Positions 1 through 64,000 are shown, counted from the stretch's first letter. The stretch is 64,000 nucleotides of DNA from Terriglobia bacterium (GCA_021325235.1 JAJPHN010000025.1:124001-188000); one strand, 5' to 3'. Numbers and translations are program-made. The notes: generated by a model from the sequence alone, not told the origin.

Positions 1-298
1 CCCCCCAGTGGCACCTCGCTGCTGGTTCGCGCAATCACAAGTTCCGGACGCGACGCCATCGGCGCGCGCATCACGGTTGAAGCGGCGATCGCAAATAAAT
101 CGATGAAATCCGCAGCGGCGGTTACCACATCTCACAAGGCGATTTCCACGTGCACTTCGGGCTACGGCGTGCGACCAAAGCCAACATCACGGTGGCTGGC
201 TCGACGGCGCTTCGGAGACCGTCCGCGGTGGGGATGCAAATCAATGCAGCACGATTCGCCAGGGCAAAGGCGTTGTCAAGCGTGACAGGTTCGAATAA
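1..298 (+). pseudogene. decayed C-terminal end of a CRTAC1-type (ASPIC/UnbV) protein
   Basis: Conceptual translation across three frames rebuilds an ASPIC/UnbV domain. It starts with DAIGARITVEA in the first frame. After a shift near base 95 it continues with the conserved GG-x-HISQGDFHVHFG stretch. After a second shift near base 195 it reads WLDGASETVRGGDA and ends at a TAA at 296-298. The order and spacing match the family's usual C-terminus, where the domain follows FG-GAP-like repeats. At least two frameshifts show it is not translated as one protein, unless the assembly has indel errors. The 5' part lies outside the window. A second remnant of the same family is at 24246-24919. Confidence 0.7.
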
Positions 299-349
299 CT
301 CCGGGGGAAGCGTATTGACTCGCGCCCCGAGTCGCCACGGTTCTATATC

Positions 350-373
350 GTAATCCCGCACGCGTGGGATTAC
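350..373. terminator. hairpin downstream of operon 1
   Basis: A perfect inverted repeat, GTAATCCC then an 8-base loop (GCACGCGT) then GGGATTAC, lies 66 bases past the last stop codon of the minus-strand operon. No T-tract follows on the minus strand, so it is either a factor-dependent 3' end or an mRNA-stabilising hairpin. It also sits between convergent units (the decayed plus-strand gene and operon 1). Confidence 0.4.
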
Positions 374-438
374 TCGGCCGGAAACGGGGCAGCACAATCC
401 CGGCGCCGTTACTACTGAGACACCGACCCAACATCGGC

Positions 439-1410
439 TTACTGCCGCGGCTGGTTTTGAGTGCGTTCCTTCAGGATCTCCTCAATTTCGTTTCTGCCAA
501 CCGGGAGATCGTTCTCATTCGCCTTCAACCACTCCGTGAAGTCACGTTCGATCGGCTCCGACCATCTCGTATCGATTTGGCCCGCCGTGTATTTTTTTTC
601 GCGCAGGCGCTGATGTCCGAATACGTCGCGAAGACGCGTAATCTCCGAATACTTGACGACCTGTTCGGCCAGTTGCGGAGGGATGAAGATGACACCCCCA
701 TCTTTTCCCAGCACGACATCGCCTGGCATTACCATCACATGCCCAATGCGCGTGGGACAGTTGATGCCTACCATTGTCGAATTGAGCCGCGCGGCGGAAC
801 TGAGGGATCCAAAATGATGCGAGGGGTCATAGAACCGGACGAACGAAACAAAATTTGGCAACTCCTTCAGCCCTTCGATGTCGCGCACGGCGCCGTTGTA
901 AACGATTCCATTGCCGCTTCTGGCATAAATGGCGTTGCCGACGTTATCGCCGATGGACGGGCCATCCTGCTTCAGCTCGAAGTGATCACACACATACACG
1001 TCGCGTTGCTGCAGCATGTCGACCGGCCACGCATTTTGAGCACCGATCCGATGATCCAGCTTGCCTTGTTCCTCCACCACGCGTTGCACGTCAGGCCGCC
1101 CTGGCATCCATTCGGCAGTCAGCGCCCGGCCGACCAGAACCTTGTCCGGATGAATCACTAGCCAGCCATCTTCATACTGATGGTTGTAGCCGGCGTTCCG
1201 CAGCACGGCCCAGGCCTCTTCCAACGTGACGCTCTTCATGCGATCGAGAAGTGCTTCCGAAACTTTGGGCCGGCCATCCGCGAAGCGCTCTCCTTTCCAC
1301 TCGGGCGTATACTTGATTACGTCTTCTTTCGTGAAGAAACCTTGCTGCGGGTATGCGGCCGGAGAAAGCACGATGGCGGCGGCCATTGCGAAGAACACGG
1401 TACGTTCCAT
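439..1410 (-). CDS. RraA-family protein with a signal peptide (putative 2-oxo-acid aldolase)
   Basis: It belongs to the RraA/HMG-aldolase-like fold. Members are either RNase E inhibitors or divalent-metal aldolases that cleave 4-hydroxy-2-oxo acids. The core is visible: GDNVGNAIYA, NGIVYNGAVRD with the conserved Arg-Asp pair, and PGDVVLGKDGGVIFIP near the C-terminus. About 100 extra residues precede the core. The chosen ATG gives MERTVFFAMAAAIVLSPAAY, a typical Sec signal peptide. An in-frame start 23 codons upstream would overlap the previous gene and bury that signal. It begins 4 bases after the stop of the enolase-superfamily gene, so it is the last gene of operon 1. An exported RraA homologue cannot act on RNase E; an aldolase role on dehydrated sugar acids is inferred. 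Confidence 0.85.
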   Translation of the reverse strand: MERTVFFAMAAAIVLSPAAYPQQGFFTKEDVIKYTPEWKGERFADGRPKVSEALLDRMKSVTLEEAWAVLRNAGYNHQYEDGWLVIHPDKVLVGRALTAEWMPGRPDVQRVVEEQGKLDHRIGAQNAWPVDMLQQRDVYVCDHFELKQDGPSIGDNVGNAIYARSGNGIVYNGAVRDIEGLKELPNFVSFVRFYDPSHHFGSLSSAARLNSTMVGINCPTRIGHVMVMPGDVVLGKDGGVIFIPPQLAEQVVKYSEITRLRDVFGHQRLREKKYTAGQIDTRWSEPIERDFTEWLKANENDLPVGRNEIEEILKERTQNQPRQ

Positions 1411-1414
1411 GGGC

Positions 1415-2716
1415 TCAACTCTTCGAGGGCTCGAACCAGCCGGTACCGGGCACTTGCGCCCTGCGCGCGGCCTGCTCATTCATCTCCACGCCGATACCGG
1501 GACGGTCCGGGACCGTGATATAGCCCTCCTTGATAATTTCTCCTTCTTTCACGAAGCTCCTCCATAGATCGACATGATTGATCCAATGCCATTCGCAGAC
1601 GAGAAAATTGGGAATGGATGCGCAGACATGCGCGGTGGCCATGGTGCCGATGGGTGACACGACGCAATGGGGCGCGAACGGCACGTAGTAGGTCTGGGCG
1701 AGATTGGCGACTTTGCGGCCCTCCGATAATCCACCGACTTTCTGAAGGTCGGGCATGATGATGTCAGCCGCCTGTTTATCGAGCAGTTCTCGAAATCCCC
1801 AGCGCATATACAGGTTCTCGCCGCAGCAGATAGGCGTCTTCGTTGAATGGCGGATATCGGCCATGGCGTCGATGTCCTCTGGGGGAACAGGCTCTTCCAG
1901 CCAGAGCAACCGGTACGGTTCCACTGCGATTGCGACCCGTTTTCCGGTAGGCGCATCATAGCGCCCGTGCATGTCGACTGCCAGATCCATTTCTTTAGGA
2001 ATGGATTCGCGGGTATGTTTTACCCACGACACCATGCGGTCGATCTCGCCATTGCTCGCAGTCCAATTCACGGCATCGAAGCGAGCGGGATCACGCGCCT
2101 GATCGATATCGATTTTCATGGCTGTGAAGCCGTTCGATTGAATCCAGGGGAGTTTGCGTTCCGCTTCTGCACCGAGCGGATCTTCCATGTCGGAGTCGCA
2201 GTACATTCGGACACGATCCCGGAACTTGCCGCCGAGCAATTGATAGATAGGCAGGTGGAGCGCTTTCCCCACGAGATCCCACAAAGCGATTTCAACTCCC
2301 GTCAGGGCCGTGATGTATTGTCCGCCCTGGGCTCCGGCGAAAATACCGGCCGTGCGGAGGCGCTCCCACAGGGCATCCACATTCAGCGGATCCTTGCCGA
2401 TCAGAAAACGGCGGAAGCTGCGAACCAGCGCGGCTGTTCCGACAGCGGCGTCCGTCGACTCACCTTCCCCGATCAATCCCTGGTTGGTATAGATGCGCAC
2501 GTGCGTCTGTAGACCATGGACCATAACTTCCGCCGTGCGGATATCCGTAATCTGCAGCTTCGGGCGCTGATACGGTGAAGTGCTCTCCTCGATGGCGCGC
2601 GACAGAGCAGGAAGCGTCAACGCTCCACCCATCGCCCCTGCCGTCTGCTTTAGAAAAGATCGTCGATTCTGTTGACGCATAAGCGCTTTCTTCTCGCCTG
2701 TTGATCTGATACTCAT
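1415..2716 (-). CDS. Tat-exported enolase-superfamily (mandelate racemase/galactonate dehydratase-like) protein
   Basis: A two-domain mandelate racemase-type protein of 433 residues. It has the mobile N-terminal capping domain (about 50-160) and a barrel with Lys201-x-Asp, metal ligands Asp248 (DMH), Glu274 (LEEP) and Glu300 (GEN), and the Asp323/His350 catalytic dyad (MPDLQKVGG, APHC). All key residues for abstracting a proton alpha to a carboxylate are present, so dehydration of an aldonic acid is likely; the substrate is not readable. The N-terminus carries a twin-arginine signal (NRRSFLKQ, residues 17-24) followed by a weakly hydrophobic stretch. The first ATG overlaps the stop of the GH51 gene as ATGA, arguing for translational coupling; an internal ATG at 2680 also keeps the signal. 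Export is unusual for this superfamily. Confidence 0.88.
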   Translation of the reverse strand: MSIRSTGEKKALMRQQNRRSFLKQTAGAMGGALTLPALSRAIEESTSPYQRPKLQITDIRTAEVMVHGLQTHVRIYTNQGLIGEGESTDAAVGTAALVRSFRRFLIGKDPLNVDALWERLRTAGIFAGAQGGQYITALTGVEIALWDLVGKALHLPIYQLLGGKFRDRVRMYCDSDMEDPLGAEAERKLPWIQSNGFTAMKIDIDQARDPARFDAVNWTASNGEIDRMVSWVKHTRESIPKEMDLAVDMHGRYDAPTGKRVAIAVEPYRLLWLEEPVPPEDIDAMADIRHSTKTPICCGENLYMRWGFRELLDKQAADIIMPDLQKVGGLSEGRKVANLAQTYYVPFAPHCVVSPIGTMATAHVCASIPNFLVCEWHWINHVDLWRSFVKEGEIIKEGYITVPDRPGIGVEMNEQAARRAQVPGTGWFEPSKS

Positions 2717-4860
2717 TGCGCACGCACTAACGGAAGCTGGTAAAGCGTAACGCTGATCGGCGCAACCGGAATCGTTCGCGGAATGCTGTCCATCTGCGTT
2801 TCGTTTATTGCCACTTGCGGTTCCTGGCCAACCCGGTTCGCCGCATCCAGGTCTTTCCCGCTAAGTTGCTCGACGGTAGCTTTTCCCGCGAGCCTGCAGC
2901 CGCTCACGTTGAGATCAAACTTCTGTTCCGACTCCGTCGCGTTTACGACAGCAAGATCAAGGTACTTCTGATCGGGCGTGAGCGCGGCGAACATGTCGAG
3001 CGGATACGTGGGGCTTCCGGACCTGGTCTTCGGCTCATCGGCATAATGCTCGCTGTCCGTTGGAGGCTGCGGGGAACTGCCTGTCAGCGCAACCGGAATG
3101 GTTCCGACAAACTGGTGGTACAGCTTGAACATGAGTCCGGTCGTATTCAAGGTTGTGGCCGTAGGAGTGATGTCGAGAGTCGAAGTGCCCATGGTGTGCG
3201 CGGACATCGTAAGGAAATCGGTGTGCCGCATCATTTCGTCAAACAGCATTCCGTAAGCTAAGGTCAATTTGAGGTTCGGGCCGCCGGGTCTGCCACCGCC
3301 GAAGTAAGCGTATTCGTCGATCGACAAAAAGATTTTGTCAGGGACCATAGCGGGGAACCGGTGTTGGTAGCCCTCCCATTCTTCGGCTTTGCGACGGATC
3401 ACGTCCCCCGCCTGGCGCGCAAACTCCAGGGGTGTCGCGTCATACTTCACCCAGGCATCATCAGTAGGCGCATCGGGCGGCAGATTTTTCGCACGCTGAA
3501 CATCGAAGTGTTTACCCGGCTGCTCGTACCAGTGCTCGGCGATGCCGGAAAACGTTCCCCAGCAGTTCTTCAGTATGCCGCCCGTCCAGTCGACGTCCGA
3601 TCCGAACAGAGACTGAATATCTTCCACATGCTTGACGCGCATTTCGCCTTTCAGGAACATGGGTTCGAGCATTTTCGCCGAAGCGATGAGCGTGATGGAC
3701 GGATCCACTTTGCGCATGGCAGCGGCGAATTCGTTGTGCTTGAGAACGTAATATTTGAGATCGGTATAGCCGAGTTGGAATGTGCCCCAGGGCTCGTTAC
3801 CAATATTCCAGAATTTTACGTGGTAAGGCTCAGGATGGCCATTGCGGGCTCGCTCGGCGCCTAGGCGCGTACTCGTCGGGCCGTTGATGAACTCGACCTC
3901 TTCTGCTGCCGAATGCGCGTCTCCAAAACCGGCATTCACTGTGATGTAAGGATCTACGCCGATCAGTTTGCAAAGCGTCATAAATTCGTCCAGGCCGACA
4001 TCGTTGGTTTGCATAGCGTGCCAGGCGTAGTCAAACGTGGGCGGACGCTTGTCGATATCGCCCACACCGTTGTACCAACTCCAATCGGATAGGAAATTGC
4101 CGCCTGGCAGGCGCCACATGCCGGATTGAAGCGTGCGCAGCAATGCAATCGTGTCGGGCCGGAATCCGTCGATATTGCCCGCCGGCATTAGCGAAACAGT
4201 GCCGATGTGAAAGTCGCCAGTGCCGGTGGCGGTTATTTCGAAAATCGCGTCGTTGCTGTCGGCTCTCGCTGTGAAGCTGAGCGGATACTTTTTGTACTGG
4301 CTGCCGAGGGGTCCAAGCGAGAGGGTTTGCCGGTCATCGACACTCTTGCCCCAGATGAGAGAAACTTTGACCCGCACGCCAGGAGTGCCGCGAAGATAGA
4401 TCCGGCCAACATATTTCCTGTCCTTGAGCACACTGAGACCGGGTTGTCGAATACCATGCGGAGTGGCGGAATCCAACTCGATGCGCGGGCTCTGCTCACC
4501 AACGAACGGCCGCTCATTGTCCATCTGCACGACGCGGTCCGTTCCTACGGGAACCCATTTGCGAAGCTGCCGGAAGGGTCCATTCCGCGGCGGAGTCACT
4601 GGTTCTGTTTTCGGCGAGGAGATCGCAAAATAGAACTTCCTATCGTCCAGCATCTCCGACCAAAGACTTCGGTAGATCAACGGGCCGATGTGCTCGATGA
4701 ACATGCCGAACTCATATTTGGATACAGGTTGGGCGGTTTGCCTCGCGTCGATATTCACCACAATTCGGTTCGCCGCCGCCGCTTGGGGTTGCTGACCTGC
4801 GGCGAACGTCACTCCCAATCCGAGTGCCGCTGCAGTGAGAAGCGAACGACGGGTTTTCAT
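2713..4860 (-). CDS. exported alpha-L-arabinofuranosidase, GH51-like
   Basis: A GH51-type arabinofuranosidase of about 715 residues, which removes terminal arabinofuranose from arabinoxylan, arabinan or similar side chains. It starts with the family opening (YEFGMFIEHIGPLIYRSLWSEML). A jelly-roll-like insert follows, then the clan GH-A barrel with acid/base Glu356 in WNIGNEPWG and nucleophile Glu516 in LSIDEYAYF, and a C-terminal beta domain. The selected ATG gives MKTRRSLLTAAALGLGVTFA, a Tat-like or Sec signal. The longer start 23 codons upstream would disrupt it. Its stop overlaps the next gene's start (ATGA). It shares an operon with a secreted esterase, which fits deacylation and debranching of hemicellulose. 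Confidence 0.88.
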   Translation of the reverse strand: MKTRRSLLTAAALGLGVTFAAGQQPQAAAANRIVVNIDARQTAQPVSKYEFGMFIEHIGPLIYRSLWSEMLDDRKFYFAISSPKTEPVTPPRNGPFRQLRKWVPVGTDRVVQMDNERPFVGEQSPRIELDSATPHGIRQPGLSVLKDRKYVGRIYLRGTPGVRVKVSLIWGKSVDDRQTLSLGPLGSQYKKYPLSFTARADSNDAIFEITATGTGDFHIGTVSLMPAGNIDGFRPDTIALLRTLQSGMWRLPGGNFLSDWSWYNGVGDIDKRPPTFDYAWHAMQTNDVGLDEFMTLCKLIGVDPYITVNAGFGDAHSAAEEVEFINGPTSTRLGAERARNGHPEPYHVKFWNIGNEPWGTFQLGYTDLKYYVLKHNEFAAAMRKVDPSITLIASAKMLEPMFLKGEMRVKHVEDIQSLFGSDVDWTGGILKNCWGTFSGIAEHWYEQPGKHFDVQRAKNLPPDAPTDDAWVKYDATPLEFARQAGDVIRRKAEEWEGYQHRFPAMVPDKIFLSIDEYAYFGGGRPGGPNLKLTLAYGMLFDEMMRHTDFLTMSAHTMGTSTLDITPTATTLNTTGLMFKLYHQFVGTIPVALTGSSPQPPTDSEHYADEPKTRSGSPTYPLDMFAALTPDQKYLDLAVVNATESEQKFDLNVSGCRLAGKATVEQLSGKDLDAANRVGQEPQVAINETQMDSIPRTIPVAPISVTLYQLPLVRAQ

Positions 4861-4940
4861 AATTGCTTTCTGGCGAATCGATTTGTCGTGATCATGCTGG
4901 ACGATCTTTCTTGCATGAAATGGCCGCATACCGTGTGACC

Positions 4941-6158
4941 TCAGCGAAAAAGCCGCGGGGCGAAATCATACAAACACCGCCGCCATGTTAACCATTCGTG
5001 AGCCGTGCCGGGCGATTCGAAGTACACGTTGTGGATGCCCGCTTTGGTTAGCGCCTCGCTGAAATTCTTTGTGCCGGGGCCTTCTGCAGAGCCGATACCC
5101 AGGAACAAGAGCTTTACGTCTTTGTTAAATGCTGCCGGATCCGCGAAGGTCCCGCCGCAGGAGGTCTTCGGATCGAAAGCCGTGTCTCTTCCCGCGCAGC
5201 TGCCGCTGAATCCGCCTAGGTAAGCAAACTTGTCCAGGTGCTGGAGTCCGGTTTTAAAGGTTTGCGCTCCACCCATCGACAATCCGGCCATAGCGCGGTT
5301 CTCGCGTCCCGTAAGTACGCGGTATGTGTGCTCAGCCATTGGAATCAGATCGGTGAACATCATTTCGGTGAAGGTTTCGCCCCAGTTCGCCGGAAACATG
5401 GGACGGTTGCGGCCGGCTGGCGGTCGCGTTCCGAGCGGCGGCGGAACATCCGCCGGAGAGCGCCTCGCAATGATGCTGCGAGCCGTGTAGAGGCCGTCAT
5501 CCTCACCGGGCTTAACCGCGTTCAGGTTATCCATCACGATGATCATCGGCTTGGCCTTGTTGGCCGCAATCAGGTTATCCATGATGAACTCCACATGCCC
5601 CTGCGTGGACCATCCCTGTTCGTTTTCTCCCCAACCGTGCAGCAGATATAGCACCGGGTACCGCGTTTGGGGATTGGCCAGGTAATTCGGCGGCGTGTAA
5701 ACAAAGCAGCGCCGCCAATTCGCAGTTACTTTTGAAAAGTACCAGCGCTCGCTCACCTCGCCGTGCGGCACCTCTTTCGCCGCATAGAAATCGGCGTCCG
5801 GCGCCGGGATTTCGATGCCGCTGTTATCCCATCCTGAGCCGAAGAACGTGCGCGTCGCCGGGTCGGCCATAACCCCGCCATCCACTACGAGGCTGTAGTA
5901 GTGGAATCCGACCACCTGTGGCGGTATGGTGACGGTCCAAAGCCCGTCCGCACCGCGCGTCATGTCGTGTACTCCTCCCAGGCGCACCTGTACTTTCTGC
6001 GCGTCGGGCGCAGCTACCCGAAAAGCGACTCGATTATCGGGATAAACGCACGGATACGGCGCTCCGGGTATGTTGAGCGAGGACGGCTTGCATTCTCCGG
6101 CTGTTTGTCCCCAGCACGCTCCGCAAGCCAATAGCGTAAAGATAAGCGCTGATTTCAT
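4941..6158 (-). CDS. secreted esterase with early-set N-terminal domain (enterochelin/feruloyl-esterase type)
   Basis: 405 residues. A short Sec signal (MKSALIFTLLACGACWGQ) is followed by an immunoglobulin-like early-set (CBM48/isoamylase-N-like) domain at about 35-120 and an esterase-D type alpha/beta hydrolase. The oxyanion-region motif LYLLHGWGENEQGW is near 170-183, the nucleophile Ser294 is in AGLSMGG, and His387 in GTAHEW is the likely catalytic His. Proteins of this build deacylate plant xylans (acetyl or feruloyl groups) rather than enterobactin. It lies 80 bases after GH51 would begin and 38 bases downstream of the enolase gene in operon 1. A paralogue with the same layout is at 43706-44827. 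The start at 6158 was chosen over 6257 because it restores the signal peptide. Confidence 0.85.
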   Translation of the reverse strand: MKSALIFTLLACGACWGQTAGECKPSSLNIPGAPYPCVYPDNRVAFRVAAPDAQKVQVRLGGVHDMTRGADGLWTVTIPPQVVGFHYYSLVVDGGVMADPATRTFFGSGWDNSGIEIPAPDADFYAAKEVPHGEVSERWYFSKVTANWRRCFVYTPPNYLANPQTRYPVLYLLHGWGENEQGWSTQGHVEFIMDNLIAANKAKPMIIVMDNLNAVKPGEDDGLYTARSIIARRSPADVPPPLGTRPPAGRNRPMFPANWGETFTEMMFTDLIPMAEHTYRVLTGRENRAMAGLSMGGAQTFKTGLQHLDKFAYLGGFSGSCAGRDTAFDPKTSCGGTFADPAAFNKDVKLLFLGIGSAEGPGTKNFSEALTKAGIHNVYFESPGTAHEWLTWRRCLYDFAPRLFR

Positions 6159-6195
6159 GAGTGCTCCTTCAAGAGTCTTTCTTCTGACGTCGCGG

Positions 6196-7518
6196 TTACC
6201 ATTCCGCCACTGATCCGTCCTCGTGAAAAACGCGAGCCATGGGCCGAGTACCGCCAAACGGATATTTCGCCAGGCTCGCCTCCGAGAGTTCGAACCCCAA
6301 ACCGGGCTTTTCGGAAAGAGGAAACCGGCCGTTGACCATGCGCATCGCCGGAAACCCGAGCCACTCTTCCCAGATCTTGTCTACAGCTCGGGGCTTGACT
6401 TGTCCACAGATCTCCTGAACCAGAAAGTTGGGCATAGCCGCGTCTACCTGAAGCGTTGCGAGCCCGCCAAGGGGGCCTTCGCAGGCATGCGGCGCCATCG
6501 AAATGGAAGAAACGTTCGCGATAGCCGCGACCTTCCACAGCGCCGTGATTCCGCCCACGTGGTTGATATCGGTCTGAAGAATATCGATGATGCCCATTTC
6601 GATCAGCTCACGGCACCCGTAGGCCGCAATCAGCCGCTCGCCCGTGGCGATTGGAGTGGTGGAACGCCGCGCAATTTTTGCCATCGCCTGAACGTTTTCA
6701 GGAGCGCATGGCTCCTCCACAAACAGCAAATTCAGCGGCTCCACTTCCTTCACGATGATGGAAGCAACGCTGGGGCTGGTCTTGGCGTGGAAGTCTACTG
6801 CGATGTCGATGTCGGGGCCCAGAGTCTCTCGCAGCAGTTGGATCGATTTGATGGCGCGGTCGATCTTCGGTCTGCGCTCGAGCCATTCGTAATAACCGGG
6901 AATGCCGCCCTTGACGCACGTGATGCCCTGATGCTGCGCGGTCTGCCGGATCTCGGCAAGCCGCTCGCGGTTGGCGCCATCCACATGGTAGTAACCGCGG
7001 ACACCGCGAGCATCGAACGGTCCACCGAGCAGCTTGTAAACCGGCATTCCCAGCGCTTTGCCGCGAATGTCCCATAACGCCTGATCGATGCCCGAGATGG
7101 CGGAGCCGATCACCGGGCCTGCGCGGTAGAACGAATGAACGTACATCGACTCCCAGATATGCTCCACCTGCATCGGGTCCGCGCCGATCAGGAAGTCATG
7201 GAAATCGTTGATGCAGGCCATTACGGCACCCGCTTTGCCCTCGAGTGTTCCTTCGCCCCAGCCGACGAGGCCCTGATTCGTCTCGAGCTTGACAAATACA
7301 TATGGGCGGTCCGACTTGGGATTCGGAGAAACGCCAAATACCTTGAGGCCGGTGATTTTCAGGCCAGAGCTTACGCTGGCGAAGGCATCGAGACCAGCCG
7401 GCTTTGTCTCCGGAAGAAAGGAACAGCCGCATGCCTCGATTGCGGAGCGCGAATGGTTCTTCGTGCCCGCCATCAGAACACCAGCAGACCCCAATGCGAG
7501 GAAATTTCTACGACGCAT
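6196..7518 (-). CDS. Tat-exported enolase-superfamily sugar-acid dehydratase
   Basis: 440 residues from the ATG at 7518, beginning MRRRNFLALGSAGVLMAG, a twin-arginine signal. The barrel keeps the metal ligands Asp242 (VDFH), Glu268 (VEEP) and Glu294 (ATGE) and the Asp317/His344 dyad (TDINHVGG, APHAC), as in galactonate dehydratase and mandelate racemase relatives. Lys203 in CVKGG sits at the second-strand base position. Its start overlaps the stop of the upstream degenerate paralogue by 11 bases. It shares low but evident similarity with the protein at 1415-2716. Sequence alone does not settle which sugar acid it uses. Tat export suits a folded Mg-dependent enzyme acting in the periplasm. Confidence 0.87.
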   Translation of the reverse strand: MRRRNFLALGSAGVLMAGTKNHSRSAIEACGCSFLPETKPAGLDAFASVSSGLKITGLKVFGVSPNPKSDRPYVFVKLETNQGLVGWGEGTLEGKAGAVMACINDFHDFLIGADPMQVEHIWESMYVHSFYRAGPVIGSAISGIDQALWDIRGKALGMPVYKLLGGPFDARGVRGYYHVDGANRERLAEIRQTAQHQGITCVKGGIPGYYEWLERRPKIDRAIKSIQLLRETLGPDIDIAVDFHAKTSPSVASIIVKEVEPLNLLFVEEPCAPENVQAMAKIARRSTTPIATGERLIAAYGCRELIEMGIIDILQTDINHVGGITALWKVAAIANVSSISMAPHACEGPLGGLATLQVDAAMPNFLVQEICGQVKPRAVDKIWEEWLGFPAMRMVNGRFPLSEKPGLGFELSEASLAKYPFGGTRPMARVFHEDGSVAEW

Positions 7519-8578
7519 GGTATTTCTCGACCGCGGACTCATTCACGGTAATCCCGAGACCCGGAGCGGTGGTCAGTTGAAGAAAGCCGTCCTTGCCGGT
7601 CTCCAATGCCGGAGAGACAATTTCGCGCCGCATCGCACGGTCTTCCTCTTCTGCCGGAAGCGGTACCTGCTGGATGAAAAAATTCGGAATACTCGCGGCT
7701 AAGTGAATCGCAGCAGCCGTTCCGACCGGGCCTCCGCTTGGGCGCGGCGCAACTGCAACGTAATACGTCTCGGCGAGCGCAGCCATTCGTCTTACGCCGC
7801 TGATTCCGAAAATGCCGATCTCCGGCCGGACCAGATCGATCAGCCCTTCGCGCAGCAGGGTTTGGAACACGCCGGGATCGTCGATTCCCGCGCCGAACGC
7901 TAACGGAACAACGGTTTCATCGCCAATTTTTCTCAACGCCTCGATATTTGAATGAGCGCAGGGTTCGTCGAACCACAGCGGGTATTTCGATTCCAATGTT
8001 CTGGCAACAGAGGCCGCATCTCCAGGAGTGAGCGAGCCGTTTCCTATGACGATGAAATCGCGATCCGTGGGAACGGCATTCGCGAGTGCCAGTATCTGAT
8101 TTTGATACGCCTTACCCTGATTCCGCGATGCCGCCCTGGGAAGCTCGATCACGCTTACCGGAAAATCTTCATGAGGCCAACTGTACGCGCGCACCTTGTT
8201 CCGCGTAGGCCCTCCCAGAATCCGGTAGACCGGCGCATTCGCCGCCTTGCCGAGAATGTCCAGGCAGGCAATATCGAGCGCAGCTCGGTACGGACTTGCG
8301 GGTGGAATCGTTGCATACGCATGTGCCGGCTTGCCGGTCCAGGCAGCCTGCAGAGTTTTGATATCCGCGTCTGGATCATGGGCGCACTCTCCCCAGCCAA
8401 TCCATCCGGCTCGCGTGGTTACTCGCAGAAGCGCGTACTGATTCTTCGAGACAGGCTCTCGAACAGAAAATCCGTGGATTTCTGTGATGTCCAGTGCATC
8501 CGGTTTGACCACGTCCGCGACTGCGAGTGCAAGATGCCTCGACAGGCGTGCTCTGCGTTCCCTAATGATTCGATGCAT
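7508..8578 (-). CDS. degenerate enolase-superfamily protein, probable pseudoenzyme
   Basis: 356 residues with the overall mandelate racemase-type fold (N-terminal cap, then GKAANAPVYRILGG, then barrel). The active-site positions are altered. The Asp metal ligand region reads IGNGSL, the EEP motif is FDEP, the third ligand GE-N is FGAG, and the catalytic His in the P-H motif is Arg (APRPSGG). No base Lys is visible on the second strand (YQNQIL). The structural motifs remain, and the reading frame is clean, so it is not a random pseudogene. No signal peptide is seen and an in-frame stop lies 8 codons upstream. It is the first gene after the TonB receptor (25-base gap). A binding, regulatory or heteromeric partner role is inferred. 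Confidence 0.8.
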   Translation of the reverse strand: MHRIIRERRARLSRHLALAVADVVKPDALDITEIHGFSVREPVSKNQYALLRVTTRAGWIGWGECAHDPDADIKTLQAAWTGKPAHAYATIPPASPYRAALDIACLDILGKAANAPVYRILGGPTRNKVRAYSWPHEDFPVSVIELPRAASRNQGKAYQNQILALANAVPTDRDFIVIGNGSLTPGDAASVARTLESKYPLWFDEPCAHSNIEALRKIGDETVVPLAFGAGIDDPGVFQTLLREGLIDLVRPEIGIFGISGVRRMAALAETYYVAVAPRPSGGPVGTAAAIHLAASIPNFFIQQVPLPAEEEDRAMRREIVSPALETGKDGFLQLTTAPGLGITVNESAVEKYHAS

Positions 8579-8603
8579 GGGTCCGATACGGTCACCGCTT
8601 CAA

Positions 8604-11600
8604 TCAGAACACGTATTTCAGCCCCAATTGAATTTGGCGCATGGCGATGGAGGTGGCCGTGACCACGCCGAAGTTCTCGTGAGCGGCTGTCGACGGCAGC
8701 CCCGGTTGCGCCACGCCGGCCAGGATGTTCAAATTCGGCATCTGCCAGTTCGGGTGGTTCAGAACGTTGAACGCTTCGAACCGGAACTGAAGCGCATGTC
8801 CTTCCTTGTATGGCATACGGAATTCTTTGTGCACTTCGGCATCGAATCCAATGATTCCCGGCCCTTCGATCGAGTTGCGCGCCGCATTGCCGAATTGTCC
8901 TGGCGGAGCCTCGGTGAAGGCAGCCAGATTCCAATAGCGAGAAGGCGTCGGGTTGTTCAAATAGGGGCTGACACCCGTTGCGTCGGGCCGGTCATATCCG
9001 CCAGCGCCTGTACTGGCGTTGTCTACGCCGCCAATGGTCAGTGTTCCGGGCATCCCGGTTTGTAGCGTGAGAATCCCGCCCGCTTGCCAGCCGCCAATGA
9101 TCGCGTTCGCTACCGAATTGGTGATGTTCAAGAGCTTGCCTCTTCCTACTGGCAGATCGTAGAGCACGGAGGTCACCATGCGATGCCGCGTGTCGAACGC
9201 CGAGAGCCCGCGCTCGCAGGCTAGGCAATAGCTATTTTGCGGATATAACGTGTCGTAGCCCTGGTTGCGAATGCCACTCGTGGTATCGATCGATTTCGAC
9301 CAGGTGTACGAGCCAATGACGCTTACTCCCTGGCTGAACCGGCGCGTTAGTTTCAGACTGAGCGAGTTGTAATCGCCGTTACCGCCATCCTGTACATATT
9401 GAATGTTGCTGAAGCCGGGAAATGGCATGCGCGAACGAACGCTGCCTGTCGTTCCGGGAATGGCCTGATTCACATCCTGGAAACCCTGCAGATGCCGGCT
9501 CGCCCCGCCCAGATACCCGGCTTCCAAAGCCCAGTTCGGCGTCAACTGCCGCTGCAAATTAAAGAGGTACTGCATGGCGTAGGTGGTGTTGTGGCTCGGC
9601 GCCATCGCGTACGCATACGGCGAAGGCACCTTTGCAACCGTGCTGCTCCCGCCCGGGACTGCGTTTCCGTAGAACAGGCTCGGCACGCCGGGAGTCGACG
9701 TTAAGGTGACACGCCCGGCGATGTTGCGTGCCAGGTCGAAGTACGCGTTGGCAATGTCCTGGTTATAGAAGATTCCCCAGCCGGCGCGTATGACCGTCTT
9801 CGCATTGGGTGAGAAAGCAATTCCTACCCGCGGAGCAAAATCCCGGTACGACGTATGCATCAACTGGTCCGGGAGTGTTCCGTTGTTGCATTCCGCGCTG
9901 ACGGTGGTCCAGCGGATGTTGATCGGCGGAGGTCCCGCGTACGGATCTGTGCAATTGCCCTGGCGCAGCATGTATGGTGTATTCGGGGCATGCGGGACTG
10001 CGTAGATGTGCGGCACCGATACCGTAAACAGGTTGTTCAGCGTGTCGGTCCAGGGTGGGGTTAGTTCGTAGCGCAGCCCCAGGCTCAATGTCAGGCGTGT
10101 GGTGATCTTCCATGTGTCATCGATGAAAGCAGCCACGGCGTTGCGCTGGAATTTCGCATTCGCCAGAGCGACCGCCACGGTCGATTGGTAGATATCGCCC
10201 AGCAGAAATTCGGCAAACGCATCGCCGCCCGTCTTGCTCGAACTCTGCGTTGCATTCGGCTGGAAGGCAAACTGGCCGCGCGAAAACTGGTTGCCGATCT
10301 GGTTGAAGTTCTGCCGGTTGTATTCAAAACCAAAGCGAAGCGTGTGCTTGCCGCGAATCCATGACACGTTATCGACGGCCTGCAGTGTGTTGTCGTTTAT
10401 GGCATAGGGACCGTCCTGCGTGTCGCCGATCGCATTGAAACCATCTCCGGCAAAGGAAACGAAAGGAACACCCCAGGCAACCGGTGCGCCCGGTTGTAAA
10501 TTCGGGATGCCCAACGCGGAAACCGTGTCGATGTTGTATGCCGAATACGTGCCCAAGGAATTGCTCAGCCGCGTATAGCCGAAACGGGCTTCGTTCACCA
10601 GCGTCGGCGAAAGCGTGCGCGTATTCGTCCCGAGATACTGCTCGTAATTGGTAAGAATCTTGCTCCCGGTGATGCTGATTCCGGTTGAGGCCTGGTTCTC
10701 ATCGCCCCAGCTATACCGCCCGCTCCACTGTGATTTTGCCGATTCGACAAAATCCATCCTGAGCGTGAATTCGTCACGATTATTGGGCGAGGAGTTCATC
10801 TGGGTATAGTTGTTCGCGATGCCCGGTAGATTCGCAGGAACGTAATAGTTGAGAAACTTCCGTGAGATCGGATCGATCCGGCTGGAAGGAATGCGGTTAC
10901 CGGGGAAAGCGGTCTTGGTCCCTCCGTTTACGGCTGTAGCCGGATCGTAGATCGTTGTGCCGAGCGCGCTGAAGTCTCCGGTGAACATGGCGGCGGTCGG
11001 GACGGAATAGATGGCCTGCGAACTCTGGCGCTGTGTTTTCCATTCATCGTTCGCCATGAAGAACAGCCGGTTACGCAGATCCAGCAGTTTCGGAATGCGC
11101 ACCGGACCGTCGATTTCAAAGCCATAATCATTCCATTTGAACGGCGATTTAACCGGATGCGTGGCGGTGAATGCGTATGGCACCGCATCGAACTTGTCAT
11201 TGCGGAGAAATTCGAAGAGCGCTCCGTGGTAGGCGTTGCCGCCGGATTTGGTAACGACGTTAATCTGCGTCGACTCGTGGCCGAACTCAGCGGGGTAGAC
11301 GCCGGTCTGAACCTTGAATTCCTGAATGGCGTCGATCGAGGGAAGCACCACGTAGGTGGAGAAGTCGGGATCGGTATTCGCGACGCCATCCAGCGTGAAA
11401 TAGTCGAACATGATGCGGTTGCCGCCAGCCGAGATGGACTGCGAGGCGCGGTCACCTCCCAGCCGGCTCGCCGCTTGTCCGGACGAAGCCGAGAGCGTGT
11501 TCGTGTTCGCCGCCAGAGCCACCAGGCTCAGGTAATTGCGGCCATTCAGCGGAAGTTGCGTGACACCTTGGTTGCCAATGACCGTGCCAAGTGAAACGTT

Positions 11601-11993
11601 CTCTGCCTGCAGCATCTCGGCCGAGGCGGAGACTTCCACTCGTTCATTCACCTGCCCGACTTCGAGGGTGAAATCGAGGCGAACCGTCTGCTGAACCTGG
11701 ACTTGTACATTGCTGCTATTGGCAGTCTTGAAAGACGCTTGTTCCACGCGGACGTTGTAAAAGCCCGGTTCCAGTGCCGGGAAGGTGTAATCCCCGGAAC
11801 CGGTCGTCACGGTTGTTCGCACCGCGTTTGTGGCGACGCTGGTGAGGAATACCTTGGCACCGGCCATGGGCGCCCCGCTCGGATCGCTGACGTGCCCGGT
11901 TATTTCGCCGAATGTCTGCGAGTGCAAAGGCACGCCTGCGAGAACTGCAGATATCGTGAACCAGAACAGCAGTCGCCTCAGTTGTAGCTGCAT
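8604..11993 (-). CDS. Oar-like TonB-dependent outer-membrane receptor, operon 1
   Basis: About 1129 residues. The sequence holds a Sec signal (LFWFTISAVLAGVPLHSQ), a carboxypeptidase-regulatory-like/CNA-B domain (about 20-110, ITGHVSDPSGAPMAGAKV), a plug with the acidobacterial hallmark QLPLNGRNYLSLVALAANT, and a long barrel ending in the outer-membrane signature QIQLGLKYVF with terminal Phe. No SusD-like lipoprotein follows, as expected for this family. It heads operon 1, so uptake of the oligosaccharide or polysaccharide fragment released by the GH51 and esterase enzymes is inferred. The ATG at 11993 gives the best signal; an upstream alternative adds 11 residues. The promoter region is shared with the divergent malectin-type regulator and contains a palindromic site. 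Confidence 0.9.
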   Translation of the reverse strand: MQLQLRRLLFWFTISAVLAGVPLHSQTFGEITGHVSDPSGAPMAGAKVFLTSVATNAVRTTVTTGSGDYTFPALEPGFYNVRVEQASFKTANSSNVQVQVQQTVRLDFTLEVGQVNERVEVSASAEMLQAENVSLGTVIGNQGVTQLPLNGRNYLSLVALAANTNTLSASSGQAASRLGGDRASQSISAGGNRIMFDYFTLDGVANTDPDFSTYVVLPSIDAIQEFKVQTGVYPAEFGHESTQINVVTKSGGNAYHGALFEFLRNDKFDAVPYAFTATHPVKSPFKWNDYGFEIDGPVRIPKLLDLRNRLFFMANDEWKTQRQSSQAIYSVPTAAMFTGDFSALGTTIYDPATAVNGGTKTAFPGNRIPSSRIDPISRKFLNYYVPANLPGIANNYTQMNSSPNNRDEFTLRMDFVESAKSQWSGRYSWGDENQASTGISITGSKILTNYEQYLGTNTRTLSPTLVNEARFGYTRLSNSLGTYSAYNIDTVSALGIPNLQPGAPVAWGVPFVSFAGDGFNAIGDTQDGPYAINDNTLQAVDNVSWIRGKHTLRFGFEYNRQNFNQIGNQFSRGQFAFQPNATQSSSKTGGDAFAEFLLGDIYQSTVAVALANAKFQRNAVAAFIDDTWKITTRLTLSLGLRYELTPPWTDTLNNLFTVSVPHIYAVPHAPNTPYMLRQGNCTDPYAGPPPINIRWTTVSAECNNGTLPDQLMHTSYRDFAPRVGIAFSPNAKTVIRAGWGIFYNQDIANAYFDLARNIAGRVTLTSTPGVPSLFYGNAVPGGSSTVAKVPSPYAYAMAPSHNTTYAMQYLFNLQRQLTPNWALEAGYLGGASRHLQGFQDVNQAIPGTTGSVRSRMPFPGFSNIQYVQDGGNGDYNSLSLKLTRRFSQGVSVIGSYTWSKSIDTTSGIRNQGYDTLYPQNSYCLACERGLSAFDTRHRMVTSVLYDLPVGRGKLLNITNSVANAIIGGWQAGGILTLQTGMPGTLTIGGVDNASTGAGGYDRPDATGVSPYLNNPTPSRYWNLAAFTEAPPGQFGNAARNSIEGPGIIGFDAEVHKEFRMPYKEGHALQFRFEAFNVLNHPNWQMPNLNILAGVAQPGLPSTAAHENFGVVTATSIAMRQIQLGLKYVF

Positions 11994-12123
11994 CACATTG
12001 CCCGTCGCTTGCGGCAATCGTCCCACACGGCTGCGAGGTGCTGCTAGGTTTCGTACGGTATGGCGGGTGTAACACGAATAGAATTGGACGCCGCAGCGGC
12101 TCTGACGAGGTTCTTGCGAGGCC

Positions 12124-12155
12124 CGATTAACGGTTAATCGACAACGTTAACGGTT
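12124..12155. promoter_or_regulatory. palindromic candidate operator plus repeated half-site
   Basis: Within the 190-base divergent promoter lies the perfect 17-base palindrome CGATTAACGGTTAATCG (12124-12140). The core TTAACGGTT recurs at 12147-12155, exactly 20 bases (about two helical turns) away. This phased arrangement is typical of a cooperatively bound repressor site. It lies about 30-60 bases upstream of the 12184 gene and 130 bases upstream of the receptor, so it could control both directions. The 12-base word CGATTAACCGTT (reverse complement of part of this site) also occurs at 40553-40564 just before the GntR gene. Confidence 0.6.
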
Positions 12156-12183
12156 TCGGGACTGGTCCCAAAGGCGCTGTGAT

Positions 12184-13734
12184 ATGATCCCCGAACAACA
12201 GCGCAGAATGTACGGGGTCGAACAGGCGGAACTCGGCGAGGCCCGCGAGCAGGCTGTTCTTACGGAACTCAACCGTCTACTGGACAGTGCCGCCTTCCGC
12301 ACGAGCAGAAGGTGCAGGGAGTTCCTGAAGTATGTCGTCGAGCACACCATCAAGGGACCTCGGGGCACTCTCACAGAACGCGCTATCGGCGTAGAGCTCT
12401 TTCAACTTCCCGAAGACTTCGACACCGGACAACACACGATTGTCCGCGTGACCGCAAACGAAGTGCGGAAAAAGCTTGCTCAACATTATCTGGCCCAGAA
12501 CGGCACTCACCACGGCGTCAGAATCGATCTGCCGCCGGGCTCCTATAGCGCCGAATTCCGGTGGGAAACTCCGCTCGAGGAAACGCCCATTCCGCCGCGC
12601 GCTGAAAGGAGGCTTAATCGTGGCCTGATTGCTTCGATCACCGCTGGCCTTGCGATTCTCCTTGCTCTGTTCCTCGTGCCGGGTCACGCGATGAAGCGCT
12701 TAAATGACCGTAGCGCTACTCCCGCTCTCGTTCCCGCTCCTCTTCCCAATACTTCGCCCGCCGTGGCAAGCCTGCGCATGATCGTGGGTTCCACATCTTC
12801 TTACGTAGATCGCAGCGGGCAGACATGGGGGCCGGATCGCTTCTTCTCCGGCGGTTCTGTACTCGTTCACCCAGCGGAGAGAATTTTCCGCACGCTCGAT
12901 CCCGATATTTACCGGCATGTGCGGAATGGCGACTTCCGCTACGACATTCCGCTCCAGCCCGGCTCCTATGAGCTTCATCTCCACTTCGCGGAAACCGAAC
13001 TCGCCGATTTCATCAGTGCGGAATCGAGTGGCGAGGGCCAGCGCTTATTTCGCGTCTCTGCCAATGGCAAACGGATTCTGGACTACTTCGACGTGGTCGC
13101 CGATGCGGACGGTTCCAACACATCCGATGAACGAGTGTTCCGGAGCATCTCACCAGCCGAAGATGGATTCCTTCACTTGAGCTTCAGCTCTTTGAGAAGC
13201 ACGGCGATCCTGAGTGGAATCGAGCTCCTGCCGGTCGGTCCGGGGAAGGTGAGGCCCATTCGAATTCGAGCCGGTTGGCCCACCTCCTGGCAGGATGCCG
13301 CCGGAGACGAGTGGCGGGCTGATTCCTATTTTCTGGGGGGCAATGCCCTGGTCCGCACCACCAATCCGGCTCGCGACAGCAACTCTCCGGACCTCTCGTT
13401 ATACGCGAGCGAACGCTGGGGACATTTCTCTTACGCCCTGCCCGTCGCCGACGGACGCTATCGCCTTACTTTGAAATTCTGCGAGGGCCATTACGGACGT
13501 CATAACACCGGTGTAGGTGGGTCGGGAAGCCGCGTCTTTGATGTGTATTGCAACGGCGTTGCCCTATTGAGAAACTTCGACATCTATAGGGAAGCAGGTG
13601 GCGAGGGCCGCCCCCTCGATCGATCGTTTTCCGGTATCAGCCCTACTGCACAGGGTAAACTTGTGCTCACTTTCGTTCCGGTTAACGGAATGGCATGCGT
13701 CAACGGCATCGAGGTCGTTGAAGACTCAAACTAG
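12184..13734 (+). CDS. predicted membrane-bound regulator with winged-helix-like N-terminus and two malectin-like domains
   Basis: 516 residues. The first about 130 form a conserved acidobacterial domain: FRTSRRCREFLKYVVEH, TERAIGVELF, then VRVTANEVRKKLAQHY and IDLPPGSYSAEF. Its helix-helix-wing layout resembles the OmpR/ToxR winged helix, an inference from pattern only. One membrane segment follows (about 143-161, IASITAGLAILLALFLV). The remainder is two tandem malectin-like carbohydrate-binding modules (about 200-350 and 360-510), each with the family G-x-F-x-Y and L-x-L-x-F-x-E strands. The topology would put the helical domain in the cytoplasm and the malectin pair in the periplasm. It is divergent from the operon 1 receptor, so a sugar-sensing one-component regulator is inferred. 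A truncated relative is at 23372-24245. Confidence 0.7.
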   Translation: MIPEQQRRMYGVEQAELGEAREQAVLTELNRLLDSAAFRTSRRCREFLKYVVEHTIKGPRGTLTERAIGVELFQLPEDFDTGQHTIVRVTANEVRKKLAQHYLAQNGTHHGVRIDLPPGSYSAEFRWETPLEETPIPPRAERRLNRGLIASITAGLAILLALFLVPGHAMKRLNDRSATPALVPAPLPNTSPAVASLRMIVGSTSSYVDRSGQTWGPDRFFSGGSVLVHPAERIFRTLDPDIYRHVRNGDFRYDIPLQPGSYELHLHFAETELADFISAESSGEGQRLFRVSANGKRILDYFDVVADADGSNTSDERVFRSISPAEDGFLHLSFSSLRSTAILSGIELLPVGPGKVRPIRIRAGWPTSWQDAAGDEWRADSYFLGGNALVRTTNPARDSNSPDLSLYASERWGHFSYALPVADGRYRLTLKFCEGHYGRHNTGVGGSGSRVFDVYCNGVALLRNFDIYREAGGEGRPLDRSFSGISPTAQGKLVLTFVPVNGMACVNGIEVVEDSN

Positions 13735-14274
13735 GCATACCAGTTGCGGATTAGCGGTTAGCCGTGGCGGCGCAAGAGCGGCTTGCTGTTAATTTTCGCC
13801 CTGTATACCGTACAAAGCCATCGACAGTAAAGAAATCACAGTGCTCGATGGTGTCACGGCACGGATGCCATTTACGGCACCCCCCTTGGAAATTCACAGC
13901 GAGGCCGAACAGCATCAAGAGCGGTTCGTTCCAAGGAAAACAGCATCAACAATTTCGGACCAAGGGACGTTCGCTTCACGCGCAATAAGCAAACAACGCT
14001 GTCCACGCGATCGTGCTGGGATGACCGGCGGAATCTTTCTATTGCAGGCCTTGGAACTTTCGCAGCTACGCAGCCGGGAAGAGCAGAAAGAGGAGACGCG
14101 ATTGGAACGGGCGAAACCGATAACTGGAAACAGAATGCCGACGGGTTGCGAATCGAATTTCCAAAACAATACCGGCCGAGCGTGGATTTAGGGCTGACGT
14201 GAAGCTTACGTTGGCCCGAAGCCGGCGCAATAGTGAAGTACCTCTGCTTTCGCGTTCTCGGACGGTCGTGCAAG
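13735..14274. other. 540-base stretch without a supported gene
   Basis: Both strands hold only short open frames (up to 136 codons) with no recognisable domain, poor start context and unlike amino-acid composition. They overlap each other in several frames. I found no strong hairpin, repeat or tRNA. It separates the convergent ends of the malectin-type regulator and operon 2, so it may be eroded sequence. Confidence 0.5.
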
Positions 14275-14648
14275 TCACTCACGCGATTTGGCGGCCATAA
14301 TGCGCTCGGCCATAAAATATCCGATCCATGTACATGGCGTCCATATTGCTAAGAGGCTGAGCGTGTACCAATGCGGTTCCTCTCTCCAGGACGCCATTAG
14401 CGAGATCCCGCCAATGACCAGCCCAAGACCATTCAGGACGAGGGCCGCCCTGAACCGTAGGCGATTCTCGGCTATTGCGCAACAAAGATACGCGCCGATA
14501 ACACCACACAACAACTGACAGGTCGCGTCTGCCAGGTAAAAAAAGCCTGCTTTGGCATGGATTTCGAAAGGAGTTGCTCCTCCAGCGCGACCAGGAGCGC
14601 GTTTGCAGAGTAACCGGCCACAATCGCGAGAACCGTACGGAGGGCCAA
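14275..14648 (-). pseudogene. small four-helix membrane protein interrupted by a frameshift at an A7 run
   Basis: Two overlapping frames join into one sensible protein of about 124 residues. Frame one starts at TTG (14648) just after an AAGGAGAG ribosome site and reads ALRTVLAIVAGYSANALLVALEEQ up to PKQAFF. Frame two resumes with YLADATCQLLCGVIGAYLCCAI and ends MAERIMAAKSRE. The switch falls on the seven-A run at 14538-14544 (seven T in the message). The joined product has four hydrophobic segments and no family I recognise. It follows the GH31 gene by 10 bases in operon 2. The break may be a sequencing or assembly indel, a real mutation, or slippage on the homopolymer. Confidence 0.6.
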
Positions 14649-14657
14649 GCTCTCTCC

Positions 14658-16940
14658 TTACTTGAACTGCACGGTTACGCGCGACCCGGTATACCGTGCC
14701 TCTTTGATCAACGGCATGTTCGACCCGTTCACAACTACGATTCGAAACTCCTGCTCGCGAGGCATGCCCGGATACTCGCCCTCGCGCGCATTGATCGTCA
14801 AGGTCGCAGATTTCTCATCCCAGTGCAGCGGAATGATCGCGTGCTCACCCTTTTCGTATGCATACGTATCGCCGCGATCATCGTAAAGTTTGAAGTCAGC
14901 GTCCGCTCCGCGATAAACACGTACTTCGATCGGCTCATTCACGTGCTGCTCGGCGTACTCGACCTCCGGCCCGAGCGGCAGAATCGAGCCAGCTCGAACA
15001 TACAGCGGGATGCGTTCGAGCGGAGCCTCAGCCGTGATACGGCGGCCACCCTCCAGCTTCACGCCGGACCAGAAGTCGTACCAGGCAGGAGCGGGCGGCA
15101 GGTAGAGCGACCGGGTCGTCGCTCCTTCTTCGGTAACCGGATTCACCAGGATCGCGGGCCCGAACATGAATTGATCTCCGATCGAGGTGACCCTCGGATC
15201 GTTCCGCCAGTCCATGATCAAGGGGCGTTGAATCGTGTAATCTTCGTTCGTAACGCGCCAGGCGAGCGAGTAGATATAGGGCAGCAGCCGATAACGCAGT
15301 TTGTCGTAGCGAACTAAAGTCGGGGTGGCCGATCCATACGAGAACAGTTCATTGGTGTCATTTGACCGATGGCCGTGCGTGCGAAAAATGGGGCAGAATA
15401 CGCCGTATTCGTACCAGCGCGTGAAGAGCTCCTGATAGGCGGGATCGTTCGTGTCGCGAAACCACGGCCAACCGCAACCGCCGATATCAGTTGTCCAGTA
15501 CGGCATGCCAGATAGTGCGAAATTCAAGCCAGCCGGGATCTGTCGCGCAAATGCCGTGAACGTGCTGTAAACGTCGCCGGACCAAACCACGGTTGCGTTT
15601 CGCTGCTGCCCGAGGAATGCGGAGCGGGTCAGGATGAAGACGCGCTTTTCGTTTCCGCTTGCGCGCCAGTGGTCGTACACACCTCCGGTATGTAACAACG
15701 GAAAAACATTCGTATAGCGAGCGCCGTTTCCGAGAAACAGCTTCTTATCAAAAAGCACAGCGTCACTGCGTCCGTTCAAGATTTCGGGTTCCGAGCTGTC
15801 AAGCCAGAAACCGTCCCAGCCCTGCGCCAGAATCGGCCGGATGAGCATATTCCAGTAAGCGACACGCGCGGCGGGGTTGCTGGCATCGTAGTCGAAGGTG
15901 CCCGGGATGATGAATCCATCTTTCGCGAAACTCTGGAAGTTCTGTGACTTCGGATCCATCATCGCCCAGGCGGAAATGATGGAGTGGACGTGTTCTTCAT
16001 GCAGCTCGCGCAAGGCCCCGGGAACGTCGGCATGCGGCTTCAGGTAGGCCGCTGTATATTCCGGATCGCCCTGGCACTTCCACCAGAACCAATCCTGCAC
16101 CACGGTGTCGAGCGGGACGTGCTGGGAGCGGTATTTGGCCGCAATATCGAGCAGCTCCTGAGCGGACTTGTAGCGGTCTTTCGATTGAAAGAAGCCGTAA
16201 GCCCACTTTCCAAGCAAAGGCGCGTGTCCGGTGAGCGTGCGGTATTGGCGGATGAGCGAATCCATCTCGGGACCGTAGAGAAAGTAATAGTCGATCGCAT
16301 CCGCTGCATCCGCCGTGAGCTTCAACTCCGGAGGAAAACGGTTGTCGAACCAGGAACGTGAGGCGGTGTTCCACAAAATGGCCGAGCCGTTCGAAGAGAT
16401 CAGGAAGGGCAAGGCGATGTCGGTATTTGCCTGCCCGAGTTCAACGACTGTTCCCCGGTAATTGAACGCCCCACTCTGATGCTGGCCGAGCCCATAGAGG
16501 CCCTCCCGCGGATCCAGTAAGAACCGCTCGCTGACCCGGTACACCCTCTCGCCATTCAACTCGACAGCATCGTAGCGACGTGGCTCGCGATCGGATTCCG
16601 CTTCGAGAATGTGCCCCGCTGCATCACGAAACGTCAGCCGGCCATCGCTGAGGTTGAACGAAACGCGAAGCGTGGAAGTCGATAGAGTCGCCGTCTTCTC
16701 GTCTTTGGTGAAGTCGAAGGGAGCGGCCTTGCAGCCATTGACAAACCAGGGTTCCTGAGGAGAAGCCGCGTGAGGATTACCCGGACCGGCGACGACATGG
16801 ACCGCGGAATTCCCGCAAATCGAGACGCGAACCGTCTCCTCGGCGTTGCGCATCGTAACACCGTTTGCGTCGCGCTCAATGGTAGCCGCTGAGATCGTCA
16901 GGGTGAATATGCAGAATAAGACCAGCAGTCGAAATCTCAT
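14658..16940 (-). CDS. exported GH31 alpha-glycosidase (alpha-xylosidase/alpha-glucosidase type)
   Basis: 760 residues with a Sec signal (MRFRLLVLFCIFTLTISA). It has the GH31 N-terminal beta domain (GLYGLGQHQSGAFNYRG), a (beta/alpha)8 barrel with nucleophile Asp381 in DGFWLDSSEPE and acid/base Asp456 in WSGDVYSTF, and C-terminal beta domains. The stretch GFFQSKDRYKSAQELLDIA and VVQDWFWW resembles alpha-xylosidase-like members, which would fit xyloglucan side-chain removal; alpha-glucosidase or a GH31 transferase cannot be excluded. It starts 28 bases after the TPR gene in operon 2, whose TonB receptor would supply substrate. Confidence 0.88.
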   Translation of the reverse strand: MRFRLLVLFCIFTLTISAATIERDANGVTMRNAEETVRVSICGNSAVHVVAGPGNPHAASPQEPWFVNGCKAAPFDFTKDEKTATLSTSTLRVSFNLSDGRLTFRDAAGHILEAESDREPRRYDAVELNGERVYRVSERFLLDPREGLYGLGQHQSGAFNYRGTVVELGQANTDIALPFLISSNGSAILWNTASRSWFDNRFPPELKLTADAADAIDYYFLYGPEMDSLIRQYRTLTGHAPLLGKWAYGFFQSKDRYKSAQELLDIAAKYRSQHVPLDTVVQDWFWWKCQGDPEYTAAYLKPHADVPGALRELHEEHVHSIISAWAMMDPKSQNFQSFAKDGFIIPGTFDYDASNPAARVAYWNMLIRPILAQGWDGFWLDSSEPEILNGRSDAVLFDKKLFLGNGARYTNVFPLLHTGGVYDHWRASGNEKRVFILTRSAFLGQQRNATVVWSGDVYSTFTAFARQIPAGLNFALSGMPYWTTDIGGCGWPWFRDTNDPAYQELFTRWYEYGVFCPIFRTHGHRSNDTNELFSYGSATPTLVRYDKLRYRLLPYIYSLAWRVTNEDYTIQRPLIMDWRNDPRVTSIGDQFMFGPAILVNPVTEEGATTRSLYLPPAPAWYDFWSGVKLEGGRRITAEAPLERIPLYVRAGSILPLGPEVEYAEQHVNEPIEVRVYRGADADFKLYDDRGDTYAYEKGEHAIIPLHWDEKSATLTINAREGEYPGMPREQEFRIVVVNGSNMPLIKEARYTGSRVTVQFK

Positions 16941-16967
16941 CTTGTTACGTGTCCTTTTGGGAATTGG

Positions 16968-18590
16968 TCAGCGGTCGAGTGACGCGTCATCGGATTCGGA
17001 AGCTACAACGCCGCGCCTCAGCCGAATCTGCTGAGATTTCTCGAACGCGGTGGCGGCCGCTGCTGTATCTCCGGAGCTCTGATACAGACGCGCGAGCTGA
17101 TAGTAGACCGACCCGTCGTCGTCGCTCGAAACGCCCTTTTTCAGCTCATTAATTGCCTCTTTCGGGTGTCCGGTGCGGGCCAAAGCACGTCCGAGAAGTG
17201 CGTGTGCGCGTGGAACAAGATCCGGGCGGCTGTGCAGGCCATGCTCCAGATATGGCTCAGCTCGCTGGTAGTCGCGGCGTGCGACGAGTATTTCGCCCAT
17301 CAGAAGATTGATCTCGCCGTCGTTCGGGCTTTTCGAGAGCGCCCGTTGCGCCGCCGTTTGAGCCTCGTCCAGCCGGCCAGCCTGAAGGTACGCCGCCGCC
17401 AGTCCTGCTAACCCGGCAATGTTGTCTGGTTGAAGCGCCAGCATCCTGGAATATTCCTGGAGGGCTTCGTTGGACATCTTTCTGCGCTGGTATGCCTCTC
17501 CGAGCAGCGCGTGGATTCGTGGCGAGTCAGGCTCCACTTCGCCGGCGCGAGCGAGCGATGCGATACCGAGTCGCTGATAAGCCCGCACAGCCCAGTACCA
17601 GCCTGTTACATCATTCGGCCATTCCCGCATCAGCCGGTCCGCGATCCGAGCGGTAGCTCCAAAGTGGCCGGAGAAAAATTCTTTGCTCGCGATCGAGTTC
17701 AGATCTTGTTCAGACATCTTGTCAATCGCGGGCAGCGGTTCTTCTGAGTGCGACACGGGAAGAAGGCTCGCTGAGTGGTCGCCGGCTCCACTGGCCAACC
17801 GAGCCTTTGCTGGGGGCGCCAGCGGGCAGGAATCAAGGTCTTTCTCAAATTGCTCCGCTGCTTCCCTGACCTCTCCGCTCTGCAGCAGAGCCCAACCGTA
17901 AAACGTTCGGGAACACTGCGGAGATTCCTGCTCTGAATTCAACAGCAGACGATCGCGCTCGATCGCTTCGCGCCAGCGGCCTTGATCCGCAAATGATTCT
18001 GCACTCAGTTGGCCGAAGTAAGCCGTCCTGTTGAATGACGTCGCCATTCTCGCGCCGGCCCGTTCCGCCATGTCGAGATACGAAATCCCCAGGCCGAACC
18101 AGGCATCGCCACTCTGCGGAGCCACATTCGCCGCGCGCTGATACCAATCGCGCGAGCGCGCCGGATCGAACAAGGCATGGAAGGCCCGCCCGAGTGCAAG
18201 CAAAACCTGGGGGTCGTCCGGGCTCAGTTTCTCCGCGTGCAACAGATATCCGGCGGCCTCGCGCGGGCGCTTCAACTCCAGCAGATCGAGGCCGAGAAAC
18301 AGGTTGGGAACGAACAGCGATTTGTCTCGCTGCAGCGCCTGCTTCAGTGCCTCTTCGGCACCCGCATACTCGTGTGATTCGTACCGCATCACGCCAAGAT
18401 TGCTCCAGAGCTGCGCAAGCTCCGGATGGATCGAAACTGCCGCGCGGTACGCGTCCGCTGCCGCGCGGTAATCGCTGCGCGCCTGCGCCCGCTGAGCTTC
18501 TTCGACCAGTGACGCAAGCTGAGCAGCCGGATCGCGCTGTACCATACCGGGCAATCCAGCAGCCAGCACAATGCTGAGTAGAACGCGCAC
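16968..18590 (-). CDS. periplasmic TPR-repeat protein of operon 2
   Basis: 540 residues with a short hydrophobic leader (MRVLLSIVLAAGLPGMVQ) and two arrays of tetratricopeptide repeats (about 25-270 and 310-530). These are recognisable by repeated A-x-Y/W-x-N-L-G and A-x-P-x-x motifs (WSNLGVMRYESHEYAGAEEAL, AWFGLGISYLDMAE). It starts with GTG overlapping the TAG stop of the receptor gene by one base (TAGTG), showing tight coupling. TPR proteins usually scaffold protein-protein contacts; here a contact with the receptor or the GH31 enzyme in the periplasm is an inference. It resembles in layout the TPR gene beside the third receptor (36121-37683). Confidence 0.85.
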   Translation of the reverse strand: MRVLLSIVLAAGLPGMVQRDPAAQLASLVEEAQRAQARSDYRAAADAYRAAVSIHPELAQLWSNLGVMRYESHEYAGAEEALKQALQRDKSLFVPNLFLGLDLLELKRPREAAGYLLHAEKLSPDDPQVLLALGRAFHALFDPARSRDWYQRAANVAPQSGDAWFGLGISYLDMAERAGARMATSFNRTAYFGQLSAESFADQGRWREAIERDRLLLNSEQESPQCSRTFYGWALLQSGEVREAAEQFEKDLDSCPLAPPAKARLASGAGDHSASLLPVSHSEEPLPAIDKMSEQDLNSIASKEFFSGHFGATARIADRLMREWPNDVTGWYWAVRAYQRLGIASLARAGEVEPDSPRIHALLGEAYQRRKMSNEALQEYSRMLALQPDNIAGLAGLAAAYLQAGRLDEAQTAAQRALSKSPNDGEINLLMGEILVARRDYQRAEPYLEHGLHSRPDLVPRAHALLGRALARTGHPKEAINELKKGVSSDDDGSVYYQLARLYQSSGDTAAAATAFEKSQQIRLRRGVVASESDDASLDR

Positions 18591-21500
18591 TACCAGTACA
18601 ATTTCAGTCCGAACTGCACGTCGCGCGGGGGAAGCGTAGCCGAGATCCGCCCGAACGAAGGATCGCCCAGGCTGGCATCCGGCGCATAGAAGTTCGCACG
18701 ATTAAACGCGTTGAACATTTCCCCTCGGAATTGCAGCTTTAGAATCTCGCGCCAGTAGAACCATTTCTGGATACCGATATCGAAGTTCTGCAGCCCCGGC
18801 GCGCGAACGTTTTCCAGGTACCGCGGGGCATTCCCGAACGTAAACGGCGCAGGCTGCTGGAACGCGGAAGTGTTGAACCATTCCTGCAAGGTCGGATGGC
18901 TCACTGCCGGGTCGCCCACCAGGTTCGGCCTCTGATTTCCGCCAAACGAGCTGGTATTGTTCACGCCCCCGACCACCCCAATCGGAAAACCTGATTTGAA
19001 GCTGGAAACGCCGGTGACCTGCCAGCCGCCGAGCACCGCATTCGTAAACGCGTTGAAATTCGCGCCGATCTTCCTGCCTTTGCCAACCGGGAGTTCATAG
19101 ATGTAGCTGATCACTACGCTGTGCGGGATGTCCGCCGCATCCACCGATTTCTCAGCAGCCAGGTTGTAGTAATTCCGGACAGGTACGGAGTTGGTTTGCG
19201 CCCAGCCGTTCGTCCCGCTCGTGTTGTCGGTGAATTTCGAAAACGTGTAGGAAGCGAGCACCTGCAGCCCGGCGCTCCAGCGATGCGTGTAGTTCACCTG
19301 GAGCGCGTCGTAGCGGGACCAGCTGTTATCCACCTGCGATATGCTCACATCGCAGAATTCAGGGTACGGCCGCAGCAATTGCCCGTACGCGACAGTGGGG
19401 CTGGAAAGGTTGCAGCCGCTGCTGGTGATCTTTCCGTAGAACGGGTTTGCGACCTGTTGCAGGAGCTGATTGCCGAGCGCGAGGTCTGCTGCCGGCAGCT
19501 GGTTGAAGTTCATGCTGCCCTGCTGTATGTGAACGCCCCGGTCCCCCACATAGCTGATGTCGATCATGTCGTTCCTGGCCAGCGCATACTGCGCTCCCAC
19601 CATCCACTGGATCATGTAAGGATCAGGCCGCCGGCTCTCGGTTCCTCCCGTAGAGAATCCAACGTTGGTCATGGCGCCGAGAGTGTTGCCGGTTTGCGGA
19701 AGCAACCCGGTTGGAAACGCGTTGTCGAGAGTGTTCTGCGGCGTGAAGCCGTTCGACTGCAGAGCGACCCAGGGAGTCGATTGCCCGTAGCCCTGTGTGG
19801 ACCCGCCGCCGAAATAGGAGGGAACGAAGAACGTCCCGAATCCGCCTCTCAGGACCAGCTTGTTCGCGGCCTGATACGCCAACCCGATGCGGGGCGAGAA
19901 GTCGGTTTTTTGCGGGATATACAGACCGTCCCGAACTCCGTTCACCCCGTTGAAAACCACCGCTCCCTTGACTGTGGAACCGAGCGCTTTGCTGATCGGA
20001 TTCACCGCATTGAAGTCGAAAAAGGACTGCTGATTGAATCGTTCCACTGGCGCAGTCTGATATTCCCAGCGCAGGCCGAGATTCAAAGTAAGTTTACGGC
20101 TGAGCTTCCAGTCGTCCTGCAGATACGTGCCGTAGTAGTGCTTCGAATTGTACGGAAACACCGAGATGCCGGTCGAGCCGCCGCTGCCCACCCCGAGCAG
20201 CATCGATGCGAACGCGTCCCCGCTGGTGTCCGGCGAAGCGGTCTGCGGGTTCGGCCCAGCCGTCGCGGCCGGACTGAAATTGAACGTGGTGGCGTAGATG
20301 CGCCCGCCCCCGGATTGAAGAATGACGTTCATAAAGCCGGCCGAGAGGGAGTGCGCGCCGATCACTTTGCTCACGCTCGCCGAAGAAGTGTACGTGTTCC
20401 GCGGGAACGCACCTTCACCCGATCCGTTCTGCGGTCCCAGCGGGGCGTATCCGGTAACGTTGACGACCGGAAACTGATCCGAAACACCGTTGAGGAATCC
20501 GGGCAGGCCGAGCTTCGTCATGTCGAACGGGTAAGCCTGTACGACGTTGCCTTCGATCCAGTGATTCAAGCCAAAATTCAAACTGAGAACGGTAGTCGGA
20601 TTGATAACCCAGGTCAGGCCGGTGGCGCCGTCCAGGCGATCATTGGGTTGGCGCAGGCCAGGACCTCCGGGATCGCTGGCGCCGTAGAACGCCGGATTTC
20701 CCACCTTATACTCGTTCTTGTTCGACCACCGCGCAAACGACTGTACATTGTCGGTAAAGTTGTGATCGAGCCGGATGCTCCATTCGTCCGAGGCGGTCGG
20801 TGCGGCAGCGGTCGTCACGAAATTGTTCACCAGACCGCTGTTGGTGGGCGCCGGATAGTAACTGAGCATGTTCCGCGCCACCGCGCTCATCAGCGGAACA
20901 GGAATCTGGTTGTGCGCGAATGGAGTGCGTGTAAATCCGTTCGCCGTCTGCGTTGTAGAAAACGGATTGTAGAGAGCCTGGGGTATGGCCGAGAAATCGC
21001 CCTTCCGTTCCGCCTCGGTCGGCACGGTCGCCGTGTAGGGCACCGGGGATGATTGCCGCAGGCCTTCATAAGCGGCGAAGAAGAACGTCTTATTCCGCTG
21101 CTCGTAAAGTCTGGGAATGTATACCGGGCCGCCGCCTACGATTCCAAACTGGTTGCGGCGGAAAGGCGTCCTCGCGATCCCGTTGGCATTGCTGAAAAAG
21201 AAGTTCGCGTCCAGCTTGTCGTTGCGCAGAAATTCGAAGGCGTCGCCATGCAGCTTGCTGGTTCCTGACCTGGTGACGACGTTGTAGACATTCCCGGTGC
21301 TCCAGCCGTACTGAGCCGTGAATCCGTTGGTCTGTATTTTGGCCTCCTGCACCGAATCCATGGAGGGCACGTAAATCACCCCGCCCCAGTCGGCCGCCGT
21401 GTCCCAATGCCCGTCCAGCAGATAGGCAGTCGTTCCGAAGTAACCCCCGCCAAAGTTGAGAAATGAGATGTCCTGGTCGGCCGTTCCCGACTGCCCGCCG

Positions 21501-22051
21501 CCGTTCAGAAGCTGTAATTGGGTGGAATTATTTACCGATGAATTCAGGAGTACCAGACCGAAGACGTTGCGCAGATTGACCGGTAACTGCTGGATTTGCT
21601 GCTCACCAAGATCAGAGGAAACGTTGGCGTTATCCGTGGCCAGTAAGGGAGCCTGAGCGGCCGAAACGTTCACTTCCGTTTGCACATGCCGAAGCTGCAG
21701 AGTGATGGATTCACTGGCTGCCTGTCCCGCCTGCAACTGAATGCCTTCTTCTTTATAGGCAGAAAATCCGGACGCGTCGATGGCAAGCGAATAGCTTCCC
21801 GGGGGAAGCAGGGTGAATGAGTAGCGGCCTTCCGCATCCGTCGTGAACGTGCGCGTGATCCCCTTGTCGCTGCTCGACAGTGTGACTTTTGCGCAGCTGA
21901 CGGCTGCGTCCGAAGCATCGTGGACCACCCCGGTCAGGGAAGCGCTGAAGGCCTGCGTCTGCGAGCGAATCGCTGGAGCGACGAGAACAAGCGCAGCCGC
22001 GAGACGAATAGCGGCGGCCCGGCAGCTTTGCCGAAAGTAACTTCTGAACAT
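18590..22051 (-). CDS. Oar-like TonB-dependent outer-membrane receptor, operon 2
   Basis: About 1153 residues. It has a signal region (CRAAAIRLAAALVLVAPAIRSQ), a carboxypeptidase-regulatory-like domain (LTGVVHDASDAAVSCAKV, LPPGSYSLAIDASGF), a plug with QLPVNLRNVFGLVLLNSSVN, a barrel with many aromatic beta strands, and terminal Trp (VQFGLKLYW). The ATG at 22051 has a GAAAGGG ribosome site 6 bases upstream; the ATG 8 codons earlier lacks one. It heads operon 2 with TPR and GH31 genes and is divergent from the 22249 regulator. The same receptor-regulator pairing occurs at 11993/12184. Its substrate is probably a plant glycan, inferred from the neighbours. Confidence 0.9.
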   Translation of the reverse strand: MFRSYFRQSCRAAAIRLAAALVLVAPAIRSQTQAFSASLTGVVHDASDAAVSCAKVTLSSSDKGITRTFTTDAEGRYSFTLLPPGSYSLAIDASGFSAYKEEGIQLQAGQAASESITLQLRHVQTEVNVSAAQAPLLATDNANVSSDLGEQQIQQLPVNLRNVFGLVLLNSSVNNSTQLQLLNGGGQSGTADQDISFLNFGGGYFGTTAYLLDGHWDTAADWGGVIYVPSMDSVQEAKIQTNGFTAQYGWSTGNVYNVVTRSGTSKLHGDAFEFLRNDKLDANFFFSNANGIARTPFRRNQFGIVGGGPVYIPRLYEQRNKTFFFAAYEGLRQSSPVPYTATVPTEAERKGDFSAIPQALYNPFSTTQTANGFTRTPFAHNQIPVPLMSAVARNMLSYYPAPTNSGLVNNFVTTAAAPTASDEWSIRLDHNFTDNVQSFARWSNKNEYKVGNPAFYGASDPGGPGLRQPNDRLDGATGLTWVINPTTVLSLNFGLNHWIEGNVVQAYPFDMTKLGLPGFLNGVSDQFPVVNVTGYAPLGPQNGSGEGAFPRNTYTSSASVSKVIGAHSLSAGFMNVILQSGGGRIYATTFNFSPAATAGPNPQTASPDTSGDAFASMLLGVGSGGSTGISVFPYNSKHYYGTYLQDDWKLSRKLTLNLGLRWEYQTAPVERFNQQSFFDFNAVNPISKALGSTVKGAVVFNGVNGVRDGLYIPQKTDFSPRIGLAYQAANKLVLRGGFGTFFVPSYFGGGSTQGYGQSTPWVALQSNGFTPQNTLDNAFPTGLLPQTGNTLGAMTNVGFSTGGTESRRPDPYMIQWMVGAQYALARNDMIDISYVGDRGVHIQQGSMNFNQLPAADLALGNQLLQQVANPFYGKITSSGCNLSSPTVAYGQLLRPYPEFCDVSISQVDNSWSRYDALQVNYTHRWSAGLQVLASYTFSKFTDNTSGTNGWAQTNSVPVRNYYNLAAEKSVDAADIPHSVVISYIYELPVGKGRKIGANFNAFTNAVLGGWQVTGVSSFKSGFPIGVVGGVNNTSSFGGNQRPNLVGDPAVSHPTLQEWFNTSAFQQPAPFTFGNAPRYLENVRAPGLQNFDIGIQKWFYWREILKLQFRGEMFNAFNRANFYAPDASLGDPSFGRISATLPPRDVQFGLKLYW

Positions 22052-22230
22052 GGAAGACCCTTTCTCGAACGGCACAACGCGGCACGCGAATACCGCAACT
22101 GTGTTTACGGGGAGGCTATTTCTTTTGAACGACTTTCACAAGGTTCTTTACCGTGCAGTACCCCGGAATGCTTTGTGGAGGCGCGGGTTGCATCGCCGAC
22201 GTCGAAAGCGGTAGAGTACCTTCTGGGATC

Positions 22231-22238
22231 GGGAGAGG
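22231..22238 (+). promoter_or_regulatory. ribosome binding site that fixes a GTG start
   Basis: GGGAGAGG, complementary to the 16S tail, lies 10 bases before GTG at 22249. The ATG at 22153 that opens the frame has no such site and would add 32 residues lacking homology to the related regulator. Confidence 0.55.
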
Positions 22239-22248
22239 CAGGTTGGCC

Positions 22249-23391
22249 GTGTTAGCCCAAGCGAGTTCGAAGGCCGTATCGCGAGCCGATGCGGTTCGGG
22301 TTCGCGACGCTCTGCGCGACATCCTCCAGAGCCCCTCCTTTCGCAGCAGCCGTCAGTGTCAGGTGTTTCTGACCTACGTAGTGGAACGGACGCTCGCTGG
22401 CGAAAATGAGCTGCTGCGCGAGCGAGTGATCGGCAGCGAGGTCTTCGGCCGAACTCCGGACTACGAGCCAGGGGACGATCCGGTCGTTCGCGTGCGGGCT
22501 ACCGAACTCCGCAAGCGCCTGGCGCAGTATTATCAGGGCCACGCCGGTCCCGCTGTACGGATCGACATCCCACCCGGTTCGTATCGTGCGGTCTTCCAGT
22601 TTGATCCCGATCCGCTTACGCCTTCAGCGTCTCCGAAAAAAGGGTGGGTCTCGCACTGGCGCTGGCTTTTGCCTGTTTGTCTCGCCATCGTCGCGAGCGC
22701 CATCGGGCTGCGCGCATTGCACTCCAGCCCCTCATCCGCTCTCGACCAGTTCTGGGCGCCCGCGTTGACTAGCAAGAAGCCGATCCTGGTTTACAACGCG
22801 ACCACTACAGTTTTTCGTGCGCCCACCGGGAGTGAGACGGCCCGCGAATTCGTTCCGATTCGCGGCCAATACACGTGCATCGGGGATGCCTATACCAGCC
22901 TCATGCTCGGCGCACTCTTTACTCGCAAAGCGAAGCTGTATCAGATGCGCTACGGTGCTGATCTCAGCTTTGCTGATCTGCGTTACCAGCCCTCGATTCT
23001 CATAGGCGCCTTCAACAACGAATGGACGCTTCAGATGACCGACGAGCTCCGGCTCGTTTTCGAGAAGCATCCCACAATCCGAGATCGCTCCGATAACCGT
23101 TTATATGCGCCGCCAGACCTGAAGCCGGACGGACGCACCACGGACGACTACGCGGTCGTTTCGCGCGTCTTCGATTCCAAGACCGGCGAGTTATTGATCG
23201 CTGCTGCCGGTATTACGCAATATGGTACCCGCGCTGCGGGCGAATTCCTCACCTCTGCACCCTTGATGGAAGCCTGGGCAACGCACGCCCCGCGAGATTG
23301 GCCGAAAAGAAATCTGCAGGTGCTGCTGCGCACGAAAATCGTGGATGACACTCCCGGCCCGCCGACCGTTGTCAAGAGCTACTTCTGGTAG
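22249..23391 (+). CDS. predicted membrane-bound regulator, winged-helix-like N-terminus, unknown sensor domain
   Basis: 380 residues from the GTG. The N-terminal about 100 residues match the same conserved domain as the 12184 protein: FRSSRQCQVFLTYVVERTL, RERVIGSEVFGR, DDPVVRVRATELRKRLAQYY and IDIPPGSYRAVF. A transmembrane helix follows (WLLPVCLAIVASAIGLRAL). The outer domain (about 190-380) is not malectin. It contains VRAP, RGQYTCIGDAYTSLMLGALF and a C-terminal block RDWPKRNLQVLLRTKIVDDTPGPPTVVKSYFW-like pattern common to acidobacterial proteins of this type; I do not recognise a named family. Divergent position from the operon 2 receptor suggests it controls that operon. Confidence 0.7.
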   Translation: MLAQASSKAVSRADAVRVRDALRDILQSPSFRSSRQCQVFLTYVVERTLAGENELLRERVIGSEVFGRTPDYEPGDDPVVRVRATELRKRLAQYYQGHAGPAVRIDIPPGSYRAVFQFDPDPLTPSASPKKGWVSHWRWLLPVCLAIVASAIGLRALHSSPSSALDQFWAPALTSKKPILVYNATTTVFRAPTGSETAREFVPIRGQYTCIGDAYTSLMLGALFTRKAKLYQMRYGADLSFADLRYQPSILIGAFNNEWTLQMTDELRLVFEKHPTIRDRSDNRLYAPPDLKPDGRTTDDYAVVSRVFDSKTGELLIAAAGITQYGTRAAGEFLTSAPLMEAWATHAPRDWPKRNLQVLLRTKIVDDTPGPPTVVKSYFW

Positions 23392-24245
23392 CTCTCGCTG
23401 ATTGAGATTCGTCCAAAACCTCGATTCCGGAAACAGTAGCATTATTAGACACCGGTTCAAACGTCAGGTTCAGCTTTCCTTGCGGGCTTGGCTTCAGGTG
23501 CCGGAAGGTTTTCCTGAGTTCGTGAAGCGCCCCGGCTTCCCGGAAAATATCGAAGTTCTCGAGGAGCATCTGCCCATTACAAATAACGTTGAAGACCCGG
23601 CTACCCACGCCGCCGTGCCCCGGCGCGCTTGGGCCAAAGTAAAGCTCGGCAAAATGCAGGATCAGCGTGTATCGATCGCGCGTATCCACCGGAATCGCAT
23701 ACGTGAAGTGTCTGTACCTTCCCTGGAAAAGAGGTCAGGATCCGGAGAATCGACAAGCGGACGAGTTTGAGTCCCCAGACGGCCTTCATAAAATAATTGT
23801 CCGGCACCCAGAATTGTCCACTACGGTCGGTAAACGGCGTGGATTGCATGATCAGCCGGATCGGAAGCTGCGCGTGAGGCAAACCCGGCAGAATCTCCAA
23901 AGCGCTCAAAGTGGGCTGTCCTGTCACTCCATACAATGCAATTTCGAGAAAGCCGTCCGCACGCGGAGACACATCGCGGATGATCCGCTCATCGGCGATG
24001 TTCTCGCCCAAGGCGTCTGAATTAATGTCGAACGATTGCAATGCGAGTTTACCGTTTAGAGAAATGTTGAAACTATTGGAGGCGTCGGCTCGAGCTAGTG
24101 TGAGAAAGAACAAGTGGAGTTCGTAGACGCCTGGCTTTAGCGGTATCCGATATGTAAGATCGCCACAACGCATATGCTCGAACAGGAACGAATCACTCGC
24201 TCTGGCGATGAATTCTGTGGGCGGTCGCCATGCGCCTCCTGCGCT
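23372..24245 (-). pseudogene. broken malectin-type gene lacking its 5' half
   Basis: On the minus strand, reading from about 24245, two malectin-like modules can be followed. The first is intact (GDLTYRIPLKPGVYELHLFF). The second needs two frameshifts, near 23790 (after DNYFMKA) and near 23735 (before HFTYAIPVDTRDRYTLILHF), to reach GSRVFNVICNG and the stop at 23372. The order and spacing align with residues about 230-510 of the 12184 protein. The N-terminal DNA-binding-like domain and membrane segment are missing: homology ends abruptly where the CRTAC1 remnant begins. Its 3' end overlaps the tail of the 22249 gene by 20 bases. Confidence 0.75.
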
Positions 24246-24919
24246 GAACGGCGAGAGCTTTCCGCTTTTTCGCAACGCGGGCGGCGGGAGTTTTGAGGAT
24301 GTGACCGCCGCGACTGGCATTCGGGCACTAAGCCTTCCGTTAGCCGGCTTCGGCTTGGGCATTTACGATTTCGACAACGACGGCTGGAAGGATCTATTTG
24401 TCGCCTGCGGTGAGGTCGAGGCGCTCGTTCATGCAGGCAATCCGGTGGCGCAGCCTAACGCGGTATTTCGGAACCCAGGCAAGCGAGGGCGATGGACGCT
24501 GGCGACAATAGAGGCAGGCTTTGGCGCACTCGCTCCTGCCCGGCATCGTGGGGCGGCATTCGGTGATCTGAACGGGGATGGGCGCATAGATGCGGTGGTC
24601 ACCGCGTTAGATGCCGACGGCGAGATCTGGCTGAACGCCAGTGCGAACCAGAATCACTGGCTTGAACTATCGCTCGCAGGAACGAAAAGCAACCGTGACG
24701 GTATCGGCGCTCACCTCAAGCTGGTAAGCAAGAGCGGCGCACAATACAATCACGTACACCAGCGTAGGATATGCTTCTTCGAGCGCAGGCCCAGTGCATT
24801 TCGGTCTCGGACCGGACACGATCGCGGATTTGAAAGAGATCCGCTGGCCTTCCGGTGCGATCCAGCAGCTTACCAGTGTGAAAGCGGATGAGGTTCTAAG
24901 GGTTGTCGAACCTCGCTAG
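24246..24919 (+). pseudogene. CRTAC1-type (ASPIC/UnbV) gene remnant lacking its 5' half, with a frameshift
   Basis: It opens inside an FG-GAP-like repeat (FPLFRNAGGGSFEDVTAATGI) and keeps two calcium-binding-like motifs (DFDNDGWKDLFVA, DLNGDGRIDAVV), then NHWLELSLAGTKSNRDGIGAH of the ASPIC/UnbV domain. A single frameshift near 24750 is needed to recover TSVGYASSSAGPVHFGLGPD and IRWPSGAIQQL through the stop at 24919. Full-length relatives are roughly 550-600 residues, so more than half is gone. It abuts the broken malectin gene head to head, consistent with one deletion removing both 5' halves and their promoters. Its TAG stop shares the palindrome CTAG with the stop of the convergent TPR gene. 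Confidence 0.78.
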
Positions 24920-26100
24920 CGTTTCGCTTGATTGGAGGACAACCGGCTGACCACTTCCCGCTCCCGCGCGCCGTCCTCGGGTCGCCTCAACCGGTAATAG
25001 AGTGAGGCCAACTGCACGTGCGGTTCAAGCCAATCCGGAGCGGCCTTCCCAGCCTGTTCGAAAGCCTGGCCCGCCTTGTCCAGTTGGCCCGTTTGCTTAT
25101 CAATCAGGCCGATTTGGTACAGCGCGGCGGCCGAGGTCGGCCTCAGGCGAAGGGCCGTCTCGACATAAGCTCGCGCGTGATCTAAATCGGCGTCGCGCGC
25201 CAGCAGTGCGCCTAGCTGAAGATTGGCATCGAATCCGTTCGGTTCCAATTCGAGGGATCGCCGAAGCGCTGCTTTTGCAGCCGCATAGCCGCCTAATCCT
25301 TCCTTAGCGATCCCACTGAGAAGGTGGGCACCGGCCAATTGTGGCGCCTCCTGAATGGCCTTTTCGGCGTGCGAGTTTGCGTTCGAGTAGTTCTCGTCCG
25401 CAATGGCCCGTTCGGCCTCGAGGAGATTCGCGCCCGCATTCTCTCCGTGTTTCAGAATGCGATCGATAACTTGCTGCCCGTTATCGTTTTGATGATCGCG
25501 AATCAGCGCGGTCCCGAGCAGATATTGGATGCTCAGATCCTCCGGGTGAGCGGCTGCGAGCGGCTCGGCAATTTCAATGACTCGCCGGTTTTCACCCATC
25601 CGCAGGTAACAATCTGTCGCCAGATCGTTTGCCTGCACGTTATCCGACTGCTCCGCGCGGACCCGATCGAATTGCGCTGCTGCTTGGCTGAGATCACCCA
25701 GCTTGTAATACGCCAGGCCCAGATTTAGCCGCGTCCCCGGGTTTTCTCCGCTCTTGAGCGCGGCCTCGTAGTTCGATATGGCCTCTCGATATCGCCCCAG
25801 ACCGGCCAATACCACGCCCCGATTCGCATAAACGGGCGGAATATCGGTTCGTATTTGAAGCACTCTGTTGTAAGCCGCGACCGCACCTTGGAGATCGCCA
25901 TGCTGTTGTAGGGCGAGCGCCTTCTGGAAGGCTTGCCGCACGCTTTCGGGGGCAGGCTGTTGCGCAAAGCAGCCGTAGCCAATCAGAGCACAGGCAACTA
26001 TCCTTGCGCGAAACTTTGGAATTGAGGTGCAATACACTTCGGCAATTCGGTTCCGAACCCATCGTAAACCAAACGAGCGGGTCCGAACGAGTTTCTGCAA
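24916..26100 (-). CDS. secreted TPR-repeat protein
   Basis: 394 residues. A long basic n-region precedes a hydrophobic core (IVACALIGYGCFAQQ) ending in a likely signal-cleavage site. About nine to ten tetratricopeptide repeats follow (about 55-385; for example AVAAYNRVLQIRTDIPPVYANRG). The start is TTG at 26100, chosen because GGAGG lies 9 bases upstream; later GTG codons have no such site. In acidobacterial genomes TPR genes of this size are often next to CRTAC1 genes, and here the neighbour is a CRTAC1 remnant, convergent and sharing a CTAG stop. Function beyond protein-protein contact cannot be read. Confidence 0.82.
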   Translation of the reverse strand: MQKLVRTRSFGLRWVRNRIAEVYCTSIPKFRARIVACALIGYGCFAQQPAPESVRQAFQKALALQQHGDLQGAVAAYNRVLQIRTDIPPVYANRGVVLAGLGRYREAISNYEAALKSGENPGTRLNLGLAYYKLGDLSQAAAQFDRVRAEQSDNVQANDLATDCYLRMGENRRVIEIAEPLAAAHPEDLSIQYLLGTALIRDHQNDNGQQVIDRILKHGENAGANLLEAERAIADENYSNANSHAEKAIQEAPQLAGAHLLSGIAKEGLGGYAAAKAALRRSLELEPNGFDANLQLGALLARDADLDHARAYVETALRLRPTSAAALYQIGLIDKQTGQLDKAGQAFEQAGKAAPDWLEPHVQLASLYYRLRRPEDGAREREVVSRLSSNQAKR

Positions 26101-26280
26101 GACGATCCGCCTCCGCGATGCAAATCTACCCGCACCGTATGAGACTTACGGGTAACCGAACCCGATTCCTTCGCAGGTTTGAGCCGGCAATACCGGGCAA
26201 TGCTCCACGGCATCGGTGGCAAACTTGACATTCTTAGCAAACACGCGGTCCGTAATTTGCACGGGCCATTGGCTCCGTCA

Positions 26281-26306
26281 GATTCCGAATCCCACTCTCT
26301 CCCCCA
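26281..26306 (+). other. tRNA-Ser 3'-end-like fragment
   Basis: The 26 bases end with CGAATCCCACTCTCTCC then CCCA, close to the usual 3' half of a bacterial tRNA-Ser (one inserted C in the T-loop region and one changed base before CCA). The 5' part of the T stem and the rest of the cloverleaf cannot be found upstream, so it is not a functional tRNA. Such fragments are left by elements that integrate at tRNA 3' ends, but no integrase is seen nearby. The rest of the 308-base gap 26101-26408 shows nothing else I can support. Confidence 0.35.
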
Positions 26307-26408
26307 GAATGTACCTTTGGACCATCTTTCGCTGATTTCTTGAGGGTCAGCCCAAACTCAATCCTTACTTCTTTGCGGAGGAATCGAGTCTCCTTCGCAA
26401 TCAGGAAG

Positions 26409-27317
26409 TTAATGATCCACACGCGAAATACGACAGTAATGCTCGGGCTGGCCTGGAATGCCTAAGTTCAGATGAAAAAGCTGGCCGCCGACGTTTGTCT
26501 TCTGCGCGTAGCCGGGCGGCGCGAGTACGAGTGCATCTGGCGTGGCCGCGGTCGTGATGAATATATCCGTCATGTCGGGGCCGCCGAAAGCAAGTGATGA
26601 TGTCTGCTCCGCGGGAACGGCTATTCTGCGTTCGAGCTTCCCATCGGGATCATAGCGGCAGATACAGGCGCCGAACCATTGCGCTGACCAGACGAAGCCT
26701 TCGGCATCAACCGTTAAACCATCCGGGATGCCTTCGGTCGCGGGAACCTGAACAAAGACGCGGCGACGGCCGACTTGTCCTTGACCGGCGTCGTAATCGT
26801 ATGCGTAGATGACCCGGTCCACCGAATCGGTGAAGTACAGTGTGCGACCGTCCCCCGTGAAGCCGAGGCCGTTTGCTAAACCGAAGCCACTATCGAGAAC
26901 GCGAGCGCCACCGTCACGCTCAATCACGTATAGGTTCCCGCGCGGATAGTTGCTGGTGCCATCGAAAAAGGTTGAACCTGCCAGCAGTCGGCCTGCTGGG
27001 TCGGCAATCGCATCGTTTATCGCTAATGTCTTCCCTTCGTGAGAGGTCGCAATGGCGAGAGCTCCTTCGTTCTCCGTCCAAAGCCAGACACCCTTGGCGC
27101 CGGCGATCACGACTTGGCCATCTTCGGTCAGGGCAAGAGCGCTCGTGGGAACACCCGGCACCAGCATTTGGATCGCGCGAGACTGCCAATTGTAGATATG
27201 CAGCCGCTCCGTGATAATGTCGACCCAATACAAACAATTGCGGCGGGCGTCCCAGAGCGGCCCTTCGCCGCATTGGTCATGCGTCTCGGCGAGAATCGTA
27301 ATGTCACTCGGATTCAT
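26409..27317 (-). CDS. SMP-30/gluconolactonase-family lactonase
   Basis: 302 residues, no signal peptide. A six-bladed beta-propeller with the family's residues at the expected places: Glu18 (GEGPLWD), Asn101 (INDA), Asn149 (LANGL) and Asp199 (IPDG), matching the metal and substrate positions of regucalcin-type lactonases. It would hydrolyse an aldonolactone to the acid. The start ATG overlaps the stop of the transporter gene (ATGA); the open frame runs 105 codons further upstream only as a shadow of that gene. In operon 3 it sits with an SDR dehydrogenase and a dehydratase, completing an oxidative sugar route. Confidence 0.88.
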   Translation of the reverse strand: MNPSDITILAETHDQCGEGPLWDARRNCLYWVDIITERLHIYNWQSRAIQMLVPGVPTSALALTEDGQVVIAGAKGVWLWTENEGALAIATSHEGKTLAINDAIADPAGRLLAGSTFFDGTSNYPRGNLYVIERDGGARVLDSGFGLANGLGFTGDGRTLYFTDSVDRVIYAYDYDAGQGQVGRRRVFVQVPATEGIPDGLTVDAEGFVWSAQWFGACICRYDPDGKLERRIAVPAEQTSSLAFGGPDMTDIFITTAATPDALVLAPPGYAQKTNVGGQLFHLNLGIPGQPEHYCRISRVDH

Positions 27318-28264
27318 AAAGGAAGAGAAGCTTCGGGGTGTGAGATCTGCGGTTTTTCCAGGCTGGTAAGAACGGCTGTCGCGATGACGACGATTGCGCC
27401 ACCAACCAACTGCAGCGGCCGCAGCCGTTCGTGAACGGTGAGAACGGAAAATAGCAGCCCGAAGAATGGCAGCAGGTAAATCGATACCGAGATCTGTCCG
27501 ACATCGAGCCGGTTGAGAACCCACATCCAGAGGACCATGGCGATGCCCCACGAGAGAAAGCCCAGAACGGCAACTGCAATCCACACACGCACCGAATAGC
27601 CGGAAACGGAGTAGACCGGTTTTGCCTCCCAAATTGCGGAAATCAGAGCGCAGAAGAAGCCACCTGACACGTAACTCCAGACAAGCACCTCGATTTCACT
27701 GAATCGCTCGAGCAGCGACTTTCCGTAAGCGTTATAGAACGCGCTACCCGCTGCGCCGAGAAAGATTGCGAAATTGCCCGCGAGCAGGCTGCGGCTGAAC
27801 GAGGCGCCGCGAACATCGTTAATGGAAACAAGAACCGTTCCCGCCAGCCCCAGCCCTAACGTAAGGATACGTAAGCGAGTAATGCGCTCTCCCAGCAGAA
27901 GTGCGCCCATGACGGTCATCAGAAGAGGAATCGTCAGGGAGAGAATCGCTCCATTGGACGCGGAGGAATGCGCGATGCCCCAGGCTAACAGAACGGATGG
28001 GGGCACGATACCAAGCAGGCCCATCAAAACGAAGCCGATGATCGCCCTCCGGCCCCAGTGCGTGGTCGATCCCGGTTCGCGTCGCTTCTGCCGCAGCAGA
28101 AACGGAACGAGGAGGGCGCATGCAAAGACAAATGTCCAGAAGTTCAGGGCGCCTGCCTCCATCTGGTCGCCGGCGATTTTGTAGGCGGGGTACTGCGCAG
28201 CCCAGAGCACGTTGACGATGATCAGGAAAGTGAAATTGACCCAGCGCGACTTGCTCGTGTTCAT
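27314..28264 (-). CDS. EamA/DMT-superfamily inner-membrane transporter
   Basis: 316 residues with ten hydrophobic segments in two halves, each matching the EamA repeat (first half NVLWAAQYPAYKIAG and GALNFWTFVFACALLVPFLL; second half VAVLGFLSWGIAMVLWMWVLNRLDVGQISVSIYLLPFFGLLFS). Family members export or import small metabolites, including sugars and sugar acids in some cases. It overlaps both neighbours by ATGA (SDR stop/start upstream, lactonase downstream), so it belongs to operon 3. Whether it imports the pathway's substrate or exports a product cannot be read. Confidence 0.85.
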   Translation of the reverse strand: MNTSKSRWVNFTFLIIVNVLWAAQYPAYKIAGDQMEAGALNFWTFVFACALLVPFLLRQKRREPGSTTHWGRRAIIGFVLMGLLGIVPPSVLLAWGIAHSSASNGAILSLTIPLLMTVMGALLLGERITRLRILTLGLGLAGTVLVSINDVRGASFSRSLLAGNFAIFLGAAGSAFYNAYGKSLLERFSEIEVLVWSYVSGGFFCALISAIWEAKPVYSVSGYSVRVWIAVAVLGFLSWGIAMVLWMWVLNRLDVGQISVSIYLLPFFGLLFSVLTVHERLRPLQLVGGAIVVIATAVLTSLEKPQISHPEASLPL

Positions 28265-29022
28265 AACGCAAGGCCGGCCAGCAGTCCGCCGTCGACCACC
28301 AGTTGTGTTCCCGTAATGTACGACGCTTCGGGCGACGCCAGGAAATACACCGCGTGGGCGACGTCTTCGGGCAGTCCAAGCCGACGGAGCGGGATCTTCG
28401 CTGCAAGAGACGAGAGCACGCCTTGCGGGTCGGACTCGCGTGCGACGGCTGTCTCCATCATTCCCGTCTGAGTTGCTCCGGGGCAGACGGCATTCACACG
28501 GACGCCTTCGGGAGCATAATCGAGCGCTATTCCGCGCGTTAGTCCGAGCAGCCCGGATTTCGATGCTGCATATACGGAGATTTGCTTCTCGGTCGCAATG
28601 GCCTGAACGGAAGAGGTGAACACAATGGAGCCGCGCGAAGCTTTAAGATGCGGCAGAGCGTACTTTGCGCACAAGAACGCGCCACGCAGGTTGGTATCGA
28701 TGATGGCCGACCAATCCGAGAGGCTGTATTCCTCGGCCGATGCGTAACGCTCAATGCCGGCATTCGCGCAGAGTACGTCGATGCGCCCGAGGCGTTCCAT
28801 GGCGAATGCGACGAGCGCCTCGATTTCGTTCGGTTCGCGCATATCGGCATTACGAAAGGTAGTGCCAGGCAGTTGCGCGGCGAGAGCCTCGCCACGCTCT
28901 GAGTTGATATCGGCGATGATGACCCGATCGCCGGCCATGCAGAAGCGCGAGGCGATAGCGCGCCCGATTCCGTAAGCGCCACCCGTGACAATAACCACGC
29001 GCGCATCAGGCATGACCGCCAC
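28261..29022 (-). CDS. short-chain dehydrogenase/reductase, probable sugar dehydrogenase
   Basis: 253 residues of the classical SDR fold: TGGAYGIG nucleotide motif (13-20), NAG (about 88-90), Ser138, and Tyr151-x3-Lys155, with PG near 180 and a C-terminal DGG. Asp38 after the second strand (IIADINS) favours NAD over NADP. In company with an SMP-30 lactonase and an enolase-superfamily dehydratase it most likely oxidises a free sugar to its lactone, as galactose, fucose, rhamnose or arabinose dehydrogenases do. The start could also be the internal ATG at 29013. The stop is coupled to the transporter's start. Confidence 0.88.
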   Translation of the reverse strand: MAVMPDARVVIVTGGAYGIGRAIASRFCMAGDRVIIADINSERGEALAAQLPGTTFRNADMREPNEIEALVAFAMERLGRIDVLCANAGIERYASAEEYSLSDWSAIIDTNLRGAFLCAKYALPHLKASRGSIVFTSSVQAIATEKQISVYAASKSGLLGLTRGIALDYAPEGVRVNAVCPGATQTGMMETAVARESDPQGVLSSLAAKIPLRRLGLPEDVAHAVYFLASPEASYITGTQLVVDGGLLAGLAL

Positions 29023-29056
29023 CCTGGTAGACAGTTATCGAAACGAGCATATGTGT

Positions 29057-30298
29057 TCAGTGGCGGCCCAACGCGGGCTCGCGTTCGACAGGATGGCGCT
29101 TCCGGTCGCGATCACGCCATGCCTTTTCAGCAGCTTCTTTGAAACGCTCGAGAGCATCGCGATTAAGTGACACGCCCAAACCGGCTTTGCGCGGCAGGTC
29201 GAGAATGCCGTTCTCCATCTTGAGTTCGTCCTGAACCAATTCACGGCGCAGCGCAGATTCGCACAACTCAGCCGGCAAAAATTCGATGAAGGCACATTGC
29301 GCCGTCGCGGCCGACAGGTGAGCAGCAGCAGCGATCGATATGCCGGATTTCCAGAGGTGCGGCACAATAGTGAGTCCTCGCGCCGTTGCCAGATCGCACA
29401 CGCGCTTGGCTTCGCTCATGCCGCCAACGCGCCCTACATCGGGCTGAGCGACCTGCACCTTCCCGCGATCCATCAGGTCCAGGAATTCGAAGCGCGTTGC
29501 GAGCCACTCGCCCGCGGCAATCGGAATGGGCTGTTTGGTTGCAACTTCGGCATAACCGGCGAGATCATCCGAGGGCAGCGGCGTTTCGAGGAAGAAGAGA
29601 TTGAACTCCTGCCACGGACGAATTGCCTTGAGACACGTTTCAGCATTCGGGAACGCGTACTGCACATCTACCATGAGCACAAAGTCCTCACCAATCGTAC
29701 GTCGCACTTCCGCGATCAGCTCCGTCATCTCTTCGTAGCTGGCATCGAGCGAGCGGTGGCGATACGGGCCTGAAGGTGTCACTTCGATTTTCGCTGCCTT
29801 GAATCCGAGCGATTGCGCACGCCGCGCCCAGTCGATCAGAGACTCACGATAGGCATTGAAATTGTCGACCTCGGGTTGGAGCGAAGCATAGGGTGTGATG
29901 AAAGGCTTGGCCGCACCGCCCAGAAACTCGTAGCAGGGCTTGTCCGCAGCTTTGGCGCGGAGATCGTGCAGCGCCATATCCAATGCGCCGAGCGCGTGGA
30001 TAACTGCACCGCGCCGTCCGTTCATGGCTGATCCCGTATAGAGCTTCTGCCAAAGCGATTCCACCGCAAGCGGGTCCTCGCCGAGCAACATGTCTTCCAG
30101 GCTAAGGCCCATCGTATGCGTTCCGGGCGCTTCGATGCAGGCGCGTGCGATCCACGGATTGACATCCGATTCTCCAATACCGGTGAGACCCTCATCGGTA
30201 TGGATTTCCACGACGATATCGTCCTGGGACGAACTGGTAGCCCCGGCATCGTAGCCGGGATCGAGCAGGACGTGACAATCGATGCGTGTAATTTTCAT
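29057..30298 (-). CDS. enolase-superfamily sugar-acid dehydratase (cytoplasmic)
   Basis: 413 residues, without a signal peptide. The full catalytic set is visible: Lys170 (KAAKIE), metal ligands Asp211 (VDVQ), Glu238 (LETP), Glu264 (AAGEW), and dyad Asp287 (AQPDVGRVGG) with His314 (VPHLW). This pattern places it with mandelate racemase-subgroup dehydratases for aldonic acids such as rhamnonate, fuconate or galactonate. The ATG at 30298 is used; a TTG 3 codons upstream, directly after the GH42 stop, is an alternative. It shares operon 3 with dehydrogenase and lactonase genes, so it probably yields a 2-keto-3-deoxy acid. Confidence 0.88.
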   Translation of the reverse strand: MKITRIDCHVLLDPGYDAGATSSSQDDIVVEIHTDEGLTGIGESDVNPWIARACIEAPGTHTMGLSLEDMLLGEDPLAVESLWQKLYTGSAMNGRRGAVIHALGALDMALHDLRAKAADKPCYEFLGGAAKPFITPYASLQPEVDNFNAYRESLIDWARRAQSLGFKAAKIEVTPSGPYRHRSLDASYEEMTELIAEVRRTIGEDFVLMVDVQYAFPNAETCLKAIRPWQEFNLFFLETPLPSDDLAGYAEVATKQPIPIAAGEWLATRFEFLDLMDRGKVQVAQPDVGRVGGMSEAKRVCDLATARGLTIVPHLWKSGISIAAAAHLSAATAQCAFIEFLPAELCESALRRELVQDELKMENGILDLPRKAGLGVSLNRDALERFKEAAEKAWRDRDRKRHPVEREPALGRH

Positions 30299-30307
30299 GA
30301 GGAGCAA

Positions 30308-32557
30308 TTAAGAGAGCAGAAGGCAGGCGATGTCGAGCGGGCCAACGGTGAGTTTCACGGCTCCGCTCTCGACGACCAGATCGGAGCCGAGCAGGTCGGC
30401 TGCTTTCTGGAACTGTCCGAGTGCGACACGCTGTTCGACGGTCTCGCGCGTTGGGTTGAAAAAGAACCAGGCGGCGCGATTTCCGTAGGTGCGCCGGCGC
30501 CGGATCAGCGGAGCCTCACACTCGGGCATCACACCAGCATTCTTCAGAATGGCGGCGAGGAACTTCTGATTGTGCAATGAGCCGTCGAGGACAGACTGCC
30601 CGAAGAGCGTGCCGAGCAGAATCGCCTCACCCTTTCCGAAGCGATTCTGGACTCCGATAGTCTCCGAGCCAAGTTGCAGAAGAGGAGTGCCCGTGGTGGG
30701 TGTGAGGTATTGCAGGTAGAGATGCGGTTCGATTTCGGACCCGGAATACGATCCCGTCGCGCTCAGCCGCAGTGCCTTCGCATTTTCCGGTTTGAAGGAA
30801 CTCTGCGAGGGGTGTCCTGGGCGATCTTCGATGGTGAGAATTTGCTTGTGGCTCGCGCCGAAGAGCTCCACCATTTCGCGCGGCATTTCTCCAGGGACTC
30901 CAAATCCGTACTGTGAGAAACGACCCGGGAATGGCCCCGAAATAAGTGTCCCACCATTGTTCACGTAGTCCCTCACTTGTTTCATTAGCGCCGTGCTCAT
31001 CGAAATCGGCAATGGCAGAATGAGCGATCCGTATTGCGCGCCCCGCTCCCGGAGATCTGTCGAATCGAGCAAATCAACCGCGATCCCCGATTGGAAGAGA
31101 GCGCGATGAACGCCGCGCATTTGCGCCACGAACGCGCCACTAATCAGGTCGCCGGACGAGCGAACAAAATTCCACAAGCCTTCATCGAGCAGGATGGCCA
31201 CTTTGGCCGGAGGACATGCGCCGCGGCCAAAGAGTTCGGGGTCTTTGCTCGAGAGCGCCTTCCCGATACGGCCAGCTTCTTCCGCGCGAGCAGTGCGGTC
31301 GCCCTCGAGCTCGAGCAGTCCAAAGCCGTACGCCTCGTCCCAGAAGATTTCACTCCGATGATTCCAGAAACAGATCCCGCGCACCCCGCCGGCCAGTGCA
31401 CCGAGTACCCAGCGACGGATATCGCCCGGATCCGGCACGCGTCCAGGCGTGATGCCGCCCGAAGCGCGGCCACCCTGCAACTCGGCCGTCCAGAACTCGC
31501 CATTGACACTCGCGCCGCGGATGTAGTCCCACTTCAGCGCATTGTCGAGCATTTGCAGATATGGTGCGGGAGAATCTTTTAGTCGCTGCTCGCTGGTCAC
31601 GCCTGGGTCTTGAAATTCGCCCCAGCCCGGATAGCACGAACATCCATAAATGTCGAGACCCGCGCGCGACATGCGCCAATCCTCGGAGCTGCCGTAGCGC
31701 GGCCCCGGCGCATGTGCCAGAATTTTTCGCCGGTGCGGATCGCTGCGCCGGAACGCGTCCGATTTCCAGCGCACGGCATCGCCGAGATAGACATTTTCCA
31801 TGAAGTAGCGCCAGTCGATCGCCGGAGGCACTTTGTAGAAGACACGCGGCGGATCCACTTCTTCCCAGGTCGCGTAGGCGCTGCGCCATGTGCCGTTGAG
31901 ATTATCAAGGCTGGTGAACTTGCTCTGTAGCCATTGGCGGAATGCGTTCAGCGTGTTGGGGCAGTAACAGACGCGGCCCACATTTTCATCAAAGCCAAAC
32001 CCGATTTCCTGCCAGACGTTCCAGACGAGAATGTTGTCATAGCGCCCAACCTCCCGACCAACTGTCTCAATGAAGCGGATGGCAGCCGCTCGCGCACCCG
32101 GGTGGTTCCAGCACGGACCCGGCTTCCCGTCGTTCGGCAGCAGATATTCCGTCGGATCGATAACGGCCTGATTGTTCTCATAGCGCATCGTGCAATCCGG
32201 GTATTTCTGCCACAGCCAGGCTGGTGCCTGCTCCATCGTGACGCCGAAATAAACGAGCAACCCGTTTTGCTTGGCGTCGGAGACGACCCGGCTCACGCGG
32301 CCCAGATCGATTTCACCCTCTTTACGCTCATCCGCGCTCCAGGACTCCTGGATTTTGACCATGGAGAAGCCCAGACGTTTAAGGATCGGGAAGTCGGCGT
32401 GCAATTGTTCGAGCGGCAGAGACGGCTCACGATACACGTGCGTGCCATAGGGGAAAGGCGCACCGGAACTCCCGTCTGTTTGCGGAGTCGCGCCGTAGCT
32501 AAATGCACTGCCAGCCAGAAAACCGGCTCCAAGTGCGTTAAAGTCTCGTCTTGTCAA
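30308..32557 (-). CDS. Tat-exported GH42-like beta-galactosidase
   Basis: 749 residues. A Tat signal (TRRDFNALGAGFLAGSAF) precedes a clan GH-A barrel typical of GH42 (YREPSLPLEQLHADFPILKRLGF, WSADERKEGEIDLGR). The acid/base candidate is Glu184 in WNVWQEIGF, and the nucleophile candidate is Glu359 in NGEFWTAELQGG. A trimerisation-like Rossmann domain (about 440-640) and a small C-terminal beta domain follow. The Asn normally before the acid/base Glu is Gln here, which is unusual for the clan and may mean altered activity. It precedes the dehydratase gene in operon 3. Release of galactose or a similar sugar for the downstream oxidative enzymes is inferred. Confidence 0.83.
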   Translation of the reverse strand: MTRRDFNALGAGFLAGSAFSYGATPQTDGSSGAPFPYGTHVYREPSLPLEQLHADFPILKRLGFSMVKIQESWSADERKEGEIDLGRVSRVVSDAKQNGLLVYFGVTMEQAPAWLWQKYPDCTMRYENNQAVIDPTEYLLPNDGKPGPCWNHPGARAAAIRFIETVGREVGRYDNILVWNVWQEIGFGFDENVGRVCYCPNTLNAFRQWLQSKFTSLDNLNGTWRSAYATWEEVDPPRVFYKVPPAIDWRYFMENVYLGDAVRWKSDAFRRSDPHRRKILAHAPGPRYGSSEDWRMSRAGLDIYGCSCYPGWGEFQDPGVTSEQRLKDSPAPYLQMLDNALKWDYIRGASVNGEFWTAELQGGRASGGITPGRVPDPGDIRRWVLGALAGGVRGICFWNHRSEIFWDEAYGFGLLELEGDRTARAEEAGRIGKALSSKDPELFGRGACPPAKVAILLDEGLWNFVRSSGDLISGAFVAQMRGVHRALFQSGIAVDLLDSTDLRERGAQYGSLILPLPISMSTALMKQVRDYVNNGGTLISGPFPGRFSQYGFGVPGEMPREMVELFGASHKQILTIEDRPGHPSQSSFKPENAKALRLSATGSYSGSEIEPHLYLQYLTPTTGTPLLQLGSETIGVQNRFGKGEAILLGTLFGQSVLDGSLHNQKFLAAILKNAGVMPECEAPLIRRRRTYGNRAAWFFFNPTRETVEQRVALGQFQKAADLLGSDLVVESGAVKLTVGPLDIACLLLS

Positions 32558-32594
32558 GGTTCACCTTTGCTGCAGAGCGGATAGTGCGATCCGA

Positions 32595-35500
32595 TCAGAA
32601 AGAGATCTTCAAAGCAAGCTGCCCGATACGGCCTGGTCTCGCCGATGTGATCATCCCAAACACGGACGAGCCTGCCGTGATGTTTCCGCTCGGATTATTA
32701 AACTGCGCGTGGTTGAAGAGATTGAACCACTCGGCGCGGAATTCCGCATTCACTTGCTCGGTTACGCGGAATTGCTTGAGCAGCGACATATCGTAATTGC
32801 TCAAACCCGGTCCATGAAAAAAAGCGCGGTTAGCGGTACCTTCCTTTCCAATGGCCGAGGGTGCGAAGAGTGCGGTATTGAAGTAAGGAACGCCCGTGCT
32901 TATATTCGCCTTGCGCGGATTCTGGAAATTGAGGCTGCCGCCCAGGAAATCCGGGGTATCGGTTCCGCCGCCGTTTCCGAGCAGCGAGTGATCGTCGGTC
33001 TCATACATGGTAATTGGGAACCCGGTCGCAAAGTGAGTGATTCCGACCACCTGCCAACCGGCGGTCAGCAGGCGCAAACGATTGCCAGCCAGTTTGTCGA
33101 ACGGAAACTCGTAGCTGTAACTGACCACGAAGTTATGTGTGGAGTCGAAGGTCGATAGCCCTCGGCTCAGGCGCAGGTTCAGCGGGTTCGGCCATTTATC
33201 CTGCAGATTCGATGAGTTATCGAGCGACTTGCTGAACGTGTAGCCAACTACAATTGAGCTGCGTTGCGTCCGGTGCTGATAGCTCAACTGGAAAGAGTTA
33301 TAAGCCGAGTTGGCAACTGTGGCAAAGTAATTGTTTTCGTCAAAGGGTGCGCCGTACGGTTGCCTCGTCGTATTCACCACCGTGCCGTTGGCGCGGGTGA
33401 AGACGCTGTTTTCCAGAAATGGACCGCAGGTCGGACTGCCTGGCGCAACGTCCTGCGGTTGACTCAAGCTAAGGCAGAGTTGCGGATTACCGGGATTGTT
33501 GGATAACTGCGTCAGTAAGTGATGCGCCTGGTTCCCGACATAACCGATGCTTACCAGGTCGGTGGATCCGATGCGGCGCTGGACGGTGAAGTTATAGTCT
33601 TCCGCGTACGGAACCTTTTGGTCGATTGGAACCACGGGATAACCATTCAAAGGAAGCGCGAGGGACCAGTTAAAGTTATTCGGGTCGAACGGAAACGGCT
33701 GATGCTGTCCTCCATCGGAGCGATTCGTGTAAGGTGATGCGAAGACCACCGGTAATGGCGCCGGATAGTAGATGTCGAAGGGGGCGAGCCCGGTTTCATC
33801 AAGTTCCAATGCCCCCTCCAGATTGTTGTAGAAAAGGCCCCAGCCCGCGCGAATGCTCAGTTGATCAGGACCGCCCAGAATTTTGCCCACCAGGCCGCTG
33901 AAGCCGGGCGAGTAAGCAATTCCAAAGCGTGGGGCGAAGTTTGTGTAGCGAGTTGGTGCGATCGTGTTGGGAATCTTTCCATATCCTGGGACCTCATCGC
34001 CCGGGAAGACGTATCCGCGTGGCGCACCCGGATGAACCGTTGAGTGGACCCCCAGCACAAACGTACTCGCCTGGTTGTATTTTTCATACCAGGGCTGAAT
34101 TACATCCCAGCGCAGGCCGTAATTGACGACCAGATGCGGGTTGACACGCCAACTATCCTGTCCGAACACCCCCACGTAGTTGCGGCGGTGATCGACGTTG
34201 AAGCCGCCCTCCTGCGTGAATGAGGTTGGAGCACCGATAAGGAAGTCCGCGAAATCGACGCCTGTCTCGGTACCGTTGAATCCGAAGAATCCGTTGCCGC
34301 CTACGAGCGGCATGGGTTCGTACATGTCATTGAACACATACTGCATGCCCACTTTTACGGTGTGGGAACCGATCACTTTGGAGAAGTTGTCCGCCAGCGA
34401 AGGTGTATTGATGTAGCGGTTGTAGTTCACCCCGGTCATTCCGATACTGAAGCTGTTGAACCCAATGCTCGGCACACCCTGGAACGAGCCCGCGGCGTTC
34501 ACGATTCCTCCCGGCTGGTCCTGATTGAAACCGAGACTGGCCAGAGTGCCAAAACCGTTCAGCGGGAGGTTGTTGTGATAGACGTGTCGATTGTAATTCA
34601 GGTGCAGCTCGTTCAACGTCGCCGCACCGAACGTTTTCGTATTACTGATCGTGTAGAGCTGCGAACGGCCGCCGTCAAGCGTCGGGAAACCGGGCGTATT
34701 GTTGGTGCCGAACGGCTTGTTAACGCTGCTGTTATCGATGAAGAAATAACCGGATGTGGTGCCGAACCGCTGAGAATTGAAGTCGAGACGTGAGCTTCCG
34801 AGATCGTCGGTCGTGTGGTAGGTATTCGCACTCGTAGCGAAAAGCGACGTTCCCACGTTCGGCTGCGGCACATACTGGATCAGGTTCCGGGCAGGGGCGG
34901 AAAATGCCGACTGAGGGATGATTGCGTTGGGAAACACGCACACGGTTGAACTGGTGCAGCCCGCAGTATAGTACGGCTCTCCATTGCTGACTGGATAACC
35001 GAGTTCCTTGCTCAGTAACTGTGCCCAATAGCTGCCGCCAACCGTGCCTGTAAGTTGCGCGCCTACGCCCGAGAAGTTACCGCTGCGTTCTGCCAGAGTG
35101 GGCACCGATACGAATCCCGTGCCCTGTCCAATGTTATTTCGCGTGCCCTGATAATCGACAAAGAAGAAGATGCGATTTCGCACAACCGGGCCGCCAAGCG
35201 TTCCTCCAAACTGATTCTGCTGGAATGCCGCTACGCTCGGGTCAAAGAAGCTGCGCGCATCGAAATCGGTATTGCGCAAGAACTCGAATGCGTTACCGTG
35301 GATATCATTCGTGCCGGACTTGGTAACCACGGTTACTATACCTCCGCTGTAATTCCCGTATTCGGCGTCGAAGTTCGAAGTAAGCACACGAAACTCCGCT
35401 ATTGAATCAAGATTCGGAACGATGGTGGTGCCGTTATTCAACGGGTTGTTCACCGCGCTGCCATTGATCAGAAAGCCGTTGGAGCCCTCGCGCTGTCCGT

Positions 35501-36050
35501 TGATCGAGATGTTGCCTTGTTCGGTGCTGCCAAAATTGTTCCCATACGAGACGGATTGCTGCGGTACCACTCCGGCCTGTAACCCGAGCAGATCGGTAAA
35601 TTGCCGGCCGTTAAGCGGCATGGCTTCGATGTGACTACCCGTGATGACGTCGCCAAGCTGAGTGCTTTCGGTCTCCACGTGCACAGCCGAAGTGGAGACC
35701 TCCACGGCCTCGTTCACCTGTCCGACTTGCAGGTTGACATCGATCCGGAGTTGATCGCTTGCGTTCAGAACGATAGCATGCTGCTCGAATTTGGAAAAGC
35801 CCGGCGCTGTTACCTCCAAATCGTAAGTACCGACAGGAAGCGACAGAAATGAGTACACGCCCTGTTCGTTAGCGCTGGTCGATTGAGTCACGCCGGTTGC
35901 GTGATTGGAGATCGTGGCCTGCGCTTTCGGCACAATGGCGCCCGAGCTGTCGCTGATCTGGCCTGAAATCGCGCCGTTCTGCTGTGCAAAAGCGGCCGCG
36001 GGAGCCAAGACCAGAAGGAGACACAGGCGCTTAACGAAGTAGTTCGTCAT
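32595..36050 (-). CDS. Oar-like TonB-dependent outer-membrane receptor, operon 3
   Basis: 1151 residues: signal peptide (MTNYFVKRLCLLLVLAPAAA), carboxypeptidase-regulatory-like domain (ISGQISDSSGAIVPKAQA), plug with AMPLNGRQFTDLLGLQAGV and NISINGQREGSNGFLINGS, a long barrel, and terminal Phe (LALKISF). GAGGTGG lies 5 bases before the ATG. It heads operon 3 and is divergent from a TPR gene. The promoter between them has a palindrome at 36086-36095. The plug sequence NISINGQREGSNGF differs from those of the other two receptors, suggesting a different ligand; the GH42 enzyme next to it points to a galactose-containing glycan. Confidence 0.9.
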   Translation of the reverse strand: MTNYFVKRLCLLLVLAPAAAFAQQNGAISGQISDSSGAIVPKAQATISNHATGVTQSTSANEQGVYSFLSLPVGTYDLEVTAPGFSKFEQHAIVLNASDQLRIDVNLQVGQVNEAVEVSTSAVHVETESTQLGDVITGSHIEAMPLNGRQFTDLLGLQAGVVPQQSVSYGNNFGSTEQGNISINGQREGSNGFLINGSAVNNPLNNGTTIVPNLDSIAEFRVLTSNFDAEYGNYSGGIVTVVTKSGTNDIHGNAFEFLRNTDFDARSFFDPSVAAFQQNQFGGTLGGPVVRNRIFFFVDYQGTRNNIGQGTGFVSVPTLAERSGNFSGVGAQLTGTVGGSYWAQLLSKELGYPVSNGEPYYTAGCTSSTVCVFPNAIIPQSAFSAPARNLIQYVPQPNVGTSLFATSANTYHTTDDLGSSRLDFNSQRFGTTSGYFFIDNSSVNKPFGTNNTPGFPTLDGGRSQLYTISNTKTFGAATLNELHLNYNRHVYHNNLPLNGFGTLASLGFNQDQPGGIVNAAGSFQGVPSIGFNSFSIGMTGVNYNRYINTPSLADNFSKVIGSHTVKVGMQYVFNDMYEPMPLVGGNGFFGFNGTETGVDFADFLIGAPTSFTQEGGFNVDHRRNYVGVFGQDSWRVNPHLVVNYGLRWDVIQPWYEKYNQASTFVLGVHSTVHPGAPRGYVFPGDEVPGYGKIPNTIAPTRYTNFAPRFGIAYSPGFSGLVGKILGGPDQLSIRAGWGLFYNNLEGALELDETGLAPFDIYYPAPLPVVFASPYTNRSDGGQHQPFPFDPNNFNWSLALPLNGYPVVPIDQKVPYAEDYNFTVQRRIGSTDLVSIGYVGNQAHHLLTQLSNNPGNPQLCLSLSQPQDVAPGSPTCGPFLENSVFTRANGTVVNTTRQPYGAPFDENNYFATVANSAYNSFQLSYQHRTQRSSIVVGYTFSKSLDNSSNLQDKWPNPLNLRLSRGLSTFDSTHNFVVSYSYEFPFDKLAGNRLRLLTAGWQVVGITHFATGFPITMYETDDHSLLGNGGGTDTPDFLGGSLNFQNPRKANISTGVPYFNTALFAPSAIGKEGTANRAFFHGPGLSNYDMSLLKQFRVTEQVNAEFRAEWFNLFNHAQFNNPSGNITAGSSVFGMITSARPGRIGQLALKISF

Positions 36051-36085
36051 GGATCCACCTCACAAGAACGGTCACAGATGCTATA

Positions 36086-36095
36086 TGATATATCA
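36086..36095. promoter_or_regulatory. palindrome TGATATATCA in the divergent promoter of operon 3
   Basis: A perfect 10-base palindrome lies 36 bases before the receptor start and 26 bases before the TPR gene. A TTGACA hexamer for the minus strand (36098-36103) is immediately next to it, so a bound protein would cover a promoter. Short AT-rich palindromes of this kind are common GntR-family operators; a GntR/FCD gene is 4.4 kb away. Binding is inferred. Confidence 0.45.
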
Positions 36096-36120
36096 AATGT
36101 CAAGCGTGGTCTACTGACCG

Positions 36121-37683
36121 ATGGAAGAAGCAGCTGCGACGTCCAGAACTATGTTCCGCGCGCATGGGGCAATTACCGTTTTGCTCGTCCTTGTTTTCTG
36201 GCAGTCAGCTCTCGCCCGGAGCGAGACTGTTCCGGCAGCGCTCGAGCAGGCGCGTGCCGACTGCGCTCAGGGACGGTTTGCCGAAGCGGAGCAGGAATTG
36301 CGGGCATTTCTCAGCCGCTATCCTGCTTCTGCGGAAGCACACGCTCTGCTGGCGTTTGCGGAATGGAAAAGCGGGCGATTGCCGCAGGCAGCCGAGGAGT
36401 TCCGGGCGGCTCTTCGCGCCAACCCAAACTCTTTCTCCGCGCACTACAACTTCGGTATGCTGTGCCTCGAGCAGCGAAATTTACGCGAAGGCATCGAGCA
36501 TCTCCGCCGCGCCGCCGAAATGCAAACCGATAATGCTGGCGTTCAGTACAACCTTGCTGTGGCGCTCCTGGAAAACAAGCAGGCGGCACAAGCAATAATC
36601 TCCCTGGAGCGCGCCAATTCGCTGGAGCCCGAGCGTCCCGAAACGCAATTTCAAATCTTGCGCGCCCATCTCTCGCTTCGGCAATTCGAGACGGCCACAC
36701 AGGAAAGCGCGAAGCTGGATTCGGCACATCCGGAAAGTGCGGCCGCTATCGGAAGCGCCTGGCTGGAACACGAGCGGCCTGCGGAAGCGATTGCCTATTT
36801 CCGAGAGGCGCTGGAGCGCGATCGAACCAATGTTGGATTGCGTAACGCGCTTGCCACTGCTCTGATCGATGCAGGAAGGCCTGCTGATGTTTTGCAGCTG
36901 ATTTCCGATCCGGGAAGCGCCACTGAGCACTTCCTTATGGCTCGCGCTCAGTACGAACTGAACAGGCCCGGTGCAGCTCTTAAAGAATGTCGCCGCGCTA
37001 TAGAACTGGAGCCAGCCAATGCTCAGTACCTTCTTTTTGCAGCGCGTCTGTTGCAACATACCGGCAACAGGGAGGCAAATGAGTTCATCGCGCGCGCGAT
37101 TACTGCGGCGCCCGAGTGGTACGAGCCGTTCTATAGCCGCGCAGTGGGCTTCTATATGCAGCAGAACTATAACAATGCTGTGGCGGCTCTTGAAGACGCG
37201 TTGCGGCGCAATCCGCAGTGCGCACGCTGTCTGTTTCTGCTGGGGATTACAAGGTTCAATCAAGGCGACAAACAAGGGGCGGAGCCCACGCTACAGCGCG
37301 CAGTCGCTTTAGATCCCGATAACGCCCGTTATCGGGCGCATCTCGGTGTGCTCTATCTCAGCGCGGGACGAATCCAGCAGGCCGAAACGCAGCTGGCGAA
37401 GGCGGTTGCGCTCTCGCCCCGTTATGCACTTGCCTTTTACGAAGTCGGTAAGTTGCAGCTGCGCGCCGGACGTCTGGATGCGGCGGCAAAATCACTGGCA
37501 CGCGCCCGCGATCTCGATCCCGCGCTTACGCAAGCGCAGTACCAGTTAGCTCAGGTCTACTTGAAAACGGGGCGCAGGGCGGAGGCGGAGCAGCTCTTTG
37601 CTCAATTCCGCCAGACCAAAGCCGAGCAGGACGAGGCGGCACTGCAGCGTTCGGATGTCGAAACCGGCGTCGCTGCTCCCTGA
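36121..37683 (+). CDS. secreted TPR-repeat protein
   Basis: 520 residues. A signal-like segment (ITVLLVLVFWQSALA) is followed by about a dozen tetratricopeptide repeats running to the C-terminus (for example AEQELRAFLSRYPASAEAHALLAFAEWKSGR and AVALDPDNARYRAHLGVLYLSAGR). An internal ATG at 36151 would give a more compact signal peptide and may be the real start. It lies 16 bases upstream of the GH50-like gene, likely one transcript, and divergent from the operon 3 receptor. A scaffold role near the hydrolase or receptor is inferred. Confidence 0.82.
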   Translation: MEEAAATSRTMFRAHGAITVLLVLVFWQSALARSETVPAALEQARADCAQGRFAEAEQELRAFLSRYPASAEAHALLAFAEWKSGRLPQAAEEFRAALRANPNSFSAHYNFGMLCLEQRNLREGIEHLRRAAEMQTDNAGVQYNLAVALLENKQAAQAIISLERANSLEPERPETQFQILRAHLSLRQFETATQESAKLDSAHPESAAAIGSAWLEHERPAEAIAYFREALERDRTNVGLRNALATALIDAGRPADVLQLISDPGSATEHFLMARAQYELNRPGAALKECRRAIELEPANAQYLLFAARLLQHTGNREANEFIARAITAAPEWYEPFYSRAVGFYMQQNYNNAVAALEDALRRNPQCARCLFLLGITRFNQGDKQGAEPTLQRAVALDPDNARYRAHLGVLYLSAGRIQQAETQLAKAVALSPRYALAFYEVGKLQLRAGRLDAAAKSLARARDLDPALTQAQYQLAQVYLKTGRRAEAEQLFAQFRQTKAEQDEAALQRSDVETGVAAP

Positions 37684-37699
37684 AATTGCCAGACCACGC

Positions 37700-39787
37700 A
37701 TGAATTTCTTAACTCGCCGCGAAATCCTTGTCGCTTGCGTTTCGGCAGCTGTCATCGATCCATTGCGTGCGGCGGATGCAATGCACTCGTTGCCGCCCCC
37801 CATGACACTAGGAAAACTGCTGCGGCCCGGTGTGCGATCCGACTTGCCAGCCGCCGTCGAGTATTCAGCAGAGAACGCCGGCGATGGCCTGAGCTGGACC
37901 TTTCCCGCAGGCACGCTGGCAGCCGCCAAATATCTTACGGCCGACTTTCTGCTACACGGCGATTCTCTGGTTGTTTTCCGATTATCGCTGCAGGAAGGCG
38001 AGCACGGCCGCCTGTTCCGGTTCATCTTTGGCGGCTTGAACGAGTGCTCGTTCCGGTTGCGCATGCCGCTTTCACTCGTGAATCAGAATATCTTGGTCAG
38101 CAACCGCGAAGGCGCGCTGCTTCTGCCCATGACGGAAGGCGACATCGTGGATCTGCACCTGGTCGATCGAGCATCGCTCACAATCTTGCGGAAGGCCGAT
38201 GCGCCCGCGCGCTGGGCGATGACCGAGGTTTTCCATACGACTCAGGAAGTTGCGCAACTCACGAAACCGCTGCTGCCAAAGGGACCGCTGCTCGACGAGC
38301 TGGGGCAAAGCAGAATCCGAAGCTGGCAAGGAAAAACAAGATCGGTCCATGAGCTGAAAGGACGTTTGCTTTCGGAGTGGAATAGCGCGGCGGGTGCGCA
38401 GTGGCCCGAGCAATTCTCTCGCTGGGGTGGATGGAGTAATCGCAGACTCGCCGAGGCCAGCGGCTTCTTTCGCACGCACCACGACGGGCGCCGTTGGTGG
38501 CTGGTCGATCCCGATGGCTTCGCCTTCTGGTCGGCTGGCGTGGATTGTGTGAGGATCGATTGCACTTCAGCCTATGGTCAGCTGGAATCCGCGCTCAGCT
38601 GGCTTCGCAGCCGGGAGGGTGAGTTTCGTGAGATCTTCTCGACCGGCAAGACCGACCGTGGCGATCCAATTCCGCTGATCAACTACTCGGCTGCAAATCT
38701 GATTCGCACATTTGGCGTTGAGCGCTGGCGCGATGCCTGGGCCGATGTTGCCTATGCACAGCTGCGCCGCATGCGTTTCAACACAGTGGGAAACTGGTCC
38801 GACTGGCACATCGCCTCCGGGCGCACTTTCCCGTATGTCCGGCCGCTCGATTTCGCGCCTCAACACGTCCCGCTGATCTATCGAGAACTGCCCGATGTGT
38901 TCCACCCCGCATTTGACACCGATGCCGAGGCATTTGCAACTCAACTGGCGCCCACTGCTCAGGATCCCGCACTCATCGGATACTTTCTGATGAACGAGCC
39001 CACCTGGGGTTTCTCGACCATGTATCCCGCGGAGGGCGTTTTGTACAACAGCCCGCCCTGTTATACACGCGAGGAACTGGTACGTTTCCTGAAAGCAAGG
39101 CACGCGAGCGATGACGCACTCGCGCGCGACTGGAGAATGCCCGTCACATTCGAAAAAGTCGCAAAGGAGAAATGGAGCGGACCGTTCAGCATCGAGGCGC
39201 GTCTCGATTTGAAGGACTTCAGCGCCCATCTCGTGGAGAGGTACTTCACCAGGCTTTCCGCAGCGTGCCGCAAGATCGATCCCCATCATCTGAACCTAGG
39301 CATTCGCTGGGCGGGAGTTCCGCCCGAATGGGCCATTGCGGGAATGAAATCATTCGATGTCTTCAGTCAGAATTGCTACGACGCGAAATTTCCGATCAAA
39401 GTCGCAGCCCGGGTCGATGAACTGCTCCAAAGGCCGAGCATAGTGGGCGAGTATCACTTCGGCGCACTTGATGCCGGATTGCCGGGCTCGGGTCTCAGGC
39501 GAGTACGAACACAGGAAGATCGTGGACGCGCTTATCGCGTCTATCTGGAGGATGCAGCGGCAGATCCTAACTGCGTCGGGGCGCACTGGTTCATCCTCTA
39601 CGACGAATCGGCGCTCGGGCGCTACGATGGCGAAAACTACAATGTCGGCCTCCTCGACGTATGCCACAAACCATATGAAGCGATGGCGCAGGCAGCGGCC
39701 GAAAGCCACGAGCGAATGTACCGGGTGGCTGCGGGAGAACTCCCTGCTTTCAACGACGCGCCCGAGTACTTGCCGGCCGTTTTTTAG
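37700..39787 (+). CDS. Tat-exported glycoside hydrolase related to GH50
   Basis: 695 residues from the ATG at 37700, which gives a Tat-like signal (LTRREILVACVSAAVIDPL). The first about 240 residues form a beta-rich domain. The clan GH-A barrel follows, with RWWLVDPDGFAFWSAGVDCV, acid/base Glu433 in FLMNEPTWG and nucleophile Glu584 in VGEYHFGALDAGLPGSG, plus HWFILYDESALGRYDGENY near the C-terminus. That signature resembles GH50 beta-agarases. A soil acidobacterium is an unlikely agar degrader, so another beta-galactan or exo-activity is possible. Its 3' end runs into the convergent GntR gene, overlapping by 38 bases. Confidence 0.78.
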   Translation: MNFLTRREILVACVSAAVIDPLRAADAMHSLPPPMTLGKLLRPGVRSDLPAAVEYSAENAGDGLSWTFPAGTLAAAKYLTADFLLHGDSLVVFRLSLQEGEHGRLFRFIFGGLNECSFRLRMPLSLVNQNILVSNREGALLLPMTEGDIVDLHLVDRASLTILRKADAPARWAMTEVFHTTQEVAQLTKPLLPKGPLLDELGQSRIRSWQGKTRSVHELKGRLLSEWNSAAGAQWPEQFSRWGGWSNRRLAEASGFFRTHHDGRRWWLVDPDGFAFWSAGVDCVRIDCTSAYGQLESALSWLRSREGEFREIFSTGKTDRGDPIPLINYSAANLIRTFGVERWRDAWADVAYAQLRRMRFNTVGNWSDWHIASGRTFPYVRPLDFAPQHVPLIYRELPDVFHPAFDTDAEAFATQLAPTAQDPALIGYFLMNEPTWGFSTMYPAEGVLYNSPPCYTREELVRFLKARHASDDALARDWRMPVTFEKVAKEKWSGPFSIEARLDLKDFSAHLVERYFTRLSAACRKIDPHHLNLGIRWAGVPPEWAIAGMKSFDVFSQNCYDAKFPIKVAARVDELLQRPSIVGEYHFGALDAGLPGSGLRRVRTQEDRGRAYRVYLEDAAADPNCVGAHWFILYDESALGRYDGENYNVGLLDVCHKPYEAMAQAAAESHERMYRVAAGELPAFNDAPEYLPAVF

Positions 39788-40535
39788 CGGCAGACTTTTG
39801 GGTCCGTCCCTTCTTCGCTGGTTGGCCGGATCCTGGGTCCGCGCTGGCGGAGTCTGTCGCCCCATTCGATTCCAGCACAAAGGTCCGAACTTCTTCGAGC
39901 CATTCATCCATACCCTTGAGCAGTTGCGTTCGCGCGGTTTCCGGATTGCCGCTCGCGAGTGCCGTCACGAGCGGCTTGTGAGTTTGGGCGTCTTCCAGCA
40001 AATCGAAGGTGCCGCGGTCGCTGAACCGGAGAGAGCTGAAGGCGAACAGCGGCACAACAATGCGCTCCAGATTCGCCGCCAGATACTCATTGCCGCTGAT
40101 CTGCCACACTGCCTTGTGCCATTCCAGATCTTTCCGCACATACCCGCGCAGATCATTGGCCCGCGCTGCCGTAAGCATCTCGAGATGCAACTGCTCGAGC
40201 TGACGCACTTGTTCTTTGCTGATGTTGCGCGCGGCTTCTTCAAAGGCATGACCTTCCAGAAGTCGGCGAATACGGAAAATCTTTTCGGCGTCGGCAAAGG
40301 TCAGATTCATCACGAAGGTGGATGAATTCGGCTTCTTGAGGATGAAGCCTTCGCTCTCGAGCGCAATGATGGCTTCGCGGATAGCAGTCAGGCTCGCCCC
40401 AAACTGAGAGGCGAGTCGGCGCTCAACAATGCGCTCGCCGGGACGCAATTCGCCGTGCAGAATCGCCTCCCGGATCTGAGTTTCGATCTGCTCGCGAAGA
40501 GTGATGATCGAGACTTTAGCGAACTTAGCCCGCAT
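39750..40535 (-). CDS. GntR-family regulator of the FadR/FCD subgroup with a basic C-terminal tail
   Basis: 261 residues. An N-terminal winged helix (LREQIETQIREAILHGELRPGERIVERRLA, recognition helix region LTAIREAIIALESEGF) is followed by an all-helical FCD domain with the ligand/metal-type pattern DLEWH near 138-142 and His later. Members sense organic or sugar acids. The last about 30 residues are Lys/Arg/Ala-rich (KKGRTQKSAAKKRPASTRARR), resembling histone-H1-like tails; part of this tail is encoded by the overlap with the GH50-like gene. ATG 40535 was chosen: the longer TTG start (40577) would put the palindromic motif inside the coding region. Confidence 0.85.
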   Translation of the reverse strand: MRAKFAKVSIITLREQIETQIREAILHGELRPGERIVERRLASQFGASLTAIREAIIALESEGFILKKPNSSTFVMNLTFADAEKIFRIRRLLEGHAFEEAARNISKEQVRQLEQLHLEMLTAARANDLRGYVRKDLEWHKAVWQISGNEYLAANLERIVVPLFAFSSLRFSDRGTFDLLEDAQTHKPLVTALASGNPETARTQLLKGMDEWLEEVRTFVLESNGATDSASADPGSGQPAKKGRTQKSAAKKRPASTRARR

Positions 40536-40552
40536 GCCTGATTCTACTGTTT

Positions 40553-40564
40553 CGATTAACCGTT
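40553..40564. promoter_or_regulatory. operator-like word CGATTAACCGTT before the GntR gene
   Basis: These 12 bases are identical to the reverse complement of one side of the perfect palindrome at 12124-12140 in the operon 1 promoter. The site lies 18 bases upstream of the GntR start codon. It suggests that one protein, perhaps this GntR regulator, binds both places. Confidence 0.45.
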
Positions 40565-40598
40565 CAACAGACGCCAATGAACGTTTTCACGTCTGTTG
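40565..40598. terminator. long hairpin between the GxGYxYP gene end and the GntR promoter
   Basis: CAACAGACG (40565-40573) pairs perfectly with CGTCTGTTG (40590-40598). Inside, TGAA pairs with TTCA around a CGTT loop, with a 4-base bulge, giving about 13 base pairs. The right arm overlaps the last codons of the upstream minus-strand gene. No T-run follows, so it may end transcription with Rho or act on GntR expression. Confidence 0.4.
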
Positions 40599-42305
40599 AT
40601 ACAGATCGATCAGTTGATCGGGGCGCACGCACACGTAATCAGATCCCAGACCTTTCGCGATGTTCGACGCCATCTCCATGTGGGTAAGCCAATTCGCCAG
40701 AAAAACGTGGAGGAACGCAGGCCGTTGGGGAGGCGTTTGACGGATCACTTCGGCAATCATGGTCCGTTCCGCGGTGCGCCGGCCGGTCGGAGTAAAGGTC
40801 AATTCGCCCACCGCTGCGCCGTTAACAGCGCGAAAGACCGGCTTCCCCGCTACTTTCGTCACCAGATTCTGCATCGTCGTGACATGTGTTCGTCCGTAAT
40901 TGGCAAACACACCATCGATCCCCTCAATCCCGGCAAGAAATTCGAGCCGTTCGGGCGCCATCTCGGCAAAAGTGGCAAGCACTCGGGAATCGATGCGTGC
41001 CCGGTACTCGCCCGAGAGCTGGCGAAACCGGTCCAGCACCTTCTGACGTTCTTGCGGCGAAAAATTATCCGCGAAATTATCTTCGTGAATGTAACCCACG
41101 CCGGTGAGCGCATTCACAAAATAATCACCCGGGCGCGCATTCTTGTAGAAGTAATCCAGAATGTCCGGCATCGTGTCAGTCGCAAGCGGCCCCAGATGCC
41201 ACCCAATCGGCACCTGCCCATGCTGCGGATCGTCAAACAGCTTCCGGTAGTAATGGCGCAGAAAGTTCAGGCCGTCGCCGTCCGAGCGAATAAACGAGTA
41301 ATAAACTTTATCCCTCTCCAGGCGCAGCTTCTTCGCCTTTGTCTGTTTGAGTACCGCGCTCGTTCCCGAATGCACCGAGAGATTGCTCACCGTGGGCGAG
41401 TAACCACCGTAGGCGGAGCAGAGCTCAAACTTTCCGCATTCGCTCGCAAGCCGCACGCCGTCCCATTCGCCGATTCCTTCTTCTCTTCCCACGCCATTTC
41501 CGGGCCATCCGAGACATGGTATGTTGGCGGGCCACTTCATCAGAACTTCGCGCGCAAATTGCAGCTCTTCATCTGGAGCCGCTTGCGGATTCTGCGCCTG
41601 ATCCTCAACATTCGAAATCCAGAGGATCGGAATCTGGAACTCGACAAGATAGTCACGCAGCGCGGTGGTCGATGGATCCAGAAATGCGATCGCTTTTCGG
41701 GAAAGCTTCTCTCCTATTTCCGAATAGGCCCATCTATATGCGTCCACATCGCGCTTCCAGTGCTTTGTACGCAGATCCAGGCCGACCTTGCTCGAATCCG
41801 GATAGGCTCCGGCCGGTAAGCTGTACTGTACGGCAGTTGCCGGTGTGGCAACGATGCCGTCCGTAACGGAGGCGAGCATAGTTGCAACATTGACGCTGGC
41901 CGGAATCCTGGGATCGGTGATGTACATGCGAGTCGCCATCGGCAGAAAACGCTCGAACACCTCGCCGACTTCGATTGCTTTCACGTCATCGATGTCGCCG
42001 CGCTCACGCATCCAGTTCAGCCACACTTCGTCCCAGCGATCCTGAATGAGAAAGAGCGTGGGTTGACGGCGATTAGCCAGACCCTGCAGGCAATGCAGCG
42101 TCAGCCGCATGTCCGCCGCATCAGTAGTCAAGTCGCGTATGTCCATCGCATACAGCTTTCGGGCGGGTTTGGCCGACTTTGGGCAGACATGAAGCGCGTC
42201 AGGTTCGGAAAGAGCTGCCTCTATAAGTCGCGCTCCGCAAAGAGCACCGAATGCCGCATTTGCAGAAGCCAGGAAAGTTCGGCGGTCGATGGAATTCGTG
42301 GCCAT
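40587..42305 (-). CDS. Tat-exported GxGYxYP-family protein (putative glycoside hydrolase)
   Basis: 572 residues. The Tat signal DRRTFLASANAAFGALCGA starts from the ATG at 42305. The mature protein shows the defining motif of the family as GVGYIHED (near 410), in a barrel-like C-terminal domain with YYSFIRSDGDGLNFL, and an N-terminal domain starting LYAMDIRDLTTDAADMRLTLHCLQGLANR. The usual Tyr-Pro end of the motif is His-Glu here. The family is regarded as carbohydrate-related with no characterised reaction known to me. It is followed by the GntR gene in the same direction, in a region rich in hydrolases. Confidence 0.78.
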   Translation of the reverse strand: MATNSIDRRTFLASANAAFGALCGARLIEAALSEPDALHVCPKSAKPARKLYAMDIRDLTTDAADMRLTLHCLQGLANRRQPTLFLIQDRWDEVWLNWMRERGDIDDVKAIEVGEVFERFLPMATRMYITDPRIPASVNVATMLASVTDGIVATPATAVQYSLPAGAYPDSSKVGLDLRTKHWKRDVDAYRWAYSEIGEKLSRKAIAFLDPSTTALRDYLVEFQIPILWISNVEDQAQNPQAAPDEELQFAREVLMKWPANIPCLGWPGNGVGREEGIGEWDGVRLASECGKFELCSAYGGYSPTVSNLSVHSGTSAVLKQTKAKKLRLERDKVYYSFIRSDGDGLNFLRHYYRKLFDDPQHGQVPIGWHLGPLATDTMPDILDYFYKNARPGDYFVNALTGVGYIHEDNFADNFSPQERQKVLDRFRQLSGEYRARIDSRVLATFAEMAPERLEFLAGIEGIDGVFANYGRTHVTTMQNLVTKVAGKPVFRAVNGAAVGELTFTPTGRRTAERTMIAEVIRQTPPQRPAFLHVFLANWLTHMEMASNIAKGLGSDYVCVRPDQLIDLYQQT

Positions 42306-42440
42306 TTCTCCTACGATGATCGATGGTAACAGCGGTACAAACCAGGCGATCAGCAAACACGGCCGCCCTTAGCTAACCAGGTTCACGGTTCGACCGAGGT
42401 GCAAGGCAATGGCGAAGAAGTTGCTGGGACGCGATTTCTT

Positions 42441-42821
42441 CTAATTCGTAAGGGCGCCCGAGATCAGACTGTAAAGAAGTACGAGTAGCACGATAGTTGT
42501 GATGATGACGAACTTGCGGTCGCGCTCCAGTGCGAAACCGACGAGCGACCAGGCGACACGAGCGACAGGGGTTGCAATCAGCAGTAAGAGCCCGAACTGG
42601 ATAACAGAGCGACCGCGTAAGTGCAGCGCTCCCGAAAAAATTTCGGGAATAATTCGATCGATTCGTGGCTGACTGTGAAACTGTTGATAACTGACGGGTT
42701 CGCGCCAATGGTGCGCGAGGAAAATCGCGCCTCCTAGCAAAGTGATGGTGCCCGAAAGGATGACACCCCAGAGCAGCAGCACACTGACTGTGCGCTCGAT
42801 CGAGCGATCAGTGATGTTCAT
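42441..42821 (-). CDS. DUF1634-family membrane protein
   Basis: 126 residues with three hydrophobic helices (VSVLLLWGVILSGTITLLGGAIFLA, VIQFGLLLLIATPVARVAWSLVGFAL, FVIITTIVLLVLLYSLISG). The pattern LLxxTPxxRV in helix two matches DUF1634, a family regularly found next to TauE/SafE permeases. Its ATG overlaps the permease stop (ATGA), so the two are co-translated and probably form one transport system. No function is known for the family. Confidence 0.8.
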   Translation of the reverse strand: MNITDRSIERTVSVLLLWGVILSGTITLLGGAIFLAHHWREPVSYQQFHSQPRIDRIIPEIFSGALHLRGRSVIQFGLLLLIATPVARVAWSLVGFALERDRKFVIITTIVLLVLLYSLISGALTN

Positions 42822-43654
42822 GCCGCACCTCGAATTCCGTTGACAATCATCTGAATGGCAATTGCACCTACTACGATGGCGAACACACGCCGGAGGAGCG
42901 GAACGGAGAGGCGGCTCAGATAGCGCGTCCCCGCGACCGAGCCGCTGAGAACGCCGAGCATAACCGGCATCGCAATCGGCGGGCTGACATACCCGCGGCT
43001 TAGATAAATGCTGGCGCTGGCTGCGGCCGTGACACCGATCATGAAATTACTGGTGGCGGTGGAAACCTTGAATGGAATCTGCATGGCGGAATCCATAGCG
43101 ATAACCTTCAGTGAACCAGAGCCGATGCCCAGCAGACCGGAAATAGTACCCGCACCGAACATAAGCGCGAAACCTGTTTTCACGCGGTGCACGACGTAGT
43201 GTTGTTCGCCGGCGAACGTTCTGTATGAGGAATTGAGCTTAAGTTTTTCGCCGATGGGATCAGGGGGAAGCGGCTTCGATTGTTCGCGATGCTTTCGCGC
43301 AGTCTGCCAGGCGGCCTGGAGCAGAATCACCCCAAAGACGATACTCAGGGCGCGCGTGGAGATGTGAGTTCCAAGATACGCGCCGAACAGGGCCCCCAGG
43401 GTAGTCGCTACTTCGAGAAACATGCCAATGCGTATATTGGAAAAGCCCTCGCGCACGTACGCCGCGGCGGCGCCGGACGACGTTGCGATAACCGAAACGA
43501 GGCTGGCGCCGATTGCGTAGCGCAGATCGACGTGCAGAAAGAGCGTGAGAACAGGTGTGATAATTACACCGCCGCCGAGCCCGGTGAGCGAACCGAGAAA
43601 TCCCGCCAGCAGAGCCGCACCGAATACGATAGGGGTAAACTCGGCGACGGTCAT
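42818..43654 (-). CDS. TauE/SafE (TSUP) family anion exporter
   Basis: About 278 residues with eight predicted helices. It has the inverted-repeat build of the family, with GSLTGLGGGVIITPVLTLFLHV in the first half and GLLGIGSGSLKVIAMDSAMQIPFKVSTATSNFMI in the second. Members move sulfite, sulfoacetate or other organosulfur anions across the inner membrane. The substrate cannot be read. The ATG at 43654 is preferred; a GTG start at 43696 would add 14 residues and overlap the divergent esterase promoter. It is paired with a DUF1634 protein. Confidence 0.82.
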   Translation of the reverse strand: MTVAEFTPIVFGAALLAGFLGSLTGLGGGVIITPVLTLFLHVDLRYAIGASLVSVIATSSGAAAAYVREGFSNIRIGMFLEVATTLGALFGAYLGTHISTRALSIVFGVILLQAAWQTARKHREQSKPLPPDPIGEKLKLNSSYRTFAGEQHYVVHRVKTGFALMFGAGTISGLLGIGSGSLKVIAMDSAMQIPFKVSTATSNFMIGVTAAASASIYLSRGYVSPPIAMPVMLGVLSGSVAGTRYLSRLSVPLLRRVFAIVVGAIAIQMIVNGIRGAA

Positions 43655-43705
43655 GGATCGCCCGAGCGTTTTTTGCGCATCTGATATAACGAGCACCGGG
43701 TGATC

Positions 43706-44827
43706 ATGAGAACACTGACCGTATTGCTATTCGCAGCTAGCGCCAGTTTGGCACAGGCCCCTTCGTCTGTAATTCCGAGACTGCAATCCCCCGAGGTGCA
43801 AAGCGATGGACGCGTGACGTTCCGCTACTGGGACCCGACTGCAAAACAGGTGGATGTCCAACTCGAGGGAGCAAAGGCGCCTTTCCACATGCAGAAAGAC
43901 GCGAGCGGGATATGGACTTATACATCGGAGCCGTTGAGGCCCGATTTATACGGCTACTCATTTCTCAGCGATGGAGCGCACCGGCTCGACCCATCTGATG
44001 TTGAGATCAAACCGAACCTGCTCAGCTTGAACAACGAAGTACACGTGCCGGGAAATCCGCCCGAGCCTTGGGAAGATACGGACATTCCACATGGCACGCT
44101 GCATCATCACTTCTATAAGTCGGCTGTGGTGGGCGATAATCGCGATTTTTTTGTGTACACGCCGGCCGGATATGATGCGACCGCTTCGACTGCGTATCCG
44201 GTGCTGTATCTGCTTCACGGCTTTAGCGACGATGCGAGTGGCTGGAGCGCAGTAGGGAAAGCCAACCTGATTTTAGACACGCTGATCAACGAGCATAAAG
44301 CCAAACCGATGCTGGTCGTGATGCCTCTGGGCTACGGTGCGCCAGAAATTCTGCACGCGCAGCGGGCCTTTCAGAACAACGAACTACGCGAGCGGAACTT
44401 CACGAAATTTCAGGCAGCCCTCATCGGCGAAGTGATCCCACAGGTAGAACGAACGTACAAAGTGGATCGGAGCCGAGATGCACGCGCGATTGCGGGATTA
44501 TCCATGGGCGGGGCGGAATCGTTGCTGACGGGCTTGCAGCACCTGGATCTTTTCTCGTGGGTGGGAGCGTTCAGCGCCGGCGGACTCGGCGATGATCCGG
44601 CTGTCGCCTTTCCGCAACTCGATGCATCGGCCAATGAAAGATTGCACTTACTGTGGGTGGCTTGCGGGACTGATGACCGGCTGATCACGCCAAATCGTAA
44701 ATTTGTTGAGTGGCTGAAATCTAAGAACATCCATGTGGTCCCGATCGAAACGCCGGGCATGCATACCTGGATGGTGTGGAGGCGCAACCTGACTGCGTTT
44801 GCGCCTCTCCTCTTTCAGACGCACTGA
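43706..44827 (+). CDS. secreted esterase with early-set N-terminal domain
   Basis: 373 residues: Sec signal (MRTLTVLLFAASASLAQA), immunoglobulin-like early-set domain (about 30-105), then an esterase-D-type hydrolase with LYLLHGFSDDASGW, nucleophile Ser266 in AGLSMGG, Asp323 or 324 in CGTDDRL and His353 in GMHTWMVW, giving a complete triad. It is a paralogue of the operon 1 esterase (4941-6158), about the same length with the same motifs. It stands alone between divergent TauE and convergent OmpA genes and ends at a strong hairpin. Likely a xylan or pectin side-chain deacylase. Confidence 0.85.
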   Translation: MRTLTVLLFAASASLAQAPSSVIPRLQSPEVQSDGRVTFRYWDPTAKQVDVQLEGAKAPFHMQKDASGIWTYTSEPLRPDLYGYSFLSDGAHRLDPSDVEIKPNLLSLNNEVHVPGNPPEPWEDTDIPHGTLHHHFYKSAVVGDNRDFFVYTPAGYDATASTAYPVLYLLHGFSDDASGWSAVGKANLILDTLINEHKAKPMLVVMPLGYGAPEILHAQRAFQNNELRERNFTKFQAALIGEVIPQVERTYKVDRSRDARAIAGLSMGGAESLLTGLQHLDLFSWVGAFSAGGLGDDPAVAFPQLDASANERLHLLWVACGTDDRLITPNRKFVEWLKSKNIHVVPIETPGMHTWMVWRRNLTAFAPLLFQTH

Positions 44828-44837
44828 TCGCAACAAA

Positions 44838-44859
44838 GCGACCGACTCTATTCGGTCGC
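44838..44859. terminator. bidirectional hairpin between convergent genes
   Basis: GCGACCGA, loop CTCTAT, TCGGTCGC: a perfect 8-bp stem located 11 bases after the esterase stop and 17 bases from the OmpA-like stop. It can serve both converging transcripts; T-tracts are weak on both sides. Confidence 0.55.
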
Positions 44860-44875
44860 GTGAAGCCGTGTGCGT

Positions 44876-45910
44876 TTAGTGGTTCGTATCAGCCGGTGCG
44901 GTTGGTGTGGTGGCCTGCGCCTGCGCACCGGATCCGCCCACCAGTCCTTCATTCACAAGAACCTTGACTTCCACGCGCCGGTTCATCTTCCGACCGTCGG
45001 CGGTGTCGTTGCTGGCCGCTTCATGCGAGGTGCCCATTCCGGTCGGCCGGATGATGCGATGAATCGGAATGTTACCCTGCTGCTCGAGATACTGTGTTAC
45101 CGCATCGGCCCGCCGCTCGCTGAGGACCTGATTCTTGGCTGCTTTGCCGGTGGAATCGGCGAAACCGGCAACTTCGATCATGTAGCCTTTCTGCGATTGA
45201 GCCTTCTGCGCAAGGGCGTCGAGCTGCTGCTTGGCTTCGGGGCTGAGAGCGTAGCTGTTCACTTTGAAATAAACCGTAGCGCTGTCGGCCGTCTGGTAGT
45301 TGTCCAAGTTCGTCACGCGATTATTCACGTTGCTAACGCCCTGGTTCGCTTGATCGGCCTCGCCTTTCACTTGCGTTACCTGCTGGGCGGTCTGCTTCTG
45401 CTGATCTTCGAGCTGACCGGCGCGCGTCTCTAACTGGCCTGCGCGGCCCTCCAGTGTCGTTTCTCTACCCTCGAGCGTTCCGGTACGGGATTCCAGAGGA
45501 GCGACGCGCGTGTCAATAGCGCGCGAGGCACGCATCGAGTTGGGATCGAACTGTACTTTGCTTGCGACCAACTCGCCTTTTTCGTTGCCCTTGCCATCCA
45601 CATCGATAGTCAGGCCCGGAACAAGCGCGGCGGCGTCCATTGCTGAAGTCCGATGGAACAGCCCGCCCTTCTTGAGTTGAATTTTCGTTTCGTTGGTGAT
45701 ATCGACGGTGCCGATGGAATCATCGGCCGTACGAAGCTTGATGACCTGTCCATCGCGCGAGACGATCACCCCCGATACTTTGGCCTCTTCATCGGCTGTG
45801 AAGGTACGAGCGTTTGGGGTTACAGCGAGAGTAAGCGAGCACGCCGCCAAAGCGGCCGCCCCGTATAGGAATGCCTTTCGAATGCCTGCCCCGTAAATAG
45901 GTATTTTCAT
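44876..45910 (-). CDS. OmpA-family protein with heptad-repeat linker
   Basis: 344 residues. A signal peptide (AFLYGAAALAACSLTLAV) is followed by a small beta domain resembling DUF5666/OB-like modules (about 45-125, VSGVIVSRDGQVIKLRT). A linker of tandem seven-residue units follows (ESRTGTL, EGRETTL, EGRAGQL, ETRAGQL), continuing into a coiled coil. The C-terminal OmpA peptidoglycan-binding domain has VYFKVNSYALSPEAKQQLDALA and DSTGKAAKNQVLSERRADAV with the conserved Asp and Arg. It should anchor the envelope to peptidoglycan. It lacks a beta-barrel, so it is probably periplasmic or lipid-free; no lipobox Cys is placed right. GAAGGA precedes the ATG by 11 bases. Confidence 0.85.
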   Translation of the reverse strand: MKIPIYGAGIRKAFLYGAAALAACSLTLAVTPNARTFTADEEAKVSGVIVSRDGQVIKLRTADDSIGTVDITNETKIQLKKGGLFHRTSAMDAAALVPGLTIDVDGKGNEKGELVASKVQFDPNSMRASRAIDTRVAPLESRTGTLEGRETTLEGRAGQLETRAGQLEDQQKQTAQQVTQVKGEADQANQGVSNVNNRVTNLDNYQTADSATVYFKVNSYALSPEAKQQLDALAQKAQSQKGYMIEVAGFADSTGKAAKNQVLSERRADAVTQYLEQQGNIPIHRIIRPTGMGTSHEAASNDTADGRKMNRRVEVKVLVNEGLVGGSGAQAQATTPTAPADTNH

Positions 45911-46088
45911 AGTAAGTAGATCCTTCAAGCGCGAACTGTATTGAAGCGCACAGCAATATACAGATCCGCTGTGTTGCGTTTCTATAACTGAGATGTTAGA
46001 CGATTCATTTCATGCGCACGTAACCAGGAAATTCGCGGCCTCGTGCCAGGCTCCCGAACCGATGCCATTACTATGGTTAAGCTGACGC

Positions 46089-47360
46089 GTGGGCAACGAC
46101 TTGCAAACCGGAACAAAGCTGAAAACGCGAGTCTTTTACGGCTGGCGCATTGTTGCCGCTGCGGTTCTTACGTTTGGAATCGCGGTTGGCGTTCCGTACT
46201 ACAACCTGCCATTCTTCTATGACTACTTCCAGTCTTCCTTCCATTGGAGTGTCGAAGAAATTACGTTCGGCTTTCCGCTTGCCGCGCTCCTGACGGTCTG
46301 GGCAGGACCGCTGCTGATCCCGCGCCTGAGCCCTCGCTGGCTGATTCTGGCGGGCACGGGTGTAAGTGCACTGGCGTTCTTCGGCTTCAGCACCATGCGC
46401 GGAAGCCTGGCAATTTACTTTCTGCTTTATCTGCTTTACACGATTGGTTACATCTGTTCCGGACCGATTCCACACCAGTTGCTGGTTTCATACTGGTTCC
46501 AGCGGAAGCGCGGGCGCGCAATGGGAATCGTGTATGTAGGCGTGGGCCTGCTGGCGGGCCTCGGATCGTTCTTCGTTCGATACTTGACTGAACATCTCGG
46601 CTTTCGTGCCGGACTTGCAGGGATCGGGTTCTTGATGCTGGGCGCGTGGCCGCTCGCGATTTTCGTATTGAAGGACAAGCCCGACGAGATCGGCGCATAT
46701 CCGGACGGGGCCGACGATCCCCCACCGGACGTGCGGATCGCGCCACTTGCCTGGCGCGAGCTTTTCCGGCGGCGCGGCTTCTGGCTGCTGCTGCTGGGCA
46801 GCATTTGCTCGATCGGCGCCATCGGATCGGTGAACATCCATATGAAGTTCGTGTTTCGCGAGTCGGGATTCGCGAATCAGAAACTGTTGAATGCTACCTG
46901 GACCGCGGCTGCCGTGCTGATCTCGTGGACCAGTATCGCGGGGCGCCTGGGAATCGGCTATCTGGCGGATCTGCGATCCAAAAAAGGAGTGATGACGGCC
47001 ACGTATTTTGCCATGGCGGGCGCCATTCTCGTGCTTTCGCTGGTGAACGCATCGCATCGCGGTTCAGTTTATACGTTCGCCGTTCTCTTCGGGTTTGCGA
47101 TGGGCGCCGACTACATGCTGATTCCGCTGGTTGCGGCCGAACAGTTTGGAATCAACACGCTTTCGCGTGCCATGGCGATCATTCTGCCGCTGAACACGAT
47201 CGGCCAGACGTGGTTCCCAGAGTTTGTATCGTACTTACGCCAGCATACGGGCAGCTACCGTGCGCCGCTCGCATTTATTTTCATCGCGGCACTGGCGGGC
47301 GCGATCGCAGTTGCATGTCTGCCCAGGCAGGAGCACGTTACGGCTGACGCAACGCGATGA
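46089..47360 (+). CDS. MFS transporter (OFA/monocarboxylate-like)
   Basis: 423 residues with twelve hydrophobic segments in two bundles. Features include YGWRIVAAAVLTFGIAVGVPYYNLPFFYDYF at the start, a loop with WFQRKRGRAMGIVYVG between helices 4 and 5, and the A-motif-like repeat GRLGIGYLADLRSKKG in the second half. The opening YGWRIV and the D-rich central loop resemble oxalate/formate and monocarboxylate carriers. GTG is the start. Its last 23 bases overlap the convergent ADOP permease gene. Substrate unknown. Confidence 0.85.
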   Translation: MGNDLQTGTKLKTRVFYGWRIVAAAVLTFGIAVGVPYYNLPFFYDYFQSSFHWSVEEITFGFPLAALLTVWAGPLLIPRLSPRWLILAGTGVSALAFFGFSTMRGSLAIYFLLYLLYTIGYICSGPIPHQLLVSYWFQRKRGRAMGIVYVGVGLLAGLGSFFVRYLTEHLGFRAGLAGIGFLMLGAWPLAIFVLKDKPDEIGAYPDGADDPPPDVRIAPLAWRELFRRRGFWLLLLGSICSIGAIGSVNIHMKFVFRESGFANQKLLNATWTAAAVLISWTSIAGRLGIGYLADLRSKKGVMTATYFAMAGAILVLSLVNASHRGSVYTFAVLFGFAMGADYMLIPLVAAEQFGINTLSRAMAIILPLNTIGQTWFPEFVSYLRQHTGSYRAPLAFIFIAALAGAIAVACLPRQEHVTADATR

Positions 47361-49959
47361 CCGGATCAACTCGGAGAGCACGGACTGCGGGCATGTAGCA
47401 CGCTATGCAGGCTGCTGCAAGGATCAGTATGGTGACCCCGACATAAGTGCTGAGATCTTCCGGTTGAATCTGGAACAGGAGCCCGCTTAGGGTGCGCGTC
47501 AACGCGAGCGAACCTGCCGCCCCGAGAATTATGCCAAAAAAGATCGGTCGCATGCCTTGCAGAAAGACGAGTTGCAGAATGCTGCGGCTGCTTGCGCCGA
47601 GGGCGAGGCGAATGCCGAGTTCCTGGGTGCGGCGGGCGAGCGAGTACGCGAGCACGCCATAGATTCCGGTCAGCGTGAGCAGAAGCGCAAGCAGCGCAAA
47701 GCCAGAGAGTAAGAATAGGTTCAGGCGTTCGGAGCCGAGCGATTCGGTTACGAGCGAGTCGAGCGTCTGAACGTCAGAAACGGGAATACCCGGCTCTATC
47801 GACGCCACAATCGCCCGCAGCGTTGAGGCGAGCGAAGCCGGAGCGTATGTAGATTCCACAATAAGCTGCACCGGCGAACCAGTCTGGTTAACGCCAGGGA
47901 GATAGACGATGCGCGTGGGATCGGCATCAAGCCCGTGATCGCGTGTGTTGGCCACGACTCCGACGACTTCCGCGGGTTTATTGCCCTGGCCTTTCCAGAG
48001 AACGATGCGGCGCCCGATCGGGTTCTGGCCGGGCCACAGCAGATTTGCAACCGCGGCGCTCACGATGGCTTTTCTGATGTCAGTTGGATGGAAATCGGCA
48101 TCGCTGAAATCGCGGCCAGCGAGCAGCGAAATTCCCATTGTCCGGAAATAACCTGTCGAGACAAAGCGCCAGCTTGCCCACGGGACCCCGTGCTCTTGGC
48201 CTCGAGTGGAATCGAGTGCGGCGAAACTCATTCCTGGATCCCAGCCCACGATCGGCTTGGAGTTGACCGTGGCAGCAGCCCGGACACCCGGCAGCGAACG
48301 GATGCGCTCGAGAAGCATCCGCGTGAAGTGCTCGGCGCGGCCATCGTCGAAAGCGGGCGTGTTCAGTGTGGCTATCGCCCGTCCTTTCGTTGAGAATCCG
48401 CGCTCGACGCCCATGAGTTTTCCAAAGCTGCGGATCAGGAGACCGGCGCCAACGAGCAGGATCATGGCCAGTGCGACTTCCGCACTCACCAGGACAGAAC
48501 GCAGGCGATTCTTTCCAGTTCCCGCAGTCTGCGTTCGATCGTCTTCTCGCAAGGCAGCACCGAGATTGCGAGAAGTGGTCTGGAAAGCAGGTGCCACACC
48601 CGCCAGCACGGCGGATAAGACCGTCACGAGCAAAGTGAAGGACAGTATCCAGAAGTTCAGCCGAAGCCCGGAAAGGCTGGGAACGTTTTCAATATGCACA
48701 GTGCGCAGCAAAGCGAGTCCCCAGGTCACGAGGAACAGGCCGACTGTGGCACCGCAGCCTGCCAGCAGAAGCGATTCGGTCAGCACGAGCCGGATCAGCC
48801 GAGCGTGGCTGGCCCCCAGCGCCTCGCGAATCCGTAATTCGCGGGCGCGAGCAGTAGCTTTGGCAAGCAGCAGATTCGCGACGTTTACACAGGCGATCAA
48901 TAGCAGCATCAGCACAGCCCCGAGCAGGACGGCAAGAGCACGCCGAATGACCAGATTGGGGCCCCAGCTGCTCGAGGGCGAAACCAGGATGCCCATGCCA
49001 TCATCCTTGCGATATATCTTTGAGAGATTATGAGCGATTCGCGTGAGGTCGGCCTGAGCGGTCGACAGCGAAACGCCCGGTGCGAGCCGGCCAATAACAG
49101 TGGCTTCAAAGCTGCCGCGGTTCGCCTGCGAGTCATAAATCAGAGGCAGGAATAAATCGACTTCATTCAGCCAAGGGTCTCCGGCGGGAGCAATACCGAT
49201 TACGGTGTAGGGAGCTCCGTTTACATGCAAAGTACTGCCGATGATGGAAGCTGAAGAGTTGTAGCGGCTGCTCCAGAACTTGTGGGAGAGCAGCAGAACG
49301 CTGTTCTGATGATTTGGTTGATCGGCGTTGGTTTCAAAATCTCGACCAAGCACGGGCTGCAACCCGAGGGTATGTAAGAAATTTGCGCTGACGAAAGCCG
49401 CCGATAGATGTTGTGGGTCCCCGGATCCGGTCAGATTTATGTCGGCGGGCAGAAAGGCGGCGATCGACTCGAAGGTACGATTCTCAGCCCGCACGTCCCA
49501 GAAATTCGGCGTCGAGAACGAGGCCTGCGACCATTCCACGCCAGTCCGCCTTTCCCACAGTTGAACCAGATGCTGAGGCGCGCGGAACGGCAGTGGCGCC
49601 AGAAGAACCGAGTAGAAAATGCTGAAGATCAGGGTAGCCGCGCTGATTCCGAGCGCGAGCGTGCCGATGGCCAGCGCCGTTGTGCCCTTTGTCCGGATCA
49701 TGCTGCGAAGCGAGTGTTCCAAATCCTTCAAGAGCGCATCGGCAAAGCTGCCGATCCGCGAATCCCGCACGCTTTCCTTTACCTGCTCGATGCCGCCAAT
49801 TTCGAGAAGCGCCGAGCGCCGGGCCGCGCCCGATTCCATACCGCGGCCCATCTTTTCTTCCGTCAGCAGATCCGCATAGGCCAGAAGCTCGTCCGAGAGT
49901 TCCTGCTCAACCTGTCGCCTGCGGAAAAGAGTGCGCCAAAGAGTGGCAAAGGAAAACAT
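47338..49959 (-). CDS. ADOP-type MacB/FtsX permease
   Basis: 873 residues from the ATG at 49959, which has AAGGAG 6 bases upstream. An N-terminal helical segment (LFRRRQVEQELSDELLAYADLLTEEKM, typical of the acidobacterial duplicated orphan permeases) is followed by a first FtsX unit: helix, extracytoplasmic MacB-PCD domain, three helices. A second complete unit follows (KNRLRSVLVSAEVALAMILLVGAGLLIRS onward). Both repeats end with the FtsX signature ELRIREALGASHARLIR or ELGIRLALGASSRSILQ. No ABC ATPase is encoded nearby. It lies 10 bases after PadR, the usual partner of the family. Substrate and energy source are not known for such proteins. Confidence 0.9.
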   Translation of the reverse strand: MFSFATLWRTLFRRRQVEQELSDELLAYADLLTEEKMGRGMESGAARRSALLEIGGIEQVKESVRDSRIGSFADALLKDLEHSLRSMIRTKGTTALAIGTLALGISAATLIFSIFYSVLLAPLPFRAPQHLVQLWERRTGVEWSQASFSTPNFWDVRAENRTFESIAAFLPADINLTGSGDPQHLSAAFVSANFLHTLGLQPVLGRDFETNADQPNHQNSVLLLSHKFWSSRYNSSASIIGSTLHVNGAPYTVIGIAPAGDPWLNEVDLFLPLIYDSQANRGSFEATVIGRLAPGVSLSTAQADLTRIAHNLSKIYRKDDGMGILVSPSSSWGPNLVIRRALAVLLGAVLMLLLIACVNVANLLLAKATARARELRIREALGASHARLIRLVLTESLLLAGCGATVGLFLVTWGLALLRTVHIENVPSLSGLRLNFWILSFTLLVTVLSAVLAGVAPAFQTTSRNLGAALREDDRTQTAGTGKNRLRSVLVSAEVALAMILLVGAGLLIRSFGKLMGVERGFSTKGRAIATLNTPAFDDGRAEHFTRMLLERIRSLPGVRAAATVNSKPIVGWDPGMSFAALDSTRGQEHGVPWASWRFVSTGYFRTMGISLLAGRDFSDADFHPTDIRKAIVSAAVANLLWPGQNPIGRRIVLWKGQGNKPAEVVGVVANTRDHGLDADPTRIVYLPGVNQTGSPVQLIVESTYAPASLASTLRAIVASIEPGIPVSDVQTLDSLVTESLGSERLNLFLLSGFALLALLLTLTGIYGVLAYSLARRTQELGIRLALGASSRSILQLVFLQGMRPIFFGIILGAAGSLALTRTLSGLLFQIQPEDLSTYVGVTILILAAACIACYMPAVRALRVDPVIALRQP

Positions 49960-49969
49960 AGTCGGCTCC

Positions 49970-50305
49970 TTAGGACTTTGCCTCGAGCGCCGCAGCAATC
50001 GCGAGCGAGATTCGATTCCACTGGTCGCGCTCAATGCCGAGCTGCTTTGTTCCCGCACGTGTCAGCTTGTAGTAGCGGGCCCGGCGTTTGTTTTCGGATT
50101 CGCCCCAACTCGATTCGAGCCAGCCGGCCTGCTCCATGCGATGTAGGGCGGGGAAGAGAGAGCCGGGCTTAACGTCGAAAGCGCCATTCGTGATCTGACC
50201 AATGCGGCGGGAAATTCCGAGTCCGTGCAGTTGCTCGAGAGCCAGGGATTTCAGGATCAGGAGATCGAGCGTGCCTTGCAGCAGGTTGGAAGGTGTATCC
50301 GACAT
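49970..50305 (-). CDS. PadR-family transcriptional regulator
   Basis: 111 residues. A winged helix with LLQGTLDLLILKSLALEQLHGLGISRRI, the recognition region FDVKPGSLFPALHRMEQAGWL, a wing KRRARYYKLTRAGTKQL and a short C-terminal dimer helix, matching the short PadR-s1 class. It precedes the ADOP permease by 10 bases and probably represses this operon. A TTGACA-N18-TATCCT promoter and an inverted repeat over the -35 lie upstream. Confidence 0.9.
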   Translation of the reverse strand: MSDTPSNLLQGTLDLLILKSLALEQLHGLGISRRIGQITNGAFDVKPGSLFPALHRMEQAGWLESSWGESENKRRARYYKLTRAGTKQLGIERDQWNRISLAIAAALEAKS

Positions 50306-50325
50306 TCCTATCGGCTTTCTATACG

Positions 50326-50359
50326 AGGATACGCCCAGTACCTATAGAGTGTCAATAGG
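50326..50359 (-). promoter_or_regulatory. promoter and inverted repeat before padR-ADOP
   Basis: On the minus strand TTGACA (50355-50350) and TATCCT (50331-50326) are separated by 18 bases. The -35 is bracketed by CCTAT and ATAGG half-sites (50341-50359, 9-base spacer), and CCTAT recurs near 50308. An autoregulating PadR site is inferred. Confidence 0.5.
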
Positions 50360-50405
50360 AACGCGTAGAAGCTCAAAGAGCTGCTTACGAACCTCTGGAG
50401 AGCTC

Positions 50406-52007
50406 TTATTTCGCCGCTACTGCTGAAAACTCTTCGTAGGAGCCGAGGAAATCCTCGATGTTCCCGTGATCAAAGTGCCAGATGCGCGTGGCAACTTCGT
50501 CGACCAGATCTTCGTCGTGCGTAACCAGCAGAACCGTGCCCTCAAATTTCTGTAGTGCAATATTGAGCGCGTTGATCGATTCGAGATCGAGATGATTGGT
50601 CGGCTCATCGAAAACGAGCACGTTCGGCTTCTGCAACATAAGCTTGCAGAACATGAGGCGAGCCGCTTCGCCACCAGAGAGCGCGTCGGTAGGCTTCATG
50701 CCTTCCTCACCACTGAAGAGCATCTGTCCCAGTAGCCCCCGGATTTCTTCTTTAGACGCCTGCGGATCCCAATCGTGCAGCCATTCGGATACGGTTGTGC
50801 CGTTCCGAATGCTGGCGCGATGATCCTGCGCAAAGTAGCCAATCTGTACTTCGTGACCCCAGGTCACCGTGCCGGCGTCGAGCCCGACATCGGAATCGTC
50901 AACGCCGGGCCCGTTCGCGAGCAGCGCCTTCAGCAACGTCGTTTTACCAGCACCATTCCGACCCATGAGGGCTACTTTTTCGCCACGCTGAACAGCTGCG
51001 GAGAAATCACGGATGACCTTCAGATCGCCGTAGCCTCTCGAGACCCCCTTGAATTCGAGCGCGTGACGGCCCGACGGTCGTTTCATCTCGAAACGGATGA
51101 ATGGGCGCTGGATGTTCGAGCGCGCCAGATCGGTGGTCTGCAGCCGCTCGACTTCCTTCTTGCGCGAGGTGACCTGGCTCGCGCGGGTGCCAGCGGAAAA
51201 GCGCGCGATGAATTCGTTCAACTGCGCAATCTTCTTTTCGCGCTGAGCATTCTCGGCTTCGATACGAGCGCGGATCTGCGTTTTCTGCAGCACCATGTCA
51301 TCGTAGCCGCCGGGATAGGTGATGATCGTCTGGTAATCGATATCGGCCGTGTGAGTGGTGACGCTGTTGAGAAAATGCCGGTCGTGCGAGATCACGATCA
51401 GTGTGCCCTCGTAACGCGTCAGGAAATTCTGCAGCCAATGGATCGATTCGAGATCGAGATAGTTGGTCGGCTCATCCAGCAGCAGCGCCTCCGGATGGCC
51501 GAATAGCGCCTGGGCCAGCAGCACGCGCACTTTCTGGCCCCCTTGCAGCTCGCTCATCTGGCGATTGTGCAGCGGTTCGGGGATATCGAGTCCATCGAGG
51601 AGGATTGCGGCGTCGCTTTCGGCCGTATAGCCGTCCTCCTCGGCTACAACTCCTTCCAGCTCGCCGAGACGCATGCCGTCTTCATCGGTCAGATCCGTTT
51701 TTGCATAGAGCTGCTCACGTTCTTCGAGTGCACGCCAGAGCGGTAGATTGCCCATAATGACGGTATCCACCACACGATAGGCGTCGAAGGCGAACTGATC
51801 CTGCCGGAGCACTCCAATTTTTTTCGGACGAACGACGCTTCCCTTTTGCGGTTCGAGTTCGCCGGAGAGAAGCTTCATAAACGTGGACTTACCAGCGCCA
51901 TTCGGCCCGGTCAAACCGTAGCGGCGGCCCGGGAGAAAGGCGGCATTCACATCCTCGAACAGGATTTTGCCGCCATAACGCATGCTTACATTGCTGACAG
52001 AAATCAT
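50406..52007 (-). CDS. ybiT: ABC-F ATPase of the YbiT type
   Basis: 533 residues, collinear with E. coli YbiT: RYGLTGPNGAGKSTFMKLLSGELEP (Walker A), IGVLRQDQFAFDAYRVVDTVIMG, first Walker B LLLDEPTNYLDLESI, the charged linker (about 240-310, AQLNEFIARFSAGTRASQVTSR), second Walker A GRNGAGKTTLLKAL, second Walker B VFDEPTNHLDLESINAL. No membrane helices: the protein binds the ribosome rather than transports. The first signature is LQGGQ instead of LSGGQ, and the second switch region is THDED instead of SHDRE. It probably relieves stalled translation. Encoded as a single gene upstream of padR, in the same direction. Confidence 0.9.
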   Translation of the reverse strand: MISVSNVSMRYGGKILFEDVNAAFLPGRRYGLTGPNGAGKSTFMKLLSGELEPQKGSVVRPKKIGVLRQDQFAFDAYRVVDTVIMGNLPLWRALEEREQLYAKTDLTDEDGMRLGELEGVVAEEDGYTAESDAAILLDGLDIPEPLHNRQMSELQGGQKVRVLLAQALFGHPEALLLDEPTNYLDLESIHWLQNFLTRYEGTLIVISHDRHFLNSVTTHTADIDYQTIITYPGGYDDMVLQKTQIRARIEAENAQREKKIAQLNEFIARFSAGTRASQVTSRKKEVERLQTTDLARSNIQRPFIRFEMKRPSGRHALEFKGVSRGYGDLKVIRDFSAAVQRGEKVALMGRNGAGKTTLLKALLANGPGVDDSDVGLDAGTVTWGHEVQIGYFAQDHRASIRNGTTVSEWLHDWDPQASKEEIRGLLGQMLFSGEEGMKPTDALSGGEAARLMFCKLMLQKPNVLVFDEPTNHLDLESINALNIALQKFEGTVLLVTHDEDLVDEVATRIWHFDHGNIEDFLGSYEEFSAVAAK

Positions 52008-52029
52008 GGAAAAAATCGGGAGGGAACCT

Positions 52030-52971
52030 CTATTTTATCGCAGAAGAACCCTCCGACAGAGAGCCGCCGCGATGAAGCCTGGGTATCCAATCCCTTTTCT
52101 GTGAGGCGCTCCGGTCCGCATGCGTCCCGAACGTCTTGGCGTACACGTGCGTGAAGACGGCGCCAAAGAAGAAGATTTGAGCGGAGTAATAGACCCAGAC
52201 CACGAACGCGACAAGCGAGCCCGCCGCGCCATAGGCTGATCCCACGCCGGCAGTGGCGAGATAGAGCGCCAGCAAGGCTTTGCCGATCTGGAAAAGAATC
52301 GCCGTGAAGATCGCGCCAATGGCAACGTCGCGCCAGGCAATCGGCACGTCGGGCACGAATTTGTAGATGAGCGCAAACAAAGCTGCTATCGCGATCAGCG
52401 GAATAATAAAGTTAGCGATTTCGCCAAGAATCGCTGCCTTGATCGGGACGTAGCTGTCAAAGAAGTTGGTGACGACAGCCAGCGCGGCGCTCAGAATCAG
52501 CGAGACCAGCAGCAGAAACCCCAAGGCCAGTACCATCCCGAACGATACAACCCGTTGCCAAACCAGGCTGCGCCAGCTGGTATCGGTAGCGGGCGGCGCG
52601 TCCCAGATCACATTGAGGGAATCGCGCAGTTCCACGAAGACTCCGGACGCGCCGAAAAGCAGGGTAACCAGAGCGAATACGCTGGCGAGGATTCCGCTTC
52701 CGGAGTGATGGGCGTTGTCGAGCACCCCCTTCAGGGCGCGCGCCGCCGATGGTCCGGCCATGGTCGAGACCTGTCCGAGCAGGTTGTGTTCGGCTGTATT
52801 CTTATCGAACACGAGGCCGAAGATCGCCACGGTCAAAATCAGCAAGGGAGCGATTGAAAGCAGGGTGTAATAGGCAAGAGCGGCGCCGAGGCGCGGTGCA
52901 TTATGCTCGCTCCATTGCGCTCCGGCTTTTTTGACAACCGGCCAGAGCTCCCTGATCTTGACACCGAACAT
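52030..52971 (-). CDS. YihY/BrkB-family inner-membrane protein
   Basis: 313 residues with six hydrophobic helices and family motifs: RLGAALAYYTLLSIAPLLILTVAI in the first helix, the loop LKDSLNxIW-like (ELRDSLNVIWDAPP), YKFVPDVPIAWRDVAIGAIFTAILF, and YGAAGSLVAFVVWVYYSAQIFFFGAVFT. It was once thought to be RNase BN and is now treated as a membrane protein of unclear function. AAGGAG precedes the ATG by 6 bases. It is divergent from the Omp85 operon and 22 bases upstream of the ABC-F gene, possibly in its transcript. Confidence 0.87.
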   Translation of the reverse strand: MFGVKIRELWPVVKKAGAQWSEHNAPRLGAALAYYTLLSIAPLLILTVAIFGLVFDKNTAEHNLLGQVSTMAGPSAARALKGVLDNAHHSGSGILASVFALVTLLFGASGVFVELRDSLNVIWDAPPATDTSWRSLVWQRVVSFGMVLALGFLLLVSLILSAALAVVTNFFDSYVPIKAAILGEIANFIIPLIAIAALFALIYKFVPDVPIAWRDVAIGAIFTAILFQIGKALLALYLATAGVGSAYGAAGSLVAFVVWVYYSAQIFFFGAVFTHVYAKTFGTHADRSASQKRDWIPRLHRGGSLSEGSSAIK

Positions 52972-53132
52972 GGCCGTCTCCTTTCGCTCGGTGCGGCCTC
53001 AGCCCCAGTCCGCAACCTCAGGCTATAGATGTGGCCAGTGAGACACTTGAAACAAGCATTTGCGTTACAGCGTCCAAGCAATGCAACGCGAATGGCCGGG
53101 AGTACGGAAATGGCAGGACGAAAACCAGCGAG

Positions 53133-56100
53133 ATGAGGCTGCGGGTCACCGGGCGCGCGGCGCTGTGGCAAGTACTTATCTTTAGTGCGCTGGCGCTCGG
53201 GGCCGTCCCGGGAGCTCTCCAGGCGCAGGACTTCGCGGGCCGCACCGTCACAGCCATTCATTACAGACCGGCTACCCAGCCGATTGATGCACGGGATCTC
53301 GATCGCGCGCTAGTGGTGAAGGTTGGGCAGCCGCTGGTCACCAATGAGCTCGCGGCGACCGTGGATCGCCTCTGGCGCAGCGGGCTCTTCAATAACATTC
53401 AAGTCGATGCCGAGCCTTCGGCCGGAGGGGTAGCGCTTACCTTCATTACGGAACCGCGCCGTTTCATTGGGCACGTCGGGGCCCAGGGAGATATCAAGGA
53501 TCCGCCGAGCCGTGCCGTGATCATCGGTGACTCGCAGCTATACCTGGGGCAACCATTTGACGAGGATGCCCTGGTACTGGCGCAAAAACATCTCGAGGAG
53601 CAGCTGCGGGATAACGGTCTGTTTCGCGGGCATGTAGGTGTGGCAACCATCGAGGACCCGGTTACGCACCAGGTGACCATACGTTTTGTGGTGGAGGCCG
53701 GCAGGCGATCGCGCTACGAAATGCCCGATATCCATGGCGATACCAAACTTCCCGATTCGACCATCATCCGGGCTACCGGCTGGCGCTGGCCACTCATTCA
53801 CAAATGGAGGCAGGTTACCGCCGTACTTACCGACAAAGGGACTTCAGGAATCGAGAGTAAGTATGCCAAGAAAGGACGCTTGACGGCCAGTGTCAACCTT
53901 GTTTCGCTCGAGTACGACCCCACCACGGGAAACGCCAAGCCGACGCTCGACATCAATGCCGGGCCTAAAATCACCATCCGTGCACTCGAGGCCAAAGTCT
54001 CCAAAAGTAAGCTCCGCCAGTACATTCCTGTTTACGAAGAGGGTACGGTCGATAATGATCTGCTTACCGAAGGCGCGCGCAATCTGCACGACTATTTTCA
54101 ATCAAAGGGCTATCCCGACGTCGATGTTACGTTCAAGCGAGAGCCGGTCCAGAATGACGAAGAAGTGATCAATTACTACATAGCCACCGGTCCGCGGCGA
54201 AAGCTAGTGAACGTCGCGATTGAGGGTAATTCGTATTTTCTGGCCGATACCTTGCGCGAACGGATGTTCCTTCAACCCAAATCGCTGCTGATGAGGTACG
54301 GCCGTTACAGCGAAACGTTCCGAAAACGCGATGAAGAGGCGATTACAAACCTCTATGTTTCAAACGGCTTCCAGGACGCCAAAGTCACCTCAACCGTTGA
54401 AACAAATTACAAAGGGAAGCCGAATGATCTTGCCGTCACCTATCACATCAACGAAGGCAAGCAGTGGCGAGTTGCGAATCTGAACGTGATTGGCGCTTCC
54501 CGCCTGGATATCAGCTCGCTGCGCCGTGACTTCGCTTCCATTCCAGGCCAGCCGTTTGCGGACGTGAACATTGCGACCGATCGCAATCGCATTCTCGAGT
54601 ACTATTACTCGCAGGGCTTCCCCTCCGCCTCCTTTAGTTACAAGCGTGAACCCGGACCCGAACCTGCCACCGTGAACCTCACGTATCAGATACGCGAGGG
54701 TCCGCGTCAGTTCGTGAAACAGATCGTCATTTCGGGGTTGAATCGGACGCGGACATCCTTGGTCGAGCGCTACATCCATGTTGAGCCGGACGAGCCGATT
54801 TCCCTATCAAAAGTAAATGAGGATGCGCGCGAACTGAACAGTTTGGGGATTTTCGCGAGCGTGAATACTGCGCTCCAGGATCCGGACGGCTCCTCCAGGT
54901 ACAAATCCGTTCTCTACGACTTCGATGAGGCGGCGCGCTACAACTTCCAGCTTGGGCTCGGAATGATCGTCGGCCAGTTCGGCAGTACCACGAGCAATCT
55001 GGCGAACTCTGGAGGTGCCAAGGGTGCTTCGCCGCTGTTTTCTTTCAACGTAAACCGGATTAACTTCCTGGGACGGGGCCAGACGCTTTCGCTGCAAACG
55101 AGTTATTCCACCCTGGAACAGCGTGAGTCTTTGAACTATATCGTTCCGCGCTTCCTTGGTTCGGCGAACCGTACCGTCACCTTCTCGGCGTTGTACGACA
55201 CAACGCAGGATGTGCAGACGTTTTCATCGCGCCGGCTGGAGGGTGCCATACAAACGTCGCAACGCTTCAACCGGGCCTCGACGCTTCTGCTCCGCTTCGC
55301 CTACCGTCGTGTTAGCACCGGCAATATTGTTATCCCTTCGCTTCTGATTCCGATCTATTCGCAACCTGTGCGGATTGGTATTTTGTCGGCCAGCTATATC
55401 CAGGACCACCGAGACAATCCTGCTGATGCGCATCGGGGATTCTGGAATACTTTAGACGCGGGCCTGGCGGACAAGGCCTTCGGCTCGCAGCGCAATTTTG
55501 CTCGCGTCCTTGGGCGCAATGCGACTTATACCTCGCTGGGTCGAAATCTTGTGTTCGCGCGCCAGACCCAGTTCGGAGTTATTGTTCCATTCAATCTCGA
55601 ACAAGGAATTACGCATGCCGAGGCGATCCCGCTGCCGGAGCGCTTCTATGGCGGCGGCAGTGTCTCGATGCGCGGGTTTGGTTACAACCAGGCGGGCCCC
55701 CGCGATAACGGAATTCCGGGCCAGCCGCAGACCGCGACCGGTTTCCCCTTAGGTGGCAACGCTCTGTTCTTCAATAATCTCGAGCTCCGGTTTCCGCTGC
55801 TTGGCCCGAACATAAGCGGTGTTTTCTTCGAAGATATGGGAAACGTTTACGACACGTTTAGCGATATCTCCTTTGGTTACCACCAAAAAAACAATCAGGA
55901 TTTCAATTACGCGGTGCAGGCGGCGGGATTTGGGATCCGCTACAAGACACCGCTCGGACCGGTACGAGTCGACCTATCTTATGTTCTGAACCCAACTCAT
56001 TACCTGGGTTATAGCCAAAGCGAAAGCATACAGGACTTGATCACATGCGGTAAGCCGGGTTATCCGGCATGCCCTACGCCAGGGCCGCAGCAGCTAGGCC

Positions 56101-56138
56101 GCTTTCAATTTTTCTTCTCCATCGGGCAGGCCTTTTAA
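53133..56138 (+). CDS. Omp85-family outer-membrane assembly protein with about seven POTRA repeats
   Basis: About 1001 residues from the ATG at 53133; the signal peptide is ALWQVLIFSALALGAVPGALQAQ. Seven POTRA-like units can be delimited by eye between about 36 and 600, each ending near a G/A-G boundary (opening lines RTVTAIHYRP, RRFIGHVGAQG, SRYEMPDIHG, ITIRALEAKV, KLVNVAIEGN, RVANLNVIGA, FVKQIVISGL). A 16-strand Omp85 barrel follows, with the loop-6 lock motif GGGSVSMRGFGYNQ and a final aromatic strand (RFQFFFSIGQAF). BamA has five POTRAs and TamA three. It is followed at one base by a SurA-N-like gene and then tamB, so a TamA-like role is likely. Confidence 0.85.
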   Translation: MRLRVTGRAALWQVLIFSALALGAVPGALQAQDFAGRTVTAIHYRPATQPIDARDLDRALVVKVGQPLVTNELAATVDRLWRSGLFNNIQVDAEPSAGGVALTFITEPRRFIGHVGAQGDIKDPPSRAVIIGDSQLYLGQPFDEDALVLAQKHLEEQLRDNGLFRGHVGVATIEDPVTHQVTIRFVVEAGRRSRYEMPDIHGDTKLPDSTIIRATGWRWPLIHKWRQVTAVLTDKGTSGIESKYAKKGRLTASVNLVSLEYDPTTGNAKPTLDINAGPKITIRALEAKVSKSKLRQYIPVYEEGTVDNDLLTEGARNLHDYFQSKGYPDVDVTFKREPVQNDEEVINYYIATGPRRKLVNVAIEGNSYFLADTLRERMFLQPKSLLMRYGRYSETFRKRDEEAITNLYVSNGFQDAKVTSTVETNYKGKPNDLAVTYHINEGKQWRVANLNVIGASRLDISSLRRDFASIPGQPFADVNIATDRNRILEYYYSQGFPSASFSYKREPGPEPATVNLTYQIREGPRQFVKQIVISGLNRTRTSLVERYIHVEPDEPISLSKVNEDARELNSLGIFASVNTALQDPDGSSRYKSVLYDFDEAARYNFQLGLGMIVGQFGSTTSNLANSGGAKGASPLFSFNVNRINFLGRGQTLSLQTSYSTLEQRESLNYIVPRFLGSANRTVTFSALYDTTQDVQTFSSRRLEGAIQTSQRFNRASTLLLRFAYRRVSTGNIVIPSLLIPIYSQPVRIGILSASYIQDHRDNPADAHRGFWNTLDAGLADKAFGSQRNFARVLGRNATYTSLGRNLVFARQTQFGVIVPFNLEQGITHAEAIPLPERFYGGGSVSMRGFGYNQAGPRDNGIPGQPQTATGFPLGGNALFFNNLELRFPLLGPNISGVFFEDMGNVYDTFSDISFGYHQKNNQDFNYAVQAAGFGIRYKTPLGPVRVDLSYVLNPTHYLGYSQSESIQDLITCGKPGYPACPTPGPQQLGRFQFFFSIGQAF

Positions 56139-56139
56139 C

Positions 56140-56778
56140 ATGCGGCGCGCCGTTGCACTTCTGATCGCAGGATCGACGCTGGTGCAGGCCGTCGTCATCG
56201 ACCGCATCGCGATCGTGGTATCGAATTCCATCGTGAAAGACAGCGATATCAGCCGCGATCTTCGGGTGACGGAATTCCTGAATAATCAGCCTCTTGACCT
56301 AAGTGAGGCGGCGCGGAAGGTGTCTGCCAACCGTTTGGTCGACCAGATTTTCATCCGCAAGGAAATCGAAATTGGCGACTATCCGGTTGTGAGCTGGCAG
56401 GAGGCAAGCCGGCAGGTGGACTTACTGGTTCAGAAAGAATTTAAATCCGAAGCTGCCCTTGAAAATCGCCTCAGCCGGTATGGCATTACGGCACCCGATC
56501 TGATTAGCCACTTTCTTTGGGAACTAACTGTCCTGCGTTTCGTGGACGTCCGATTTAAGCCTGCCGTGTTGGTCACTGATGCAGACATTCAACAATACTA
56601 CACTCAACACGCTGCCGAATTACAGCGGGAACATCCCGGAAAATCTTCTCTCAATGATCTGCGCGGCGTGATTTCGGACATTTTGACCGGCGAGCGGGTG
56701 AACAAGCTGTTTTTCGCCTGGCTGGACGACCAGCGTAAACAGAACAAAATCAAGTATTACGAGAGAACCCTGGAATGA
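56140..56778 (+). CDS. SurA-N-like periplasmic chaperone lacking a PPIase domain
   Basis: 212 residues with a short signal (RRAVALLIAGSTLVQAV). The following stretch matches the SurA/PpiD N-terminal helical domain (DRIAIVVSNSIVKDSDISRDLRVTEFLN, then ARKVSANRLVDQIFIRKEIEIG). A second helical part (VLVTDADIQQYYTQHAAEL) ends in a helix with RVNKLFFAWLDDQRKQNKIKYYE, the usual C-terminal tail. No parvulin PPIase motif is present. It lies between Omp85 and tamB, with a 1-base gap upstream and an ATGA overlap downstream, so it probably delivers substrates to that outer-membrane machine. Confidence 0.78.
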   Translation: MRRAVALLIAGSTLVQAVVIDRIAIVVSNSIVKDSDISRDLRVTEFLNNQPLDLSEAARKVSANRLVDQIFIRKEIEIGDYPVVSWQEASRQVDLLVQKEFKSEAALENRLSRYGITAPDLISHFLWELTVLRFVDVRFKPAVLVTDADIQQYYTQHAAELQREHPGKSSLNDLRGVISDILTGERVNKLFFAWLDDQRKQNKIKYYERTLE

Positions 56779-59700
56779 CGAAGCGGAAAAAGATTCTCCT
56801 CATTGCGGGTAGCTCCGTTCTCGGCTTCGTTGTTCTCTTGGTGGTTGCTGCCTTGATTGTTATTCAAACAAACTGGTTTGCGAATTTCGTGCGCCAGAAG
56901 GTCGTGGCTGCGGTCGAGGACTCGACGGGCGGAAGGGCCGAGATCGGATCGTTCCAGCTTGATTTGAGCCACCTGACCGTCCGGATTCGCGATTTCGTTC
57001 TACATGGAAAAGAGCCTGCATCGGAACAGCCGCTTGCGCGCGTAGCGTTGCTTGAATTGCGGCTAAAACTTTTCTCCGGTCTGACTAAAGTGGTCGATCT
57101 GCGATATCTCGGGATTCAGAATCCGCGCGTGAACCTGATCTATCTTCCCGACGGTACGACGAATATTCCACAGCCGAAGACGCCATCGAAACCAAGTAAT
57201 ACATCCGGACTCCAAACCGTAGTAAACCTGGCCGTTAACCGCTTCGAATTGAATGATGGTCTGATCAAAGTGCTCGACCAGAAGGCTTCCCTAAGCGCTC
57301 ACGGCGACAATTTGCGCGTACTTCTGACCTACAACAGTCTTCACCCGAGTTATCAAGGGAATCTGTCGATCAACCCGTTGATCGTTGCATCGTCAACCCG
57401 CCCTCCTCTTCGGGCGGATGTGGATGTTCCGATCGCACTAGAGCCCGATGCCATTCGCGTGGCCGGGGCAGCGATCAAGACCGCGCGTTCTCATATCGAT
57501 CTTTCGGCATCGGTTGAAAATCTGAAAACGCCGCAGATTAGGGCTAAGTTGCAGGCGGTCGTGTCTCTTCCAGAGTTGCAACAGAGCCTTGAGGTTCCTT
57601 TCGATGCCACCGGGCCCGGAACGCCGCAGACCCTAGCCGCAGATGTAGCTGTTAGCATGCAGCAAGCGACGAGATCTCTAGCCATTCAAACGCTCCACGT
57701 TTCGCTTGGCCAGACTACTCTCGACTCTTCTGGGCAACTTGCTCCTGGAGCAGCTTCGGCAGCGAACTTCCATGCTAATTTTGCGCTGGCCGAACTGGCG
57801 CGGCTGTTCAAAGTATCTTCCGTGAAAGTGCAGGGTGATCTGGACGCAAGCGGACGAGTTGCGCTCGATGCGCAGAATAATTACCGAGTCGACGGAAACC
57901 TCGCATCGAGAGGACTGGTGCTAAACAGCGGCACGCAGGAGCCGCTCGGGGTAAGTCTCAATTCGCCTTTTCACGCCGATCCGTACCTGCTGAGTATGGA
58001 TGGCATTCGCGTTGCCGCTCTTGGCGGAGTGATTAGCGCGAAGGTATTTATTGAGAATATGCAGAACCTGAGTGCGGAAGCGGCGCTGCATAACTTCTCT
58101 ATTCCTGTGCTCACCACGGCCGCAACTGGTAAGCACCTTGGATATGACGGGCTGCTCAACGGTTTGGTCGTGGCGAAAGGAGATTTGAAGGCGAAGGGCA
58201 CCACGGGTTACACAGCAAGCACTAAGCTCACAATCGTTGCTGGTCATCATGGAGTGCCCTTGAATGGTGTACTGAATGCCAATTACAATGGAGCGCGATC
58301 CACTGTTGATCTCGGCAACTCCTACATTGCCCTACCGAATACGAAATTATCGTTAGCGGGCTCTCTGAATCGTGAAATCAACATCGCCTTAGTTTCTCGC
58401 AATTTAAACGATTTTCTGCCAGCCATCAACTTCGGATCAGACCACCCGGAGACAACGCTTCCACTGACTCTTGATCCGGATGGAGAACTTACTCTCAATG
58501 CTCAGATTGTAGGCAATCTCAGCGCTCCCCGGATCGGAGCGGATCTCAACCTTGATCAATTTGCTGCGGAAGGTCATTCACTGGACAAGTTAGGTGCTCA
58601 TCTGGCCGCATCGCCATCGGGTGCGGCCATCAGCAATGGCGCACTACAGGGTACGGGAATAAGCGCAGCATTTGACGGTTTTCTGGCTCTGCATGATTGG
58701 AAGCCGCTGCCCCGGTCTGAAGTGAGGGCCAATTTGACCATGCATCAGGCCGATCTGGCTGCCTTGGCGGACCTGGGGGGAGAATCTCAACTGCAGGCGC
58801 AAGGAATCGTGAATGCGGACGTGCATGTTTCGGGCACCTACGCGAACCCTTTGGGAGGCGCTGTGCTGGAAGTTCGAAACGGCAGTATTGAGCAACAGCC
58901 ATTCGACAGGTTCTACTTGAAGACCGATCTGGCAGACCGCCTCATCACGTTATCGGCGTTCGACCTCGACGTTGCCGGAGGACACGTCGGAGCGAAAGGA
59001 ACGTTCCAGCATCCACGCGAATCCTTTACCTCAGGCCATATTCAGTTGCAACTTGGCGTAACCGGCGTCCAGTTAGCTCAGATACAACCACTATCCCGGC
59101 AAAATGCAGGCATCGCCGGAGCGATTCAGTTATCAGCAATGGGCGCGGCCGATATTCGACCGGTGAATGGAACTACCGAGGTCGTCCCCGACAACGTTAC
59201 CGCTGATTTGACCGCGCGCGGACTCAAAGTTCAGAATCAGGACGCCGGGGAACTCACGGCTAAGGTGCGTACATCCAATAACAAGGCTAGTTACCAGCTT
59301 GTTTCCGACTTCGCCGGCTCTAATATTCGGATTAACGGCCAAACCGCTCTCGTAAAGAGCTATCAAACCGTAGCCGATCTCTCCATCGACGGCCTGTCCA
59401 TTCAAAAGGCGCTTCAGATCGCCGGCGAGGGCGCCATCCCGGCCACCGGCGACCTCTCGGCCCGAGCGCATGTATCGGGAGATATGAATGCTCCTGTCGC
59501 TGACCTCACATTTTCTTTGCGTCACGCCAGTGCTTATCAGGAAAAGATTGACAGCCTGAAAGGCGATCTGCGTTATTCCAATAGTTCTTTCGAAATTTCG
59601 TCGCTCAACCTGAGAGCGCCCGCTGGAGATATCGACGTGAGCGGGTCTTTTGCTCATCCAGCTAATCGTTACAGCACGGGTGCCGTGAGACTCAATCTTC

Positions 59701-61667
59701 GAACCAGCGACATTCGCCTGGATAAGATACAGCACGTCGAAGATGCCAAGCCAGGACTCAACGGAATCGTCCGTACCAACGTCGATCTGTCGGGAGACCT
59801 CAGCGATCGAAATGGTAAGTCCGAACTGCTAATACGCGATCTGAACGCGGCCGCATCGCTGGCCTCGTTGCGTTTGAATAACACCAGCTTCGGGGGACTT
59901 ACTCTGAATGCAAAGACTGCCGGCTCCAAGTTGAGTTTCCAGCTTGATTCTAACTTGGCTCAAAGTACTATCCATGGCCAGGGAGACGCCACATTGAGCG
60001 GTAGTTATCCTGTAAGTGCCAAGTTGACCTTCGACAACGTCCGGTACTCGAATCTGGCTCCACTGCTAGAAGCTCAGAACACAGGCCCGGTACCGTACGA
60101 AGCTTTGGTGGACGGAACGCTATCGCTCCAGGGTCCCGCACTCGATCCAGATAACTTAGGCGGCCTCCTGGAACTTACCCGTCTGGACCTGCATACAAAC
60201 GCAACGGCTTCGCCGACCGGCGCTCCGGCACTCCGCACTGTCTCGCTCCAGAACAAGGAGCCGATCCGAATCGCTCTCAACCACGACATTGTGCAGATCC
60301 AGAACTTGCAGATTGCCGGCCGCGATACGTTTATCAATGCCTCGGGTTCAGTCAATCTGAAGAGTGCCACGGAACCGCTCGATCTGCATGTCAACGCCAA
60401 CATCGATTTGGGTTTGTTGCAGGATTTCAGCCGTGATTTTTATTCTTCAGGTGCGATTACGATGGACGCAGGACTCCACGGTACCTTTGCTCAACCGCGG
60501 GCGTTGGGTGAAATTGACCTGAAGAACGCGAACATCAACTATTCGGAAGCGCCTGTCGGATTGTCGAACGCAAACGGCGTTATTCTGCTAAATGGCACCA
60601 ACGCATCAATACAAGACTTGACGGCCGAGAGCGGAGGCGGAAAGATCGCGGTCGGCGGATTCTTCGGTTTAGGCGCCGGCACGCCCAACTTCAACCTGAA
60701 TGCCAGCGCGAATCGAGTTCGCGTACGCTACTCGGGCGTGAGTGTGACTTCAAATGCCAAAATCACGTTGGCCGGCAATGTCAAGAGATCTCTGCTGTCG
60801 GGTACAGTTTCGATACAGCGGCTAGCCTACGCGAGTTCGAGCGATGCCGGTTCACTTCTTTCAACGGCTTCCACGCCGCCCTCCACGCCCTCCTCCCCGT
60901 CTCCGCTACTCTCCGGGATGCGATTAGCCGTAAATATCGTTACGGCTCCCGATATCCAGGTTGTCTCAACCTATGCGAACCGCTTATCCGTGATTGCCAA
61001 TCTTACTCTTCGAGGAACGGCCGAGAACCCGGGCATGCTGGGCAGAGTAACTGTGACCGACGGCCAGTTAGTCTTCTTTGGAAACACTTACACGGTAACG
61101 ACGGGCACGATCAATTTCTATGATCCCAACGCAATCTCTCCCGTGCTCAATGTCTCGCTCGAGACCATTGCCCAGGGTGTAGACGTCACAATCGGTGTGC
61201 TGGGACCGATGAACGACTTAAAGCTTAGTTACCGCTCGGATCCTCCGCTCACGTTTGAGCAAATCGTACAACTCCTTGCGACTAATACAACCCCTGCCAA
61301 CCCAGTTATTGCGGCGCATCAACCGACACCTCCGCAGCAATCGCTCAGCCAGATGGGAGAATCGGCTGTGCTCGGGCAGGCCGTAGCGAATCCATTGGCG
61401 AATCGGGTCCAGCGTGTGTTCGGTCTCACCCAGTTCAAGATCGACCCCTCCTTCGCTGGCAGCAATGGACAACCGTCCGCTCGCGTAACACTTCAGGAAA
61501 AGATCACAAGCAATCTGACGTTCACTTACATAACCGATGTCACGCAGACCAACTCACAGATCGTGCGCGTGCAACTCGACCTGACGAATAATCTTTCTGC
61601 TGTCGCACTGCGCGATTATAACGGAAATGTGAGTCTCGAGATGTTCTATAAGTTCACCCGCCGGTAA
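56775..61667 (+). CDS. tamB: TamB-type translocation and assembly module protein
   Basis: 1630 residues. An N-terminal membrane anchor (ILLIAGSSVLGFVVLLVVAALIVI) starts an AsmA-like module (GGRAEIGSFQLDLSHLTVRIRDFVLHGKE). A very long beta-helical stretch of repeating GxLxADxxVSG-type strands follows to about residue 1400. The DUF490 C-terminus holds ITVTDGQLVFFGNTYTVTTGTINFYDPNA-like strands (residues 1410-1440) and ends LEMFYKFTRR. The layout matches E. coli TamB (about 1260 residues) but is longer. Partner Omp85 and chaperone genes are in the same operon. It should bridge inner and outer membranes, serving protein insertion or lipid transfer. Confidence 0.88.
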   Translation: MTKRKKILLIAGSSVLGFVVLLVVAALIVIQTNWFANFVRQKVVAAVEDSTGGRAEIGSFQLDLSHLTVRIRDFVLHGKEPASEQPLARVALLELRLKLFSGLTKVVDLRYLGIQNPRVNLIYLPDGTTNIPQPKTPSKPSNTSGLQTVVNLAVNRFELNDGLIKVLDQKASLSAHGDNLRVLLTYNSLHPSYQGNLSINPLIVASSTRPPLRADVDVPIALEPDAIRVAGAAIKTARSHIDLSASVENLKTPQIRAKLQAVVSLPELQQSLEVPFDATGPGTPQTLAADVAVSMQQATRSLAIQTLHVSLGQTTLDSSGQLAPGAASAANFHANFALAELARLFKVSSVKVQGDLDASGRVALDAQNNYRVDGNLASRGLVLNSGTQEPLGVSLNSPFHADPYLLSMDGIRVAALGGVISAKVFIENMQNLSAEAALHNFSIPVLTTAATGKHLGYDGLLNGLVVAKGDLKAKGTTGYTASTKLTIVAGHHGVPLNGVLNANYNGARSTVDLGNSYIALPNTKLSLAGSLNREINIALVSRNLNDFLPAINFGSDHPETTLPLTLDPDGELTLNAQIVGNLSAPRIGADLNLDQFAAEGHSLDKLGAHLAASPSGAAISNGALQGTGISAAFDGFLALHDWKPLPRSEVRANLTMHQADLAALADLGGESQLQAQGIVNADVHVSGTYANPLGGAVLEVRNGSIEQQPFDRFYLKTDLADRLITLSAFDLDVAGGHVGAKGTFQHPRESFTSGHIQLQLGVTGVQLAQIQPLSRQNAGIAGAIQLSAMGAADIRPVNGTTEVVPDNVTADLTARGLKVQNQDAGELTAKVRTSNNKASYQLVSDFAGSNIRINGQTALVKSYQTVADLSIDGLSIQKALQIAGEGAIPATGDLSARAHVSGDMNAPVADLTFSLRHASAYQEKIDSLKGDLRYSNSSFEISSLNLRAPAGDIDVSGSFAHPANRYSTGAVRLNLRTSDIRLDKIQHVEDAKPGLNGIVRTNVDLSGDLSDRNGKSELLIRDLNAAASLASLRLNNTSFGGLTLNAKTAGSKLSFQLDSNLAQSTIHGQGDATLSGSYPVSAKLTFDNVRYSNLAPLLEAQNTGPVPYEALVDGTLSLQGPALDPDNLGGLLELTRLDLHTNATASPTGAPALRTVSLQNKEPIRIALNHDIVQIQNLQIAGRDTFINASGSVNLKSATEPLDLHVNANIDLGLLQDFSRDFYSSGAITMDAGLHGTFAQPRALGEIDLKNANINYSEAPVGLSNANGVILLNGTNASIQDLTAESGGGKIAVGGFFGLGAGTPNFNLNASANRVRVRYSGVSVTSNAKITLAGNVKRSLLSGTVSIQRLAYASSSDAGSLLSTASTPPSTPSSPSPLLSGMRLAVNIVTAPDIQVVSTYANRLSVIANLTLRGTAENPGMLGRVTVTDGQLVFFGNTYTVTTGTINFYDPNAISPVLNVSLETIAQGVDVTIGVLGPMNDLKLSYRSDPPLTFEQIVQLLATNTTPANPVIAAHQPTPPQQSLSQMGESAVLGQAVANPLANRVQRVFGLTQFKIDPSFAGSNGQPSARVTLQEKITSNLTFTYITDVTQTNSQIVRVQLDLTNNLSAVALRDYNGNVSLEMFYKFTRR

Positions 61668-61677
61668 TCTAAACGAT

Positions 61678-62781
61678 ATGAACTTCACGGTATTCGGGTT
61701 GTCTTTGACATCGTCGTGGGGTAATGGTCACGCGACGCTTTTGCGAGGACTCTTTCGCTCCCTTTCTTACTTAGGCCATCGCGTCGTTTTTTTTGAATAC
61801 GATACGCCCTATTACTCGGCGCATCGGGATGCTCCCTCGCTCCCTTTTGCGGACATACATCTATATCGCTCTTGGGACGACTGTGCCGCTGAGGTCAGGT
61901 CGTCGCTCCAGCACTCTGACGTTGGGATAGTTACCTCGTATTGTCCTCATGCGTCCGAGGCAACTCAGGCGATACAGTCCGCTGCGAACGTTTTCTCCAT
62001 CTTCTACGATATGGACACGCCGGTGACACTCCAGCAGTTGGAGCATGGTAACTGGCCGAGCTATTTACCTGTCGAGGGCCTCGGTTCGTTCGATCTTGTG
62101 CTGAGTTACACGGGCGGCCGGGCCATCGAAATTCTGAAGTCGCTTCTGAAGGCGCGCCGTGTAGAGCCGCTATATGGTTGGGTCGATCCCGACACCTATC
62201 AGAAGACGAACAGTCGGGCGGAATATCAATGCGATCTCTCTTATCTGGGCACGTACTCCGCCGACCGACAGCTTGCCCTGGATACGCTGCTGATCGAGCC
62301 TGCCCGCCAACTTCCAGAAAAGCGATTTATCATCGCCGGCGCTATGTATCCTGATCGTGCGGCGTGGCCGAGCAATGTCCGCTCGTTCGATCACGTTGCT
62401 CCTCCTGACCATGCTTCGTTCTACTCGTCCGGCACGCTCACGCTAAACGTGACAAGAGGCGCAATGGCGAGTATGGGGTATTGTCCTTCGGGACGATTAT
62501 TCGAGGCCGCTGCTTGCCGAGCGCCTGTGATGAGTGACTGGTGGTTGGGCTTGGACTCTTTTTTTACGCCGGGTAAAGAGATTTTGATTGCAGAGAACTC
62601 GGATCAGGCCGGGTCTATCTTGCGACTCGATCCCCGCGAACTCAGTGGAATTGCGGCGCGCGCGCGCGAGCGCACACTAGATTGTCATACTGCGGAAAAG
62701 CGTGCGCGCCGGCTTCTGCAGCTTATCGAATCAATGCCCGTCGGCTCCGACGCGTTACGGGTGTGTGGAGGAGTTAGTTAA
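61678..62781 (+). CDS. CgeB-like glycosyltransferase
   Basis: 367 residues, no membrane segment. Features include an N-terminal Rossmann start (NFTVFGLSLTSSWGNGHATLLRGLFRSL), a middle section with DLSYLGTYSADRQLALDTLL, and a C-terminal nucleotide-sugar region with NVTRGAMASMGYCPSGRLFEAAACRAPVMSDWWLGLDSFF, which matches the CgeB/GT-B C-terminal motif. Acceptor and donor are not readable. It begins 10 bases after tamB and ends TAATG, overlapping the nucleotidyltransferase start, so both act in one pathway. Confidence 0.8.
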   Translation: MNFTVFGLSLTSSWGNGHATLLRGLFRSLSYLGHRVVFFEYDTPYYSAHRDAPSLPFADIHLYRSWDDCAAEVRSSLQHSDVGIVTSYCPHASEATQAIQSAANVFSIFYDMDTPVTLQQLEHGNWPSYLPVEGLGSFDLVLSYTGGRAIEILKSLLKARRVEPLYGWVDPDTYQKTNSRAEYQCDLSYLGTYSADRQLALDTLLIEPARQLPEKRFIIAGAMYPDRAAWPSNVRSFDHVAPPDHASFYSSGTLTLNVTRGAMASMGYCPSGRLFEAAACRAPVMSDWWLGLDSFFTPGKEILIAENSDQAGSILRLDPRELSGIAARARERTLDCHTAEKRARRLLQLIESMPVGSDALRVCGGVS

Positions 62782-63518
62782 TGTGGGGCATCATACCCGC
62801 TGCGGGCATGGGAAGCCGGATTCAGCCGCTCGCGTTCTCAAAAGAGCTCCTGCCTGTCGGCACCCATCTTGCTGGTGCCGAAGAACGTCCCCGCGCTGTT
62901 AGCGAGTATCTGGTCGAACGAATGGTCATCGCGGGCGTGACAAATATCTGCTTCGTCATTTCGCCAGGGAAAGCAGATATCTTGAACTATTTCGGGTCGC
63001 ACGCTTTCTCCGCCCGCATATTCTACGCTGTGCAGCCGCGCCCTGCTGGTCTGTGCGACGCGATCTTTCAGGCCCTGCCAATTGTTCCGCCCGAAGACGA
63101 AGTATGCATTGGACTGCCCGACACGATATGGTTTCCGGAAGACGCTCTCGCGAGGCTTCCTTCGGATGTGCTCTCATTTCTACTTTTCCCGGTCGAGCAC
63201 CCGGAGCGGTTCGATGCTGTACTTACCGACGAAGACGGCAAGGTTCGTGAAGTACGAGTAAAGAGCGCAGAACCGGGTACGAACTGGGTCTGGGGTGCTC
63301 TGAAAATGCCAGGCAGGATTCTGGCAGAACTACATCAAATCTGGTCCAGTCGCGGGGATGAGTATCTTGGAACGCTCGTTAATACGTATCTCGAGCGCGG
63401 AGGAAAGGCAAAGGGCATAAGAGCGGGTGAATGTTATGTCGACGTCGGAACTTTGCACGGCTATAGAGAAGCTCTCCGGGTGCTGGACGCGCACTGCACT
63501 GTTTCGCAATCGAGTTAA
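62781..63518 (+). CDS. sugar-1-phosphate nucleotidyltransferase
   Basis: 245 residues of the GT-A-like nucleotidyltransferase fold. The N-terminal signature GIIPAAGMGSRIQPLAFSKELLPVG includes the activation Lys (about residue 21), and PDTIW at the metal-binding Asp (about 114) and VDVGT near the end match the glucose-1-phosphate thymidylyl/uridylyl/cytidylyltransferase group. It is shorter than most (about 290), so it may use a different sugar. Its ATG overlaps the stop of the glycosyltransferase gene. Confidence 0.82.
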   Translation: MWGIIPAAGMGSRIQPLAFSKELLPVGTHLAGAEERPRAVSEYLVERMVIAGVTNICFVISPGKADILNYFGSHAFSARIFYAVQPRPAGLCDAIFQALPIVPPEDEVCIGLPDTIWFPEDALARLPSDVLSFLLFPVEHPERFDAVLTDEDGKVREVRVKSAEPGTNWVWGALKMPGRILAELHQIWSSRGDEYLGTLVNTYLERGGKAKGIRAGECYVDVGTLHGYREALRVLDAHCTVSQSS

Positions 63519-63527
63519 TCAACGATC

Positions 63528-64000
63528 GTGCTCGACTTAGAGATCGTTACAGAAGTTTCGCGCCTCGAAAGTTTACCGAACGAGTGGGACAAGCTGGCGG
63601 AGTTGGTGCCGTGCGCTACGCCCTTCCAAACTCCGGAATGGTTGCTGACGTGGTGGAAACATTTCGGCTCGGGCGAGCCTCGAATCCTGCTTTTTCGTGA
63701 GCGCGGGAAGCTAGTCGGGCTAATTCCAGCGTTTCTGCATGAGTGGGAAGACAAGCGTCAAATTACTCTATTCGGCTCCGGCATTTCCGATTACCTCGAT
63801 CCGCTTCTGGCACCGGATACTGCTTGCGAAATTGCAAACTGCCTCTTTGGATATCTTCGTTGCGCGACAGAATGGGACGTCTGTAATTGGCAGGATCTTT
63901 CGAGGAATGACTTGTTGAATGCTTCAGTTCCGCGAGAACTGGTAATCGAGTCTGTACCGGAAACGCCCTGTTCGGCCATCCGCATCGAGGGTACGTTCGG
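63528..64000 (+). CDS. GNAT/CelD-like acyltransferase, cut off by the window edge
   Basis: A clean open frame of 157 codons runs from GTG (63528) to the window edge, 9 bases after the nucleotidyltransferase stop. The visible part has EWDKLAELVPCATPFQTPEWLLTWWKHFGSGEPRILLF and KLVGLIPAF, the typical start of CelD/BcsL-type proteins of the GNAT (FemAB-like) fold found in polysaccharide gene clusters. The catalytic half is outside the window. Confidence 0.7.
   Translation, partial: MLDLEIVTEVSRLESLPNEWDKLAELVPCATPFQTPEWLLTWWKHFGSGEPRILLFRERGKLVGLIPAFLHEWEDKRQITLFGSGISDYLDPLLAPDTACEIANCLFGYLRCATEWDVCNWQDLSRNDLLNASVPRELVIESVPETPCSAIRIEGTF

Follow-up and report, generated by a model that had tools for sequence, protein, structure and literature searches.

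We identified a seven-gene operon in the genome of a soil acidobacterium that, judged from its sequence, is on balance best read as a utilisation locus for feruloylated arabinan or arabinoxylan (arabinose-bearing plant hemicellulose or pectin), with a cofactor-free catabolism of sugar acids that would take place in the periplasm. The operon lies in a stretch of 64,000 nucleotides (the window) from the draft genome of a Terriglobia bacterium (5.03 Mb, Acidobacteriota), whose closest named relatives are MAGs of the Bryobacteraceae/Bryobacterales. All seven genes are codirectional on the minus strand with short or overlapping gaps and encode, from 5′ to 3′, a TonB-dependent receptor, EnoC, EnoB, a CE1 esterase, a GH51 enzyme, EnoA and an RraA-like protein. 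The 3′ end of enoC overlaps the start of enoB by 11 nt, and the genes encoding EnoA and RraA are spaced by 4 nt. The products were assigned to families with Pfam profiles, NCBIfam equivalog cut-offs and PDB sequence matches (Table 1). A first-pass annotation had described five exported products between positions 439 and 8578, two of them enolase-superfamily enzymes. The ORFs, strand and order were as it had given them and the families were confirmed by Pfam, but the interval holds three enolase-superfamily genes, as EnoC, which has no clear leader, had been missed. The operon also runs past this interval into the receptor gene.

Table 1. Genes of the operon and its divergent neighbour, with positions in the window
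Product	Position	Strand	Assignment
RraA-like protein, class II pyruvate-aldolase fold, Sec leader (about 1348-1410)	439..1410	-	PF03737, 54.3 bits (cut-off 24.5)
EnoA, MR/MLE acid-sugar dehydratase-like, Tat leader (about 2594-2680)	1415..2680	-	PF13378/PF02746; top PDB match 2qq6
GH51-type alpha-L-arabinofuranosidase-like protein, Tat-type leader	2713..4860	-	PF22848 above cut-off; 3ug3, E 1e-45
CBM48-CE1 feruloyl-esterase-like protein, Sec leader	4941..6158	-	Full-length match to CE1+CBM48 structures 6mot, 7b5v
EnoB, D-galactonate-dehydratase-like enolase, Tat leader followed by conserved CxC	6196..7518	-	NCBIfam PRK14017, 343.6 bits (cut-off 311)
EnoC, enolase-superfamily pseudoenzyme without hydrophobic leader	7508..8578	-	PF13378, 118.6 bits
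TonB-dependent receptor (TBDR) with CarboxypepD_reg domain, first gene of the operon	8604..11993	-	PF25183, PF13620, PF00593
Divergent gene, protein with one membrane segment (read from the sequence) and two malectin domains	12184..13734	+	PF11721, two stretches

Five of the products start with an export leader that can be read directly from the sequence. These are the Sec leaders of RraA (MERTVFFAMAAAIVLSPAAYPQ, ATG at 1410) and of the esterase (MKSALIFTLLACGACWG, ATG at 6158, Shine-Dalgarno sequence GAAGGAG), the Tat leaders of EnoA (MRQQNRRSFLKQTAGAMGGALTLPALSRA, ATG at 2680) and EnoB (MRRRNFLALGSAGVLMAG, ATG at 7518) and the Tat-like leader of GH51 (MKTRRSLLTAAALGLGVTFAAG, ATG at 4860). 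EnoA and EnoB both show the features of Tat substrates, namely an RR-x-hydrophobic motif in the n-region, a moderately hydrophobic h-region and a small-x-small cleavage site. The leaders were called by a heuristic script that was also positive for 10% of shuffled internal 60-mers and for 53% of the genes around related loci, with a strict Tat call in 9% of the latter. Given this background a single call is weak, and conservation among orthologues was therefore used as the test. Counted over distinct orthologues, which come mostly from GTDB genomes, include the window's own copy and are related sequences and not independent trials, the RR-x-hydrophobic motif was present in 42/42 EnoA and the RR motif in 30/31 EnoB sequences, while a leader was found in 22/22 RraA (21 called Sec and one Tat), 4/4 esterase and 5/5 GH51 sequences. 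A Tat leader was also present on each of five additional EnoA proteins (60-70% identical) drawn from other families and classes within the phylum, bringing the EnoA set to 47 orthologues, and leader conservation spans several classes of the Acidobacteriota.

Close relatives lacking the leaders, which the first-pass annotation had named as an argument against export, were looked for and not found: leaders were kept in 47/47 EnoA, 22/22 RraA and 30/31 EnoB proteins. The only leaderless EnoA and RraA neighbours came from a distant Actinomycetota MAG (L031; EnoA 54% and RraA 28% identical). The controls within the genome of the window were L002, L003 and L004 of the enolase superfamily and L013 of the RraA family, none of which had a leader. 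RR leaders were present on L006, L007 and L008 (the last one seen by eye and missed by the script), Sec leaders on L011 and L012, and a second pair of a Sec-type RraA and an RR-type enolase was found elsewhere in this genome (L134). Since other members in the same genome carry leaders too, exported enolases and RraA proteins appear to be a habit of the lineage. That the leaders do not function in vivo and that the enzymes reside in the cytoplasm as usual is very improbable. Such a reading could appeal to the heuristic nature of the calls, but virtually every orthologue in three families retains the RR motif or leader, and the leaders are N-terminal extensions that are missing in the PDB homologues and in the L031 pair. 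Export of the leader-bearing proteins is thus strongly suggested by their sequences.

EnoA and EnoB (35% identical to each other) have the residues of active enzymes of the MR subgroup of the enolase superfamily. In a joint alignment, the beta-2 Lys, the three acidic metal ligands (Asp/Glu/Glu), the DxH histidine and the Asp-His dyad were all kept in 43/43 EnoA and 30/30 EnoB sequences. EnoB passes the curated cut-off of the D-galactonate dehydratase family (DgoD, PRK14017), which is also the best model for EnoA, yet EnoA remains below it (263.6 bits, cut-off 311). Both are thus related to DgoD. Known DgoD is a cytoplasmic enzyme. EnoB differs from it by its Tat leader, by the CxC that follows the leader in 31/31 sequences and by being tied to a dead paralogue. 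The exported enolases might instead be cycloisomerases, epimerases or lyases that act on oligosaccharide ends, uronates or anhydro-sugars released by glycan enzymes, and not dehydratases of free aldonates. The superfamily is functionally diverse, the title of the EnoA match 2qq6 assigns no function, in fold EnoC best matches an anhydrogalactonate cycloisomerase, and the genomic contexts of EnoA vary. However, EnoB scores above the galactonate dehydratase cut-off, both proteins keep the dehydratase-type DxH and Asp-His, and they are paired with a partner of aldolase fold, which makes this reading unlikely.

The predicted model of RraA (pLDDT 81.5) matches the folds of RraA proteins and HMG aldolases. 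Its Asp155, Arg176 and Asp177 align with Asp102, Arg123 and Asp124 of the HMG/CHA aldolase 3noj, Asp102 being part of the aldolase site. In that enzyme Arg123 is essential for enolate stabilisation and Asp124 binds the metal (PMC5065237). Across 20 sequences, Arg176 and Asp177 are invariant and Asp155 is nearly so. RraA thus shares the fold and the Asp, Arg-Asp site with HMG/CHA aldolase and RraA-fold proteins (3noj, 5x15), but has an export leader and a C-terminal extension that is kept among its orthologues. With 38.4 bits, it also scores far below the cut-off of the HMG/CHA aldolase (LigK-type) equivalog (304.5), and we therefore call it aldolase-like and not a member of this family.

The low score would also fit a related scheme, in which export and sugar-acid substrates are retained, but RraA dehydrates and decarboxylates (or hydrolyses) the keto-deoxy acid, the product of which enters the cytoplasm via an organic-anion transporter. 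The RraA-family protein FlDet of the oxidative alginate/DEHU pathway is such a dehydratase/decarboxylase, acting on 2-keto-3-deoxy-D-glucarate (PMC8563752), and neighbours of the D-galactonate-type MFS or the FAH family occur in relatives. FlDet is similar to RraA in acting on a 2-keto-3-deoxy sugar acid, but its pathway contains no enolase, and the main text of PMC8563752 makes no mention of the periplasm, a signal peptide or Tat. As the aldolase-site Asp and Arg-Asp are conserved and an AldA-type aldehyde dehydrogenase adjoins EnoA-RraA in one relative (L023), we consider this scheme less probable than an aldolase. An aromatic pathway with ferulate as substrate, a LigK-like RraA and a muconate cycloisomerase was rejected: scores were far below the family cut-offs and no ring-cleavage gene is present among the operon genes.

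EnoC retains the enolase fold (its predicted model, pLDDT 72, matches MR/MLE enzymes in Foldseek at E about 1e-17), but lacks the catalytic residues of the superfamily. Among 31 orthologues, the beta-2 Lys is lost in all, metal Glu3 is replaced in 30, mostly by Arg or Ala, and the base His is lost in 27 and kept in four. Its PRK14017 score is 144.9 bits (cut-off 311). A frame-shifted active enolase was ruled out, as the ORF is intact and conserved across the 31 sequences. The heuristic called no leader in 26/31 sequences; the h-region is charged or very short, and most EnoC proteins have a conserved arginine-rich tail (RRxRL...APQAA). EnoB directly follows EnoC in 32/33 listed loci, two rows of which are the window's own gene, and the one exception lies at a contig end. 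EnoC was present in 86/200 genomes sampled within the order, and in a phylum-wide sample of 297 genomes only in that of the window and one other.

We read EnoC as a partner of EnoB that has no catalytic role of its own, most likely a subunit of a hetero-oligomer. More tentatively, the dead EnoC could assemble in the cytoplasm with the Tat-bearing EnoB, to be either co-exported as a hitchhiker or left behind as a proofreading chaperone. Leaderless subunits are known to hitchhike with Tat-bearing partners in Tat complexes such as hydrogenases and formate dehydrogenases (PMC10924467). EnoC, with no clear leader and encoded beside the Tat-bearing EnoB, resembles this arrangement, and hitchhiking is the most natural reading of it, although the known complexes are redox enzymes, EnoC is an enolase pseudoenzyme and the EnoC/EnoB complex is putative. 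EnoC may also be a cytoplasmic chaperone of EnoB or have an independent role. If the hetero-oligomer exists, EnoC would be a dead enolase devoted to a sugar-acid dehydratase that is exported; it is in any case deeply conserved, with a role open to direct testing.

The two glycan-active products resemble the CE1-CBM48 feruloyl esterases and GH51 arabinofuranosidases of xylan loci in sequence and catalytic motifs. GH51 aligns to 3ug3 across NIGNEPWG with the GNE acid/base motif present; the Pfam ASD1 domain is above and the C-terminal domain slightly below its cut-off. The esterase matches 6mot (1e-111) over the CBM48-like N-domain and the CE1 domain and has the serine motif GLSMGG. Here, unlike in xylan loci, they share an operon with an RraA protein and with acid-sugar dehydratases that are exported. 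Orthologues of the CE1 esterase lie with EnoC-EnoB in L057 (75% identical) and L097 (71-72%). GH51 is found beside EnoA-RraA in L032 and in L033, the cultured Occallatibacter savannae, from which EnoA was recovered in part. Many relatives have EnoA and RraA next to each other; EnoA, RraA, EnoC and EnoB share one contig in L017. In L124, from another genus, TBDR-EnoA-RraA-GH51 recurs together with a malectin-domain gene, its TBDR, 75% identical, likewise heading the cluster. These recurring neighbourhoods indicate that the operon joins two modules, EnoC-EnoB-esterase and TBDR-GH51-EnoA-RraA.

Several neighbours in relatives fit with sugar acids. An MFS protein that resembles the D-galactonate transporter subfamily but scores lower than its cut-off adjoins the EnoA-RraA cluster in L016, L017 and L032, an MFS_1 protein does so in L019, and the aldehyde dehydrogenase of L023, upstream of EnoA-RraA, scores above the AldA cut-off. 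A PQQ/cytochrome c protein lies behind EnoC-EnoB in L096. In L128 and L132, the aldehyde dehydrogenases next to EnoA proved to belong to the proline pathway and were discounted as support. The EnoB and EnoA family scores, their catalytic residues and the MFS or AldA-type neighbours together support the sugar-acid reading. The periplasmic sugar-acid pathway proposed by the first-pass annotation therefore holds up with regard to export and, by family and catalytic residues, to a role in sugar-acid conversion, with the substrate and the RraA reaction putative; EnoC, a pseudoenzyme that is conserved but has no clear leader, was missing from it.

Aldonate dehydration and the cleavage of keto-deoxy acids are textbook cytoplasmic steps. 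Neither enolase nor RraA chemistry requires NAD or ATP, and the proposed periplasmic steps need only a divalent metal. In the proposed pathway, the TonB-dependent receptor would bring oligosaccharides across the outer membrane, after which, as their families suggest, the CBM48-CE1 esterase would strip feruloyl groups and GH51 would free L-arabinose. A putative aldose dehydrogenase encoded outside the operon would then make the aldonate. Neither an aldose dehydrogenase nor a lactonase is found among the operon genes; elsewhere, the genome encodes one distant match to a glucose/sorbosone dehydrogenase and many PQQ-propeller proteins. EnoB and/or EnoA, exported folded with their metal via Tat, would convert the aldonate to a 2-keto-3-deoxy acid, which RraA would split into pyruvate and an aldehyde, probably by a retro-aldol reaction. 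The products would pass the inner membrane and undergo NAD-dependent oxidation inside; no AldA above cut-off was found in the own genome. We infer both the order of the steps and an aldolase over other RraA chemistry. Overall, the sequences lend moderate support to a periplasmic route of aldonate dehydration and cleavage.

L-arabinonate and D-galactonate share the C2-C4 configuration. As GH51 would free L-arabinose and EnoB is galactonate-dehydratase-like, L-arabinonate is the favoured, if doubtful, substrate; L-fuconate or another aldonate is possible. A GH29 fucosidase is found upstream of EnoA-RraA instead in L024, so substrates may differ between loci, and with a sulfatase in the context of L137 the varied surroundings of EnoA-RraA indicate that the substrate need not be arabinonate.

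A word-matched search of the open-access literature returned no description of an exported enolase/RraA pathway, and the first-pass annotation knew of none. As far as this literature goes, the component families are known, and the novelty lies in their being moved together across the inner membrane and in the conserved pseudoenzyme of the enolase superfamily. If the pathway operates, an abundant soil phylum could convert sugars to small acids and aldehydes ahead of transport across the inner membrane. This would change the genome-based prediction of hemicellulose carbon uptake, and automated labels ('mandelate racemase', 'RraA family') would assign these steps to the wrong compartment. Finally, the malectin-domain protein encoded divergently from the operon is a candidate glycan sensor or regulator.

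Searching the window's own genome for PF01011 gave 27 matching stretches, and many PQQ-propeller dehydrogenase-like proteins are encoded on other contigs (e.g. loci L141-L148). These proteins are possible sources of periplasmic aldonates. The same genome harbours, on a different contig (locus L134), another pair of RraA (Sec leader) and enolase (RRRM leader), which are 41% and 31% identical to those of the window, respectively. This pair is convergent with a TonB-dependent receptor (TBDR).

Within the window, a second cluster comprises a leaderless enolase-superfamily protein, an SDR and a DMT permease (both assigned from sequence reading only), an SMP-30 gluconolactonase, a Tat-bearing GH42 and a TBDR. 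Its layout is apparently a conventional cytoplasmic one.

Shortly past the Tat leader, a CxC motif was found in EnoB and its orthologues (31/31), and in none of 42 EnoA proteins at this position. The motif may have a disulfide or metal role.

Divergent from the operon's TBDR lies a gene for a protein with two malectin domains and one membrane segment, which looks like a transmembrane glycan sensor. A counterpart adjoins the related TBDR of L124, a locus in another genus.

Positions of the features discussed (window coordinates unless a locus is named)
Feature	Position	Strand
Second RraA and enolase pair	L134:6400-12174	
Second cluster with enolase-superfamily gene	26409-36050	-
EnoB N-terminus	7518-7400	
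Malectin-domain protein	12184-13734	+
Malectin-domain counterpart	L124:11245-12825
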